From positions 1 to 40,777 of IMG/VR virus record IMGVR_UViG_3300036791_000397: a stretch of DNA of 40,777 nt; one strand, 5' to 3'. Position numbers and translations under genes: made by a program. Positions 1-40,777 of this stretch are shown piece by piece; within the stretch, counting starts at the first letter, position 1, and each line of letters begins with the position of its first letter. Under the pieces are notes generated by a model. That model searched no databases and was not told the DNA's origin. It saw only the letters and a list, made by a program, of their open reading frames with translations. The DNA comes from a virus.

Positions 1-56
1 TCCCGAAAGACATCGGCCTGAACTGCAGAGAGTTCCCCGCGTTACTGATCAAAGAC

Positions 57-1250
57 ATGGACGTCACCCGTCTCCAGATCCGTCTCGACAAAAGGTTTTC
101 CCACAAAACCAAGGATGGTGCGGACGAGCTGCTCGAATGGTGGTGTGACGTTTTTGGTTGGATCCACCGGCAACATTCCGAGAAATTCCGCACCTTCAAA
201 CAAGGATCTATGATCCTGGAAATCATGAACACGCGAACGGTCAAGGACAAACCGCGGCGCGCAAAGACGACGACGGATGAAGTTATACCCGAGAAGATCA
301 TTCCTGACCCACCACAAGACGATGTCCGGGAAGAGACCACCGACGAGCAGCAGACGCTGGACTTCGGCCGGACCCGGAGCATCGTGCCGCTGTCGAACAG
401 CGACGTCATGATCTTCGGGGAGGACCGGAAAGAACGGATCCACGACCTACGTCTTGCAGAGCGTCTCGGCTACGATCAAAGCCGTAGCATCAGAAAACTG
501 ATTGAGCGGTACAAGTCTGAGATCGAGCAGGCCGGAGTCTTGGTTTTTGAGCCGATCCACGGTGGATCGTCTAGCGACTCAAGAATCGCCGACGGTTACT
601 GGCTCACCCTCCGGCAGGCTTCCCATATTGTCATGAAGTCCGATGCGCTGCACGCCGAAGCGGCCAGGCTGGAGATCTCCAGGTTGATCGAAGCGTTTAC
701 TTACGGCACCGCAACGCCGTCCGATTCCACCGTCACGTCGCAAGGAACGGACAGACTTGCCAAGATGTTCCTAGATGCGCTGGATCGTCAGGCTGAGGCC
801 CAGGAGCGGCAAACCGCGTCACATGAGCGACAGGTCACGATGTTCGCACAAGTGATCCGGGATGCGATGCTCGTCTCGAACTCTCCGAACACCGCTGAGA
901 CTGGGCACCGCCACCATCACGCGCTCCAGTGGAACGACTGGCTTGTCATCACCGACGGCACGACCGTTTCTCTTACCAAGGTCGCGGAGGCTGCGGGCAT
1001 CACCCTCCCAAAGTTAAAGGACTGGGTGTCTTCCCAGGGAGGGAGATGGGATCCGGTTCCGGGAGCTGATGATCGGAACTACCTCGCCAACTGCCCACAG
1101 CACCTGATGGACTGTTTCTGTGCGACAGTCTTCGACGGTGGTTTCGCCGGTAAGGGTTCGTTCACGCGATACCAGATGGCATGCACCCAGGCGGGTGCTC
1201 GGAAGATCGTGCGGTTGATCCTGACGGGAGCATCTTCGGCCACGGGATGA
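57..1250 (+). CDS. Antirepressor-like phage regulator
   Basis: Probable transcription-control protein. Residues about 127-217 read like the N-terminal domain of phage antirepressor-type proteins: a 'DLRLAERLGYDQSRSIRKLI' helix region, a central strand, then 'YWLTLRQASHIV' and a closing helix ending 'RLIEAFTYG'. The C-terminal 100 residues contain a possible second helix-turn-helix ('LTKVAEAAGITLPKLKDWV'), as in the KilAC-type C-termini of antirepressors. A glutamine-rich stretch near residues 244-262 may be a coiled coil. The reading frame is open to the left edge, so the gene could begin outside the window. Starts at 57, 210 (AAGGA three bases upstream) and 225 are all possible, and the first 125 residues are weakly conserved in appearance. 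It is the first gene of the rightward arm. DNA binding is inferred, not shown. Confidence 0.6.
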   Translation: MDVTRLQIRLDKRFSHKTKDGADELLEWWCDVFGWIHRQHSEKFRTFKQGSMILEIMNTRTVKDKPRRAKTTTDEVIPEKIIPDPPQDDVREETTDEQQTLDFGRTRSIVPLSNSDVMIFGEDRKERIHDLRLAERLGYDQSRSIRKLIERYKSEIEQAGVLVFEPIHGGSSSDSRIADGYWLTLRQASHIVMKSDALHAEAARLEISRLIEAFTYGTATPSDSTVTSQGTDRLAKMFLDALDRQAEAQERQTASHERQVTMFAQVIRDAMLVSNSPNTAETGHRHHHALQWNDWLVITDGTTVSLTKVAEAAGITLPKLKDWVSSQGGRWDPVPGADDRNYLANCPQHLMDCFCATVFDGGFAGKGSFTRYQMACTQAGARKIVRLILTGASSATG

Positions 1251-1259
1251 GAACTGTGC

Positions 1260-1294
1260 CGGTGTTGACCGCTCCGCGCTGATGTCCCTACCGT
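1260..1294 (+). promoter_or_regulatory. Early promoter-like motif P1
   Basis: CGGTGTTGAC at 1260-1269 followed after 18 bases by TACCGT (1289-1294). It sits about 50 bases before the start at 1322 and has four relatives in the rightward arm (2218, 3335, 5486, 9037). The longer shared sequence CGGTGTTGAC exceeds a plain -35 box and may include an activator or operator contact. This is inferred from recurrence and position only. Confidence 0.55.
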
Positions 1295-1321
1295 GACGCC
1301 AGACGTGACGGGGCGGAGAGC

Positions 1322-1564
1322 ATGGGCATGGAGCGGTCAGACGACACACCGAGATCCACCAGGGTCTTCGGCAGGGATCTCAAGGTAGGCGACGTGATCG
1401 AGGTGTGGTGGAAGCCGCAGCGGGACGTCATCATCGGGCTGCGTCCCTACGAGGGACCTCACGGCGATCTTTTCCCGGAGGGCGCCCAGATCGCGTTGTT
1501 CGCCCTGCTCAAGTGCGGCATGACCATCGACAACGGCGACTGGTTCCACCGGATCAACCCGTGA
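1322..1564 (+). CDS. Conserved small phage protein
   Basis: An 80-residue protein of unknown function. Start at 1322 is preceded by GGCGGAGAG. The segment 'FGRDLKVGDVIEVWW' followed by 'GLRPYEGPHGDLFPEGAQI' and a C-terminal 'GMTIDNGDWF' has the look of small beta-rich proteins found repeatedly in rhizobial phages and prophages, but I know no function for them. It is the first gene after promoter-like motif P1. Its stop codon overlaps the GTG start of the adenine methyltransferase, so the two are very probably translated from one message. A role beside DNA methylation is only a guess from position. Confidence 0.65.
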   Translation: MGMERSDDTPRSTRVFGRDLKVGDVIEVWWKPQRDVIIGLRPYEGPHGDLFPEGAQIALFALLKCGMTIDNGDWFHRINP

Positions 1565-2184
1565 CCGACCCGTTCGCCGACCTCCCCCGCAAGCACTTCG
1601 GCTGCATCGTGGCGGATCCGCCCTGGCACTTCCGGGCCCGCACCGCCCTCCAGATGTCGAACTGGACGAGCCGGCGGGACGCGGAGAAGCACTACACCGT
1701 CATGGGCAGCAACGACGTCATGGCGCTCCCCGTCAAGGACCTGGCCGCCAAGGACTCCCACCTGTTCCTGTGGACCACGGGACCGTGCCTGCGCCAGGCG
1801 TTCGACGTGATCGAGGCGTGGGGATTCCGGTACAGCGCGATCGCGTTCACCTGGGTGAAGATGCGCCGGACCTACGACGCTGCCCAGCTCCGCGTGCTCC
1901 CCCTGGTTGACTACGACCTCCACGTCGGGCTCGGCCTGACCACCCGGAAGAACGCGGAGTTCTGCCTCCTCGGCCGCCGCGGGAACGCCCACCGAAACGC
2001 CAAGGACATCCGGGAGATCATCCTCTCCCCGGTCCGCCAGCACTCCCGCAAGCCTGACGAGGCATACCGCAGGATCGAGCGGTACTGCGACGGCCCCCGC
2101 CTGGACCTGTTCTCCCGGGAGGATCGCCCCGGCTGGACGAGCTGGGGCCATGAGGCCGGCAAGTTTCCCCAGGCCGCCGAGTAG
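1561..2184 (+). CDS. MT-A70 family adenine-N6 DNA methyltransferase
   Basis: Predicted S-adenosylmethionine-dependent methyltransferase acting on adenine N6, most likely in DNA. The catalytic motif DPPW lies at residues 19-22 in 'FGCIVADPPWHF', and 'AEFCLLGRRGN' is typical of the MT-A70 core. The 207-residue length fits the compact phage members. The GTG at 1561 is chosen because it overlaps the preceding stop (GTGA) and gives the usual very short N-terminus before DPPW; an open frame continues upstream but inside the previous gene. No restriction partner is nearby, so this is an orphan enzyme, plausibly protecting phage DNA from host restriction or marking sites for regulation. The target sequence cannot be read from the protein. 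Confidence 0.9.
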   Translation: MTDPFADLPRKHFGCIVADPPWHFRARTALQMSNWTSRRDAEKHYTVMGSNDVMALPVKDLAAKDSHLFLWTTGPCLRQAFDVIEAWGFRYSAIAFTWVKMRRTYDAAQLRVLPLVDYDLHVGLGLTTRKNAEFCLLGRRGNAHRNAKDIREIILSPVRQHSRKPDEAYRRIERYCDGPRLDLFSREDRPGWTSWGHEAGKFPQAAE

Positions 2185-2217
2185 GCCGTCCCCCTTTTCC
2201 ACCGCACGTGATCGGCG

Positions 2218-2252
2218 CGATGTTGACGCGCGGGAACAACCCGCCGTAGCGT
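2218..2252 (+). promoter_or_regulatory. Early promoter-like motif P2
   Basis: CGATGTTGAC (2218-2227, one mismatch to the shared CGGTGTTGAC) followed after an 18-base spacer by TAGCGT (2247-2252), matching the layout of P1. An imperfect inverted repeat CGGGAACAA (2231-2239) / TTGCTCCCG (2260-2268) overlaps the spacer and -10 region and could be an operator. It lies about 150 bases before the start at 2406 and would give a long structured leader. Confidence 0.5.
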
Positions 2253-2291
2253 CCGACCGTTGCTCCCGGGATTCGGCTTCCCCAAGGCCGA

Positions 2292-2374
2292 CGTTCCATG
2301 GTGGAACGCTCACACTCTCTGGAGTGCACACGACCTCCCCCTCCGGTGTCGGACGGAGCCGAGAGGGGGAGGTC
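2292..2374 (+). other. Three tandem hairpins in a 5' leader
   Basis: Three successive inverted repeats occupy the leader of the gene at 2406: CGTTCCA/TGGAACG (2292-2308, 3-base loop), CACTC/GAGTG (2313-2326, 4-base loop), and a perfect 12-bp stem GACCTCCCCCTC (2332-2343) / GAGGGGGAGGTC (2363-2374) whose loop holds TCCG-GTGT-CGGA. There is no U-tract after the large stem, so it is not a standard terminator. It ends about 20 bases before the Shine-Dalgarno sequence ACGGAGG. It may be a cis-acting leader, an attenuator or a small RNA; I do not recognise an Rfam family. Confidence 0.6.
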
Positions 2375-2405
2375 TCAGAAACTGCGAGAAACCAACGGAG
2401 GTTCC

Positions 2406-2681
2406 ATGAACACCGCGACAGCACGGATCATCAGGCAGACGTGCGACTTCGACGCCATAGCGTCGAGCATCAACGACGAGACGATCAACCGGGTGAAGAC
2501 CCACGGTGACGCGGTCGTCCTCGTGAAGGCGCTGGCCGCCGCGGACGACGAATCCCCGGAGTGGGTGGAGGAGTTCGCCAGTGCGATCCTCCGCCGACGG
2601 AAGGAGCTGAAAGATGGACCGGATGCGGCAGGTGCGCGCGATCGCGCGGCTCAAGAAGGACATCACGGCCAAGCTGGTTGA
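2406..2681 (+). CDS. Hypothetical small acidic protein
   Basis: A 91-residue protein I do not recognise. Start at 2406 has a good ribosome-binding site (ACGGAGG, six bases upstream). The N-terminal 65 residues look helical and acidic ('AAADDESPEWVEEFASAILR'); the tail is charged and lies in the overlap with the next gene, which starts at 2614 in another frame. It follows the structured leader and promoter-like motif P2, so it is the first gene of a small operon running to 3343. No catalytic motif, membrane segment or signal peptide is seen. Confidence 0.55.
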   Translation: MNTATARIIRQTCDFDAIASSINDETINRVKTHGDAVVLVKALAAADDESPEWVEEFASAILRRRKELKDGPDAAGARDRAAQEGHHGQAG

Positions 2682-2868
2682 TGCCGTCGGCAAGGGCGAC
2701 ATCGACGGGCATGATGCCCTGGGCGTCCTGATGGTGCTCAGCGCCAGGATGGTCGCCCAGGTGGAGGACGAGGACACGCGGGACGAGTTCGTCCGAACCG
2801 TCCTGGACAATTTCGAGACGGCCGTTGTGCTGGAGCGCCAACTGCCGGTGACGGAGACGCTGCAATGA
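2614..2868 (+). CDS. Hypothetical small helical protein
   Basis: An 84-residue protein that looks all-helical, with basic residues at the N-terminus ('MDRMRQVRAIARLKKDITAK') and an acidic middle. Start at 2614 is supported by AAGGAGCTGAAAG directly upstream. The gene begins inside the previous one (68-base overlap) and its stop overlaps the next start (ATGA at 2865), which argues for translational coupling. There is no recognisable family. The layout, among tiny early genes between a methyltransferase and a recombination exonuclease, suggests a host-takeover or regulatory peptide, but nothing in the sequence proves it. Confidence 0.55.
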   Translation: MDRMRQVRAIARLKKDITAKLVDAVGKGDIDGHDALGVLMVLSARMVAQVEDEDTRDEFVRTVLDNFETAVVLERQLPVTETLQ

Positions 2869-3065
2869 CGGATCCAGTGAGGAGGAGGAGTCCCCCGGGG
2901 ACCAACCCGCGCAAGGACAAGGCTCCCTGCAAGGTGGATGGGTGCACCCGCACGGTCCACTATTCGAGCGGCCTGTGCTCCATGCACCACCGGCGGCTCC
3001 AGAGGAAGGGCGACGTGGGGACTCCAGGATCCCCACGCGCGCCGAAGAAACGGACGGCGCCGTGA
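2865..3065 (+). CDS. Small zinc-knuckle protein, HNH-associated type
   Basis: A 66-residue basic protein with a likely zinc site: 'CKVDGCTRTV' followed by 'SGLCSMHHRRLQRKGD'. The C-x4-C ... C-x2-H spacing is the zinc-finger half commonly found at the N-terminus of phage HNH endonucleases ('CSKHYQRWRRHGD' type). Here the catalytic HNH part is absent, so it is either a free-standing nucleic-acid-binding knuckle or a remnant of a homing-type nuclease. The ends are rich in Arg and Lys. The ATG overlaps the previous stop, and the stop overlaps the GTG of the next gene. Zinc and nucleic-acid binding are inferred from the motif. Confidence 0.65.
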   Translation: MTDPVRRRSPPGTNPRKDKAPCKVDGCTRTVHYSSGLCSMHHRRLQRKGDVGTPGSPRAPKKRTAP

Positions 3066-3343
3066 CCGGGTCGTCGTGGCTGCCGTCGGAGCTGGGGATC
3101 CTCCGCGCCCTGCTCGTGCGCGGACGCTCCTACGATCTGATCGCGTGGGCTCTCCCGAGGCACACCGCGCGCGCCATCGAGGAGAAGGCCCGGGCGGTGG
3201 GGTGGGCGCCCAACGTCAAGGGCAAGACGCTGGTGACCGTGAGGAAGGGCGTCGTGAGGTATCGCTCCATCGGGTGGACGCCGACCAGAGCCGGGTACAT
3301 GCGCCGGGTCAGGAAACTCTCCCCGATCACCGCCCGGTGTTGA
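3062..3343 (+). CDS. Small Myb/GcrA-like helix-turn-helix protein
   Basis: A 93-residue basic protein. Residues 5-45 ('WLPSELGILRALLVRGRSYD' and onward to 'HTARAIEEKARAVGW') follow the pattern of small Myb/SANT- or GcrA-like helix-turn-helix proteins: a Trp, an acidic first helix, '(G)xSYxxIA', then 'T/SxxAIxxKARxxGW'. The GTG start at 3062 is chosen because it overlaps the preceding TGA; the frame stays open further upstream within the neighbouring gene. The remainder is basic. Such small HTH proteins are common in alphaproteobacterial phages and probably bind DNA as early regulators; the target is unknown. Confidence 0.6.
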   Translation: MTGSSWLPSELGILRALLVRGRSYDLIAWALPRHTARAIEEKARAVGWAPNVKGKTLVTVRKGVVRYRSIGWTPTRAGYMRRVRKLSPITARC

Positions 3344-3368
3344 CGACGTTGCGGTGTCAACGTCACGT
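3335..3368 (+). promoter_or_regulatory. Early promoter-like motif P3
   Basis: CGGTGTTGAC at 3335-3344, with TCACGT (3363-3368) 17 bases after TTGACG. GTTGAC (3339-3344) and GTCAAC (3355-3360) form a 6-bp inverted repeat within the element, a possible operator. It overlaps the last codons of the preceding gene and lies about 55 bases before the exonuclease start at 3399. Confidence 0.55.
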
Positions 3369-3398
3369 TCCCCGGCGCAACGACTCGGAGAACGCCAG

Positions 3399-4472
3399 AT
3401 GCCCAGGAAACCTCCCGCCAACGCCGTCATGAAGCCGGGACAGCTCGTGGTCCGCCCGGAGTCGGCGGAACCGCCCCCCGTCACCGCTCCTCCTGCTCCG
3501 GAGGTGAAGGGCGTCGAACCGCCGAAGTTCCCCCTGGGGATCCACTTCGGACTGGACGAGGACGCCTACCACCGGGATCCGGGGCTGGGATCCACAGACC
3601 TCCGCCGGCTCGCCAAGAACCCGCAGAACTACTGGTTCAAGTCGTGGATGAACCCTCTGCGTTCAGACAACGACGACGACTCTACGGAGTCCAAGGATGT
3701 TGGGGACGCCCTGCACAAGTTTGTGCTGGAAGGACGTGCGGCGCTGGATCGGCTTTACGTGTGCGGTCCCCTCCAGGCCGGCATGACCACAGCCCAGAAG
3801 CAGGCGTCCACCAGGGCGGCAAAGGCTGAGCATCCGGACAAGACCGTCATCAAGTGGGAGAAGTTCGCCCGGATCCTGATCGCCGGCGCCATGATCTCCA
3901 AAAACCCCTATCTGGCTCCCGTGTTCAATGGTGGACACAGCGAGGTATCGTTCTTCTGGGAGCGGGACGGCGTTCGGCTGAAGGCCCGGTTCGACTACCT
4001 CAAGTGCAGCAGGCGCACGCTTGGCATGTTGGCTGGCAACGGTGACCTCAAGTCGGTGGCAAACCAGTACGAGAAGGACTTCAAGGCTGCGTGCTACGAC
4101 GCGATCGCGACCTACCGGTACGACGCTCAAGCCGCCCTCTACCTGGAGGGACTTACAAAGGTCCCGGCGGCGATCGACCGCGGCGCCGTGTTCGGTGAGA
4201 AGCCGGACGAGGAGTGGCTCCAGAGGTTCTTGGATCCGAACCTGCGGTTCGGCTGGCAGTGGATTTTCTACCAGATGACCGGTGCGCCCATCACCCACAG
4301 CATGGTCCTCTCCCCGCAGAACCCGCTGATCGAGGACGGCATGATCTGGATCAACCAGGGAATCGATCGCTATCGCCAGTGCATGAAGGACTTCGGCACC
4401 GACATGTGGCTCCTCCTTGAGCAGCCGCGGGAGGCCACGCGGGAATCCATGCCGGGCTGGTTCGGCAGGTGA
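3399..4472 (+). CDS. PD-(D/E)XK exonuclease (RecE/Cas4-like), RecT partner
   Basis: Predicted double-strand DNA exonuclease that would make 3' single-strand ends for the RecT annealase encoded at 5556. The core follows the exodeoxyribonuclease VIII/Cas4-like (DUF3799, PDDEXK_1) pattern: 'YHRDPGLGSTDLRRLAKNP' at about 57-75, H106 in 'GDALHKFVLEG', E182 and D199 in the 'EVSFFW...ARFDYL' strands, 'GDLKS' (D216, K218), and the Q-motif 'YDAQAALYLEG' at 241-251. At 357 residues it is a typical phage size. The ATG at 3399 has GGAG eight bases upstream; an upstream GTG at 3354 lies inside the promoter-like motif and is not preferred. The first 45 residues are Pro-rich and probably disordered. Confidence 0.88.
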   Translation: MPRKPPANAVMKPGQLVVRPESAEPPPVTAPPAPEVKGVEPPKFPLGIHFGLDEDAYHRDPGLGSTDLRRLAKNPQNYWFKSWMNPLRSDNDDDSTESKDVGDALHKFVLEGRAALDRLYVCGPLQAGMTTAQKQASTRAAKAEHPDKTVIKWEKFARILIAGAMISKNPYLAPVFNGGHSEVSFFWERDGVRLKARFDYLKCSRRTLGMLAGNGDLKSVANQYEKDFKAACYDAIATYRYDAQAALYLEGLTKVPAAIDRGAVFGEKPDEEWLQRFLDPNLRFGWQWIFYQMTGAPITHSMVLSPQNPLIEDGMIWINQGIDRYRQCMKDFGTDMWLLLEQPREATRESMPGWFGR

Positions 4473-4735
4473 GCCGTGCCGACCAGCGCAAGGCTGAGAT
4501 CCGGATGCGCCTGGAGGAGGAGCGCATCAGGAGGCAGCGGGCGCTGTGGGCGGATCTCCCTGAGTTCGGCCCGGGCGGCGCCGCGGTGGAGGCCCTGAAG
4601 GTGGCCATCATCGGGCGTGTCCGTGAGCTGCTGGACTCGGGGGACGACGGCACGACGTGCGACGCGCTGCTGGAGTTCATACCGGAAAAGGACGCGCACG
4701 CGTTCCTGAACGACTATTTCGGGGAGGACTTGTGA
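4469..4735 (+). CDS. Hypothetical helical protein
   Basis: An 88-residue protein starting with GTG at 4469 that overlaps the exonuclease stop. The N-terminus is a highly charged predicted helix ('MSRADQRKAEIRMRLEEERI'); the rest is acidic, ending 'FLNDYFGEDL'. I do not recognise a family. Its position between exonuclease and annealase, in one transcription unit, makes a helper role in recombination possible, but the sequence does not show it. The stop is followed one base later by the start of a small membrane protein. Confidence 0.55.
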   Translation: MSRADQRKAEIRMRLEEERIRRQRALWADLPEFGPGGAAVEALKVAIIGRVRELLDSGDDGTTCDALLEFIPEKDAHAFLNDYFGEDL

Positions 4736-4736
4736 C

Positions 4737-4895
4737 ATGAGGGCCATCGCGTTGGCGATAATCGAGGCCGGCATCGGGATCGAGTACGTGATCCTCGTCG
4801 CCGCCGGCATGGGAGACCGCTACAGGACCATGAACGCCATCTGCACCATCTTGATCGGCGCGCTTCTCGCGTACTGCCTGATCGTCGGTCTGTGA
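4737..4895 (+). CDS. Small two-helix membrane protein
   Basis: A 52-residue hydrophobic protein. Two likely membrane helices (about residues 3-24 and 33-51) are separated by a short charged turn 'GDRYRTMN'. The start at 4737 lies one base after the preceding stop, and the TGA stop overlaps the ATG of the J-domain protein (ATGA at 4893-4898), so all three should be coupled in translation. No family is recognised. Because the next protein also has two N-terminal membrane segments, the two may work together in the membrane; this is inference from adjacency. Confidence 0.6.
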   Translation: MRAIALAIIEAGIGIEYVILVAAGMGDRYRTMNAICTILIGALLAYCLIVGL

Positions 4896-5485
4896 TGAGC
4901 ATCTTCCTGCTCTTGATCGGCGCGGTGGGGATCAGGGGAGCACCGTACCTGATGCTGGCCATCCTTCTGGTGCAGTTCGACGGTTGGGTGGGCGCCGTCC
5001 TGGCTCTCTACGCCTTGTACCGCGTCCCGGACGACCTCCCGCAGAAGCTGGAGGCTTCCCTGGGGAACACGATCCAGGCTGGGGTGGAACGCTTGTGGCA
5101 CGACGTCCGCGAGCGCCTCACCATCCTCCTGAACCTGCTGTCCTTCCTGGTCCACGGTCGTCCGTTCATCGTCGTCGAGGTGGTCGAGGTCGTGGAGGTG
5201 GTCGAGGTGGAGGTCGAGGTTGTGAAGGTCGTGGAGAGGGTGGTGGAGAAGGTGGTCGAGAAGACCGTCGACGTCCGGCGGATCCAATTCTCCATCCGGG
5301 ACATGAGCCAGAGGGACGCACGGCTCTGCCTGGGTGTCCAGGACGACGCCACGCCGGAGCAGGTGGCCGACCGCTACCGCGGCCTCATGCAGATCGTCCA
5401 TCCGGACCACGGCGGGTCCATGCTGCTGGCGGCCATGGTGAACCGCGCCAAGATGGTGCTGTCGCCCAAGAAGCGGCTGGGCTGA
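4895..5485 (+). CDS. Membrane-anchored J-domain (DnaJ-like) protein
   Basis: A 196-residue protein with three visible parts. Residues 2-43 form two hydrophobic, probably membrane-spanning segments. Residues 92-125 are an unusual repeat of Val with Glu/Lys ('VEVVEVVEVVEVEVEVV' then 'KVVERVVEKVVEKTV') that could be a coiled-coil or beta stalk. The C-terminus (about 143-190) resembles a J domain: 'CLGVQDDATPEQVADRYRGL', the signature HPD tripeptide at 169-171 followed by 'HGGS', and a last helix 'NRAKMVL'. J domains stimulate the ATPase of Hsp70/DnaK, so the protein could recruit host DnaK to the membrane. ATG at 4895 is preferred over the adjacent GTG at 4892. Role in the phage cycle is unknown. 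Confidence 0.75.
   Translation: MSIFLLLIGAVGIRGAPYLMLAILLVQFDGWVGAVLALYALYRVPDDLPQKLEASLGNTIQAGVERLWHDVRERLTILLNLLSFLVHGRPFIVVEVVEVVEVVEVEVEVVKVVERVVEKVVEKTVDVRRIQFSIRDMSQRDARLCLGVQDDATPEQVADRYRGLMQIVHPDHGGSMLLAAMVNRAKMVLSPKKRLG
5168..5269 (+). repeat. Purine-rich GTCGAGGTG-type coding repeat
   Basis: About 100 bases of tandem imperfect 9-base units (variants of GTCGAGGTG / GTGGAGGTG), encoding the Val/Glu stretch of the J-domain protein. The G-rich strand is the coding strand. Such an array can expand or contract by slippage, changing stalk length while keeping the frame. Confidence 0.75.
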
Positions 5486-5526
5486 CGGTGTTGACCACAG
5501 CCCGGGAACGGGGCGTAGTTCCCGGG
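5486..5526 (+). promoter_or_regulatory. Early promoter-like motif P4 with perfect operator-like repeat
   Basis: CGGTGTTGAC (5486-5495) with a TAGTTC or GTAGTT hexamer 18-19 bases after TTGACC. A perfect 9-bp inverted repeat CCCGGGAAC (5501-5509) / GTTCCCGGG (5518-5526) with an 8-base centre spans the spacer and -10 region. Its half-site GGGAAC also occurs in P2. It fits a repressor operator controlling RecT, or an RNA hairpin in the leader. It lies about 60 bases before the RecT start. Confidence 0.6.
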
Positions 5527-5555
5527 ATCCCCAAACTTCGAACGGAGACCTCCCA

Positions 5556-6806
5556 GTGGACAATCAGGACACATACGACGGCGGCGGCGCCAAGACGCAG
5601 ACCACAGCCATCCAGGCCCCCATGGGCAAGATGCCGATGCCCACCGGTGCGAAGATCGCTCCGCTGGTGCCGCGCACGTTCGAGGAGGTCTGGCGCATCG
5701 CCACCATGATGACTGCCTCCGGGCTGGCGCCGCGAGACCTCAACACTCCGGAGCGGGTCTCCGTCGCGATCATGCACGGGCTGGAGCTGGGTTTCCCTCC
5801 CATGATGGCGGTGCAGCGGATAGCCGTCATCAACGGCCGCCCGAGCGTGTGGGGGGACGCGGTCCCCGCCGTCGCTCTGGCCACGGGACAGCTCGGGGAG
5901 TGGTCGGAGAAGGTCGAGGGTGAGGGCGACGCCATGACCGCCACCTGCCGGGTGGTGCGCAGGATGGGCGGCACGGTCATGGTGAAGGAGGCTACGTTCT
6001 CCGTGTTGGACGCCAAGAGGGCGGACCTGTGGGACGAGCGGCCCAGGGTGCAGCGCAAGCGCCGCGACGGTGGGACCTACGAGGTGGACAACGACTCCCC
6101 GTGGCACTGCTACCCCAAGCGGATGCTGGCCATGCGCGCGCGGGTCGCCTTCCGTGACCTGTTCGCCGACGCCATGTGCGGCCTCTACATCGCCGAGGAG
6201 TTGGTCGGGCGCAACACCGACTCCCAGATGCGCGACATCACCCCCACGAGGACGTTCGAGCAGGTGGACAACCCGCTCGGCGCCGAGGAGCACGTGGATC
6301 CCGAGACTGGCGAGGTGACGGAGGTCAAGGCCCCGGTCGCCGCCGAGCCGGACGCGCGCGAGCTGTCCCTCATGGCTGACGGCGATGAACCACCTGCCGC
6401 AGCGGATCCGCCTCCTCCCGTGGAGGCCAAGGACACCGGGACGAAGGGCAGAACCAGCCGCAAGACGAAGCCCGCAGCGACGGAACCCGCTCCGCAGACC
6501 GCGCCCGTGGCAGCGGCAGCGCCGAAGGATGATGACCTGGAGATTCCGGAGTCCCTGAAGCGGCCGGCGGCTGACAAGCCGGCGCAGGCCGACGAGGTGT
6601 TCCCGACGCCCTACCCCGCGCAGACGGCGTCATCCTACGCGGCGTATGCCAGCCGGTGGATCTCCGTGGCCGCGACGGTGGCCGACGCCCGCCAGAGGTG
6701 GAACGCGGAGCGGACCATCCGGAACAACCTTCGGGACACGCTGTCCGAGGCGGAGTTCAACGAGCTGCAGGCTGCGATGGGCCGTGTCGGGAAGGTGGAC
6801 GCATGA
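5556..6806 (+). CDS. recT: RecT-family single-strand annealing protein
   Basis: Phage recombinase that binds single-stranded DNA and anneals complementary strands, acting with the exonuclease at 3399. The N-terminal two thirds show the RecT pattern: 'TFEEVWRIATMMTASGLAPR', 'PERVSVAIMHGLELGFPPMM' followed by 'AVQRIAVINGRPSVWGDAVP', and the conserved 'DSPWHCYPKRMLAMRARVAF' before the 'GLYIAEEL' segment. Residues from about 270 to 340 are a Pro/Ala/Lys-rich linker, and a separate helical end of about 60 residues follows, which would fit a partner-binding tail. The 416-residue length is longer than E. coli RecT because of this linker and tail. Start is the GTG at 5556, with ACGGAGACC just upstream. 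Confidence 0.9.
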   Translation: MDNQDTYDGGGAKTQTTAIQAPMGKMPMPTGAKIAPLVPRTFEEVWRIATMMTASGLAPRDLNTPERVSVAIMHGLELGFPPMMAVQRIAVINGRPSVWGDAVPAVALATGQLGEWSEKVEGEGDAMTATCRVVRRMGGTVMVKEATFSVLDAKRADLWDERPRVQRKRRDGGTYEVDNDSPWHCYPKRMLAMRARVAFRDLFADAMCGLYIAEELVGRNTDSQMRDITPTRTFEQVDNPLGAEEHVDPETGEVTEVKAPVAAEPDARELSLMADGDEPPAAADPPPPVEAKDTGTKGRTSRKTKPAATEPAPQTAPVAAAAPKDDDLEIPESLKRPAADKPAQADEVFPTPYPAQTASSYAAYASRWISVAATVADARQRWNAERTIRNNLRDTLSEAEFNELQAAMGRVGKVDA

Positions 6807-7009
6807 ACATCTGGGTCTGGCGCGCGGTGCTCACGCTCGGGTTCCCGTTCATCCTGGCGTGGAGCATCGGGCAGGTTTTCGTGGTCGGCATCTACCGGAC
6901 GTTCCGGGACGTCTGGCTGGAGATCCGAATCAACGTTGGCGACTTCGTGCGGTTCTGGAGAGATGGTCCGTTCATGAGTGGCAACCATGGCAAATCTGAC
7001 CAGGCGTGA
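6803..7009 (+). CDS. Small membrane protein
   Basis: A 68-residue protein with one clear membrane segment near the N-terminus ('RAVLTLGFPFILAWSIGQVF') followed by an amphipathic, aromatic-rich region. The ATG at 6803 overlaps the RecT stop codon (ATGA), so it is probably translated by coupling to RecT. No family is recognised. It overlaps the next gene by 23 bases. Confidence 0.55.
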   Translation: MNIWVWRAVLTLGFPFILAWSIGQVFVVGIYRTFRDVWLEIRINVGDFVRFWRDGPFMSGNHGKSDQA

Positions 7010-7277
7010 CCGGGAGGCGCTTGAGGAACTCATGGTCGGGACGATCCACCCGACCATGGTCCAGCACTTCCGGGAGTGGAAGACCGTCCTGGACGAGGCC
7101 GGCGTCTCCAGCGACTCCACCGGCATGATGGTGCTCGACCAAATCATCGGGTTCTGCCTGCACGCGTACCTCTACAACAACCCCAACACCGGCAGGGACG
7201 AAGCACTCGCCCGCATTGGCAGGTTGTTCGACGAGGTGAAGCTGCTGTTCGAAATGAGGGGGAGACCCACGCAGTGA
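6987..7277 (+). CDS. Hypothetical helical protein
   Basis: A 96-residue predicted all-helical protein from the ATG at 6987 (a GTG at 6978 in frame would add three residues; neither has a strong ribosome-binding site, so coupling to the upstream gene is likely). The C-terminal 'DEALARIGRLFDEVKLLFEM' looks like an amphipathic helix. I recognise no family. It lies between RecT and the DnaQ-type exonuclease, and its TGA overlaps the GTG of the latter, so it belongs to the same recombination/replication transcript. Confidence 0.55.
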   Translation: MANLTRRDREALEELMVGTIHPTMVQHFREWKTVLDEAGVSSDSTGMMVLDQIIGFCLHAYLYNNPNTGRDEALARIGRLFDEVKLLFEMRGRPTQ

Positions 7278-8023
7278 AACTGATACGAGTCATCGACACC
7301 GAGACCACCGGCCTGGATCACGCCCTCCACCGTATCTGCGAGATCGCGACGGTGGACCTCCACGTTCCGGAGGAGGGTGACGGACCCAACCAGCCGACGC
7401 GCGGTCGCATGTGGGGAACCCTGGTCAACCCGGAGCGGCCGATCCCCCCGGATGCGAGCGGGATCCACGACATCACCGACGAGATGGTCGCCGAGGCCCC
7501 GACCATGCGCTCCCTGATCGGGGACGGCGTCATCATCGAGGTGAAGGACAAGGAGAACGGCCGGCCGGACTACTGGGCCGCCCACAACAGCCGGTTCGAC
7601 CAGAAGTTCATCGACCCGGTGAAGGGACTCCCCTGGATCGACACCTACCGGGTGGCGATAGTCCTCTGGCCGAACGCCCCGAACTACAAGAACGCCACCT
7701 TGAGGTACTACCTCAAGCTCAAGCTGGCTGGCGGCGCCGACGCGGGCGCCCGGGGACGCTCCCACACCGCCCTGTGGGACGCCTACGTGACGGCGGCGAT
7801 CCTCCGTCGGGCCATCCTGGAGGGGATGACGGTCGAGGAGATGATCGAGATCTCCAGCCGTCCGGCTGTGCTGTCGCGCCTGGGGTTCGGCAAGCACTTC
7901 GACACGCCGATCGCCGACGTCCCGGAGGGTTATCTCCGGTGGGTTCTGACCGACGTCAAGGACAACGAGGACGCCCTCCACACGGCGAACCACGAGCTGA
8001 CGAGGAGACGGTCCAATGGCTGA
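7274..8023 (+). CDS. DnaQ-like DEDDh 3'-5' exonuclease with DUF3820-like tail
   Basis: Predicted 3'-5' exonuclease of the DnaQ/epsilon superfamily that removes nucleotides from DNA or RNA ends using two metal ions. The four acidic residues and the histidine are present: D8 and E10 in 'VIDTETTGLD', D109 in 'AAHNSRFDQKF', and H164 with D169 in 'SHTALWDAYVTA' (DEDDh type). Residues 205-225 ('FGKHFDTPIADVPEGYLRWV') match the small DUF3820-like module often found at the end of phage exonucleases. The GTG start overlaps the previous stop and gives a natural N-terminus one strand before motif I. It may proofread, trim ends in recombination, or degrade host DNA. Confidence 0.85.
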   Translation: MKLIRVIDTETTGLDHALHRICEIATVDLHVPEEGDGPNQPTRGRMWGTLVNPERPIPPDASGIHDITDEMVAEAPTMRSLIGDGVIIEVKDKENGRPDYWAAHNSRFDQKFIDPVKGLPWIDTYRVAIVLWPNAPNYKNATLRYYLKLKLAGGADAGARGRSHTALWDAYVTAAILRRAILEGMTVEEMIEISSRPAVLSRLGFGKHFDTPIADVPEGYLRWVLTDVKDNEDALHTANHELTRRRSNG

Positions 8024-8210
8024 CCGCCTGGACATGATCCTGGACGGCCTGTCGATCCTCATGCGGACGCAGTGGGTCCCGCGCGACCAGGTGGCCGCGG
8101 ACTCCCACTACGTCCAGATCACCGGCGACATGGTAAGGTGGCAGCAGGATCTGAACTCGCTCAGGGCTGGGCAAGGAGAACCTCACCATGATGAAGACCC
8201 CAAAGGCTGA
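8016..8210 (+). CDS. Hypothetical small protein
   Basis: A 64-residue acidic protein with no recognised family. Start at 8016 overlaps the exonuclease end by eight bases and has GAGGAGACGG upstream. The N-terminus 'MADRLDMILDGLSILM' looks like an amphipathic helix. Its last codons contain the ribosome-binding site (AAGGAG at 8173) of the next, overlapping gene at 8188. Confidence 0.5.
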   Translation: MADRLDMILDGLSILMRTQWVPRDQVAADSHYVQITGDMVRWQQDLNSLRAGQGEPHHDEDPKG

Positions 8211-8319
8211 CGGCCTGCGCGCCATGCGCGAGGAGGCCGCAAAGAAGGCGCCAAAGGCTGGCAAGGGCAAGGGGAAGTCCAAGGGCGGCAAGGTCAGGAA
8301 GTCCGGCCGCAGCCCGTAG
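8188..8319 (+). CDS. Very small Lys/Gly-rich basic protein
   Basis: A 43-residue protein of which more than a third is Lys or Arg, mixed with Gly, Ser and Ala ('AAKKAPKAGKGKGKSKGGK'). It resembles histone-tail-like or nucleoid-binding peptides in composition, with no folded domain. Start at 8188 has AAGGAG nine bases upstream. Probable binding to DNA or RNA is inferred from charge only. It overlaps the preceding gene by 23 bases and ends 18 bases before the next ATG. Confidence 0.6.
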   Translation: MMKTPKADGLRAMREEAAKKAPKAGKGKGKSKGGKVRKSGRSP

Positions 8320-8337
8320 TTCAACCACGGAGGAGAG

Positions 8338-8889
8338 ATGACGATGGAGAGGATGTTGTCGCGGATGACGTTCCCGGAGACGGTGTTGGCCGTCCTGGTC
8401 ACGATCGCCCTGGTGTTCGCGTTCCTGTCGTTCGTGTGCGTGCGGAGCGCCGGCGCCGGTGAGAGGGAGTGCCTGCCCAGCGATGCCGCCGTGCGCGCCA
8501 AGCACGGGGAGTCGGCATGGTCCGGGTACAGCACCCGCACCGGGACGAAGTGCTACTACCTCTCCGAGCGCCGCGGGCACCGCGAGAAGGCGCACTCCGG
8601 AAAGCACCGTAATGACCCACCGCGCCAGGATCCGCCCGTCCAGACCGCCCAGGTCAAGGCGGTGGTGGTCAAGGTGGTGGCAGTTCCAGCGGTGGCGGCA
8701 CAGGCATCTGTGGCGGCTCCGCCGCGCCGCTCGGTGGAGCCGCAGGTGGTGGCCTACTGGGACTCGGCGGAGACGTTGATCCTCCCCCCTGTGGCCCGCC
8801 TCCCGCAGGCGCCGGCCACGGACCTGACGCCCTACATCGATCTCCTCAAGCAGGGGTTCCTCGTGATCCCAAAGATGGCATCGCGCTAG
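8338..8889 (+). CDS. Membrane-anchored protein with CLPS/TKCYY motif
   Basis: A 183-residue protein with one N-terminal membrane segment (about 14-38, 'VLAVLVTIALVFAFLSFVCV') and a region after it carrying two cysteines, 'CLPSDAAVRAKHGESAW' and 'GTKCYYLSERRGHRE'. This pairing recurs in hypothetical proteins of Rhizobiales, which supports the host guess; function is unknown. The middle is Val/Lys/Ala-rich and probably extended, and the C-terminus has a short hydrophobic segment. ATG at 8338 (GGAGG four bases upstream) and ATG at 8344 (AGGAG eight bases upstream) are both possible. A strong terminator hairpin follows at 8967. Confidence 0.6.
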   Translation: MTMERMLSRMTFPETVLAVLVTIALVFAFLSFVCVRSAGAGERECLPSDAAVRAKHGESAWSGYSTRTGTKCYYLSERRGHREKAHSGKHRNDPPRQDPPVQTAQVKAVVVKVVAVPAVAAQASVAAPPRRSVEPQVVAYWDSAETLILPPVARLPQAPATDLTPYIDLLKQGFLVIPKMASR

Positions 8890-8966
8890 GCGACGGAGGT
8901 GGCCTGGTTCTCCCTGCCCCACCCCGCACGGGTGAAAGGGACGCCAGGGGGGACCTCCGGAGCCGA

Positions 8967-9030
8967 GGGCGGGGACTGGTGCGCATCACCGCTGAAAGGT
9001 AGCGCACCGGTTCCCGCCCGAATTGTTTCT
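8967..9030 (+). terminator. Rho-independent terminator, 18-bp stem
   Basis: GGGCGGGGACTGGTGCGC (8967-8984) pairs with GCGCACCGGTTCCCGCCC (9002-9019) over 18 bp; the only two non-Watson-Crick positions are G-U wobbles, which points to selection on RNA structure. The loop is 17 bases. A GAATTGTTTCT tail follows. It sits after the gene ending at 8889 and just before promoter-like motif P5. Confidence 0.75.
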
Positions 9031-9036
9031 GCCGCC

Positions 9037-9071
9037 CGGTGTTGACGCGGAACGGGAAATGATTGCAACAA
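9037..9071 (+). promoter_or_regulatory. Early promoter-like motif P5
   Basis: CGGTGTTGAC at 9037-9046 lies directly after the terminator and 75 bases before the start at 9121. The -10 region is not obvious (TTGCAAC at 9063-9069 is the nearest candidate). It is called on the exact 10-base match to P1, P3 and P4 and on its position. Confidence 0.5.
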
Positions 9072-9120
9072 CGCGGCGCTGACCCAGTCGGTCGCGAAAC
9101 ACACAACAAAAGGAACTCAC

Positions 9121-9336
9121 ATGTTCAATTGCATCCCGGTCCTGTTCGGTCTCTTCTGCGCTCCGGTGTCCACTCCGGAGCCGGCCGCGAACTGGTACGC
9201 GTCCCAGGCACCGATCACCCAGTCTGCCCGCAGGCCGGAGCTGAATAACGACATCGACTACATCAACTCGATCCATTCCGACCCGTGCGATGGCAACACC
9301 CGCCGCACCACGTTCTCGTGCGGCAACGGCGGCTGA
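9121..9336 (+). CDS. Small exported-looking protein
   Basis: A 71-residue protein, start at 9121 with AAAAGGAACTCAC upstream. The N-terminus 'MFNCIPVLFGLFCAPVS' is hydrophobic but lacks basic residues, so it could be a weak signal or an anchor; three more residues of note are Cys near the C-terminus ('DPCDGNTRRTTFSCGN'), which could form a disulfide outside the cytoplasm. No family is recognised. It is the first gene after promoter-like motif P5. Confidence 0.5.
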   Translation: MFNCIPVLFGLFCAPVSTPEPAANWYASQAPITQSARRPELNNDIDYINSIHSDPCDGNTRRTTFSCGNGG

Positions 9337-9351
9337 GCATTCATTGATGAC

Positions 9352-9377
9352 GGCGCTCCCCGGTCACCGGGGACGCC
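9352..9377 (+). other. Intergenic hairpin
   Basis: TCCCCGG (9357-9363) / CCGGGGA (9367-9373) with a 3-base loop, extended beyond a one-base bulge by GGCG (9352-9355) / CGCC (9374-9377). There is no U-tract, so it is more likely a message-processing or stabilising structure, or a weak pause site, than a terminator. It lies 15 bases after the stop at 9336. Confidence 0.5.
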
Positions 9378-9398
9378 ACCATTCCAGAGGAGGACAGC

Positions 9399-9767
9399 AT
9401 GGGGAACCACCACGTCGGGAGAGGCATGCACGCCGCCGCGGAGGCGTACTGGATCGGCCGCGCGCAGGTGATCGGTGAAATGTTGGGAGCGGGATCTGCT
9501 CCACCCACGAAGGACCAGGCGCTGGCCGTGCTCGACGCGATCGTCGATGCCGGAGGATGGCGCAAGGCAGACGCGGAGTTCGATGACTACGCGAACGCTC
9601 CGGACACGGAGGAGAACGACTCGCCGCTGGGAGAGCTGCTGGCCGTCGCCTTCGGTCCGTGGACTGAGGAAGACGAGGCGAAGGACACGCAGGACCAGGA
9701 CACACACGGAGAGCACTGGCAGAAGAAGATCTACGAGCCGTTCCGGGAACGCTACAAGTTCTGCTGA
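9399..9767 (+). CDS. Hypothetical acidic protein
   Basis: A 122-residue protein with a strong ribosome-binding site (AGAGGAGGACAGC) before ATG 9399. Two parts are visible: a helical N-terminal half ('AAAEAYWIGRAQVIGEML', 'ALAVLDAIVDAGGWRKAD') and a very acidic C-terminal half (about 68-108, many Asp/Glu) that ends in a basic, aromatic tail. I do not recognise it. An acidic tail of this kind is seen in DNA-mimic and chaperone-like phage proteins, but that is only a compositional resemblance. Confidence 0.55.
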   Translation: MGNHHVGRGMHAAAEAYWIGRAQVIGEMLGAGSAPPTKDQALAVLDAIVDAGGWRKADAEFDDYANAPDTEENDSPLGELLAVAFGPWTEEDEAKDTQDQDTHGEHWQKKIYEPFRERYKFC

Positions 9768-9800
9768 GACCGTCACCAACCCGAGAGGAGGAGAATCCAA

Positions 9801-9842
9801 ATGGGTGTCGCGGTTGCTTCGGCCTCCGTTGACAAGGCGTGA
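9801..9842 (+). CDS. Possible 13-residue leader peptide
   Basis: A tiny reading frame, MGVAVASASVDKA, with an excellent ribosome-binding site (GAGAGGAGGAGAATCC before ATG 9801). It ends 60 bases before the Gp37/Gp68 gene. A hairpin GACGGG (9855-9860) / CCCGTC (9869-9874) lies between its stop and the next Shine-Dalgarno sequence. The layout is that of an attenuator or a translational-coupling leader. The peptide could equally be a decayed gene start. Confidence 0.35.
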   Translation: MGVAVASASVDKA

Positions 9843-9901
9843 TGCCACAAAATTGACGGGGCTCCGGTCCCGTCCTTCATCCTGATGAAAGGAGAATTTC
9901 G

Positions 9902-10717
9902 ATGGGTGAGAACAGCCTGATCGCCTGGACCGAGCACACCTACAATCCCTGGATCGGCTGCACGAAGGTCGGCAACGGGTGCATCGGCTGCTACGCCGAG
10001 GCCTACGACACCCGGTTCCTCAAGCACGGCCAGGATTCCCACTGGGGACCTGGCGCGCCGCGCCGGCGGACCAGCCTCCAGACGAGGAACCAACCCATCC
10101 GCTGGAACCGCCTGGCGGAGGCCCACCGGATCCCCGCCAAGGTCTTCGCCCACTCACTGTCGGACGTCTTCGACAACGAGGTGCCGCAGGAGTGGCGCGA
10201 CGAGGAGTTCCAGATGTGGCGCCGGACACCGTGGCTGCGGTGGATCGTGCTCACAAAGAGGCCAGGGAACATCTATGACATGCTGCCGAAGGACTGGTCT
10301 CCCACCACCTATCCGAACGTCGGGTTCTGCTGCTCGGTCTCAACGCAGGACGAGTTCGACCGCGACGTGGCGAAGCTGGTCAACCAGGTGGACGCCGCGT
10401 GGCTGGGCGTCTCCATCGAGCCACAGATCGAGGAGATCCGGATCCCATATGGTTCACCCCGGAGCATCCAGTGGATCATCACTGGCGGTGCCAGCGCCCA
10501 GCCAGGCTATGTTCCCCCACCCTACGACGTGGGGTGGGCGCGCAGCCTGATCTCGCAATGCCACGACTCCAAGATCGCGTGCTTCGTGAAGCAGCTCGGA
10601 TCCGTCCCGGTCAGCAGGGAGTGGATCTTCCCCTTGAAGGACAAGGCCGGCGCCGACCCGTCAGAGTGGCCGGCCGATGTCCGGGTCCGTGACTTTCCTG
10701 AGAACCTCGTGCGATGA
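9902..10717 (+). CDS. Phage Gp37/Gp68 family protein (DUF5131)
   Basis: A 271-residue member of the DUF5131 family, known from mycobacteriophage Gp37/Gp68 and many prophages. The signature is at the N-terminus: 'WTEHTYNPWIGCTKVGNGC' with cysteines C20, C27 and C30 (C-x6-C-x2-C, then YAE), suggesting an iron-sulfur or zinc site and a distant link to radical-SAM-like folds. Further conserved-looking parts are 'VFAHSLSDVFD', 'WIVLTKRPGNI' and 'WLGVSIEP', strand-like elements of a TIM-barrel. In bacteria the family often sits beside a three-Cys-motif partner (TcmP); none is visible here. The start at 9902 has AAAGGAGAATTTCG. Biochemical function is not established. Confidence 0.85.
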   Translation: MGENSLIAWTEHTYNPWIGCTKVGNGCIGCYAEAYDTRFLKHGQDSHWGPGAPRRRTSLQTRNQPIRWNRLAEAHRIPAKVFAHSLSDVFDNEVPQEWRDEEFQMWRRTPWLRWIVLTKRPGNIYDMLPKDWSPTTYPNVGFCCSVSTQDEFDRDVAKLVNQVDAAWLGVSIEPQIEEIRIPYGSPRSIQWIITGGASAQPGYVPPPYDVGWARSLISQCHDSKIACFVKQLGSVPVSREWIFPLKDKAGADPSEWPADVRVRDFPENLVR

Positions 10718-10770
10718 GGCGATTCCTAACCTGGGCCTGGGGGGCCATCAGACGCAGAGGAGCAAAGAAC

Positions 10771-11277
10771 ATGTCCATCGATTCAGGGTTCCGTCCAAAG
10801 AACTTGGAGACGGACAGGCCGCTGAGGCGCGTTCAGAACGGCGGGAACTACGCAACAGGTGGAGTTGGCGACGCCCCGTCCGTGGTCGGGCGCGGCGGAG
10901 GATCCACGACATACCCGGCGGTGAGCGGCACGGGAGGCAGCTACCAGGGAGGACAATCGACCATCCATGAGGTTGGCATGACCAGCACGTTCACGCTCGA
11001 CGAGGCCCACCTCGAGAAGGCGGCCGTCCTCAACCACAACGGCGACATGAGGTGCAGCGCCGCGAGCATGACGTTCGGGGAGATGATCGAGCTGGCCACC
11101 CAGATCGACAAGGCGCTGGACTCCGTCCTGCCGGCCGACCTCTCGCAGATGACCGGCGCGGACCTCCGCGCGCTGATCTCCACCAAGCTCCCGTTCGCCA
11201 TCCACGCCTGGTCCCAGGCCGCGGAGACAGTCGCCAGCATCGAACCGCCGGACACCAACGGTGCTCAGGCGCAGTAG
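10771..11277 (+). CDS. Hypothetical protein with Gly-rich N-terminus
   Basis: From ATG 10771 (ribosome-binding site AGAGGAG, eight bases upstream) the protein has 168 residues. An in-frame ATG at 10714, overlapping the previous stop, would add a basic amphipathic stretch 'MRRFLTWAWGAIRRRG'. Residues 10-75 are Gly/Ser/Asn-rich and probably disordered; the C-terminal 90 residues look helical ('MIELATQIDKALDSVLP', 'ALISTKLPFAIHAWSQAAE'). No family is recognised. It is the last gene of the rightward arm and is followed by a terminator. Confidence 0.55.
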   Translation: MSIDSGFRPKNLETDRPLRRVQNGGNYATGGVGDAPSVVGRGGGSTTYPAVSGTGGSYQGGQSTIHEVGMTSTFTLDEAHLEKAAVLNHNGDMRCSAASMTFGEMIELATQIDKALDSVLPADLSQMTGADLRALISTKLPFAIHAWSQAAETVASIEPPDTNGAQAQ

Positions 11278-11292
11278 CCGGAGACACGCCGG

Positions 11293-11328
11293 AGGGCGCA
11301 GCACGGATAGTGCGGCGCCCTTCTTCGT
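11293..11328 (+). terminator. Rho-independent terminator at the convergence point
   Basis: GGGCGC-A-GCAC (11294-11304) pairs with GTGC-G-GCGCCC (11310-11320) around a GGATA loop with one A/G mismatch, then TTCTTCGT. It closes the rightward arm, just before the leftward late genes end at 11332. Confidence 0.75.
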
Positions 11329-11331
11329 CGT

Positions 11332-11739
11332 TCACTGACCGCTGACGTTGCGGCGCGCCTGCTGTGCCTGGTTGCTGATGCTGGAGCTGATCGGAGGACG
11401 CGGGCGCCCAGGCTGGTACATGATCGCTCCGCGCAGGCACATGACGATCACGTTCCAACACAACACCATGTCGACGATGACGCCCGTCGGCCTGCGCCCC
11501 GCCTTTGCCACCACCCAGTCGGGATAGAAGTAGACCGAGTTGGCGAAAAGCGCGATTGCCAGAATCGTCAGGGACCACCTTTGCAGGTCCACCAGTGGCG
11601 TGCGCTCGCGCAGGATGACGGTCGCGAGATAGGCGCACCCGAGCGATGCCAAGAGGCAGGACACCGACCCGATGACGTCGATGCGGTCAAGGAACATGTT
11701 GACGAGGTTCCACATGATGTCTGTGATTTTATTGAACAT
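11332..11739 (-). CDS. Small membrane protein, possible second holin
   Basis: A 135-residue membrane protein with three likely helices (about residues 24-42, 55-72 and 86-104) and a hydrophilic, Ser/Gln/Arg-rich C-terminal tail. It is the last leftward gene, overlapping the end of the putative holin gene by 11 bases. Position downstream of endolysin and next to another small membrane protein suggests a lysis role (holin or antiholin). No family was recognised, so the assignment rests on topology and context. The N-terminal 'MFNKITDIMWNLVNMFLDRI' looks like an amphipathic helix. Confidence 0.55.
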   Translation of the reverse strand: MFNKITDIMWNLVNMFLDRIDVIGSVSCLLASLGCAYLATVILRERTPLVDLQRWSLTILAIALFANSVYFYPDWVVAKAGRRPTGVIVDMVLCWNVIVMCLRGAIMYQPGRPRPPISSSISNQAQQARRNVSGQ

Positions 11740-12073
11740 CGCGCGGGGTTCCTCCGGTTGGTGACGACGGGGGCAGCGCGGCCGAAGTGACGGGACTGCC
11801 GTTCACCTTATCCATGACCATCGACGCGAAGCGCTGCAGGATCTGCACTCCCACATAGCCAACGACGAATCCGACCGGGAGCTGAGGGATGCTGGTGATC
11901 TTGGCGATGGGCTCGCCCAGATAGATGGCGACGAGCGTTCCGGACACGGTCGTCGCCACCACCGCCATCGGCGTCCGCACGCGCATGAACAGCGCGTTGA
12001 CGACACTGCCCGAGAAGCCCGCGACGGCGAGGGGTGGGTTGATCCCCATGGATTCAAGAATATCCCTCCACAT
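11729..12073 (-). CDS. Putative holin
   Basis: A 114-residue membrane protein. From the start at 12073 (GGGAGCCACA upstream) it has about three hydrophobic segments ('PLAVAGFSGSVVNALF', 'TPMAVVATTVSGTLVAIYLG', 'LPVGFVVGYVGVQILQRFA') and a hydrophilic Pro/Ser-rich tail. The pattern, a short N-terminus with a helix 'WRDILESMGI', then an Arg-containing turn after the first helix and a final helix with 'GFVVGYVG', is like LydA/phage-holin-type proteins of alphaproteobacterial phages. An upstream in-frame start at 12145 is poorer. Holins form membrane holes that release the endolysin at the end of the infection. Confidence 0.65.
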   Translation of the reverse strand: MWRDILESMGINPPLAVAGFSGSVVNALFMRVRTPMAVVATTVSGTLVAIYLGEPIAKITSIPQLPVGFVVGYVGVQILQRFASMVMDKVNGSPVTSAALPPSSPTGGTPRDVQ

Positions 12074-12143
12074 TGTGGCTCCCACTGCTCCCTGGACGCG
12101 CCGCGGTCGAATTAACCCCGGATTCGCACGCAGACTATACGAC

Positions 12144-12184
12144 AAGGGCGCCGTCCGTCATCCACATGACACGTCGGCGCCCTT
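12144..12184 (-). terminator. Long hairpin terminator after the outer-membrane protein gene
   Basis: AAGGGCGCCG (12144-12153) and CGGCGCCCTT (12175-12184) form a perfect 10-bp stem, with an inner stem GTCAT (12157-12161) / ATGAC (12166-12170). On the - strand it lies about 50 bases after the stop of the gene ending at 12237 and ends in CTTGTC; on the + strand it ends in CTTTG. It may slow or end transcription before the holin genes, giving them separate control. Confidence 0.65.
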
Positions 12185-12236
12185 TGCGTGACTGATTCCG
12201 TCTCTGCACCCGACACCGCGTCGAGGCGATGTCGGA

Positions 12237-12950
12237 TCAGAACTTGTAGCTGACGCCAGCCCGGAACAGGTCCACCTGGAACGGGGCGGTGAGGGTCGCC
12301 ACGGCACCGTCCGTCACGGTGATCTTCCCGAGATCGACCCGGATCCACTCCGCGCGCGCCAGCCAGTTCCCCGTGAGGGCGAACTCGACGCCGCCGCCGG
12401 CCGCCCATCCCATCTTGGTGGAGGAGGAGTTGAACGTGGTCGGGTTCGGACCTGCGAGGGTGAAGGACGCCGACGGGTCTCCGTAGGCGAGCCCGGCCGT
12501 CCCGTAGACCATCAGGGTGGGGAGGAGGAACACGCCCAGGCGGGCGCGCACGGTCCCGAACACGTCGTCCTTGGAGCTGGCGGTGATCAGACCCGCGTTG
12601 GGGTTGGCCGCGCTCCCCTTCAGGTTCGCGAGGTCGATGTCCGCCTCGATTCCTGCGTAGAGGAGCTGGGAGGCAAACCGGGTTCCGAGTCCAGCGTGCA
12701 GACCCAGGTCGAACCCTTGAGGGGACGCGGCCAGGTCGGACGCGTTCTCCACCGCGAACGCACCGGCGCCGCTGGTGTTGAACCCGTACCCTCCGTGGGC
12801 TCCGATGTAGAACCCGGTGAAGGGATCGGTGCTGGTGATGACGGATTGGAGAGGTGCCTTCGTCGCCAGGTCGGCCGCGAACGCTGCCCCAGGTGCCGCG
12901 GCGATCGCCAGGATGACGGCCGCCCTCGTGGTGAAACTCTTCATGCGCAT
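12237..12950 (-). CDS. Outer-membrane beta-barrel protein (Omp25/Omp31-like)
   Basis: A 237-residue secreted barrel of the kind found in Rhizobiales (Omp25/Omp31/hemin-binding type). It has a signal peptide ('MRMKSFTTRAAVILAIAAAP' to a probable cleavage at AFA-AD), the early 'FTGFYIGAHGGYGFNTSG' strand, the tell-tale 'GTVRARLGVFLLPTLMVYGT' region, 'GWAAGGGVEFALTGNWLARA', and a C-terminal strand ending in Phe ('VSYKF'), as outer-membrane proteins require for assembly. The start at 12950 has AAGGGGAACGAC. A host-type membrane protein inside a lysis region suggests a host-modifying (lysogenic conversion or superinfection exclusion) role, or capture from a host. It was probably acquired from the host lineage. 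Confidence 0.8.
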   Translation of the reverse strand: MRMKSFTTRAAVILAIAAAPGAAFAADLATKAPLQSVITSTDPFTGFYIGAHGGYGFNTSGAGAFAVENASDLAASPQGFDLGLHAGLGTRFASQLLYAGIEADIDLANLKGSAANPNAGLITASSKDDVFGTVRARLGVFLLPTLMVYGTAGLAYGDPSASFTLAGPNPTTFNSSSTKMGWAAGGGVEFALTGNWLARAEWIRVDLGKITVTDGAVATLTAPFQVDLFRAGVSYKF

Positions 12951-13020
12951 GTCGTTCCCCTTCTCAGTCGCCGGGAGAGACCCGGCGCGATTCCGATGCT
13001 AACACCGACTCCGCTCATCC

Positions 13021-13042
13021 CGTGTTGCGTCCGGGCAACACG
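13021..13042 (-). other. Perfect hairpin after the endolysin gene
   Basis: CGTGTTGC (13021-13028) / GCAACACG (13035-13042), 8-bp perfect stem with a 6-base loop, 10 bases downstream of the endolysin stop on the - strand. It lacks a U-tract. Its core GTTGCGTCCGG-CAAC resembles the dyad of the late element at 33683 and 28344, in the other orientation. Confidence 0.5.
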
Positions 13043-13052
13043 TTGAGCTTCA

Positions 13053-13700
13053 TCATTTGACCGAAAGGGCGGACTTCCACTTCCTCAACCACGCCCGTCG
13101 GTCGCTCAGCCCGATCAGACCACCGTTGAGCGCCTTTGTCACGTTCACGACGTTGTCCGCCTTGGCCCACTCCAGGCAATTCTTGCCCTCGTGGGTGCAG
13201 TTGAGGAAGTCCACGCACCCGATCTCCAAGGCATATTCCGGATCGTTGGCCAGGTCAGGCTCCCCCACCAGGTCCAGCCCCATGGCATGTCCGACCTTGA
13301 GATAGTTCTCCTTCCCCGTGAGCTGGGTGAGCCCGTGTCCGCGGTAGAACCACCCATCGTGGGACGGGTACGGGTCGTTTCCCATCCGGCCGCCGTAGAC
13401 CGTCTCCGCGATCATCTGCGGGTTGTGGGCGAACTTGGCGGCGCGGTCGCGCCCGAACCTCGTGGGCCACGTCCGGATCAGACCCTGCTCCGAGTAGTTC
13501 GTGTTCTCGGTCATCTCTCCGCCGGCGCCGCACTCCTCGGACACCTGGCCCCAGAAGTGCGCGATCACCAGGGCGCTGTCGAACCCGTAGTGTGGAAAGA
13601 CGGTCGGCGCCTGGGCTACGATGGCTTCCACCAGGCCCGGCACGTGCTGGTCCCCATGGGGCCAGAGGCGCCGCATGATGTCGATGGTGAGGTCTGTCAT
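13053..13700 (-). CDS. Endolysin, glycoside hydrolase family 19 (chitinase-like muramidase)
   Basis: A 215-residue peptidoglycan hydrolase that would cut the cell-wall glycan for lysis. It follows the GH19 lysozyme pattern: 'ALVIAHFWGQVSEECGAGGE' with a likely catalytic Glu near residue 56 and a second acid nearby, 'ENTNYSEQGLIRTWPTRF', 'ETVYGGRMGN', then 'WFYRGHGLTQLTGKENY', and a tail with 'CVDFLNCT'. No signal peptide is seen, so it probably depends on a holin. The start at 13700 (GGGGATCCTTTCC upstream) is preferred over 13754. It lies directly after a fibre gene and before the outer-membrane protein. Confidence 0.88.
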   Translation of the reverse strand: MTDLTIDIMRRLWPHGDQHVPGLVEAIVAQAPTVFPHYGFDSALVIAHFWGQVSEECGAGGEMTENTNYSEQGLIRTWPTRFGRDRAAKFAHNPQMIAETVYGGRMGNDPYPSHDGWFYRGHGLTQLTGKENYLKVGHAMGLDLVGEPDLANDPEYALEIGCVDFLNCTHEGKNCLEWAKADNVVNVTKALNGGLIGLSDRRAWLRKWKSALSVK

Positions 13701-13716
13701 GGAAAGGATCCCCGCA

Positions 13717-13836
13717 ATGACGATGGAGCACCTTGTCGATCTGGCCGCCACCATCCTGTGCTCGGCGGCTGTGTTGATCCTGCTGTTCCCGAGGCCGGAG
13801 CGCCGGCCACGGTCAGATCTGGATCTCCCGAGCTAG
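13717..13836 (+). CDS. Possible tiny membrane protein on the opposite strand
   Basis: A 39-residue frame on the + strand in the gap between the endolysin and the fibre gene, overlapping the last 24 bases of the fibre in antisense. 'LVDLAATILCSAAVLILLFP' is a clean membrane segment followed by the basic stretch 'RPERRPRS', a topology suited to a small membrane or lysis-control peptide. GGAAAGGA lies eight bases before ATG 13717. It is supported only by composition and ribosome-binding site, since no relative can be checked here. Confidence 0.35.
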   Translation: MTMEHLVDLAATILCSAAVLILLFPRPERRPRSDLDLPS

Positions 13837-15441
13837 CATCAGGGAGTTGCCGCCGTAGGTCAGGGTTCCGGACGCCGTCGAGTTCATCTTGCCCTGGACG
13901 GCATACGTGGTGCTTCCTCCGGGGACGTCGTAGGCGAACAGGACCGCGTCGCCCCAGATGATCCCGGACGGGTTGCCGGTGCCGCTGTTCATCTGGTTGG
14001 TGAGGGAGGTCGGCGTCCCGATCAGACCGGAGCCGTTGGACGTCCCGCGCGAGATCTGAACCTGGGACACGGCGGACTGGGACACGGAGGAGGCCCACGG
14101 CTGCCAGGTCCCGGTCAGCAGCGCCATCGCCTCCACGCGGACGAGGTTGGCTCCGGACGTCGGCGTGATCGACACCTGGTTGTTGGTGAACGCCGTGAAG
14201 GTCGTGTTCGTGGTGGTGTCTCCGGTGGAGATGATCCCCGGGTTGACCTCCTGGACCTGCTCCCCCGGCCTCTTGACGCCGGGTCCGAACAGGGCCGTCT
14301 TGCCCGGGGTGGCCGACCACTGCCCGGCGGTGCTCTGGGTCGACTCCACGAACCCGATGACGCGGAGACCACCCGTCACGCCGCTGGACCCGTACCAGAC
14401 CTGCGGGTTGGTGGAGGTGCCGCTGATGTTCGTGGTGGTGGGCTGGGACGTCTCGTCCCACGACTTGATCCCGAACCCGCTGAGGGAGTTGTAGACGGCG
14501 AGGACCGGGGTTCCGGCGTTGTTGACCACCCCCACCCACACCCTGTTCGGCTGGGCGTTGACGGTGCCGAGGGTCGCTCCGGACGGGACCACGATCGAGA
14601 GCGCGGACGTCTGCTGGATGACGCTGTACCCGCCGGTGGTGTTCGGCACCAGGAAGTAGGCCGGGTCGATGGACGTCGGGTCGGTGCCGGCCAGCGTCTT
14701 GACCGCGATGGTCATGGCGTTGCCGGCCACGCTCGTCTTGAGCGTGCCGTTGAGCATCGGCGTGCCCTGGGCCACCGCCGACAGGGCGAGCTGGGACGGC
14801 GTGATCGAGCCGGAGCCGAGGCCGGCCGTCCTGGTGTAGCTCAGGACGCGCCAGGTGGTCCCCCCGGTGTAGGCGGCGACGGCCGTGTCCCCGTTCGCCG
14901 TGGTGATGTTGGATCCGCCGTTCGGCAGGATCAGGGTGACGCTGTTGGTGAGCGTCAGCGCCCCGGTGAAGTTGAGGAACTTGACCGCTCCCGGCAGCGC
15001 GCTCGACCCGAACGACGTGATGGTCGTCGTCCCGCTGATCGAGATCACGGAGTTCTGCAGCGATCCCAAGTCCGTCGTGGACGAGCTGGGCAGGGTGCCC
15101 GTCCCGCCGGCGCTGTTCGCGATCCACTGGTGGTTCGTGGTGTCGAGCCACCCGATCGTCACCCAGGACGTCCCGTCATACCTCTGCACGATAGGAGGGG
15201 ACGAGGACGTGTTCAGCCAGCACTGGCCCTGCACCGGAAACCCGCTCTGGTCGTTCGTCGGGGCGGCGGCGCCGGAGTTGCACGACTGGATCGCCGTGAA
15301 GGCGTTGTTGTAGTTCGTGGTGAGCTGGAGACCGCTCACCGTCCCCGTGGTGGGGGACCAGGTGTTAGACTGGTTGGCGACCGCCGTCCCCAGGAAGGCC
15401 GCGATCAGGAACAGCAGCGCGCCGGCGGCGATCCTCTTCAT
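13813..15441 (-). CDS. Tail fibre-like protein with signal peptide
   Basis: A 542-residue protein rich in Ser, Thr, Gly and Asn. It begins with a typical bacterial signal peptide (Lys-Arg then 'IAAGALLFLIAAFLGTAVA'), followed by a phage tail-fibre-style segment: 'GFPVQGQCWLNTSSSPPIVQ' and 'RYDGTSWVTIGWLDTTNHQW' (the conserved 'xYDGTxWVxIGxLDTxxHxW' region), then 'AYTGGTTWRVLSYTR'. The remainder is beta-rich repeats and strands, with a possible jelly-roll-like end ('GTLTYGGNSLMLAREIQI'). It probably binds the host surface. Its ATG overlaps the stop of the neighbouring membrane protein (ATGA). A signal peptide on a virion fibre is unusual, as virions assemble in the cytoplasm. Confidence 0.75.
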   Translation of the reverse strand: MKRIAAGALLFLIAAFLGTAVANQSNTWSPTTGTVSGLQLTTNYNNAFTAIQSCNSGAAAPTNDQSGFPVQGQCWLNTSSSPPIVQRYDGTSWVTIGWLDTTNHQWIANSAGGTGTLPSSSTTDLGSLQNSVISISGTTTITSFGSSALPGAVKFLNFTGALTLTNSVTLILPNGGSNITTANGDTAVAAYTGGTTWRVLSYTRTAGLGSGSITPSQLALSAVAQGTPMLNGTLKTSVAGNAMTIAVKTLAGTDPTSIDPAYFLVPNTTGGYSVIQQTSALSIVVPSGATLGTVNAQPNRVWVGVVNNAGTPVLAVYNSLSGFGIKSWDETSQPTTTNISGTSTNPQVWYGSSGVTGGLRVIGFVESTQSTAGQWSATPGKTALFGPGVKRPGEQVQEVNPGIISTGDTTTNTTFTAFTNNQVSITPTSGANLVRVEAMALLTGTWQPWASSVSQSAVSQVQISRGTSNGSGLIGTPTSLTNQMNSGTGNPSGIIWGDAVLFAYDVPGGSTTYAVQGKMNSTASGTLTYGGNSLMLAREIQI

Positions 15442-15965
15442 CGGATGGTGACCTTCTTGCTGATGACGAGGACCAGGCGGTTCTCACCGAGGATCTGCGC
15501 GGGGAGGAGTCCCGGCTTGATCCGGCCGGCGGTGGCCTTGTCGATGGCGTTGGCCAGGGCCTTTCCGGCCGCGTCCGGGGGACCGACGTTGATCCCGAAG
15601 TTGGAGTCCATCAGGGGACGCTCCACGCCGCTCTTCCAGTGCGCCGACTCGAATGCGTTGTCGAAGTCGAGCGCCAGGTCCTCGCAGTCCTTCGTGGCGC
15701 AGAAGATCCCCACCTCGTACTTCGTGGGCATCGACTTGAGGATCATGGTCAGGGCGTCCACCTCCACCTGGCTCAGCTCCCCCCAGGCGTTCGGATTGGG
15801 CTTGCCGCTCTGGGTGACGACGAGCTGCTGGGCTGGCGTCGCGAGGTGCACTCCGCCGACGATGAGGCTCGACACGACGGCGGAAATGATGCCGGCGATG
15901 ACGTGGTGCCGGGGGACGGAGGTGACCGTGGCAACCGCCTGCGTCACGATGGGGTGAAGCGTCAT
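15438..15965 (-). CDS. Hypothetical protein with one membrane segment
   Basis: A 175-residue protein with an N-terminal hydrophobic segment (about 22-42, 'HVIAGIISAVVSSLIVGGVH') and an extracytoplasmic-looking remainder. The part 'IFCATKDCEDLALDFDNAFE' with two cysteines, followed by 'IDKATAGRIKPGLL' and a C-terminal 'RLVLVISKKV', recalls a small family of hypothetical proteins seen in rhizobial phages and genomes with no known function. It lies between two fibre-like genes. A role in assembly or export of the fibre with a signal peptide is possible but not shown. Confidence 0.55.
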   Translation of the reverse strand: MTLHPIVTQAVATVTSVPRHHVIAGIISAVVSSLIVGGVHLATPAQQLVVTQSGKPNPNAWGELSQVEVDALTMILKSMPTKYEVGIFCATKDCEDLALDFDNAFESAHWKSGVERPLMDSNFGINVGPPDAAGKALANAIDKATAGRIKPGLLPAQILGENRLVLVISKKVTIR

Positions 15966-16000
15966 GGTGATTCCTTTCCGAAACTACGTCCGCGGTTCCG

Positions 16001-16363
16001 TCACGGTATGGTGACGGCAGACACATTCAGATTTGACGCAGCGTCCCCTGGAGAAGAGACCTTGACAGTTCCAGAGATCACTCCTTTTGGAGCAGAAAAT
16101 GGGAAAACCTGAACATCGGGAGAGGACGTGTTGATGTGATCAACACCGGGAATATGGATCGGCGAAAGTGGGATCAGAGCAGGTCCATCAAGCGAGACCA
16201 TGTTGAGTTCAAAGAACGCCCCACCTGAAAAAGACGGCGAAGGTCCAATCAACAGCCAACCATCTCCTCCAGGCCACTCGATGGAAACAGTGGTAGGATT
16301 GTCAGTGCTGCTCCCACCTGGAAAAGTGTTGAACAGGTTGTTTCCAAGTATGAACGACGTCAT
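16001..16363 (-). CDS. Small beta-rich hypothetical virion-associated protein
   Basis: A 120-residue protein of beta-strand-like composition (many Pro, Gly, Ser, Thr, Val and aromatic residues; 'IEWPGGDGWLLIGPSPSF'). It stands between the fibre at 16376 and the membrane protein at 15438. The DNA here (about 16000-16600) is visibly richer in A/T than its surroundings, which suggests recent acquisition. No family is recognised. A role as a fibre accessory or adhesin is inferred from position only. Confidence 0.5.
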   Translation of the reverse strand: MTSFILGNNLFNTFPGGSSTDNPTTVSIEWPGGDGWLLIGPSPSFSGGAFFELNMVSLDGPALIPLSPIHIPGVDHINTSSPDVQVFPFSAPKGVISGTVKVSSPGDAASNLNVSAVTIP

Positions 16364-16375
16364 GACCTTTTCTCC

Positions 16376-17746
16376 TCAGATTCCGGCATCTGCCGTGATG
16401 TGAACCCCAAGAATATTGCCAACTGCCGTAGATCCATTTCCGGTCGCCGTGACGGATGTAGTATCCGCCGTCGTGTTGGCTCCGGTCGATCCCGACGTGT
16501 CCCCCGCCGTCTCATCTCGCACCTGCGCGTTGGTGTTAGCAGGATTGAACAGCGTCAAGTTTGGAGCCACGCGCATCTGCTGAGGATAGCGCCAGGACAG
16601 GAATTGCACACCAGTGGTCGTTTTTCCCGCAATCGACTGCAGCTCCCCGGTGTTCACCCCGATATTCTGAGCTGGCACCGTCCCATAGGCGAACGTCTTG
16701 GCGTAGAACCGCTGCGCCAGGCGGAGCTGGGCCCCGAAGGGGAGGGCCGCGAACGGGGACGCCACGGACTGGGCGTTCGGCACCACCTCAAGCTGGACGT
16801 CGTCCAGGTCGATCGTGTCGTGGGTGCCGGCCGTACCCGTAGGGAGCCACGTCCACTGCACCTCCATCTGCGTGCAGTTCGACGGCACGACGGCGGAGGA
16901 CGTGACCTGGAGGCGCTGGGTGCTCCCTGACGGGGTGATGCTCGAGGACAGCGTGGCGACGGTGGTCTGTCCCGCATACCCCGAGACCTGCTTCACGGGG
17001 GATCCGGTGCCGCACAGCACGTTCGTCGTGAGCGTCCCCGACACCGGAGACCAGTTCGCCTCCGCCTTTACCGAGAAGCTCAGCGTCACGAAGGATCCGA
17101 CCGTGAGGGAGATCTCGTCGGTGTCCAGCGGACACCCGAACGTCATCTGAGTGGTGCCTGACTGACCCGAGTTCCGGGCTATCGCGGCCGATCGGAACGA
17201 CCCCGTGGCAAACCCGGCGTTGGCGATGACCGTTGACGCCTGGGTGAGGCCGGTCGCCAGGTAGCACCCGTCGGCTGTGTAGGCCGTGGTCGATGCGGGC
17301 ACGGCGACTCCGGGTCCGCCGACGGCTCCCCCTCCGCGCTGGTGGACGTCCAAGCTCCCGAACCGGGCGATGATGTTCGTGACCGGCTGGTTCGCCGAAC
17401 CGGCGATCGTCATCTGGTGGGACGACGTGTTCATGATCGCCCACGGGACGCAGTTCGACCCGTCGTACACGTTGAGGACGATTCCGGTCGGGGAGCTGGT
17501 GGTGTTCGCCCACGGCTGGTACGGGGAGATCGCGGTGTTCGTCGGGCAGGTCGTGCTCGCCACGTTGGTCGAGTTGACCATCGCCTGGAGGACGGCTCGC
17601 AATGAGGCCGCGGTCAGGACCCCTGGGTTCCCGGACGGAACGTTGGCCGCGATCAGCGCCAGCAGCTGCGTGTTGGACTCCTGGCCCAGGGCCGGACCGC
17701 ACGCCAGCCAGAGCAGGGCGAGCGCGGCAACGATGACCTTGTTCAT
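16376..17746 (-). CDS. Tail fibre-like protein with signal peptide (second)
   Basis: A 456-residue protein with a clear signal peptide ('MNKVIVAALALLWLACGPAL' then GQ). After it come a helical segment 'AASLRAVLQAMVNS', the fibre-style 'NVYDGSNCVPWAIMNTSSHQ', and a long beta-rich region that resembles carbohydrate-binding beta-sandwich domains ('QMEVQWTWLPTGTAGTHDTI' and the following 'DLDDVQLEV' are characteristic). The C-terminus, containing 'TADTTSVTATGNGSTAVGNI', is Thr/Asn-rich. It lies directly after the tail-tip gene, with start overlapping that stop, so it is likely a receptor-binding or accessory tail component. The 3' end is A/T-richer than the rest. Confidence 0.7.
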   Translation of the reverse strand: MNKVIVAALALLWLACGPALGQESNTQLLALIAANVPSGNPGVLTAASLRAVLQAMVNSTNVASTTCPTNTAISPYQPWANTTSSPTGIVLNVYDGSNCVPWAIMNTSSHQMTIAGSANQPVTNIIARFGSLDVHQRGGGAVGGPGVAVPASTTAYTADGCYLATGLTQASTVIANAGFATGSFRSAAIARNSGQSGTTQMTFGCPLDTDEISLTVGSFVTLSFSVKAEANWSPVSGTLTTNVLCGTGSPVKQVSGYAGQTTVATLSSSITPSGSTQRLQVTSSAVVPSNCTQMEVQWTWLPTGTAGTHDTIDLDDVQLEVVPNAQSVASPFAALPFGAQLRLAQRFYAKTFAYGTVPAQNIGVNTGELQSIAGKTTTGVQFLSWRYPQQMRVAPNLTLFNPANTNAQVRDETAGDTSGSTGANTTADTTSVTATGNGSTAVGNILGVHITADAGI

Positions 17747-20700
17747 TAGAACCCCTCCGCGATGATGTTGACCGAGCCGCGCGCCACACCGACACCGCCG
17801 TTGACGATCTGGAAGAACGCGCCGGCCGCGGTCAGCCCGACGATCGAGAACACGTCCCCGGGCTGCTGGCTCCCCCAGGTGGCGAGTATGTGGGGCACCG
17901 TAGCCCCGTTCGGTCCGCCGTTGAAGGGCGCCGGGGTGGCGGATCCGTCCGGAGTGAACGCCACCGTGAGGCCGGCCGCGGGGAGCACCCCGTTGGTGAG
18001 GATGTGGTCGTCCCGGGCCTGCACCTGGACCGAGATCTGCGCGGTCAGCAGGTAGGCGATGGTGTTCGGGTCCACGCTCGACAGGTTGAAGATGAACTTC
18101 GCCGCCCGGCCGAAGTAGTCCCCGGGGCTGTACTTGATGGGCGCCGCGTAGGTGACACCGTCCTGGGACAACAGGATGCTCGCGTGGACGTTCACGAACT
18201 GGGCGCCGACCGACCCGAGGACGTCCGTGTCTCCGAGGATGTCGGTGTCGGCGAGGATGTTCTGCCCGACGGCCAGGCCCGTGCCCTGGAGGCTGATGGT
18301 GATCGTCATGGCCGTCGGACGCTTGACGTCCACGGTGAACGGCGGCTGGTAGGTCCCGTCCTGGGTCAGGATCTGGAGCGTCCCGAACTGGATGACATCG
18401 CCGGCGAGCACCCCGCGCGACCCGAACTCCGCCGGGAAGTCGACGTTGCTGAAGTCCGACCCGATGGGGTTGCTGATGGTGACGGTCGAGGAGGTCACCG
18501 AGAGGACCGTCGTCCCGGCCGGGATCACGCCGCTGTCGGTCACGTCGGAGACCGTCTGCCCGCGGACCACCTGCGGAGGCACGGAGGCGAAGTTGAGGAC
18601 GTTGTTGCCGGCCGCGGTGGGTCCGCTCGTGGTGAGCTGGCCGCCGTTGAGGCGGACCGCGTTGATGCCCAGGTCCACCGACGTGTTGACGAAGGTCCCA
18701 GGCCAGCCCGCCGCCTTGGCGTCGTAGGACGCCACGACGTTGGTGAGCACGGTGGCGCCCACCGCGGTGACGGAGACCGGGGCCTCGCTGCGCACGATCA
18801 GTCCGGAGGCCGGCTGGCACCACGCCGTGAACCAATACGTTCCGTCCCCCGGCAGGATAAACGCCGGATGGGCCACGGTCCCGAGGATGACGGCGGAGTT
18901 GTAGGTCGTGCCCTGCCGGATCTCCACCCGGATGGCGCCGCGGAAGTCCACGATCTCGTCCCACGCCACGGCCAGGCGTCCGTTCTGGATGACCGTGCGG
19001 ACGTTCTCCAGGATCGGGAGCGGGGACGCGAGCGCGATTCCCTGGATCGTGTAGCTGTAGGCCGGCACGTCCGCGAGCGACTGCGTCACCTGGGAGAACA
19101 GGTTGAACGACGGGAACTTGAGGAAGATGGTCGAGCCGATCCTGGACTTGTCGTAGGGGAGAAGCAGGACGTTCTCGTCGATCCGGGCGAACCCGGTCCC
19201 GGTCGGCCATGTCTGGACGTCTGTCTCCGTGCCGAACGCGCCCCGGATCAGGTAGGTGAGGTCGTACTCGGACGTCGCCACAAGGGTGGCGTTCATGTAG
19301 GCGATGGCCTCGCCGGCGCCGGCGCCCGGCTGTCCCGCCAGGGGACCGATGAACGACTTGGTGTTGAGCGAGTTGGCGTCGATCTGGCTGACGGAGACGA
19401 GCTGCGCGTTGCTCTCGGTGAGGTTCACCGCGCAGACGGACGTCGTGTCGATCGTCTGAGCGCCCGTCGGGTTGACAGCGGCCGTCGGCAGGGGCGCCAT
19501 GAGGACGCCCATCCGGGTCGCCTTGGTGACGGTGGCGACCTCAGTGTACTGCGACCCGTCGTAGGAGATCCACGCGTTGCACCCGCCCCAGAACTGGGCC
19601 TCCCCGGACAGTGCGATCGCGATCAGCAGGCCGCCTCCGGAGATCATGGCCCGGCCCAGCTCGTCCGTCGGCTCGAAGATCAGCGGCGTGTTGATGAACC
19701 CGGGCGTGGCGTTGTAGTTCGTCTGGTGGCCCAGGCTGGCCTCGCTGCCGTAGATCGGCGCCGCCGCGGTCCCGTTGAACTCCTCGCAGGTGACCGTCAG
19801 CGTCTGGTCGGTGTTCTCGCTGATCTCGATGATGCGGACGGGCTCGCGCGCCAGTCTCATGGAGGGCAGCGTCAAGGTCACGATCTTCATGAGCGACAGG
19901 ATCATGGAGAAGTGCTTGCCGCAGGTGAACTGGAACGTCCTGGCGATCTGCTCCCGCACGAGCTGGAGGGTGCAGGACTGCACCGCGGCGCTTGCCAGGC
20001 AGAAGAAGTGGAACTGCTTGATGTCTCCCGGGCGGACTCTCTTGAACTGGTAGATGGACGCCGAGTCCTTCACCTCGATGTCCACGGGGTTGTAGGCGTT
20101 GTTCCGGTCCAGGTACTCGACCTTCACGTTGTTGAGCATCTGATCCCTGGGCTTGCGGACGATCACCACCGGGGAGTTCCCGGCCGCGAGTCCCGTGCCG
20201 ACGGATCCCTGGTTCGTGAGGAAGTCGTTGATGGTGAAGTCGTAGAGCGGCACCGTGTCCGGCACGTAGCTCGCGGCCGCGGCGTAGGTGTAGGTGATCG
20301 ACACCTCGTTGTTGATGTCGGCCTGGGTGAAGTAGTAGGTCCCGTCCATCTGCGAGTAGGTGCCGATCTGGGTCGGCGGGTACGGCACCAGGGTGAGAGA
20401 CGCGGCGGCGAAGTAGGTCACTCCGAAATCGGCGACGAAGTTCCCGACGTTTCCGATCGTGATGGACGCCAGGACCGCGTTCGGCAGCAGCGCCGGGACG
20501 ATGTGGGTCTCGATGATGGAGTTGATCTGGCCCAGAGAGACCGGCGCGTCGCCATACGGGACGACGTGCATCAGCCCGTCCTGCCAGCACGCGGCGCTGT
20601 TGGTGGCGTTCACCAGGTCGCCCATGGCGCTCGCGGCCGACACCGCCGCGGAGATCACCGGTGAGACTCCGAACCCCAGCGCCTTGCAGTACGACTGCCA

Positions 20701-21339
20701 GGTCGAGGGAGTCCCGCTCAGCGGAGCCAACCGGGCAACCGGGAACCCGACACCCCAGTATTGGTTCGTCAGGAACGCGGCGAGGGCGAGGGTGGGGTCG
20801 CCGTCCGGCTGGCCGGGGACGATGTTGCTGTTGTTGAGGGCAAGGATCTCCAGGTTGATCTGCGGCAGGTTGGGCGAGTTGCCGAGGCTGAGGTTGGAGA
20901 ACGCGAAATAGCAGATCCCGCGGTAGGCCAGCGCGTGTGTGGGATCGAACGCCGTCGAGAACGGCCACGGCGTCTGCTGGTAGTCCCCGGCGTAGAACGC
21001 CTCGGGTCCGCCGTCCGGAGTGATCAGGTTGGGGTCGAAGTAGTTCTTGGTGCCGGACCACCAGTCAGCGACGACCTTGAGGACTGGCCCCTCGCATATC
21101 CCAAGGACCACGGACGCGTTGTAGGTCGTCCCCTGCCCCTTGCCGCTGGTGCCGCCCTTGCCACCGCTGCCTCCAGAGGAGGAGAACCCGAAGTAGTCCA
21201 TGACGTTGACGCTCATGCGCGCCTGGCCGCCGAGCAGCAGCGCGATGGGCTGGCCCTGGAGGGCAGTGGAGACGCGCAGGGACGTGGCAGGAGGGGACGT
21301 CTGCTTCCCAGCGAACAATCCTGTGATGAAGCGTCCCAT
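17746..21339 (-). CDS. Large tail-tip / host-specificity protein (GTA-like, Phage-tail_3)
   Basis: A 1197-residue structural protein that should form the tip of the tail and help contact the host and guide injection. The N-terminus ('GLFAGKQTSPPATSLRVSTA', 'GQPIALLLGGQARMSVNVMD') and the early '...VVLGICEGPVLKVVADWW' region match the phage tail protein family at the end of GTA-like tail-tip clusters (Phage-tail_3, TipJ-like). The middle has 'RKPRDQMLNNVKVEYLDRNN' followed by 'YNPVDIEVKDSASIYQF', typical of these hub proteins, and fibronectin-like modules follow near 750-860. It is similar in place to RcGTA's last tail gene. It starts at 21339, six bases after the NlpC/P60 stop. Confidence 0.8.
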   Translation of the reverse strand: MGRFITGLFAGKQTSPPATSLRVSTALQGQPIALLLGGQARMSVNVMDYFGFSSSGGSGGKGGTSGKGQGTTYNASVVLGICEGPVLKVVADWWSGTKNYFDPNLITPDGGPEAFYAGDYQQTPWPFSTAFDPTHALAYRGICYFAFSNLSLGNSPNLPQINLEILALNNSNIVPGQPDGDPTLALAAFLTNQYWGVGFPVARLAPLSGTPSTWQSYCKALGFGVSPVISAAVSAASAMGDLVNATNSAACWQDGLMHVVPYGDAPVSLGQINSIIETHIVPALLPNAVLASITIGNVGNFVADFGVTYFAAASLTLVPYPPTQIGTYSQMDGTYYFTQADINNEVSITYTYAAAASYVPDTVPLYDFTINDFLTNQGSVGTGLAAGNSPVVIVRKPRDQMLNNVKVEYLDRNNAYNPVDIEVKDSASIYQFKRVRPGDIKQFHFFCLASAAVQSCTLQLVREQIARTFQFTCGKHFSMILSLMKIVTLTLPSMRLAREPVRIIEISENTDQTLTVTCEEFNGTAAAPIYGSEASLGHQTNYNATPGFINTPLIFEPTDELGRAMISGGGLLIAIALSGEAQFWGGCNAWISYDGSQYTEVATVTKATRMGVLMAPLPTAAVNPTGAQTIDTTSVCAVNLTESNAQLVSVSQIDANSLNTKSFIGPLAGQPGAGAGEAIAYMNATLVATSEYDLTYLIRGAFGTETDVQTWPTGTGFARIDENVLLLPYDKSRIGSTIFLKFPSFNLFSQVTQSLADVPAYSYTIQGIALASPLPILENVRTVIQNGRLAVAWDEIVDFRGAIRVEIRQGTTYNSAVILGTVAHPAFILPGDGTYWFTAWCQPASGLIVRSEAPVSVTAVGATVLTNVVASYDAKAAGWPGTFVNTSVDLGINAVRLNGGQLTTSGPTAAGNNVLNFASVPPQVVRGQTVSDVTDSGVIPAGTTVLSVTSSTVTISNPIGSDFSNVDFPAEFGSRGVLAGDVIQFGTLQILTQDGTYQPPFTVDVKRPTAMTITISLQGTGLAVGQNILADTDILGDTDVLGSVGAQFVNVHASILLSQDGVTYAAPIKYSPGDYFGRAAKFIFNLSSVDPNTIAYLLTAQISVQVQARDDHILTNGVLPAAGLTVAFTPDGSATPAPFNGGPNGATVPHILATWGSQQPGDVFSIVGLTAAGAFFQIVNGGVGVARGSVNIIAEGF

Positions 21340-21345
21340 GCGACC

Positions 21346-21798
21346 TCACCAGGGAGTGAAGAACTTGATGCCGAGCACCGGCGTCCCCAGGTGCGGCCGG
21401 CGCCCGTCCGCCTTCATGACCTTGCGGCAGGCGTAGTGGGCGTGGACGACGTGCGGCCATCCCGGGGGAACCACGAGGGCACCGTGAGCGTAGCACTTGC
21501 CGATCTTGTAAAGCACCATGTCGCCCGGCCGAACCTCCGACTCGGGGATCTCCCTCCCGCGCGGCATGACGTAGGACAGGTAGTGCTCCTCGGACTGGTG
21601 GAGGAAATGCTGCGGCGCGTAGTTCGCGATCTTGAACTCCTCCATCACGCCGGCCTCGACGTACACGCACTTGAGGAGCTTCGCGCAGTCCGTCCCACCG
21701 CGCGGTCCCTTGACCTCTCCCATGTCGTGGTAGGGCGTCCCGACCCACTCCAGGGTCACGGCCACCACCCGGTCGCGGGCCTCCTCCTCCGTCATCAT
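21346..21798 (-). CDS. NlpC/P60 peptidase, GTA-like tail-tip component
   Basis: A 150-residue cysteine peptidase that would cut peptidoglycan peptide cross-links during DNA entry. Catalytic features are visible: the nucleophile Cys in 'GTDCAKLLKCVY', the His in 'KCYAHGALVV', and a polar residue after ('VHAHYACRK'). The 'DMVLYKIG' strand precedes the His, as in NlpC/P60. It fits RcGTA's tail peptidase (TIGR02219-like) in size and place. MM at 21798/21795: 21798 has GGAGGTGACAGGCGG upstream. The start overlaps the stop of the hub gene. Confidence 0.85.
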   Translation of the reverse strand: MMTEEEARDRVVAVTLEWVGTPYHDMGEVKGPRGGTDCAKLLKCVYVEAGVMEEFKIANYAPQHFLHQSEEHYLSYVMPRGREIPESEVRPGDMVLYKIGKCYAHGALVVPPGWPHVVHAHYACRKVMKADGRRPHLGTPVLGIKFFTPW

Positions 21799-24188
21799 CC
21801 GCCTGTCACCTCCGGAGCCGGTATGTAGGGTTGCCCCCCGAAGTTCTGCAGGTTCCCGAACGCCGTGCAAGTGGTCCTCTGCAGGTCGCACCCGGCGGAC
21901 GCCGCGAAGGTGTCCCCGGGGTTGATGGTGAACGGGAACGGAGCCACGAGCTTGAGGGTGACGCCATCCCACGTGGAGACCGTCCGGCTGAACGTGGCGT
22001 TGGCGCCGGTCAGCATGGTGACGGTCCCGAGCGTGTACGTCCCGGATCCTCCGGGGTTGGGGAGTCCACCCGCGGGGATGATGGCAAACTGCGTGCTCCC
22101 GGCGCCCGCGGTCCCCGCCTGGGAGAACCGGCCGATGGTCATGTTGCCGTCGGCGTTGCACCCCGGATCGAACAGGGTGTGCCGGCACTGCGCCGAGTAG
22201 AAGTGCAGCGGCATCTGGATCGACAGCAGGTCCCGGTAGTCGTTGGCCGTGATGACCACGATCAGGTCCGTGCAGTCCACCGCCTGGACCTTGCCGGCGA
22301 AGATCGTGCGAACCCCGGTGGGGACCGCTCCGCCCGGTGTCATGGGCCAGGTCGGCATGGCGGAGAAGAACGCGCGGTCCACCTGGAAGTCCGCTGCGTC
22401 GAGGTAGCCAGAGTGCGCGGCCTGGATCCACGGCACAACGCCGATCACGTCCGGGAACACAGTCCCCGTCGCGATGTCGATCGGCCGCGGCATCAGGACG
22501 ACCGTCCAGGTGTCGACGTCGAACCCGATCTTCCAGTGCGCCTGGCTCTTGTTCTGGCCCTGGTCCACCCGCACGCCCTGCGAGGAGTAGACCGTCCCGT
22601 TCACGTTGATGTCGAAGTCCGCCGTGGTGAACCGCAGCACCCCGCCGTTGAACAGCTTGATCGTGTAGAGATCGAAGTCGCACCAGGTGAGGTTCTGCCC
22701 GGAGACGATCTGGTTGAACAGGACGAACAGGGATCCGCTGTTGGGAGTCAGGGGACCGGACGGCGGGGTCTTCACCCACCGCATCGGACCCGTGTACGGC
22801 GGCGGCGGGATCCACGCGTCGATGATGGCCGGCGGCAACCCCGTCTGAGGTCCCGGGAACGGCGGGTTCTGAGGTGCCGGACCGGACGGGGGAGCGGCGA
22901 GCTTCCGTGGCTCCCAGAACTGTCCGCGCCCGAGCGGCAGATCGTAGCGGGTCGGGGACCAGGTAACGTTGTCCCACGCCTGGAACGTCGCCCACGGTGC
23001 CTGCGATCTGCCCATGCCTAGCTTGGTGGGATCGGGAGGCGGCGGCGGACCGGAGATCGGCGGAGTCAGGACGACGGGCTGGTAGGGCTGCAGGTTGCGC
23101 CCGAACGTCGGGCCAGGAGGCGGTGGGATGAGCGTGACCAGAACGGGCAGCGGAACCGCGGTTCCCACCACCGGAGCAGGCGGAGCATACGTGTAGACGA
23201 TCAGACCCTTGGCGCCGGCCCCAGACGTGTATGCCGGCCCGGTCCCGATCCCGATGACCGCAGCACCGCCGCCGCCGCCATACAGTCCTCCTGTGCCGCC
23301 AGTGGCTGCCGCGGAGGTCTGGTAGCTTGCCCCTCCGCCTCCACCAGAACCCGCCGTGCCCCCGCCAGTCGCGGAGTATTCCGCGCCGGGACTGCCAGCA
23401 CCTCCAGGGCTGGTGTTCGTGACTCCCGCCCCTGCGGCCCCTCCCAGGCCGGCGTCGCCAGAACCGCCGCTCGTTCCGCCGTTGACGGCTCCAATCCCAA
23501 CACCGTTGTTGCCGTTCCCGTTCGGACCGGCTGCGCCACCTCCGCCAGTGGACACTATGACGGCACCACCGGTCGGCGTCCCCCCGTTCCCGCCGCTGTT
23601 CTTGGTTGAGCCGATGCCGCCGCTCGACGCGCCGCCAGCACCAGCGGCCGGGTTCGAGGCGGAGGTGATGCCTGCTCCGCCCCCGAGAGCCCCAACAGAC
23701 GCCGCCCCGAACGTGGCACCGTTGAACCACGTGCTGCCGCCAGCGTTCCCGTTGAAGCTCCCGGTGGTGTTGGTGACGGCGGCGCCACCGGTGCCAAGCT
23801 GGTAGGAGCACGTCCCGCCTGGTGTCAGGACGATGTTGCGCGCGAGCGAGTATGCTCCGCCGCCGCCGCCCGTGCATGGCACCCCGCTGCCGGTGGCCCC
23901 GCTGCCACCAGCCCCGATGGTCTCGACGGTGTTGTTGCCGCTGTTCCAGTCTGCGGGAACGTTGAAAGTCTGGAGGCTGCCGGTGACCGCCGTCAGGAAC
24001 CCGACGAACGCCAGGAACTTGAGCTTGTCTCGCAGGTGCGGGGTGAGCTTCGACCTCTCGACCGCCATCTTGCCGGAGTTGACGCCGATCCCCTCCGGGA
24101 GGCGCTCCGGCCAGATCCCGGCGGCGGCCAGGTGGAACAGCGTGACCCCGCCGACCAGAACGTATGTCGCGCCGTGCCTGACTCTCAT
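21795..24188 (-). CDS. Tail hub (DUF2163/BR0599) with Gly- and Pro-rich N-terminal extension
   Basis: A 797-residue chimera. The C-terminal part (about 490-797) matches the GTA-type hub family: a DUF2163 region containing 'NLTWCDFDLYTIKLFNGGVL' and the BR0599 end 'CRHTLFDPGCNADGNMTIGR' followed by 'FAASAGCDLQRTTCTAFGN', whose Cys residues may bind metal. Upstream, residues about 60-300 are Gly/Ala/Ser/Thr-rich ('GGGGGAYSLARNIVLTPGG' motifs), as in glycine-rich fibre domains, and about 305-440 are Pro-rich linkers. Residues 30-50 are hydrophobic. Usual hubs are near 290 residues. Start at 24188 overlaps the stop of the distal tail protein gene. It probably joins the tail tip and displays a receptor-binding domain. 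Confidence 0.78.
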   Translation of the reverse strand: MRVRHGATYVLVGGVTLFHLAAAGIWPERLPEGIGVNSGKMAVERSKLTPHLRDKLKFLAFVGFLTAVTGSLQTFNVPADWNSGNNTVETIGAGGSGATGSGVPCTGGGGGAYSLARNIVLTPGGTCSYQLGTGGAAVTNTTGSFNGNAGGSTWFNGATFGAASVGALGGGAGITSASNPAAGAGGASSGGIGSTKNSGGNGGTPTGGAVIVSTGGGGAAGPNGNGNNGVGIGAVNGGTSGGSGDAGLGGAAGAGVTNTSPGGAGSPGAEYSATGGGTAGSGGGGGASYQTSAAATGGTGGLYGGGGGAAVIGIGTGPAYTSGAGAKGLIVYTYAPPAPVVGTAVPLPVLVTLIPPPPGPTFGRNLQPYQPVVLTPPISGPPPPPDPTKLGMGRSQAPWATFQAWDNVTWSPTRYDLPLGRGQFWEPRKLAAPPSGPAPQNPPFPGPQTGLPPAIIDAWIPPPPYTGPMRWVKTPPSGPLTPNSGSLFVLFNQIVSGQNLTWCDFDLYTIKLFNGGVLRFTTADFDINVNGTVYSSQGVRVDQGQNKSQAHWKIGFDVDTWTVVLMPRPIDIATGTVFPDVIGVVPWIQAAHSGYLDAADFQVDRAFFSAMPTWPMTPGGAVPTGVRTIFAGKVQAVDCTDLIVVITANDYRDLLSIQMPLHFYSAQCRHTLFDPGCNADGNMTIGRFSQAGTAGAGSTQFAIIPAGGLPNPGGSGTYTLGTVTMLTGANATFSRTVSTWDGVTLKLVAPFPFTINPGDTFAASAGCDLQRTTCTAFGNLQNFGGQPYIPAPEVTGG

Positions 24189-24781
24189 ATGAGCTTCTCG
24201 GTGGAGAACTTCATCGACCGCATCTCGAACAGCAGGCTCGCGAAGTTCTCGAACGGCCACGCGTCATCGTCCAGCCGGCACAGCCATTTGAACGTCCCGG
24301 TCCACGTCAGGGTGGCGCCGGCCGCGGGAGGGCTGCTGAACACGATGGATCCGGTCGAGGACACCGTGTAGGCGGCCGTGGGCGTCCCGTTGATCGCCAC
24401 GGTGGGGATCGGGGTGTCGGGGAAGAACACCGGCTCCACGAACCCTCCCAGCACGCGCACGAGCTGGAACGAGGTCGTCACACCGTCGCCGACACCGAAC
24501 GCCTGGTTCGTCGCCTGGTAGTCGTTGATGTCCTGGTAGAGGAACGCGAGGGTGGCGCCGTTGAGCTGGTTGATGAACCCCACCAGGTTCTGCCACTCCA
24601 GGAACGACGCCGCGCTCCGCAGGAAGTTGAACTTCACCTCGTAGAGCCAGATCGGATAGCTGTAGTAGGAGATCCGGACCCGTTTCCCGGACAGGGACTC
24701 GTGCCGGGTGCCCGCCCACTGGATGGTGCGCTTCGCCGGGAAGGTTATGCCGGGGAGGCTGGGAAAGACTGGCAGGGCCAC
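24185..24781 (-). CDS. Distal tail protein (DUF2460, GTA TIGR02217-like)
   Basis: A 198-residue protein of the distal tail (Dit-like) family that links the tail tube to the tip. The N-terminus 'VFPSLPGITFPAKRTIQWAG' with 'SLSGKRVRISYYSYPIWLYE' matches the DUF2460/TIGR02217 pattern ('PxLPG...tR...h.tasGrE.R...y.YPiw.f.l.fd.Lr'), and 'GTFKWLCRLDDDAWPFENF' near the end is also typical. The length fits the family. It lies directly after the tape measure and before the hub, as in GTA clusters. Its stop overlaps the hub start (ATGA). Confidence 0.85.
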   Translation of the reverse strand: MALPVFPSLPGITFPAKRTIQWAGTRHESLSGKRVRISYYSYPIWLYEVKFNFLRSAASFLEWQNLVGFINQLNGATLAFLYQDINDYQATNQAFGVGDGVTTSFQLVRVLGGFVEPVFFPDTPIPTVAINGTPTAAYTVSSTGSIVFSSPPAAGATLTWTGTFKWLCRLDDDAWPFENFASLLFEMRSMKFSTEKLI

Positions 24782-24794
24782 ACCACGTCCCCCC

Positions 24795-26864
24795 TCACAT
24801 GCTGCTGTAGCTGGGATTCTGGGACATGTGCCCGGCGACCATCTTGGCGAACTGCGGACCGAACCGCGTCAGGAACGCCTGGACGCCCGTCCCGTCGATC
24901 GCCGACACCTGGAACGTCACGTTGGCCGCCGCGCCCTGGCCGCCTCCGCCCATGTTCTGCGAAGCCGGGATGATCGCCTCCCCCTGGTGGACGAGGGCCA
25001 TGCCGGTGCGCGGCACGTAGTCGGTGCCGATCTCGAACGATCCCACGGTCGCCTTGGCAACAGCCACCTCCGCCGCCGCGGCTGCGGCGCCGGCGGCCGG
25101 AGCGGCGGGGCCGAGGGTTGGGGCGAAGAACGAGGTGAACCCGGCAGACAGCGGCCCGAGCAGACCGCTTATCATCTTCATGAACCCCGAGAACAGCTCC
25201 GTAGGCGCCGACAGCGAGTTCGCCAGGATGTTCGACAGCGGCTTCACGATGGCCAGCTTCTCGAACTCCTCGATCATCTTGATGACCAGGGACGAGGCGA
25301 TGTTCTTCATGGCGGTGGACCAGGACGTCGTGTGCGCCAGGAGTCCGCGGAGCTGGGAGTTCCACGCCCCCATGATGGTGTTCGTGACGCCTTCCCACTC
25401 CTGGACAGACTTCTTGAGCTGCTCCGCCTCCAGGGCCAGCCGCTCCTTGTCGATGGCACCCATCTCGTGCGCCATCTTGCGCCGGATCTGCTCCTGCTTG
25501 TTGGCGTTGTCGCCGGCCAGGGCGATCTCCTTCTCGAAGACCGCCTTCTCGGCCGTCTCGCGATCGGTCAGTGCCGCGAGGAGGTGCTTCACCTTCTGGG
25601 TCTCAGTCTCCTTGAAGGTGTCGACCGCGTTCTTCTCCGCGATCTTGATCTTGTCGTAGGACAGCCGGATGGCGTCGAGCTGCTCCTGCAGCTTCGTCAT
25701 CCCCGTGGTGTCCTTCTTCTTGTCGTCGTCATCGTCCTTGGCGAACTTGGTGGACCCGGCGCGCACCACGTCGTCGGCCACCCTCTTCGCGTCCGCGACG
25801 ATCTTGTCCCAGTCCACCCGCATCTGGGTGGTCTTCTCGGCTCCCACGTCGAGGCCGGCCATGGACGGCAGTGGCATGTCCCCGGCGCCGGGCGCCGTCT
25901 TGAACGGGTTCTCGAACTTCTGGGTCGCCATCAAGCCCTCGGCGCCGGATCCCTTCGTCGATCCGCGCTCCAGCCCCTGCATCTTCTCGACGGCGATCCC
26001 CAGCATGTTGATGAGGTTCTGCACGTAGGGAGTCAGGTCGACGATCATCTGCTTGAAGAACGTGGCCCAGTGCGAGCTAGCTGCGTTCCACTCCTTCTCG
26101 AAGGCCACAGCCTTGGCTACCATCTCGTCCTGCATGACGGCGCCGGCCGCATGCGCCCGCGCCTCCAGCTCCTGCATGTGAGCCGGTCCCTCGGCAAGAG
26201 TGCGCACCCACTCCTTGGAGAACCCGAGCAGTTCACCGGCCTTGAACTTGTCCGCCCACCCGTAGGCGTTCTCGATCAGCTTGGACGCTTCCACCAGGTA
26301 GCGGTCCATGGAGATGATGTGGTCGTTCTGGTCCTTCCACTTCACCCCGTTGGCGTCGAGGAACTTGCCCAGGTCCCCGGAGTCACGGACCATCTCGTTG
26401 AGCTTCTTGGACGCCTCCTCCAGGCCCTCCCTGACCTTGTCGTTGCCGACCCCGCCCTGGTTGAGCGCGTACTGGATCTCCTGGTATCGCTGGAGCGACA
26501 GCCCGGTCTCCCGAGCCGCCCGGTCCATCTTGACGAACTCCTCCTCGATGTCGTGGAACACCTTCAGCGCGCCGGCCGCGGCAGCGCCGATGGCCCCGCC
26601 GAAGAGGAGCTTCATCCACCCGGTGCTGAGTGTCGCGCCGCCCTTCTCGATGGTCTCGTTGAGCTGCTTGAACCCGTCGCCGATCGACCCAAGCGCATCG
26701 GTGACGGTGGAGAACGCCTCCGCCGTCTTAGACGCGAAGGTGTCGAGGGATGACTGGAGGGTCCCGACGCTGCTGGAGATCTCGTCGAGCCGCTTCTTGA
26801 CGGCCTCCGATCCCTTGTCGAGCTCGGCCGTGTCGGCGCCGATCTTGAGGTCGATGTCAGCCAT
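24795..26864 (-). CDS. Tape measure protein
   Basis: A 689-residue protein that sets the length of the tail tube and may be injected with DNA. The N-terminus 'MADIDLKIGADTAELDKGSE' and the long run of charged heptad-like helices (about 1-75, 140-330, 395-520) are typical. A hydrophobic segment near 83-103 ('MKLLFGGAIGAAAAGALKVF') may span the membrane, and the end 'GTDYVPRTGMALVHQGEAII' is a common tape-measure C-terminal motif. At about 1.5 angstrom per helical residue, 689 residues suggest a tail of roughly 100 nm. It starts inside the end of the G-T frame, as usual after tail chaperones. Confidence 0.85.
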   Translation of the reverse strand: MADIDLKIGADTAELDKGSEAVKKRLDEISSSVGTLQSSLDTFASKTAEAFSTVTDALGSIGDGFKQLNETIEKGGATLSTGWMKLLFGGAIGAAAAGALKVFHDIEEEFVKMDRAARETGLSLQRYQEIQYALNQGGVGNDKVREGLEEASKKLNEMVRDSGDLGKFLDANGVKWKDQNDHIISMDRYLVEASKLIENAYGWADKFKAGELLGFSKEWVRTLAEGPAHMQELEARAHAAGAVMQDEMVAKAVAFEKEWNAASSHWATFFKQMIVDLTPYVQNLINMLGIAVEKMQGLERGSTKGSGAEGLMATQKFENPFKTAPGAGDMPLPSMAGLDVGAEKTTQMRVDWDKIVADAKRVADDVVRAGSTKFAKDDDDDKKKDTTGMTKLQEQLDAIRLSYDKIKIAEKNAVDTFKETETQKVKHLLAALTDRETAEKAVFEKEIALAGDNANKQEQIRRKMAHEMGAIDKERLALEAEQLKKSVQEWEGVTNTIMGAWNSQLRGLLAHTTSWSTAMKNIASSLVIKMIEEFEKLAIVKPLSNILANSLSAPTELFSGFMKMISGLLGPLSAGFTSFFAPTLGPAAPAAGAAAAAAEVAVAKATVGSFEIGTDYVPRTGMALVHQGEAIIPASQNMGGGGQGAAANVTFQVSAIDGTGVQAFLTRFGPQFAKMVAGHMSQNPSYSSM

Positions 26865-27464
26865 TGAACTGCCCCATCCCGTCGATCCGGCCGCCCGTCG
26901 CCTGGATCATGCGGCGCAGCTCCTCCGCCGTCATGTACTTGTTCTCCGGCTCCTTGCCGTTCGCCTTGCTGAGGTCCGGAAACTCCACACCGAGCGCCTT
27001 GGCGACGCACGCGACCAGGACCCGCAGCGGTGGGTTCCGGCGCCAGTACCTGTGCATCATGGAAACGTCGCTCAGCGTCATCTTCCTGACCTCGGACGGC
27101 GGGATGCCGTGTTCCACGAACGGCCCGAACACGTCGGGCCAGAAGTCCGGGTCGGTCAGGCTTCGCCGGTCTCCTGGCCCGTCGGAGGGTTTGGTTCCGC
27201 AGCCTTCAGACCGGCCAGTTCCAGGATCGTCTGGGACGCCGCCGTCAGCTCGTCCATGTCGAGTTCGACGGTTCCGGGATCCACGCTCGGCGCCGCGCGC
27301 TCCAAGGCGATGCGCAGGATGGCGAACGACACCCTCCCAACCCTCACGCCGCCATCGGTCCCGGAGGAGTTGATGATGTCCGTGACGCGCTCCAGCTCTC
27401 CGATGTTGAAGGCGTGGATGGTGTACTCTTCGCCTCCGAGCGTGATCTTCGCCGTCTTTGCCAT
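26857..27464 (-). CDS. Tail assembly chaperone G-T made by -1 frameshift
   Basis: The product of the G reading frame extended by a -1 frameshift into the downstream frame ending at 26857. G-T binds the tape measure and recruits the major tail protein during tail assembly. The slippery heptamer A_AAC_CCT is in the right phase at 27192-27186 (codon 92, AAC, then CCT). After slippage the frame continues 'SDGPGDRRSLTDPDFWPD', then 'VFGPFVEHGIPPSEVRK', 'YWRRNPPLRVLVACVAKALG' and 'MTAEELRRMIQATGGRIDGM', a typical T-part. The T-part has no convincing start codon of its own. Frameshifting itself is predicted, not proven. Confidence 0.75.
27156..27464 (-). CDS. Tail assembly chaperone G (short form)
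   Basis: A 102-residue protein, the short form of the tail chaperone pair. It lies between the major tail protein and the tape measure, the invariant siphovirus place for it. 'KITLGGEEYTIHAFNIGELE' resembles the N-terminal part of small tail assembly chaperones. The C-terminus after the slippery heptamer ('PPTGQETGEA') is the short unframeshifted tail. It has a start at 27464 with a standard spacing from the major tail gene. It is usually made in excess over the frameshifted G-T form. Confidence 0.75.
   Translation of the reverse strand: MAKTAKITLGGEEYTIHAFNIGELERVTDIINSSGTDGGVRVGRVSFAILRIALERAAPSVDPGTVELDMDELTAASQTILELAGLKAAEPNPPTGQETGEA
27186..27192 (-). promoter_or_regulatory. -1 programmed frameshift site AAACCCT
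   Basis: On the - strand the sequence CCA-AAC-CCT holds the heptamer A_AAC_CCT (X XXY YYZ). Its phase with the ATG at 27464 is exact (codon 92), and the -1 frame from here is open to 26857. Y = C is less usual than A or T. No clear pseudoknot was found downstream, though the following 25 bases are G/C-rich. Confidence 0.65.
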
Positions 27465-27476
27465 GTCGTCTCCAGG

Positions 27477-28283
27477 TCAAGAAATCTCCGGGAAGACCAT
27501 GTTGTACACATTCTGCGAGGCGTTGGCGAAGAACCCGATGTCGAACTCGGGGATGGCGAAGTCCTCCAGCTTGAACGGCAGCATGTGCTTGGCCGACACG
27601 CACGAGTAGAGCCGGAGCGCGAACGGCTTGGACGATGGCTGGTTGAAGTTCGTGTAGTAGTCGAGCTGGAACGTCGGGGTCGAGCCGATCAGCTGGTTGG
27701 ACACCAGCAGGCTCTGGCCCACGCTCGTCGTGTTCGTGTAGGTAACCTTGATGGGGTTCGTGGCGCCGGCGAGGATCGACGTCGAGTCGGCGGCGGAGAA
27801 GTTGTACAGCCCGGGCGAGCCGGTCGTGAGGCTGTACTTCCCGAGCGCCTCCAGTCCGGTCGAGACCCGCTGGAGCGGCAGGCCCGGCGTGTTGACCGTG
27901 CTGGCCCCGTAGGTGATGCCGAGGTCGGCGTCGAAGGTCAGGGACGATCCCACCTGCAGCGTCGTCGCCGCCGTCGAGAGCGAGAACGTGGACCCCACGT
28001 TCCACGCGATCTGGCCGGTGGTGCTGGTCCCGGTCCCCCCGTAGAACACCGCGGCCCAGGCGAGCCCGGACAGGACGGCCGCCTTGATCTTGGCGGTTCC
28101 CTTGATGGTGCCGCGCGCGACGGCGAGGGGCCACTGGAACTGACCGTAGAGTTCCTTGATGACGCCGGCAGCTTCGAACGAGAACTCTTGGGCATACCCG
28201 ATGTTGACGGGTGCTGGGATCGCGATGTCGGTCCGGGAGACGATCAGGATCCCGGGACCGAAGGCTGCGAGGGGCGTGGACAT
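27477..28283 (-). CDS. Major tail (tube) protein
   Basis: A 268-residue beta-rich protein placed immediately before the G/G-T chaperones and tape measure, the canonical place of the tail-tube protein. 'GPGILIVSRTDIAIPAPVNI' with 'YAQEFSFEAAGVIKELYGQ' and 'VARGTIKGTAKIKAAVLSGL' follow the usual tube protein layout (N-terminal strand, loop, first sheet, 'G.iKgkak' segment). Ser/Thr-rich insertions in the middle ('GTGTSTTGQIAWNVG') may form surface loops. The start at 28283 has CGGGAGAACC. It is preceded by late element B and a hairpin, suggesting its own strong transcription start. Confidence 0.8.
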   Translation of the reverse strand: MSTPLAAFGPGILIVSRTDIAIPAPVNIGYAQEFSFEAAGVIKELYGQFQWPLAVARGTIKGTAKIKAAVLSGLAWAAVFYGGTGTSTTGQIAWNVGSTFSLSTAATTLQVGSSLTFDADLGITYGASTVNTPGLPLQRVSTGLEALGKYSLTTGSPGLYNFSAADSTSILAGATNPIKVTYTNTTSVGQSLLVSNQLIGSTPTFQLDYYTNFNQPSSKPFALRLYSCVSAKHMLPFKLEDFAIPEFDIGFFANASQNVYNMVFPEIS

Positions 28284-28295
28284 GGGTTCTCCCGC

Positions 28296-28313
28296 GGCGT
28301 CATGGTGGACGCC
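28296..28313 (-). other. 5' hairpin before the major tail gene
   Basis: GGCGTC (28296-28301) / GACGCC (28308-28313), 6-bp stem with a 6-base loop, extendable by a G-U and a G-C pair to 8 bp on the - strand. It lies directly downstream of late element B and just before the Shine-Dalgarno GGGAG of the gene at 28283. It parallels the hairpin at 33634-33657 and may protect the 5' end of the message. Confidence 0.6.
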
Positions 28314-28315
28314 AC

Positions 28316-28365
28316 AGGATTACCCCGTCCGGAGGGCGGCGGATATTCGTTGGCTGGACGCAACC
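28316..28365 (-). promoter_or_regulatory. Late bipartite element B (putative late promoter)
   Basis: On the - strand: GGTTGCGTCCAGCCAACGAATA (28365-28344), a 20-base spacer, then GTAATCCT (28323-28316). The same blocks at the same spacing form element A at 33655-33704. GAATAT and GGTAAT are 17 bases apart and could act as -35/-10 boxes, with the GTTG...CAAC dyad as an activator site upstream. It lies 33 bases before the major tail gene start. Confidence 0.7.
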
Positions 28366-28390
28366 GCGCTGAGCGGTGGAAGGGGCGAGG

Positions 28391-28555
28391 GTGTGGACCA
28401 TCGAGGAGTACATCGACGGCCGGTGGGTGAGGATCAAGACGTTCGACACGGAGGAGGAGGTGGACAAGCAGCTGGCACGGCTCCGGAGGCTCAACCCGCG
28501 CGTCCATTACCGCAAGAAGCGCCGGTCGTCCGCGTTCTCCTGGTGGTGGTCATAG
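28391..28555 (+). CDS. Small protein encoded opposite to the late genes
   Basis: A 54-residue frame on the + strand in the gap between two leftward genes, overlapping the end of the gene at 28550 by six bases tail to tail. 'WTIEEYIDGRWVRIKTFDTE' reads like a folded beta-alpha start, followed by a helix 'EEVDKQLARLRRLNP' and a very basic end 'YRKKRRSSAFSWWW'. The GTG at 28391 has AAGGGGCGAGG directly upstream. It is divergent from the major tail gene across late element B. No family is recognised; the basic tail suggests nucleic-acid binding. The composition is protein-like, unlike the chance frames around it. Confidence 0.55.
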   Translation: MWTIEEYIDGRWVRIKTFDTEEEVDKQLARLRRLNPRVHYRKKRRSSAFSWWWS

Positions 28556-28846
28556 AATCCCGCGGACGATCCACCTGACCTGGGACCACAGGAAGATGGC
28601 GCTGATGATCATCCAGAACCAATGACCGTCGCCCTTCATCTTGAGGCCGTCGTGCGCCGACTGGATGCTCACCAGGCGGGTGTGCCATTCCGGGTCGTGC
28701 TTCCACCGGCTCAGGTCCTCGTAGGGGAGCGGCCCAGTCCATCCCATCTTCTCGTTGAGAGCGTTCCGGTACTCTTCGACGACGTCGTGCCCACGGGCGC
28801 GGACGCGCTCCTCCTCGTAGAGTGCGGGTATGAACGACTCGGTCAC
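28550..28846 (-). CDS. Small protein with C-terminal membrane segment
   Basis: A 98-residue protein from the GTG at 28846, which overlaps the TGA of the tail terminator gene. It is hydrophilic and Trp-rich through residue 75 ('MGWTGPLPYEDLSRWKHDPE') and ends with a hydrophobic, aromatic segment 'WFWMIISAIFLWSQVRWIV', a likely tail anchor. No family is recognised. Being the last gene before late element B, it ends the head-tail connector block. A membrane-anchored product among virion genes is odd; it may be a non-structural helper, such as an assembly or exclusion factor. Confidence 0.6.
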   Translation of the reverse strand: MTESFIPALYEEERVRARGHDVVEEYRNALNEKMGWTGPLPYEDLSRWKHDPEWHTRLVSIQSAHDGLKMKGDGHWFWMIISAIFLWSQVRWIVRGIL

Positions 28847-29364
28847 GGGAGCATGATCTTCACCGGGACCGTCATGAGGCCCTGCCCGTAAGGGTCGATG
28901 TCCCCGGTGGCCCAGTGCGACTCGCCCTCGATCCAGCAGTGGCTCACCAGGCCGCCCAGGGTCAGAGCGTTCTCGGAGTCGACCAACTGGAACACGCCCT
29001 CGATGGCTTCCGACAGCGGTCCGAAGACGGCTCCTCCGGGTGTGAACGCGTCTGTTCCCTCCGCGGTCCCGCCGCCCGGCATCTGAGCATAGATGACGAT
29101 CGTCCTGGACACGACCCGCACCGTGGGACGGCCGCGGCCCCTCTGCTCGAACTTCGTCGTGCCACCGCCGAACCCCACCCCGTCGTAGAGGATCAGGCAA
29201 GGCTGCGGGAACGGCTGGGTGTTGTTCTGGAGGGAGATCATCAGCGCCTCCCACGGGATGTAGCGGCGCGTGACGGTCCGGAAAAGGCCCGGAGTGAGCT
29301 GGGCCTGGAGGAGGGCCAGCAGCGCGTTCATGATCGGCTCATAGATGGATGGGAGCGCCGTCAT
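28843..29364 (-). CDS. Putative tail terminator (gpU-like)
   Basis: A 173-residue protein in the position of the tail terminator between the gp10-like gene and the major tail gene. The N-terminal helix 'MNALLALLQAQLTPGLFRTV', 'RYIPWEALM' and the later 'TIVIYAQMP' match conserved parts of a family of minor tail proteins in rhizobial phages ('al...l.a...F.t..Rr..pw', '...L.iYa'). Such proteins cap the finished tail tube and join it to the head. It overlaps the gene before it by 26 bases and the one after it by 4. Confidence 0.6.
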   Translation of the reverse strand: MTALPSIYEPIMNALLALLQAQLTPGLFRTVTRRYIPWEALMISLQNNTQPFPQPCLILYDGVGFGGGTTKFEQRGRGRPTVRVVSRTIVIYAQMPGGGTAEGTDAFTPGGAVFGPLSEAIEGVFQLVDSENALTLGGLVSHCWIEGESHWATGDIDPYGQGLMTVPVKIMLP

Positions 29365-29716
29365 CTGGTTGACCTCTCGCGCCTCTGTGCATGGGCGCCG
29401 GCGGATCCCTTACCATGAAATACCGGCCGATCCCCGTGGCGACGCAGTTGAAGGTGTGCCACTCGCTGTGCGTCACCTTCGGGGAGAACGTCACCTTGGC
29501 GACGAACCCAGGCAGCCCGGTGCTAGTCCTCCCCTTCTTGTGCTGGTGCATCGACAGCCTGAGCAGGAACAGATCTCCGCGCGCCGGGTGGAAGTAGTAG
29601 CGGCTCTCGCTGCTGCCAGACTGCGTGCGGAGCATGAACCCGGCCTCGACCAGCATGCGCGCAGCGACCTCGCACGCCGTGACGCAGTCGATCGGGTCGC
29701 GGCTCCGCTCCGGCAT
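29339..29716 (-). CDS. Hypothetical connector-region protein
   Basis: A 125-residue protein from ATG 29716 (a GTG three bases upstream is also possible; GGAGGCGGGATC lies before them, and both overlap the stop of the gp10-like gene). The N-terminal half has a helix with two cysteines ('CVTACEVAARMLVEAGFML') and the centre a strand-rich stretch ('ESRYYFHPARGDLFLLRLSM'). The C-terminus overlaps the next gene. No family is recognised. By position it belongs to the head-tail joining block. The phage small-protein relative at 30201 shares a 'F-RLS-H' type centre, but I cannot confirm homology. Confidence 0.5.
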   Translation of the reverse strand: MPERSRDPIDCVTACEVAARMLVEAGFMLRTQSGSSESRYYFHPARGDLFLLRLSMHQHKKGRTSTGLPGFVAKVTFSPKVTHSEWHTFNCVATGIGRYFMVRDPPAPMHRGARGQPDDGAPIHL

Positions 29717-30204
29717 CACGATCCCGCCTCCTTGGCACCCTCACGGGCGGCCTTGGCGATGGCCTGCTCGATCTCGGTCTCCATCGACTGGAAGGCGTTG
29801 AGCGTGTAGTGGATCCCTTTGAACCCGGGGTGGTTCACCTGCTTGAACGACACGAACTTCCCCAGCTTGTCCCAGAAGAAGTACAGCGCCGCGGCGTTCT
29901 TGGCCGCGATCACGTGGGGCCTGGTCCCGTCCTCCAGCCACAGCGGCAGCAGGTACGGCTCCCTCGTGGAGACGGTCGTCACCAGCCCGTAGATCGACGT
30001 CGGGTTCTCCACCATCTGCTTCTTGACGACCAGACGGCGCCGGGTCTTGAGACCGCTGTTGAGGTTGTCGTCCACCTTGGCCCCGAGCCGCTTGGTCAGG
30101 TCGGGGAGGACCCGCCGAAGATTCGCCCGGACCATGGCCGGCAGCTTCCCGCCCGGCCCGAACTTGGCGATCGCGTCCCTGGTGTCCACCTTGATGGAGA
30201 TCAT
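29716..30204 (-). CDS. HK97 gp10-like tail completion protein
   Basis: A 162-residue protein of the HK97 gp10 family, which helps finish the head-tail joint or the tail. From the ATG at 30204 (overlapping the previous stop), an N-terminal 'VDTRDAIAKFGPGGKLPAMV' helix, 'LTKRLGAKVDDNLNSGLKT', and then the family's hallmark sequence 'LEDGTRPHVIAAKNAAALYF' with a following 'VNHPGFKGIHYTLNAFQSM' are visible ('GTrPH.I.a......l.F......v....v.HPG'). The end is a helix rich in Ala/Glu. Length fits the family. Confidence 0.85.
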   Translation of the reverse strand: MISIKVDTRDAIAKFGPGGKLPAMVRANLRRVLPDLTKRLGAKVDDNLNSGLKTRRRLVVKKQMVENPTSIYGLVTTVSTREPYLLPLWLEDGTRPHVIAAKNAAALYFFWDKLGKFVSFKQVNHPGFKGIHYTLNAFQSMETEIEQAIAKAAREGAKEAGS

Positions 30205-30515
30205 GCCGCCGCTCCTATGCGCTCCAGGCACCGCTCGATGTACCGCTCCTTCTGGTGCTGCGCGAACGCAGGAAGGTCACCGGACAGGATGGGCTGGAGG
30301 ACCGCGTTGCGGATGACGTGCAGGTGGATGGCGCGGGATTCGCCGGACCATTCGTGGTCCGACAGCCGGATCCTGAACGGGTACGGTGGGAGGCGCATGT
30401 AGATCGAGCCGTTGCGGCTGCGCTTCACCCGCATGAACCCGATCCTCGCCATGTGGCTCGCGACCTCGAGCACGAGCGTCCTCCCGCTCAGCAGGACCTT
30501 CCCACCATTTGCCAT
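30201..30515 (-). CDS. Hypothetical connector-region protein
   Basis: A 104-residue basic protein. ATG 30515 has GGGGAGGACGTCC upstream, 15 bases after the stop of the adaptor gene. The core 'LVLEVASHMARIGFMRVKRS' and 'IYMRLPPYPFRIRLSDHEW' suggest a small alpha-beta fold; the end is a helix with His and Gln. I do not recognise a family. It lies between the head-tail adaptor and the gp10-like protein, where stopper or neck proteins are encoded, so that role is plausible but unproven. Confidence 0.55.
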   Translation of the reverse strand: MANGGKVLLSGRTLVLEVASHMARIGFMRVKRSRNGSIYMRLPPYPFRIRLSDHEWSGESRAIHLHVIRNAVLQPILSGDLPAFAQHQKERYIERCLERIGAAA

Positions 30516-30529
30516 CGGACGTCCTCCCC

Positions 30530-30997
30530 CTACGGACGCGAGTCGGTGTCCGGCGGAGACGCCGTGGGAGTCTGCTGGCCGACGGGACTGACGGGGAGGA
30601 GGTCGTCGAACTGGCCCTTGTTGAAGTCCGGCGGGACGCGGTCGGTGTCCTGGGTGATCTGGTTCTTGCTGGTGACGGAGATGCCGCCGGAGAAAGGCTG
30701 GATCCCGCGGAACCCGCGCTGCTCGAAGTCCGTGGCCATCTGACCGTAGCGTCTGGAGATCTGGCTGTAGTTCGTCTTCAGCTCTCCCTGGACCAGGTCC
30801 ACCTGCTGGCCGAACTTGGTGGCGATCGAACGGCACACCTCCGCGCACGCGCCGTAGATCGTCGAGTACCGGCCGAGCGAGAACGTGATCTCCTCATCCT
30901 GGACCAGCTGCTTGCCCTGCGTGACGTCTCCCACCAGGTAGCGCGCCTGCATGAGCGGGCTGGTGCCGAGCTGTCCTGCGTCATACGTCCAGGTCAT
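30530..30997 (-). CDS. Head-tail adaptor (gp6-like)
   Basis: A 155-residue protein that resembles head-tail connector adaptors which sit under the portal. 'MQARYLVGDVTQGKQLVQDE' followed by 'EITFSLGRYSTIYGACAEVC' and 'IATKFGQQVDLVQGELKTNY', with 'SQISRRYGQMATDFEQR', follow the family pattern ('vR.liGDt......l.D.eI...l.......AA...adalaakfa..vd...g......s.r...y..la..l'). The C-terminus is a Pro/Thr/Asp-rich tail. It is the first connector gene after the block of surface-type proteins. Confidence 0.75.
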   Translation of the reverse strand: MTWTYDAGQLGTSPLMQARYLVGDVTQGKQLVQDEEITFSLGRYSTIYGACAEVCRSIATKFGQQVDLVQGELKTNYSQISRRYGQMATDFEQRGFRGIQPFSGGISVTSKNQITQDTDRVPPDFNKGQFDDLLPVSPVGQQTPTASPPDTDSRP

Positions 30998-31000
30998 TGG

Positions 31001-31657
31001 TCATGTCTCCGCCAGGCATCTGATGTGCCCCCACAGGGTGAGCGTCTGCCCGTCCGACGTCCCCGCGGTGCAGGTCAGAAAGTAGGCGGCGCCCGCCTTC
31101 ATCGTGGTCACCTGCTGCTGGACACCCTGGCTGGGCTTGCCGCTGCTCGGTGACGCTACCACCGACGGCGCCCCCGTCAACCTGGTGGCCGGCGAGGGAT
31201 CCACGCCGGACCTCAGCCCGCACGTCGTAGTCAGGGGCGTTCCAGAGAGCGTGACTCCGGTCCCCAGCCACGGGGCGAAGTCCCACGTGACGGTGACGGT
31301 CTCCGTGGCGTCCACGGGGGAGAAGTCGTTTCCCTGCGGCATTGCTGGTCCAATCCTCGCCGTCACCGTGATGCGTTTCGCTGAGTATGTCACGCCGCCC
31401 CTGCGTTGTGCAGCGGTGGCGGCAACCCTGATCCCAGGAAAGACGGAGGAGATCCGCGCCACCCCACCGGAGGCTCTCACCCTGGAGAATGGAAGCGTGA
31501 GGAACCGCGGGTCGAACTTGAGCGTCGTCTGCGGGACGCTGTACCCGCCGAACCATTTCCCGATGAAGGACCGGTATCCCGCGCCGTGCGCCGGCGGCGG
31601 CGGTGAAGCATACCCGCCGAACCAAAACCCGAACTGGGAACGGTAGCCGCCAGCCAT
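31001..31657 (-). CDS. Beta-rich virion protein with N-terminal GYRS..WFGGY repeat
   Basis: A 218-residue protein. At the N-terminus a 17-residue unit occurs twice: 'GGYRSQFGFWFGGYASP' and 'AGYRSFIGKWFGGYSVP', separated by a Pro-rich spacer. The central part carries 'FSPVDATETVTVTWDFAPWL' followed by 'GVDPSPATRL', a pattern I associate with a beta-sandwich phage protein family of unknown function. The end ('YFLTCTAGTSDGQTLTLWGH') is also strand-like. It stands between the tail-fibre-like gene at 31659 and the adaptor. It may be a head-fibre or decoration protein, the aromatic repeats acting as an anchor. Confidence 0.6.
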   Translation of the reverse strand: MAGGYRSQFGFWFGGYASPPPPAHGAGYRSFIGKWFGGYSVPQTTLKFDPRFLTLPFSRVRASGGVARISSVFPGIRVAATAAQRRGGVTYSAKRITVTARIGPAMPQGNDFSPVDATETVTVTWDFAPWLGTGVTLSGTPLTTTCGLRSGVDPSPATRLTGAPSVVASPSSGKPSQGVQQQVTTMKAGAAYFLTCTAGTSDGQTLTLWGHIRCLAET

Positions 31658-31658
31658 C

Positions 31659-32336
31659 CTACGGTCCCGCCGGGTCCACCGTCACGATGGGGATGGCGCC
31701 GGCGTTGGTGGTGACCGCTCCCGCCCACGAGACCGAGGCGTCATCCTCCTTGTAGACGGTCACGCTCGTCCCCGACGACAGGTCAACCTTGTTGCGCAGG
31801 GTGCGGAGCGCCTGGCGCGTGGTCCGCACGCTGGCTGACCCGGAGTCCGTCCCCACCGACATGTCGCGGTCCAGGAGAGCATCGGCGATGCTCGTGCGCT
31901 CCCCGGACGTGAGCGCGTAACCGGTCTTGTCGTTGTTGGTGCTGACAGTGACCCCGGCCGTGACGCTGGCCACCGACCCACCGACGTTCCCGGTCACGCT
32001 TCCCACGGAGCCGGCGACGCTGGCCGGAAGGGTGTCCCCCAGGATGTTCGCGGTCACCTGGTCGATGAAGTTCGTCGGATCCCCCGAGGCCGCGGTGCAG
32101 CAGAACGCCAGGTCCCCGAGCGTCCCGGTGTCGGTCGTCGTCAGGGCGATCTTGTAGAGGCCGGGGCAGTTGGTGGAGTCCACCTCCGTGACCGTCCCGC
32201 CGGCCGCCGCGCCGGCGCCTCCCGCCTTGGAGAGCTTCACCACCGGGGTGGCACCGGTCAGGCCCGCGATGTGGTCCGCCGAGGCGATCATCATGAACGT
32301 GCGGGTGTAGGCGGTGCTCTGCTTGAGGTTGGCCAT
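31659..32336 (-). CDS. Fibre/baseplate-type structural protein
   Basis: A 225-residue protein with two recognisable parts. The N-terminal 120 residues ('MANLKQSTAYTRTFMMIASA', 'TPVVKLSKAGG', 'NCPGLYKIALTTTDTGTLGD') match a beta-sandwich module common in phage baseplate and fibre-like proteins. The second part, 'SVTGNVGGSVASVTAGVTV' followed by 'NNDKTGYALTSGERTSIADA', is a low-complexity linker and helix seen after that module in viral metagenomic proteins. Genomic position is between capsid and connector genes rather than among tail genes, so it might be attached to the head or neck. Confidence 0.6.
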   Translation of the reverse strand: MANLKQSTAYTRTFMMIASADHIAGLTGATPVVKLSKAGGAGAAAGGTVTEVDSTNCPGLYKIALTTTDTGTLGDLAFCCTAASGDPTNFIDQVTANILGDTLPASVAGSVGSVTGNVGGSVASVTAGVTVSTNNDKTGYALTSGERTSIADALLDRDMSVGTDSGSASVRTTRQALRTLRNKVDLSSGTSVTVYKEDDASVSWAGAVTTNAGAIPIVTVDPAGP

Positions 32337-32337
32337 G

Positions 32338-33105
32338 TCACGCTGCCTTCGGGAGGATCAGGGGATCTCGCAGCAGCAGCCCACCGCGACCGGACCGGTT
32401 CCAGCGACCGTGCACCTGGCGCGATCCTGAGCGCGTCCCGATCGGCGACAGCGTCCTGCGGAACGTGGCGGACGGTGCGGCGCCGGCCGCCTTGAACGTC
32501 GCAATGAGGGCGGCGTCGGATCCCGTCAGCGCCACGGAGCGCGTCATCTGCGGGTTCGTGGCCACGGCCGAGGTCTGTATGAGGTAGGCGGCGACGATGC
32601 CGAAAGCGGATCCCGGTGCGACGTCCCTGGACTGGGCTATCGTGTAGCCGCTGTCGATCGAGAACGAGGAACCGCTCGGGGCGTCCACCGTGTACGCCGC
32701 GACGCACAGCTCATTGCTCTGGGACGGGGTGACGCTGCCTGGCGTCTCCTGGGTGGTGCCGGACCCGAATATCGCTGAGCTGGTCTTGTCCAATGGGTTC
32801 GACGCAGATCCCGAGAAGGCGAGGACCGCCATGGCGCCGTTGTTGACACCGCTGTTCCACGAGAGCTGGTGAGCCGCGTTCGTCACGGGATTGTGGAAGG
32901 AGAAGATGTAGCCCCAGCAATTGTCCGTGGTCTGGGCGGATATGTTGGCCGCTCCCCACACGTTGCCGGCGGAGTCCCCGATGGTGGGCGGGTTCGTGTC
33001 CCCCGTGAACACGGAGACGCAGAGCACTATGAGATCTGCACCCGTCGTGTTCAGGGTGCCGATGGTCTGAACACCGCTGACGCTGGCTACAAAGCTGTAG
33101 GCCAC
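32338..33105 (-). CDS. Beta-sandwich adhesin-like virion protein
   Basis: A 255-residue protein dominated by a beta-sandwich domain of a type frequent in phage adhesins: 'TGADLIVLCVSVFTGDTNPP', 'DSAGNVWGAANISAQTTDNC', 'AVLAFSGSASNP', 'GSVTPSQSNELCVAAYTVD' and a closing 'GSDAALIATFKAAGAAP'. The last 35 residues are Arg/Gly/Ser-rich. Family members are thought to bind carbohydrates, but no binding residues can be named. It is flanked by other surface-type proteins, consistent with a set of head or neck fibres. Confidence 0.6.
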   Translation of the reverse strand: MAYSFVASVSGVQTIGTLNTTGADLIVLCVSVFTGDTNPPTIGDSAGNVWGAANISAQTTDNCWGYIFSFHNPVTNAAHQLSWNSGVNNGAMAVLAFSGSASNPLDKTSSAIFGSGTTQETPGSVTPSQSNELCVAAYTVDAPSGSSFSIDSGYTIAQSRDVAPGSAFGIVAAYLIQTSAVATNPQMTRSVALTGSDAALIATFKAAGAAPSATFRRTLSPIGTRSGSRQVHGRWNRSGRGGLLLRDPLILPKAA

Positions 33106-33124
33106 AGATCAACCCCATGGAGGA

Positions 33125-33622
33125 TCAGGTGCCTTCGGCGAAGTTGAACCCGGCGCCCCAGTTGGTGAGGGACGATGCCGCCGCCGGGAGGAACAGCCCG
33201 AACCCGCCTACCAGTCCGGTGGGCAGGTCGATCAGCTCGCGCGGGGTCGGAACCCACAGGTATCCGTTCAGGACGTTGAAGTTGTCCCCGAACATGACCG
33301 TCTTGGATCCGGCCCCCTCGGCGGAGGCGTTGATCCCGACCGTGCCCTGCGCGCCGGCCGTGCCGCCGGTGATGATGGACGCCGTGCCGTCGCCAAGCTT
33401 GAGGTGGCGCGGGGTCGCCGACGTGAGGGTCGGGAAGACGCTGACCTGGGTCTCCGCCTGGATGCGCTGCTGGCCGGACGTGGACGTCCCCTGCTGGGAG
33501 GCCCACATGCGCAGGATCTGGAGGTTGAGGTTGGGGGCGGCGGTGGGGTTGAGGAACACGAGGGTGACGGCGCTGTTGCCGAGCGTGAGGCCGTCACCGC
33601 CGACTGAGAACTCGCGCGACAT
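33125..33622 (-). CDS. Conserved rhizobial-phage structural protein
   Basis: A 165-residue beta-rich protein. It has several features I associate with a family frequent in alphaproteobacterial phages: 'MSREFSVGGDGLTLGNSAVT', 'LVFLNPTAAPNLNLQILRMW', 'SATPRHLKLGDGTASI', 'GTVGINASAEGAGSKTVMFG' and 'NGYLWVPTPRELIDLP'. The family is unnamed, probably virion-associated (neck, decoration or fibre base). It is the first gene after late element A and a hairpin that overlaps its ribosome-binding site (AGGAG, then CACACCCAG before ATG 33622), so it should be strongly and separately expressed. Confidence 0.6.
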   Translation of the reverse strand: MSREFSVGGDGLTLGNSAVTLVFLNPTAAPNLNLQILRMWASQQGTSTSGQQRIQAETQVSVFPTLTSATPRHLKLGDGTASIITGGTAGAQGTVGINASAEGAGSKTVMFGDNFNVLNGYLWVPTPRELIDLPTGLVGGFGLFLPAAASSLTNWGAGFNFAEGT

Positions 33623-33633
33623 CTGGGTGTGCT

Positions 33634-33657
33634 CCTCGGGGGTGATCCGCCCCGAGG
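33634..33657 (-). other. 5' hairpin overlapping the ribosome-binding site
   Basis: CCTCGGGG (33634-33641) / CCCCGAGG (33650-33657), a perfect 8-bp stem with an 8-base loop. On the - strand its 3' arm CCCCGAGG runs into AGCAC, so part of the Shine-Dalgarno GAGGAG of the gene at 33622 is in the stem. It begins at the end of late element A (TAATCCTCGGGG). It could stabilise the message or limit translation. Confidence 0.6.
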
Positions 33658-33704
33658 ATTACATGATCGGTCACCGGTTTTGTATTCGTTGGCCGGACGC
33701 AACC
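33655..33704 (-). promoter_or_regulatory. Late bipartite element A (putative late promoter)
   Basis: On the - strand: GGTTGCGTCCGGCCAACGAATA (33704-33683), a 20-base spacer, then GTAATCCT (33662-33655). It differs from element B (28316-28365) by one base in 30 across both blocks, while the spacers are unrelated. It lies directly after the stop of the glycosyltransferase fusion and 33 bases before the start at 33622. Confidence 0.7.
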
Positions 33705-33705
33705 C

Positions 33706-35676
33706 TCACTTGGCCACGGACGCCCTCAGGTCCGCCTCGATCTCCTCGACGACCGTGCTCCAGTCGCCGTCCGTGACCTGCTGGTAGGACCTCGCGAAGG
33801 GATACCAAGGGCACACCAGCTTCCCGACCTGCCAGAGCCAGTACGTCCGGTAGGAGGTCAACATCACCCACGTGGGAACCCCAAGGGATCCGGCCAGATG
33901 CGCCACCGCCGTGTCCACCGTGATGACTAGGTCCATAGTCTCGATCGCACAGGCAGTTTCCAGGAAGTTCGGCAGGTTCGATTCCATGTTCCAGATATGA
34001 ACTTCTCGGAACATGACCTTGTCAGTGTCCCGAACGTCGAGCTGAAGGCTGTAGAAGTCGATCCCCTCTATGTCGAACAGCGGACGGAGCGCCTCCAGCG
34101 GGATGTTCCGGTGCTTGTCGTACTGGCTGTCCCTGCCGCCGGACCAGCACAGGCCGACCTTCAGCCGTCCCGGTGTGAACGTCCTGGCGATCACCGCACC
34201 CTTCCACCTGGCCACGTCCTTCGGGGGAAGATGGAACTTGGCCGGCGGCGGTATCGTGTCGACGTCCGTCCCGCAGCGGTGCGCAAGGGACATCATGTCC
34301 ACCCAGCAGTCGAACTTCGGGGAGTACTTCCCGTAGACCTGGACATGGGGCAGGCACGCCATCAGCGGCTCCAGGGTGGGCTGGACCGTCACCAGGACGT
34401 GGATGCTCATGTTCACCAGGTGCGAGAAGTACCGGGAGAACATGATGTTGTCGCCGAACCCCATCTCCCCCACCACCAGCAGCGTCTTGCCGAAGATGTC
34501 CTCCCCCTTCCACTCCGGGAACTGCGTGATCGCCTCAGGCCGGATCTGGCGCTTGCGGCTCTCGAAGTCGAGGAACCCGTCCCGGATCGCACCGAGGCGG
34601 AGACGGGCGAACCCACGCCCGAACGTGGCCAGGTCCCGCAGCTCGGGATTGCCACCGTCGATAACGATCTGGTATTCGCTCAGCGACTCCTTGAACTTGT
34701 TCACCTGCATGTGGAGGGTGGCATAGTTCAACCAGGCGAGATGGTGCAACGGATGGAACTCGTTGCCGAGGAGCCCACTGTTCTCCAGGATGTCCATCGC
34801 CTCGCGTGGATCACCCGATTCCCCCACCTCGTTGGCCCGACGGATGGCCGCGTCCTCCTCCGTGCCGGCCGAGTTCGCCGCGGCGAAGTCCCAGTCCAGG
34901 TATTTGACCTCCTCCGGGCAGGCCAGCATGTTCATCCCCGAGGGCGCCGTCTTGTACCGGACGCTCTCCATGAAGTGCATGAGCGCCACCTCGTCCACCT
35001 TGATGCGCTCGACCAGGATGATCGGCCGGCACCGTTCGATGGTGGCCTTGGCTCCCCGGAGCGCCTCCAGCTCCATCCCCTCCACGTCGATCTTGAGGAC
35101 GTCCAACCGCTCGATGTTCATGATGTCGATTGGCCACGCGGGGACCATGGTGGTGGGGTTCTTGCGGTCGATCGGCTGGCCGATGTCTTCGGTGAGGCCG
35201 TCCGGGCGCTCCCGCAGCTCGAAGCTGCCGAACGACCCCGGCTTTGAGTAGTCCGGATCCGCGACGCCGATCCGGCCGGCCTTGTCGGTCACGGCTCCCC
35301 ACATGACCCGGACGTTCAGCAGGTTGTTGATGGTGACGTTCCCGGCGAGGGCGTAGAACAGCCGCTCTTGGGCCTCGATGCCGACGACGATCCCCCAGGG
35401 ACGCTCCTGGCCGGTCCCCGCCATCAGCCGCGCACACTCAACGGTCAGAACGCCGATGTTGGCCCCGCAGTCCATCATCACCACGTCGTCTCCGTGGTGC
35501 TGCCTGCGCAGCCTCAGAAGCTCCCCCAGCAGCTCGACCTCGCCCTGCTCATACCTCCCGTGGTGGAGGATCTGGGCGCCGACCCCGTAGGTCATCCCGT
35601 CGGCGTTGGTGTTGTGGTCGTTCAGCGGGACGATCATCGTACCGTGGGCCGTGTTGGCCAGGATGAACGGCATCAT
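33706..35676 (-). CDS. FkbM methyltransferase - TPR - glycosyltransferase fusion
   Basis: A 656-residue sugar-modifying enzyme. Residues 1-260 are an FkbM-type S-adenosylmethionine methyltransferase: 'VVMMDCGANIGVLTVECARL' (motif I, 66-85), 'GIEAQ' (99-103), 'LKIDVEGMELEALRGA' (194-209). Residues about 275-375 are TPR-like helices. Residues 385-650 are a GT-B-type glycosyltransferase half: 'LLVVGEMGFGDNIMFSRYF' (399-417), 'KVGLCWSGGRDSQYDKHRNI' (506-525), 'FYSLQ' (541-545), 'DLVITVDTAVAHLAGSLGVP' (582-601) which is the usual donor-binding region of TPR-linked enzymes. Start MM at 35676/35673; 35676 overlaps the previous stop. Location among virion genes suggests glycosylation of capsid or fibre proteins, or of host surface sugars; not proven. 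Confidence 0.82.
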   Translation of the reverse strand: MMPFILANTAHGTMIVPLNDHNTNADGMTYGVGAQILHHGRYEQGEVELLGELLRLRRQHHGDDVVMMDCGANIGVLTVECARLMAGTGQERPWGIVVGIEAQERLFYALAGNVTINNLLNVRVMWGAVTDKAGRIGVADPDYSKPGSFGSFELRERPDGLTEDIGQPIDRKNPTTMVPAWPIDIMNIERLDVLKIDVEGMELEALRGAKATIERCRPIILVERIKVDEVALMHFMESVRYKTAPSGMNMLACPEEVKYLDWDFAAANSAGTEEDAAIRRANEVGESGDPREAMDILENSGLLGNEFHPLHHLAWLNYATLHMQVNKFKESLSEYQIVIDGGNPELRDLATFGRGFARLRLGAIRDGFLDFESRKRQIRPEAITQFPEWKGEDIFGKTLLVVGEMGFGDNIMFSRYFSHLVNMSIHVLVTVQPTLEPLMACLPHVQVYGKYSPKFDCWVDMMSLAHRCGTDVDTIPPPAKFHLPPKDVARWKGAVIARTFTPGRLKVGLCWSGGRDSQYDKHRNIPLEALRPLFDIEGIDFYSLQLDVRDTDKVMFREVHIWNMESNLPNFLETACAIETMDLVITVDTAVAHLAGSLGVPTWVMLTSYRTYWLWQVGKLVCPWYPFARSYQQVTDGDWSTVVEEIEADLRASVAK

Positions 35677-35834
35677 TCGAGTGTCTCCTCCGCGCCGAGG
35701 ACCGGCGCCGTCTCCTTCATGAACCAGGCGACGACGTCGTCAACACTCGACCTCCCGGAGATGACCGCGGTCGCTCCACGGTTCGCGGCGCGGCGGAACA
35801 CGTCGATCGCCGCCAGCGTCTCGTCGTCTGTCAT
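35673..35834 (-). CDS. Small helical protein upstream of the glycosyltransferase
   Basis: A 53-residue frame starting ATG 35834 ('MTDDETLAAIDVFRRAANRG') and ending with TGA that overlaps the ATG of the glycosyltransferase fusion, an arrangement that supports translation. It fills the gap between 35676 and 35842. The sequence is helical and acidic at the end ('FMKETAPVLGAEETLE'). There is no clear Shine-Dalgarno sequence, so it may depend on the preceding gene. No family is recognised. Its tight coupling suggests it helps or regulates the enzyme next to it. Confidence 0.55.
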   Translation of the reverse strand: MTDDETLAAIDVFRRAANRGATAVISGRSSVDDVVAWFMKETAPVLGAEETLE

Positions 35835-35841
35835 GGAAGGC

Positions 35842-36162
35842 TCAGATGAACGCCTTGCGGCTCCGGGAGAACTGCTTGCGCCCGTACCCGTGGCCGTAGA
35901 TCCACACGACGCCCCGTTTCATGACGATCCGGGAGGCCGTCTCGTCCATGTCAACGTCGTTGCGCATGACGTTGAACTCCATCTGGCCGTCACGCCACGC
36001 GTACTCGTTCCCGAACGTCCACATCCCCCCCTCAGAGTCAGTGATGACGAACGCCGGAGGGATGCAGACGTCGTTCTCGGAGGGGTCGGCGCGCTCGTAC
36101 CGCGCGCCTCCCACCTGGCCGACCAGGAGCCCCTTGTGCTCCTCGTGGAGGAAGTCCGTCAC
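35842..36162 (-). CDS. Hypothetical protein
   Basis: A 106-residue protein from the GTG at 36162 (GCGGAGTAGGCC upstream). It is strand-rich with many aromatics ('GGMWTFGNEYAWRDGQMEFN', 'RGVVWIYGHGYGRKQFSR') and a basic end. No family is recognised. It lies between the putative sugar-related protein at 36166 and the small frame before the glycosyltransferase fusion, and starts four bases before the stop of the former, so the three probably act together or are co-translated. Confidence 0.55.
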   Translation of the reverse strand: MTDFLHEEHKGLLVGQVGGARYERADPSENDVCIPPAFVITDSEGGMWTFGNEYAWRDGQMEFNVMRNDVDMDETASRIVMKRGVVWIYGHGYGRKQFSRSRKAFI

Positions 36163-36165
36163 GGC

Positions 36166-37116
36166 CTACTCCGCTGCGCGCCCATCGTGGTGACGCGCCG
36201 GCACCAACACGCCGCCCTGTGTCTTGAACACGTCCATGTCGGCAGGATCGGCGGGCTTGCCGGGGATCGTCACAGGACGATGGTCCGGGAACTCCAGCTT
36301 CACACCTTTGGGCACCGCGGCGCTCACCAGGGATCCGTCGATCGTGAACAGCGTCTCGTCGACGTCGACCTCCGCGTCGTTCGCTCCGTCAACAAACGTC
36401 CGCATGACGTAGTTCGTCACCTCCATGGCGCCCTCCAGGTGGCACACCAGGGCCTTGAAGTGCTCAAGCTGGCCGCGCGCCTGGTTCAGGGAGTTGATGA
36501 GCTCCAGCTTGCGGAGGTCCATCTTCCGGCCGAACCGGGAGGACTCGTGGTAGCCGTAGAGCGGGGTGTACGTCGCGAGGCAGGACTCCAGCGGGACCTG
36601 GACATCGATCCCGCGGTCCTTGGCGAGCTGCATCATGATCTGCCCGCCGGCCTTCTGGACCGTGTAGATCTCGGAGTCGGCCTGCATGTCCACCCCGAAG
36701 ACGCCGATGGTGTCGTCCGGGCTGCCGCCCGAACCGTCCGCCTTCCGGCCCATCATCATGACCGCGTAGCCGATCATCCACGAGATGGACGAGGTGGCGC
36801 CCATCCGCCCCCACGGTCCGAACTCCTGCAGCCACGCCTTCTTCGGGAACACGCGCGCGCCGGGGCAGAGGTCGTTCGGCTCCTGCATGTAGACGGGGAA
36901 GGACTGGGTCTTCAGCCAGTCAAAGTATGGCTTGTTCCAGTCCGCGTTCTCGGCTCCGCGCATGGCCTCGACGCCGTGCAGCTCGAACCACCTGGTGACG
37001 CGCGGGATGCACCCCCCGCGGTTCCCCGGGGAACACACCCAGATCTCCCACGACTCGTCGTCGAACGGGGCCATCATCTTCGTGTAGGGGATCGTTCCGA
37101 GGATCGCGATCTTCAC
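36166..37116 (-). CDS. Conserved phage Rossmann-like protein of unknown function
   Basis: A 316-residue protein. The start is the GTG at 37116 (AGGAG eight bases upstream) giving 'MKIAILGTIPYTKMMAPFDD', a nucleotide-binding-like first strand and loop. It continues 'SWEIWVCSPGNRGGCIPRVT' and 'RWFELHGVE', a signature I know from uncharacterised phage proteins of Rhizobiales ('ILGs.Pss..lAPf.d..w.IWgcsp......r.d.WFElH'), followed by 'EFGPWGRMGATSSISWMIGY' and 'DTIGVFGVDM'. Residues 200-240 look like a coiled coil. The function is unknown; the proximity to FkbM and glycosyltransferase domains fits a sugar or nucleotide-sugar role, but this is inference. Confidence 0.65.
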   Translation of the reverse strand: MKIAILGTIPYTKMMAPFDDESWEIWVCSPGNRGGCIPRVTRWFELHGVEAMRGAENADWNKPYFDWLKTQSFPVYMQEPNDLCPGARVFPKKAWLQEFGPWGRMGATSSISWMIGYAVMMMGRKADGSGGSPDDTIGVFGVDMQADSEIYTVQKAGGQIMMQLAKDRGIDVQVPLESCLATYTPLYGYHESSRFGRKMDLRKLELINSLNQARGQLEHFKALVCHLEGAMEVTNYVMRTFVDGANDAEVDVDETLFTIDGSLVSAAVPKGVKLEFPDHRPVTIPGKPADPADMDVFKTQGGVLVPARHHDGRAAE

Positions 37117-37182
37117 CGTTGTGCTCCTGCTGCGTTGCCTGTGGGCATCACAGTGGCACCGGGACACGCGCGATTCAAGGGA

Positions 37183-37485
37183 TCAGGTGGATGCCGTCTG
37201 GATCAGGAAGCCAGTCGAGACCGCGAAGATCTCCGGCGCCGCGTTGGGCGGGATGCGGACCGCGTTCGTGGACGTGGGGGCGACGGTGCTGGCCAAGTTG
37301 AGGCTCAGCAGCATCCCGACGTCGGCCGACACCCTGATGAACTGCGTTCCGGCCTGCGGTGTGACACCACCCGTCGACGTCCCACCCGTGGAAAGCGCGT
37401 AGCTCTTCACGGGACTCTGCGGGGTCGATGGCTGGCGGTAACGGCCAGCCACGCTGTTGGTGTACTCGCTGACGTAGAGCGTCAT
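37183..37485 (-). CDS. Small conserved virion-associated protein
   Basis: A 100-residue protein ('MTLYVSEYTNSVAGRYRQPS' start, 'AGTQFIRVSADVGMLLSLNL' and a 'PNAAPEIFAVSTGFLIQTAS' end) that resembles a small phage family in which 'fvrv.adai.s...' and '.eyfgv..g....v' recur. Those are usually encoded near the capsid and are probably beta-sandwich decoration or neck proteins. It follows the structural-type gene at 37496 by ten bases. Its 'GRYRQPS' resembles the 'RYKGKG' motif of two neighbouring proteins (37496 and 39758). No function is known. Confidence 0.6.
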   Translation of the reverse strand: MTLYVSEYTNSVAGRYRQPSTPQSPVKSYALSTGGTSTGGVTPQAGTQFIRVSADVGMLLSLNLASTVAPTSTNAVRIPPNAAPEIFAVSTGFLIQTAST

Positions 37486-37495
37486 CCGGCGGACC

Positions 37496-38083
37496 TCAGT
37501 TCAGCACTTCGACCTGGAGGCTGTAGGCCGTCACGTCCCCAGGGGTGGCCGCGGTGGGCGAGCTGGAGATCCCCGTCACCTTGATGGTGCTGTTCAGGCC
37601 CGTGATCTCTGCCCCGGTCGAGAGGGAGCACCCGCCGTGGGTGGCGCTCAGGATGTTCTGGGCAAGGACCGTCTGGATGCCGGCCACCGTGCTCTGCGCC
37701 GTCTGGGCGAAGACGTTGAGCTGCAGCCACCACGGCTGGAGCGACGTGACGGTCGTGGAGTTCTGCAGCGAGATCGAGGTGCCGCCGTAGTAGAGGCGCG
37801 CCGTCTTGGCTCCAGCGTTGGCCGTGGAGAACGTCCCGAACGCCGTGATCAGCGCGTTGCGCCCGATCCGGTCCAGCGTCTTCGCCGGGAGGACGTAGGA
37901 GAGAAGCGTGGTCTCAACCGTGCCGGCCGTGGACAGCGGGATGCCTCCCGACGTCGACGCCGCTCCGGTGGAGTTGACCTGGCCGCCGCCGCTGGTCGTC
38001 GCACCACCACCGCCGACTTGCTGGAGCCAGCTGCTGGGCTGATAACCCTTGCCCTTGTACCGATCGATTAGACCGCTGACCAT
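37496..38083 (-). CDS. Beta-rich virion protein with RYKGKG N-terminus
   Basis: A 195-residue protein: a short N-terminus 'MVSGLIDRYKGKGYQPSSWL', a Gly/Ser/Thr-rich linker (about 25-50), then a beta-rich domain ('TTLLSYVLPAKTLDRIGRN', 'ARLYYGGTSISLQNSTTVTS', 'WWLQLNVFAQTAQSTVAGIQ'). The 'YVLPA.TL......l...'  start followed by 'G..ka.rLyfGg..i' is a pattern I associate with jelly-roll-like fibre or decoration domains. It is transcribed after the capsid gene. The first 20 residues match the N-terminal region of the decoration protein at 39758 (RYKGKG plus aromatic), suggesting a shared anchor. Confidence 0.6.
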   Translation of the reverse strand: MVSGLIDRYKGKGYQPSSWLQQVGGGGATTSGGGQVNSTGAASTSGGIPLSTAGTVETTLLSYVLPAKTLDRIGRNALITAFGTFSTANAGAKTARLYYGGTSISLQNSTTVTSLQPWWLQLNVFAQTAQSTVAGIQTVLAQNILSATHGGCSLSTGAEITGLNSTIKVTGISSSPTAATPGDVTAYSLQVEVLN

Positions 38084-38122
38084 GTGGAGTCTCCCTCGCG
38101 TCCTTGTTGCCTGGCGATTCTT

Positions 38123-38138
38123 CCCCGACCTACCGGGG
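38123..38138 (-). other. Hairpin between late genes
   Basis: CCCCG (38123-38127) / CGGGG (38134-38138) with a 6-base loop, between the stop at 38162 and the start at 38083. A GTTGCCTG octamer (38106-38113) lies next to it; the same octamer occurs in two other late intergenic regions (37134, 39703). No U-tract. Confidence 0.4.
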
Positions 38139-38161
38139 GGATCGAGAGGTGCCTCGAAATC

Positions 38162-38530
38162 TCAGCTGCCTGCGTCACCGTTGACCGGCGGCAGCTCGAT
38201 GCCGGCCAGAGCCTGCGCCTCCTCCTTGGTCATCAGAGGCTCGTCGTTGACCTTGCGGCCTTCGATCACGTCGTAGCCGCGCCCGAACCCGAGGGGACGG
38301 ATGAACCGTGACACCGGCTCCGCCGGCTGCTGGGCCACGTGGAGGGACACCGCCTCGATGGGCCACGGCACGATGTAGCCCTTGTCGATGAAGGCTGACC
38401 GGTTGGCCGGGCGGATGGACCGCACCTCGTCCCCGGTGAGGACGTCGCCGTTCCTGAGCCGGCGATCCCCCATGGTGAAGGTCCGCTGGACTCGGGCGCC
38501 GCCGATCTGGGCTGCGGGGATGGGGATCAT
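38162..38530 (-). CDS. Hypothetical late protein
   Basis: A 122-residue protein from ATG 38530. A TTG at 38572 would extend it, but that TTG sits in the loop of a strong hairpin (38557-38581) after the capsid gene, so 38530 is preferred; GAAGGCGAACC precedes it. 'RTFTMGDRRLRNGDVLTGDE' followed by 'VRSIRPANRSAFIDKGYIVP' is a compact SH3-like or small-beta pattern. The C-terminus is acidic ('KVNDEPLMTKEEAQALAGIE'). No family is assigned. The place directly after the capsid gene is where head-completion or neck proteins are encoded. Confidence 0.55.
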   Translation of the reverse strand: MIPIPAAQIGGARVQRTFTMGDRRLRNGDVLTGDEVRSIRPANRSAFIDKGYIVPWPIEAVSLHVAQQPAEPVSRFIRPLGFGRGYDVIEGRKVNDEPLMTKEEAQALAGIELPPVNGDAGS

Positions 38531-38556
38531 GTGCCGGTTCGCCTTCTGCCGTTTCG

Positions 38557-38581
38557 GGGCCTCTGGGTTCAACAGAGGCCC
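38557..38581 (-). other. Perfect 9-bp hairpin after the major capsid gene
   Basis: GGGCCTCTG (38557-38565) / CAGAGGCCC (38573-38581) with a 7-base loop, 29 bases downstream of the capsid stop on the - strand. There is no U-tract. Such hairpins after capsid genes often stabilise the upstream message or reduce read-through. Confidence 0.65.
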
Positions 38582-38609
38582 GCTGATTGTACCTTGGAGA
38601 CCCGACTCG

Positions 38610-39629
38610 TCAGACGACCGTGATGCCGGACCAGAAGAACCCGAGGTCCGCGCCGACCACCTGCATGTCGAACGACATCTCGGCCTCGTTCCGGATGGTG
38701 CCCAACCCGAGCCAGTTCATCGGGATCTGCGACACACGGATCCCCAGGCTGTTCAGGCCGGTGAACGCCTGCCATCCGAAGGTGTACCCGGAGGCGGGGA
38801 TCATCAGGCCCGGCTGGTCCGGGGTGTAGAGGAGGAGCGCGTTCTTGCCGGCCACGAACGCCATGGACGCCGTGAGATTCTCCGCCGCGGTGTTGTAGAC
38901 CGCCTTGGACACCACGATCCGGCCCACGTCGAACGCCTGGGCGAGGAGCTGCGGGGTGATCGTGCCGGCGAAGGCCGGCTGGGTGTACTTGATGCGGTCG
39001 ATGACGAGCGGATGCTTGCGGAGCGCCTGGAAGACGTTCCAGCTCATGAGCAACAGGTTCGGCATGAAGCCAGTGTTGGTCAGGATGGTCGTCTGGCCGA
39101 ACGCGATGTCCGTGAACGGGTCCGAGTTGGCATCGTCGTCCCAGAACACCGGGGTGAAGGTGCCGGGGGAGCCGCCGCTGGCCGCGGCCGTTCCCACCGC
39201 GTCACCACCGCCCGCCGTGTTCCACACGCCGGTGATCATGTACTTTCCCATGAAGAACCGGTCCCGCCGGATCATCATCTTCTGCATGAGCTGGCGGGTG
39301 GACGTGACGTCGATGTCGACGGCCGGATCCTGGTTAGCCCGGACCTGCGGACCGATGTCCTGGTGCAGCGCCCAGACCCTCGCGGAGTAGGTCTGCGTCG
39401 TCAGGTTCACGCCGGTGCCTGCCGACTCCGTGGCGTCGGCGCGGATCTGCGCCTCGTCCCGGAAGAAGTCAGCCTTCGACCAGACGTAGTACACGTCAGT
39501 CTGATGCTGGACGGGCACCATGGGGAACACCTTGTCCGCGACGTAGTTGTCGTCGGACTGGAAGTAGGCCACGGCGATCTGCGTGAGCGCCGCGGCTACG
39601 TGTACGTCGCCAAATGTAGGTTGCGGCAC
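38610..39629 (-). CDS. Major capsid protein (HK97-fold)
   Basis: A 339-residue capsid subunit. The order of recognisable parts matches gpE/HK97-type capsids: an N-terminal arm ('VAYFQSDDNYVADKVFPMVP'), 'WALHQDIGPQVRANQDPAVD' and a long helix 'TRQLMQKMMIRRDRFFMGKY', then 'MSWNVFQALRKHPLVIDRIK' near the A-domain, and the end 'FDMQVVGADLGFFWSGITVV', typical of the P-domain C-terminus. There is no long scaffold-like N-terminal helix, so scaffold is probably in the cut upstream gene. Start is GTG 39629 with GAGGGAGGCTGCG. It has hairpins on both sides. Confidence 0.9.
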   Translation of the reverse strand: MPQPTFGDVHVAAALTQIAVAYFQSDDNYVADKVFPMVPVQHQTDVYYVWSKADFFRDEAQIRADATESAGTGVNLTTQTYSARVWALHQDIGPQVRANQDPAVDIDVTSTRQLMQKMMIRRDRFFMGKYMITGVWNTAGGGDAVGTAAASGGSPGTFTPVFWDDDANSDPFTDIAFGQTTILTNTGFMPNLLLMSWNVFQALRKHPLVIDRIKYTQPAFAGTITPQLLAQAFDVGRIVVSKAVYNTAAENLTASMAFVAGKNALLLYTPDQPGLMIPASGYTFGWQAFTGLNSLGIRVSQIPMNWLGLGTIRNEAEMSFDMQVVGADLGFFWSGITVV

Positions 39630-39718
39630 CGCAGCCTCCCTCTACAACGCCCGACGGTGAATCCGCTCCCGTCAGACTTGGCCCCTCCGGATGGGCCTCT
39701 ACGTTGCCTGTCCCAGGA

Positions 39719-39735
39719 CGGTGCCCGGCGCACCG
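39719..39735 (-). other. Hairpin before the capsid gene
   Basis: CGGTGC (39719-39724) / GCACCG (39730-39735), a 6-bp stem with a 5-base loop, 23 bases downstream of the stop of the decoration gene on the - strand. A second weaker hairpin (39680-39697) and a GTTGCCTG octamer (39703-39710) lie in the same 128-base gap. No U-tract is present; I see no clear promoter. Confidence 0.4.
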
Positions 39736-39757
39736 CCCCTAGCTCAATCCGGTTCGC

Positions 39758-40354
39758 TCAGGAGCTGACACCGATCTGCTGGCCGCCGATGAACGCCGAG
39801 AACACGGCACCCACCCCGGTGGCATTCTCGATCGCGAGTCCCACCGCGCGCCCGTTTCCACCGATGAACGGCGTGACGACGCCAGAGGTGGTGGACGACG
39901 CCTGGAGGACGGTTCCTCCGCTGATGGCAGTCGATCCGGACACCACCTTGCTGATGCCGAAGATGCCGACGTCCACCGCATCACCCGCGCGCGGCTTGTT
40001 CTGGCAGACGCCATAGACCGCGTTCAGCGTGGACAGGTTCAGCATGGTGGACGTGAACGGCTGCAGGGTCCGAGCCGTGGAGAACGTCATGAGCAAGAAC
40101 TGCCCACTCCCGTTCGGACCTGCAAGGGTAGTTCCCGTCAGCGTCGAGTTCCGGAAGTCGAACCCCGTGGACAGGACGCTCTGGGAACCATCGTGGATCA
40201 GCGGGGACTCCGTCGCCTGCCACGGCTGGGAACGGTTGAACCCCTTCCCCTTGTACCGGGAGGTGAACCCGCGCGACTTGATCTCGAACCGGCCGCCGCG
40301 GCTCTCCAGCTCCATGAAGGCCCGGCCGCCCTGAACTTCCTTCTCGAACCTCAT
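39758..40354 (-). CDS. Capsid decoration protein (DUF2190-like)
   Basis: A 198-residue protein immediately upstream of the capsid gene. The C-terminal half has the pattern of capsid-decoration/DUF2190 proteins: 'AGDAVDVGIFGISKVVSGST' followed by 'GTVLQASSTTSGVVTPF' and 'GRAVGLAIENATGVGAVFSA' ('aG..v.V.l.Gi..v.aga.i..G..l......g.a......g..vG.ale.a..G..v.v'). The N-terminal part carries 'SRYKGKGFNRSQPWQ', which resembles the N-terminus of the protein at 37496. ATG 40354 has AGAGAGGACC. It probably stabilises the mature head. Confidence 0.7.
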   Translation of the reverse strand: MRFEKEVQGGRAFMELESRGGRFEIKSRGFTSRYKGKGFNRSQPWQATESPLIHDGSQSVLSTGFDFRNSTLTGTTLAGPNGSGQFLLMTFSTARTLQPFTSTMLNLSTLNAVYGVCQNKPRAGDAVDVGIFGISKVVSGSTAISGGTVLQASSTTSGVVTPFIGGNGRAVGLAIENATGVGAVFSAFIGGQQIGVSS

Positions 40355-40395
40355 GGTCCTCTCTCCGTTCTTGGATCCGTGGTGGGCGGCGTTGC

Positions 40396-40777
40396 TCAGC
40401 TCGCCATCCGGGCGCCGAGCTTGAGGAACCGCTCTCTGCGCTCCTGCTCCATCAGCTCCCGGTTGGCAGGGTCGAGGTAGGCCTTCTCGAACGCCTGGGC
40501 CTCGGTGAGTGCCGGATTTGCCTTGCGAACCTCGTCGGCCTTGGCCTTGAGCAGCGCCTGGGCGCCCTCCCCCGTGGTCCCGTCGTTGCCGCGGCCAGTG
40601 CCGAACTCGTCGAACAGCTTCCCAGTGCGGACCTGGGCGTTCTGAGCCTTGGCGAGCGCCACCATGTAGCCCTCGTAGGTCTTGATGGCCGCCGTGTCTC
40701 CCCGGCGCATCTTCATCAGGACCTCGCCGGCGTCGTTCTGGGTCAGGCCCATCTCCTTGGCGTCGCGCGTGGCGATC
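40396..40777 (-). CDS. C-terminal end of a prohead protease/scaffold-type protein (partial)
   Basis: The - strand frame is open to the right edge of the window, so only the last 126 residues of a larger protein are visible; ATG 40752 is probably internal. The end contains 'ALTEAQAFEKAYLDPANREL' after a helical, Lys/Ala-rich stretch, a pattern common at the C-terminus of phage prohead proteases or scaffold proteins (Mu I-type and relatives), where 'ls..qA...vy.dpan..L' recurs. The gene lies directly upstream of decoration and capsid genes, the usual place. The fragment has no catalytic residues, so protease or scaffold cannot be distinguished. Confidence 0.55.
   Translation of the reverse strand, partial: IATRDAKEMGLTQNDAGEVLMKMRRGDTAAIKTYEGYMVALAKAQNAQVRTGKLFDEFGTGRGNDGTTGEGAQALLKAKADEVRKANPALTEAQAFEKAYLDPANRELMEQERRERFLKLGARMAS

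Follow-up and report, generated by a model that had tools for sequence, protein, structure and literature searches.

Two paired sequence blocks on the minus strand of an uncultivated virus genome raise the question of whether they belong to a late promoter and, if so, what would read it. We analyzed them in the window, a 40,777-base stretch (~66% G+C) of the IMG/VR virus record IMGVR_UViG_3300036791_000397. The sequence GGTTGCGTCC(A/G)GCCAACGAATA, followed by 20 bases and then by GTAATCCT, is located at 33704-33655 and again at 28365-28316. The first-pass annotation had reported both copies with the correct strand and coordinates: 29 of the 30 block bases agree across the 20-base gap, and the two 20-base spacers are, as it had stated, unrelated to each other. 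Its distance of 33 positions from the end of block 2 to the start codon was also reproduced for both copies (33655 to 33622 and 28316 to 28283). The features of the two copies and the genes behind them are as follows.

33683-33704, minus strand: copy 1, block 1, GGTTGCGTCCGGCCAACGAATA, holding the dyad GTTG-N8-CAAC and the GAATA of the -35 region (pattern match, 16-site alignment)
33679-33684, minus strand: copy 1, predicted -35 hexamer TACAAA, 17 bases before the -10 (16-site alignment)
33655-33662, minus strand: copy 1, block 2, GTAATCCT, with the predicted -10 TAATCC at 33661-33656 (pattern match, geometry)
33647-33651, minus strand: copy 1, predicted transcription start (~33649), from the placement of TAA at -12 to -10
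33635-33656, minus strand: copy 1, inverted repeat CTCGGGG/CCCCGAG (sequence)
33125-33622, minus strand: gene downstream of copy 1, 165 aa, no known family (family search)
28344-28365, minus strand: copy 2, block 1, GGTTGCGTCCAGCCAACGAATA (pattern match)
28340-28345, minus strand: copy 2, predicted -35 hexamer TATCCG (hexamer geometry)
28316-28323, minus strand: copy 2, block 2, GTAATCCT, with the predicted -10 TAATCC at 28322-28317 (pattern match, geometry)
28308-28312, minus strand: copy 2, predicted transcription start (~28310), from the hexamer geometry
28296-28313, minus strand: copy 2, leader hairpin GGCGTC/GACGCC (sequence, folding)
27477-28283, minus strand: tail gene downstream of copy 2, 268 aa, PHROG 8234 (family search, orthologues in L083-L086)

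With up to three mismatches allowed, the paired blocks matched the window exactly twice, vs no match in 100 shuffles, and the number of chance matches expected in the window is 0. The upstream block alone identified the same two copies and nothing else, as did a scan of the window for block 2 combined with CAACGAATA. When CAACGAATA-N19..21-GTAATCC was searched over all viral contigs, 78 matches were obtained, which is essentially the chance level, with the upstream block in none.

The first-pass annotation had proposed that the paired blocks be sought upstream of homologous genes in related phages. They were found before the tail gene and before a head gene that it had not seen, and they were absent before homologues of the 33622 gene in other phages; copy 1 therefore looks like a local addition. 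Copy 1 stands before a cassette gene that differs from that of the relatives. Its position ahead of the tape measure gene makes the label 'major tail' plausible for the gene at 27477-28283, and the sole family that this gene matches, PHROG 8234, is of unknown function. Neither near DNA relatives of the window in the phage records nor a contig overlapping its right end was found.

Orthologues of the tail protein, 73-75% identical and embedded in the same gene order, were found in L083, L084, L085, and L086. Upstream of each orthologue, (C/T)G(A/G)ATT is separated by 20 bases from GTAAA(C/T); these are the same two blocks, altered in some letters, with the gap unchanged. The element abuts the stop codon of the preceding gene in L083 and L085, and a strong 9-bp hairpin with a TTCG loop is located just upstream of it in L084 and L086. 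The pattern scan scored the L084 hairpin as a terminator on the opposite strand, and by eye a T-rich stretch follows the hairpin on the gene strand. No clear copy of the element was found in L081.

The second conserved position was reached through the major capsid protein. In L113 and L142, two relatives found with this protein, the element precedes another gene upstream of the capsid gene, and inspection by eye of the sequences upstream of the major capsid gene itself in the relatives revealed none. The product of this other gene, 466 aa long in L113, shows only a partial match to distant capsid maturation proteases, and the gene is therefore termed the first head gene. Its 3' part is the last feature of the window:

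40396-40777, minus strand: first head gene, 3' part, corresponding at 40408-40776 to residues 341-462 of the 466-aa L113 relative

Twelve diverged phages were found to carry the element ahead of the first head gene, ten of them with the exact 20-base spacing (L113, L111, L142, L112, L116, L123, L127, L126, L120, and L229) and two with the spacing changed by one base (L115 and L136). A pattern scan of all viral contigs gave matches essentially confined to the tail-gene and first-head-gene positions. The same motif recurs ahead of several late operons within one genome and in the direction of the genes, twice in the window and twice in the 31-kb contig G001, where the only two strong sites lie at the head gene and at the tail gene. 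The more distant head-gene or tail-gene relatives (L087-L099, L131-L134, and L188-L190) had no site at the expected place.

An alignment of 16 sites showed that AT and TAA are invariant, and that the G before TAA and the C five positions after AT are nearly so. We trained weight matrices on one gene position and applied them to the other. A matrix built only from the head-gene sites of other phages gave the top two ranks among 81,416 positions to the window sites, and one built from the most distant head-gene sites gave the same outcome for the window. The head-trained matrix also gave the tail sites of L083-L086 the top rank in their contigs, and placed the tail site of G001 second, behind the head-gene site of that contig. 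In the reverse direction, a matrix from the tail and window sites placed the head sites of L113, L111, and L142 first; its ranking of the most distant head sites was weak (2-12), and it failed on the L115 head site because of the one extra spacing base there. Conservation before the tail gene (L083-L086) and the first head gene (12 phages) makes a late promoter, as originally suggested, the best reading of the element, to judge from sequence comparison.

The geometry of the sites is consistent with this reading. The core consists of a -35 region, which reads GAATATACA in distant relatives, GAATTTCC in near ones, and GAATA in the window, followed by 17 bases and TG-TAAW at the -10. With the T of TAA set as -12, the invariant AT falls at -36/-35, the hexamer from -35 to -30 is TATACA in five lineages and one of TTTCCA, TTTCCG, TACAAA, or TATCCG in the others, and the spacer is 17 bases. 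The first-pass annotation had assigned the 17-base distance to GAATAC and TGTAAT, which are in fact 18 apart; 17 is the distance from TACAAA or TATCCG to TAATCC. Counted from the T of TAA, the head-gene start codon is 12-14 bases downstream in seven phages (+1 to +3), 31-40 bases in four others, and 45 bases in L229, and the start codon of the tail gene lies 36-44 bases from TAA in eight phages. These distances fit a promoter that would give a leaderless message at the head gene and a message with a short leader at the tail gene. If RNA starts ~12 bases after the T of TAA, as we infer, then the first head gene would be read from a leaderless message in the seven phages.

The location of an element between genes could also reflect a conserved junction or DNA-processing sequence, such as a recombination linker or a packaging or replication site, with no role in transcription. 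Its presence at cassette borders, including copy 1 before a gene unlike that of the relatives, would suit such a sequence. We find this explanation highly improbable, since the start-codon distance is fixed, the orientation is always towards the late genes, and several copies occur per genome and are co-conserved with a regulator gene (see below).

As promoters, the sites resemble the sigma70 consensus only in part. At the fixed hexamers they match 4-7 of 12 positions (4-5 of 12 for the window copies), and the best alternative placement gives 6-8 of 12. The window copies are therefore not consensus sigma70 promoters: their spacing of 17 is right, and their match to TTGACA/TATAAT is poor. Taking conservation and geometry together, the element probably represents a weakly sigma70-like, factor-dependent class of late promoter in an uncultivated lineage of soil siphophages. 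The host RNA polymerase would then need a phage factor, because the sigma70 match is poor and no sigma factor was found in the fragments searched.

The same poor match to TTGACA/TATAAT might instead mean that an alternative sigma factor, of phage or host, recognizes the element, and the conserved, non-consensus GAA before the -35 and TG before TAA would agree with such recognition. Late promoters of T4, SPO1, and similar phages are read by a phage sigma or co-activator, and the element is like them in being one short motif repeated ahead of several late operons, although we know of no late promoter motif of this type that it resembles. However, no sigma region 2 and no sigma region 4 above the cut-off were detected in 15 and 23 records, all of them fragments of genomes, in which Sigma70_r4 matches stayed below the cut-off; as far as these fragments show, the lineage also differs in this from the T4/SPO1 type. 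We regard recognition by an alternative sigma factor as unlikely.

Two further parts of the original description did not hold as proposed. The GTTG...CAAC dyad, which had been put forward as a possible activator site and is centered near -46 in the window, does not define the element: it is altered in near relatives, which have a GCGCGC palindrome at its position, and nothing clear occupies this position in distant ones. The hairpins described after both copies exist on paper, and their support as RNA structures is weak. In copy 1, the stretch of leader that begins 3 bases ahead of the predicted start and ends at the ATG folded no better than shuffles, and the leader of copy 2 folded better (z -2.6). 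Support for the leader hairpins as conserved RNA structures was marginal in copy 2, L085, and L086 and did not reach that level in copy 1, L081, and L082, and a search of Rfam gave no match. The left arm of the copy 1 repeat shares bases with the end of the -10 and with the predicted start.

The dyad invites comparison with the Pm promoter of phage Mu, where Mor binds a 16-bp element with 5-bp repeats centered at -43.5 that replaces the -35 element (PMC4390567). The window element is similar in its poor -35, its sigma70-type spacing, and its 16-bp dyad with 4-bp repeats. It differs in that the Mor family (PF08765) was absent from 15 records, all fragments, that the dyad of the window type is lost in distant relatives, and that the candidate factor encoded nearby is a winged-helix protein of MarR/PadR type.

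This candidate is the product of a small gene (90-113 aa) that is divergent from the first head gene in L113, L142, L111, L116, L115, L123, and L120; in L112 it lies further off, behind what appears to be an inserted GIY-YIG endonuclease gene. The product matches MarR, PadR, and related winged-helix families, and its structural model (mean pLDDT 79.6) resembles the structures of MepR, ZitR, and PadR (E about 1e-4). A profile of the protein revealed further members beside L127, L126, L136, L229, L117, and L225. The protein has no sequence relative among 50,697 isolate and deposited phage records. Once loci whose upstream sequence was short or uncertain had been excluded, the element (spacing +/-1) was present in 12 of 14 non-redundant loci with the winged-helix gene vs 0 of 25 loci without it (Fisher p 2e-8, a value that ignores descent), and the gene adjoins the head-gene copy in 12 of 12 scorable element-positive loci. 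The gene could be a mere neighbor of the element; many loci without it have no gap at all before the head gene. On the basis of the gene layout, the winged-helix protein is nevertheless our best candidate for the factor acting on the element, an assignment that we put forward tentatively.

If the protein acts here, the paired blocks may be mainly its operator, for repression or activation, with the true promoter hexamers only partly inside them. This would account for a winged-helix gene beside the element in all 12 element-positive lineages, and TWTWCA...TGTAAA in the blocks is an imperfect inverted repeat with its halves spaced by about two helical turns. Yet the halves are unequally conserved, with the invariant AT on one side and TAA on the other, and TAA keeps a fixed distance to the start codon. 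A co-varying inverted repeat between the two blocks was sought and rejected: the halves of the same site matched at 4.00 of 7 positions vs 4.07 of 7 for halves swapped between sites, an absence of excess that leaves a simple dimer operator unsupported. An operator of this kind seems quite unlikely to be the main role of the blocks.

The element might also be a promoter that reads the opposite way, towards the winged-helix gene. Read in reverse, it matches the sigma70 consensus slightly better (7-9 of 12), with ATTACA or TTTACA, 16-17 bases, and TATATT in several lineages, and the distance between TAA and the winged-helix start codon is constant in six lineages (59-65 bases). Reverse transcripts from the tail-gene copies and from window copy 1 would, however, enter the preceding gene in antisense, and the distances to the tail start codon are constant. 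A reverse promoter as the sole function is thus very unlikely; it may coexist with the late promoter at the head gene, in a divergent arrangement.

We propose that the late-promoter element works as follows. Each copy would start a late operon, one at the first head gene and one at the tail gene in the relatives, and the window shows the tail copy together with an extra copy before the cassette gene. The winged-helix protein, encoded divergently beside the head-gene copy, would act as the factor and would control its own gene too. The contig stops within the first head gene, whose start lies beyond 40777, and for this reason the regulator and the head-gene copy are not in view; judging from the relatives, a third copy and the winged-helix regulator gene of the window phage should lie just beyond the contig end. 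The predicted place of the head-gene start is near 41,800, which would put the third copy about 1 kb past 40777. In gene layout, size, family matches, and fold, the candidate is like MarR/PadR regulators that are divergent from their own target, whereas its putative target is a set of multi-copy late promoters and the protein lacks relatives in the phage records.

The host of the lineage is likely an alphaproteobacterium. Bacterial contigs with the nearest capsid relatives (60%) belong to metagenome bins named Asaia, Acetobacteraceae, and Elstera, and the tail genes of the window carry domains of gene transfer agent (GTA) type. In Alphaproteobacteria, GTAs depend on a dedicated factor, GafA or GafYZ, that works with RNA polymerase at the -10/-35 (PMC9638019, PMC11150451). 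The late structural operon of the window is similar in its GTA-like tail genes (Rcc01698-type domain). In contrast, the GafA-type domain DUF6456 (PF20057), for which a Caulobacter genome gave a match as a control, was absent from 15 records, all fragments, and the GafZ palindrome between the -10 and -35 and the far-upstream GafY site are unlike the element here. No paper describing such a motif or regulator was found in a literature search of incomplete coverage, outside which most subscription journals fall.

Taken as a whole, the system may be an undescribed switch, in which a MarR/PadR-like protein activates multi-copy GAATWT(A/C)C-N16-TGTAAW promoters and controls its own gene, with a leaderless head gene in most members; we consider this full scheme possible, at somewhat less than an even chance. 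If true, it would provide a readable late-promoter code for soil phages that are known from metagenomes only, and their operons and gene timing would become predictable from sequence. This reading also points to a candidate regulator and to a group of head genes expected to be translated without a leader.

In seven related phage contigs (L113, L111, L142, L112, L116, L115 and L136), the start codon of the first head gene lies 12-14 bases past the TAA of the paired-block element, the predicted late promoter, and no Shine-Dalgarno site was evident by eye for this gene. This distance, together with the lack of an evident Shine-Dalgarno site, suggests that the first head gene messages in these contigs are probably leaderless.

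The small winged-helix gene, a candidate regulator of the element, was separated from it in L112 by the following feature:

L112 5735-6960, apparent GIY-YIG endonuclease gene, with the predicted late promoter on one side and the winged-helix gene on the other

This looks like an insertion, with the element remaining beside the head gene and the winged-helix gene on the far side. In two further relatives, L225 and L117, the winged-helix gene was found upstream of the first head gene (on the same strand in L117), yet the element was not recognisable upstream of that head gene.

The window also contains the following genes and frames:

1405-2184, 3354-4472, 5556-6806 and 9902-10717, plus strand, early genes
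26857-28134, minus strand, long frame overlapping the tail gene
28376-28555, plus strand, 59-aa ORF with coding-like base composition
33706-35676, minus strand, gene for a 656-aa product carrying an FkbM methyltransferase domain

The early-gene products comprise an MT-A70 type DNA methyltransferase, an exonuclease VIII-like protein, a RecT-like protein and a DUF5131 protein. The FkbM-domain gene is located within the structural gene cluster and immediately precedes copy 1 of the element. The 59-aa ORF, for which no family was found, lies within the minus-strand late operon and starts immediately behind copy 2. A dyad-like site outside the late promoters, GTTGCGTCCGGGCAAC (13024-13039, plus strand), differs from the late-promoter dyad by one mismatch and sits within a perfect hairpin, GTGTTGC/GCAACAC, which is perhaps a terminator or an additional regulator site. 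The hairpin is flanked by an endolysin-like gene and a 237-aa gene of no assigned function (12237-12950), possibly encoding a membrane protein. The relatives keep the downstream part of the long frame as a separately conserved piece, a pattern that would be expected of tail assembly chaperones encoded between the tail and tape measure genes.
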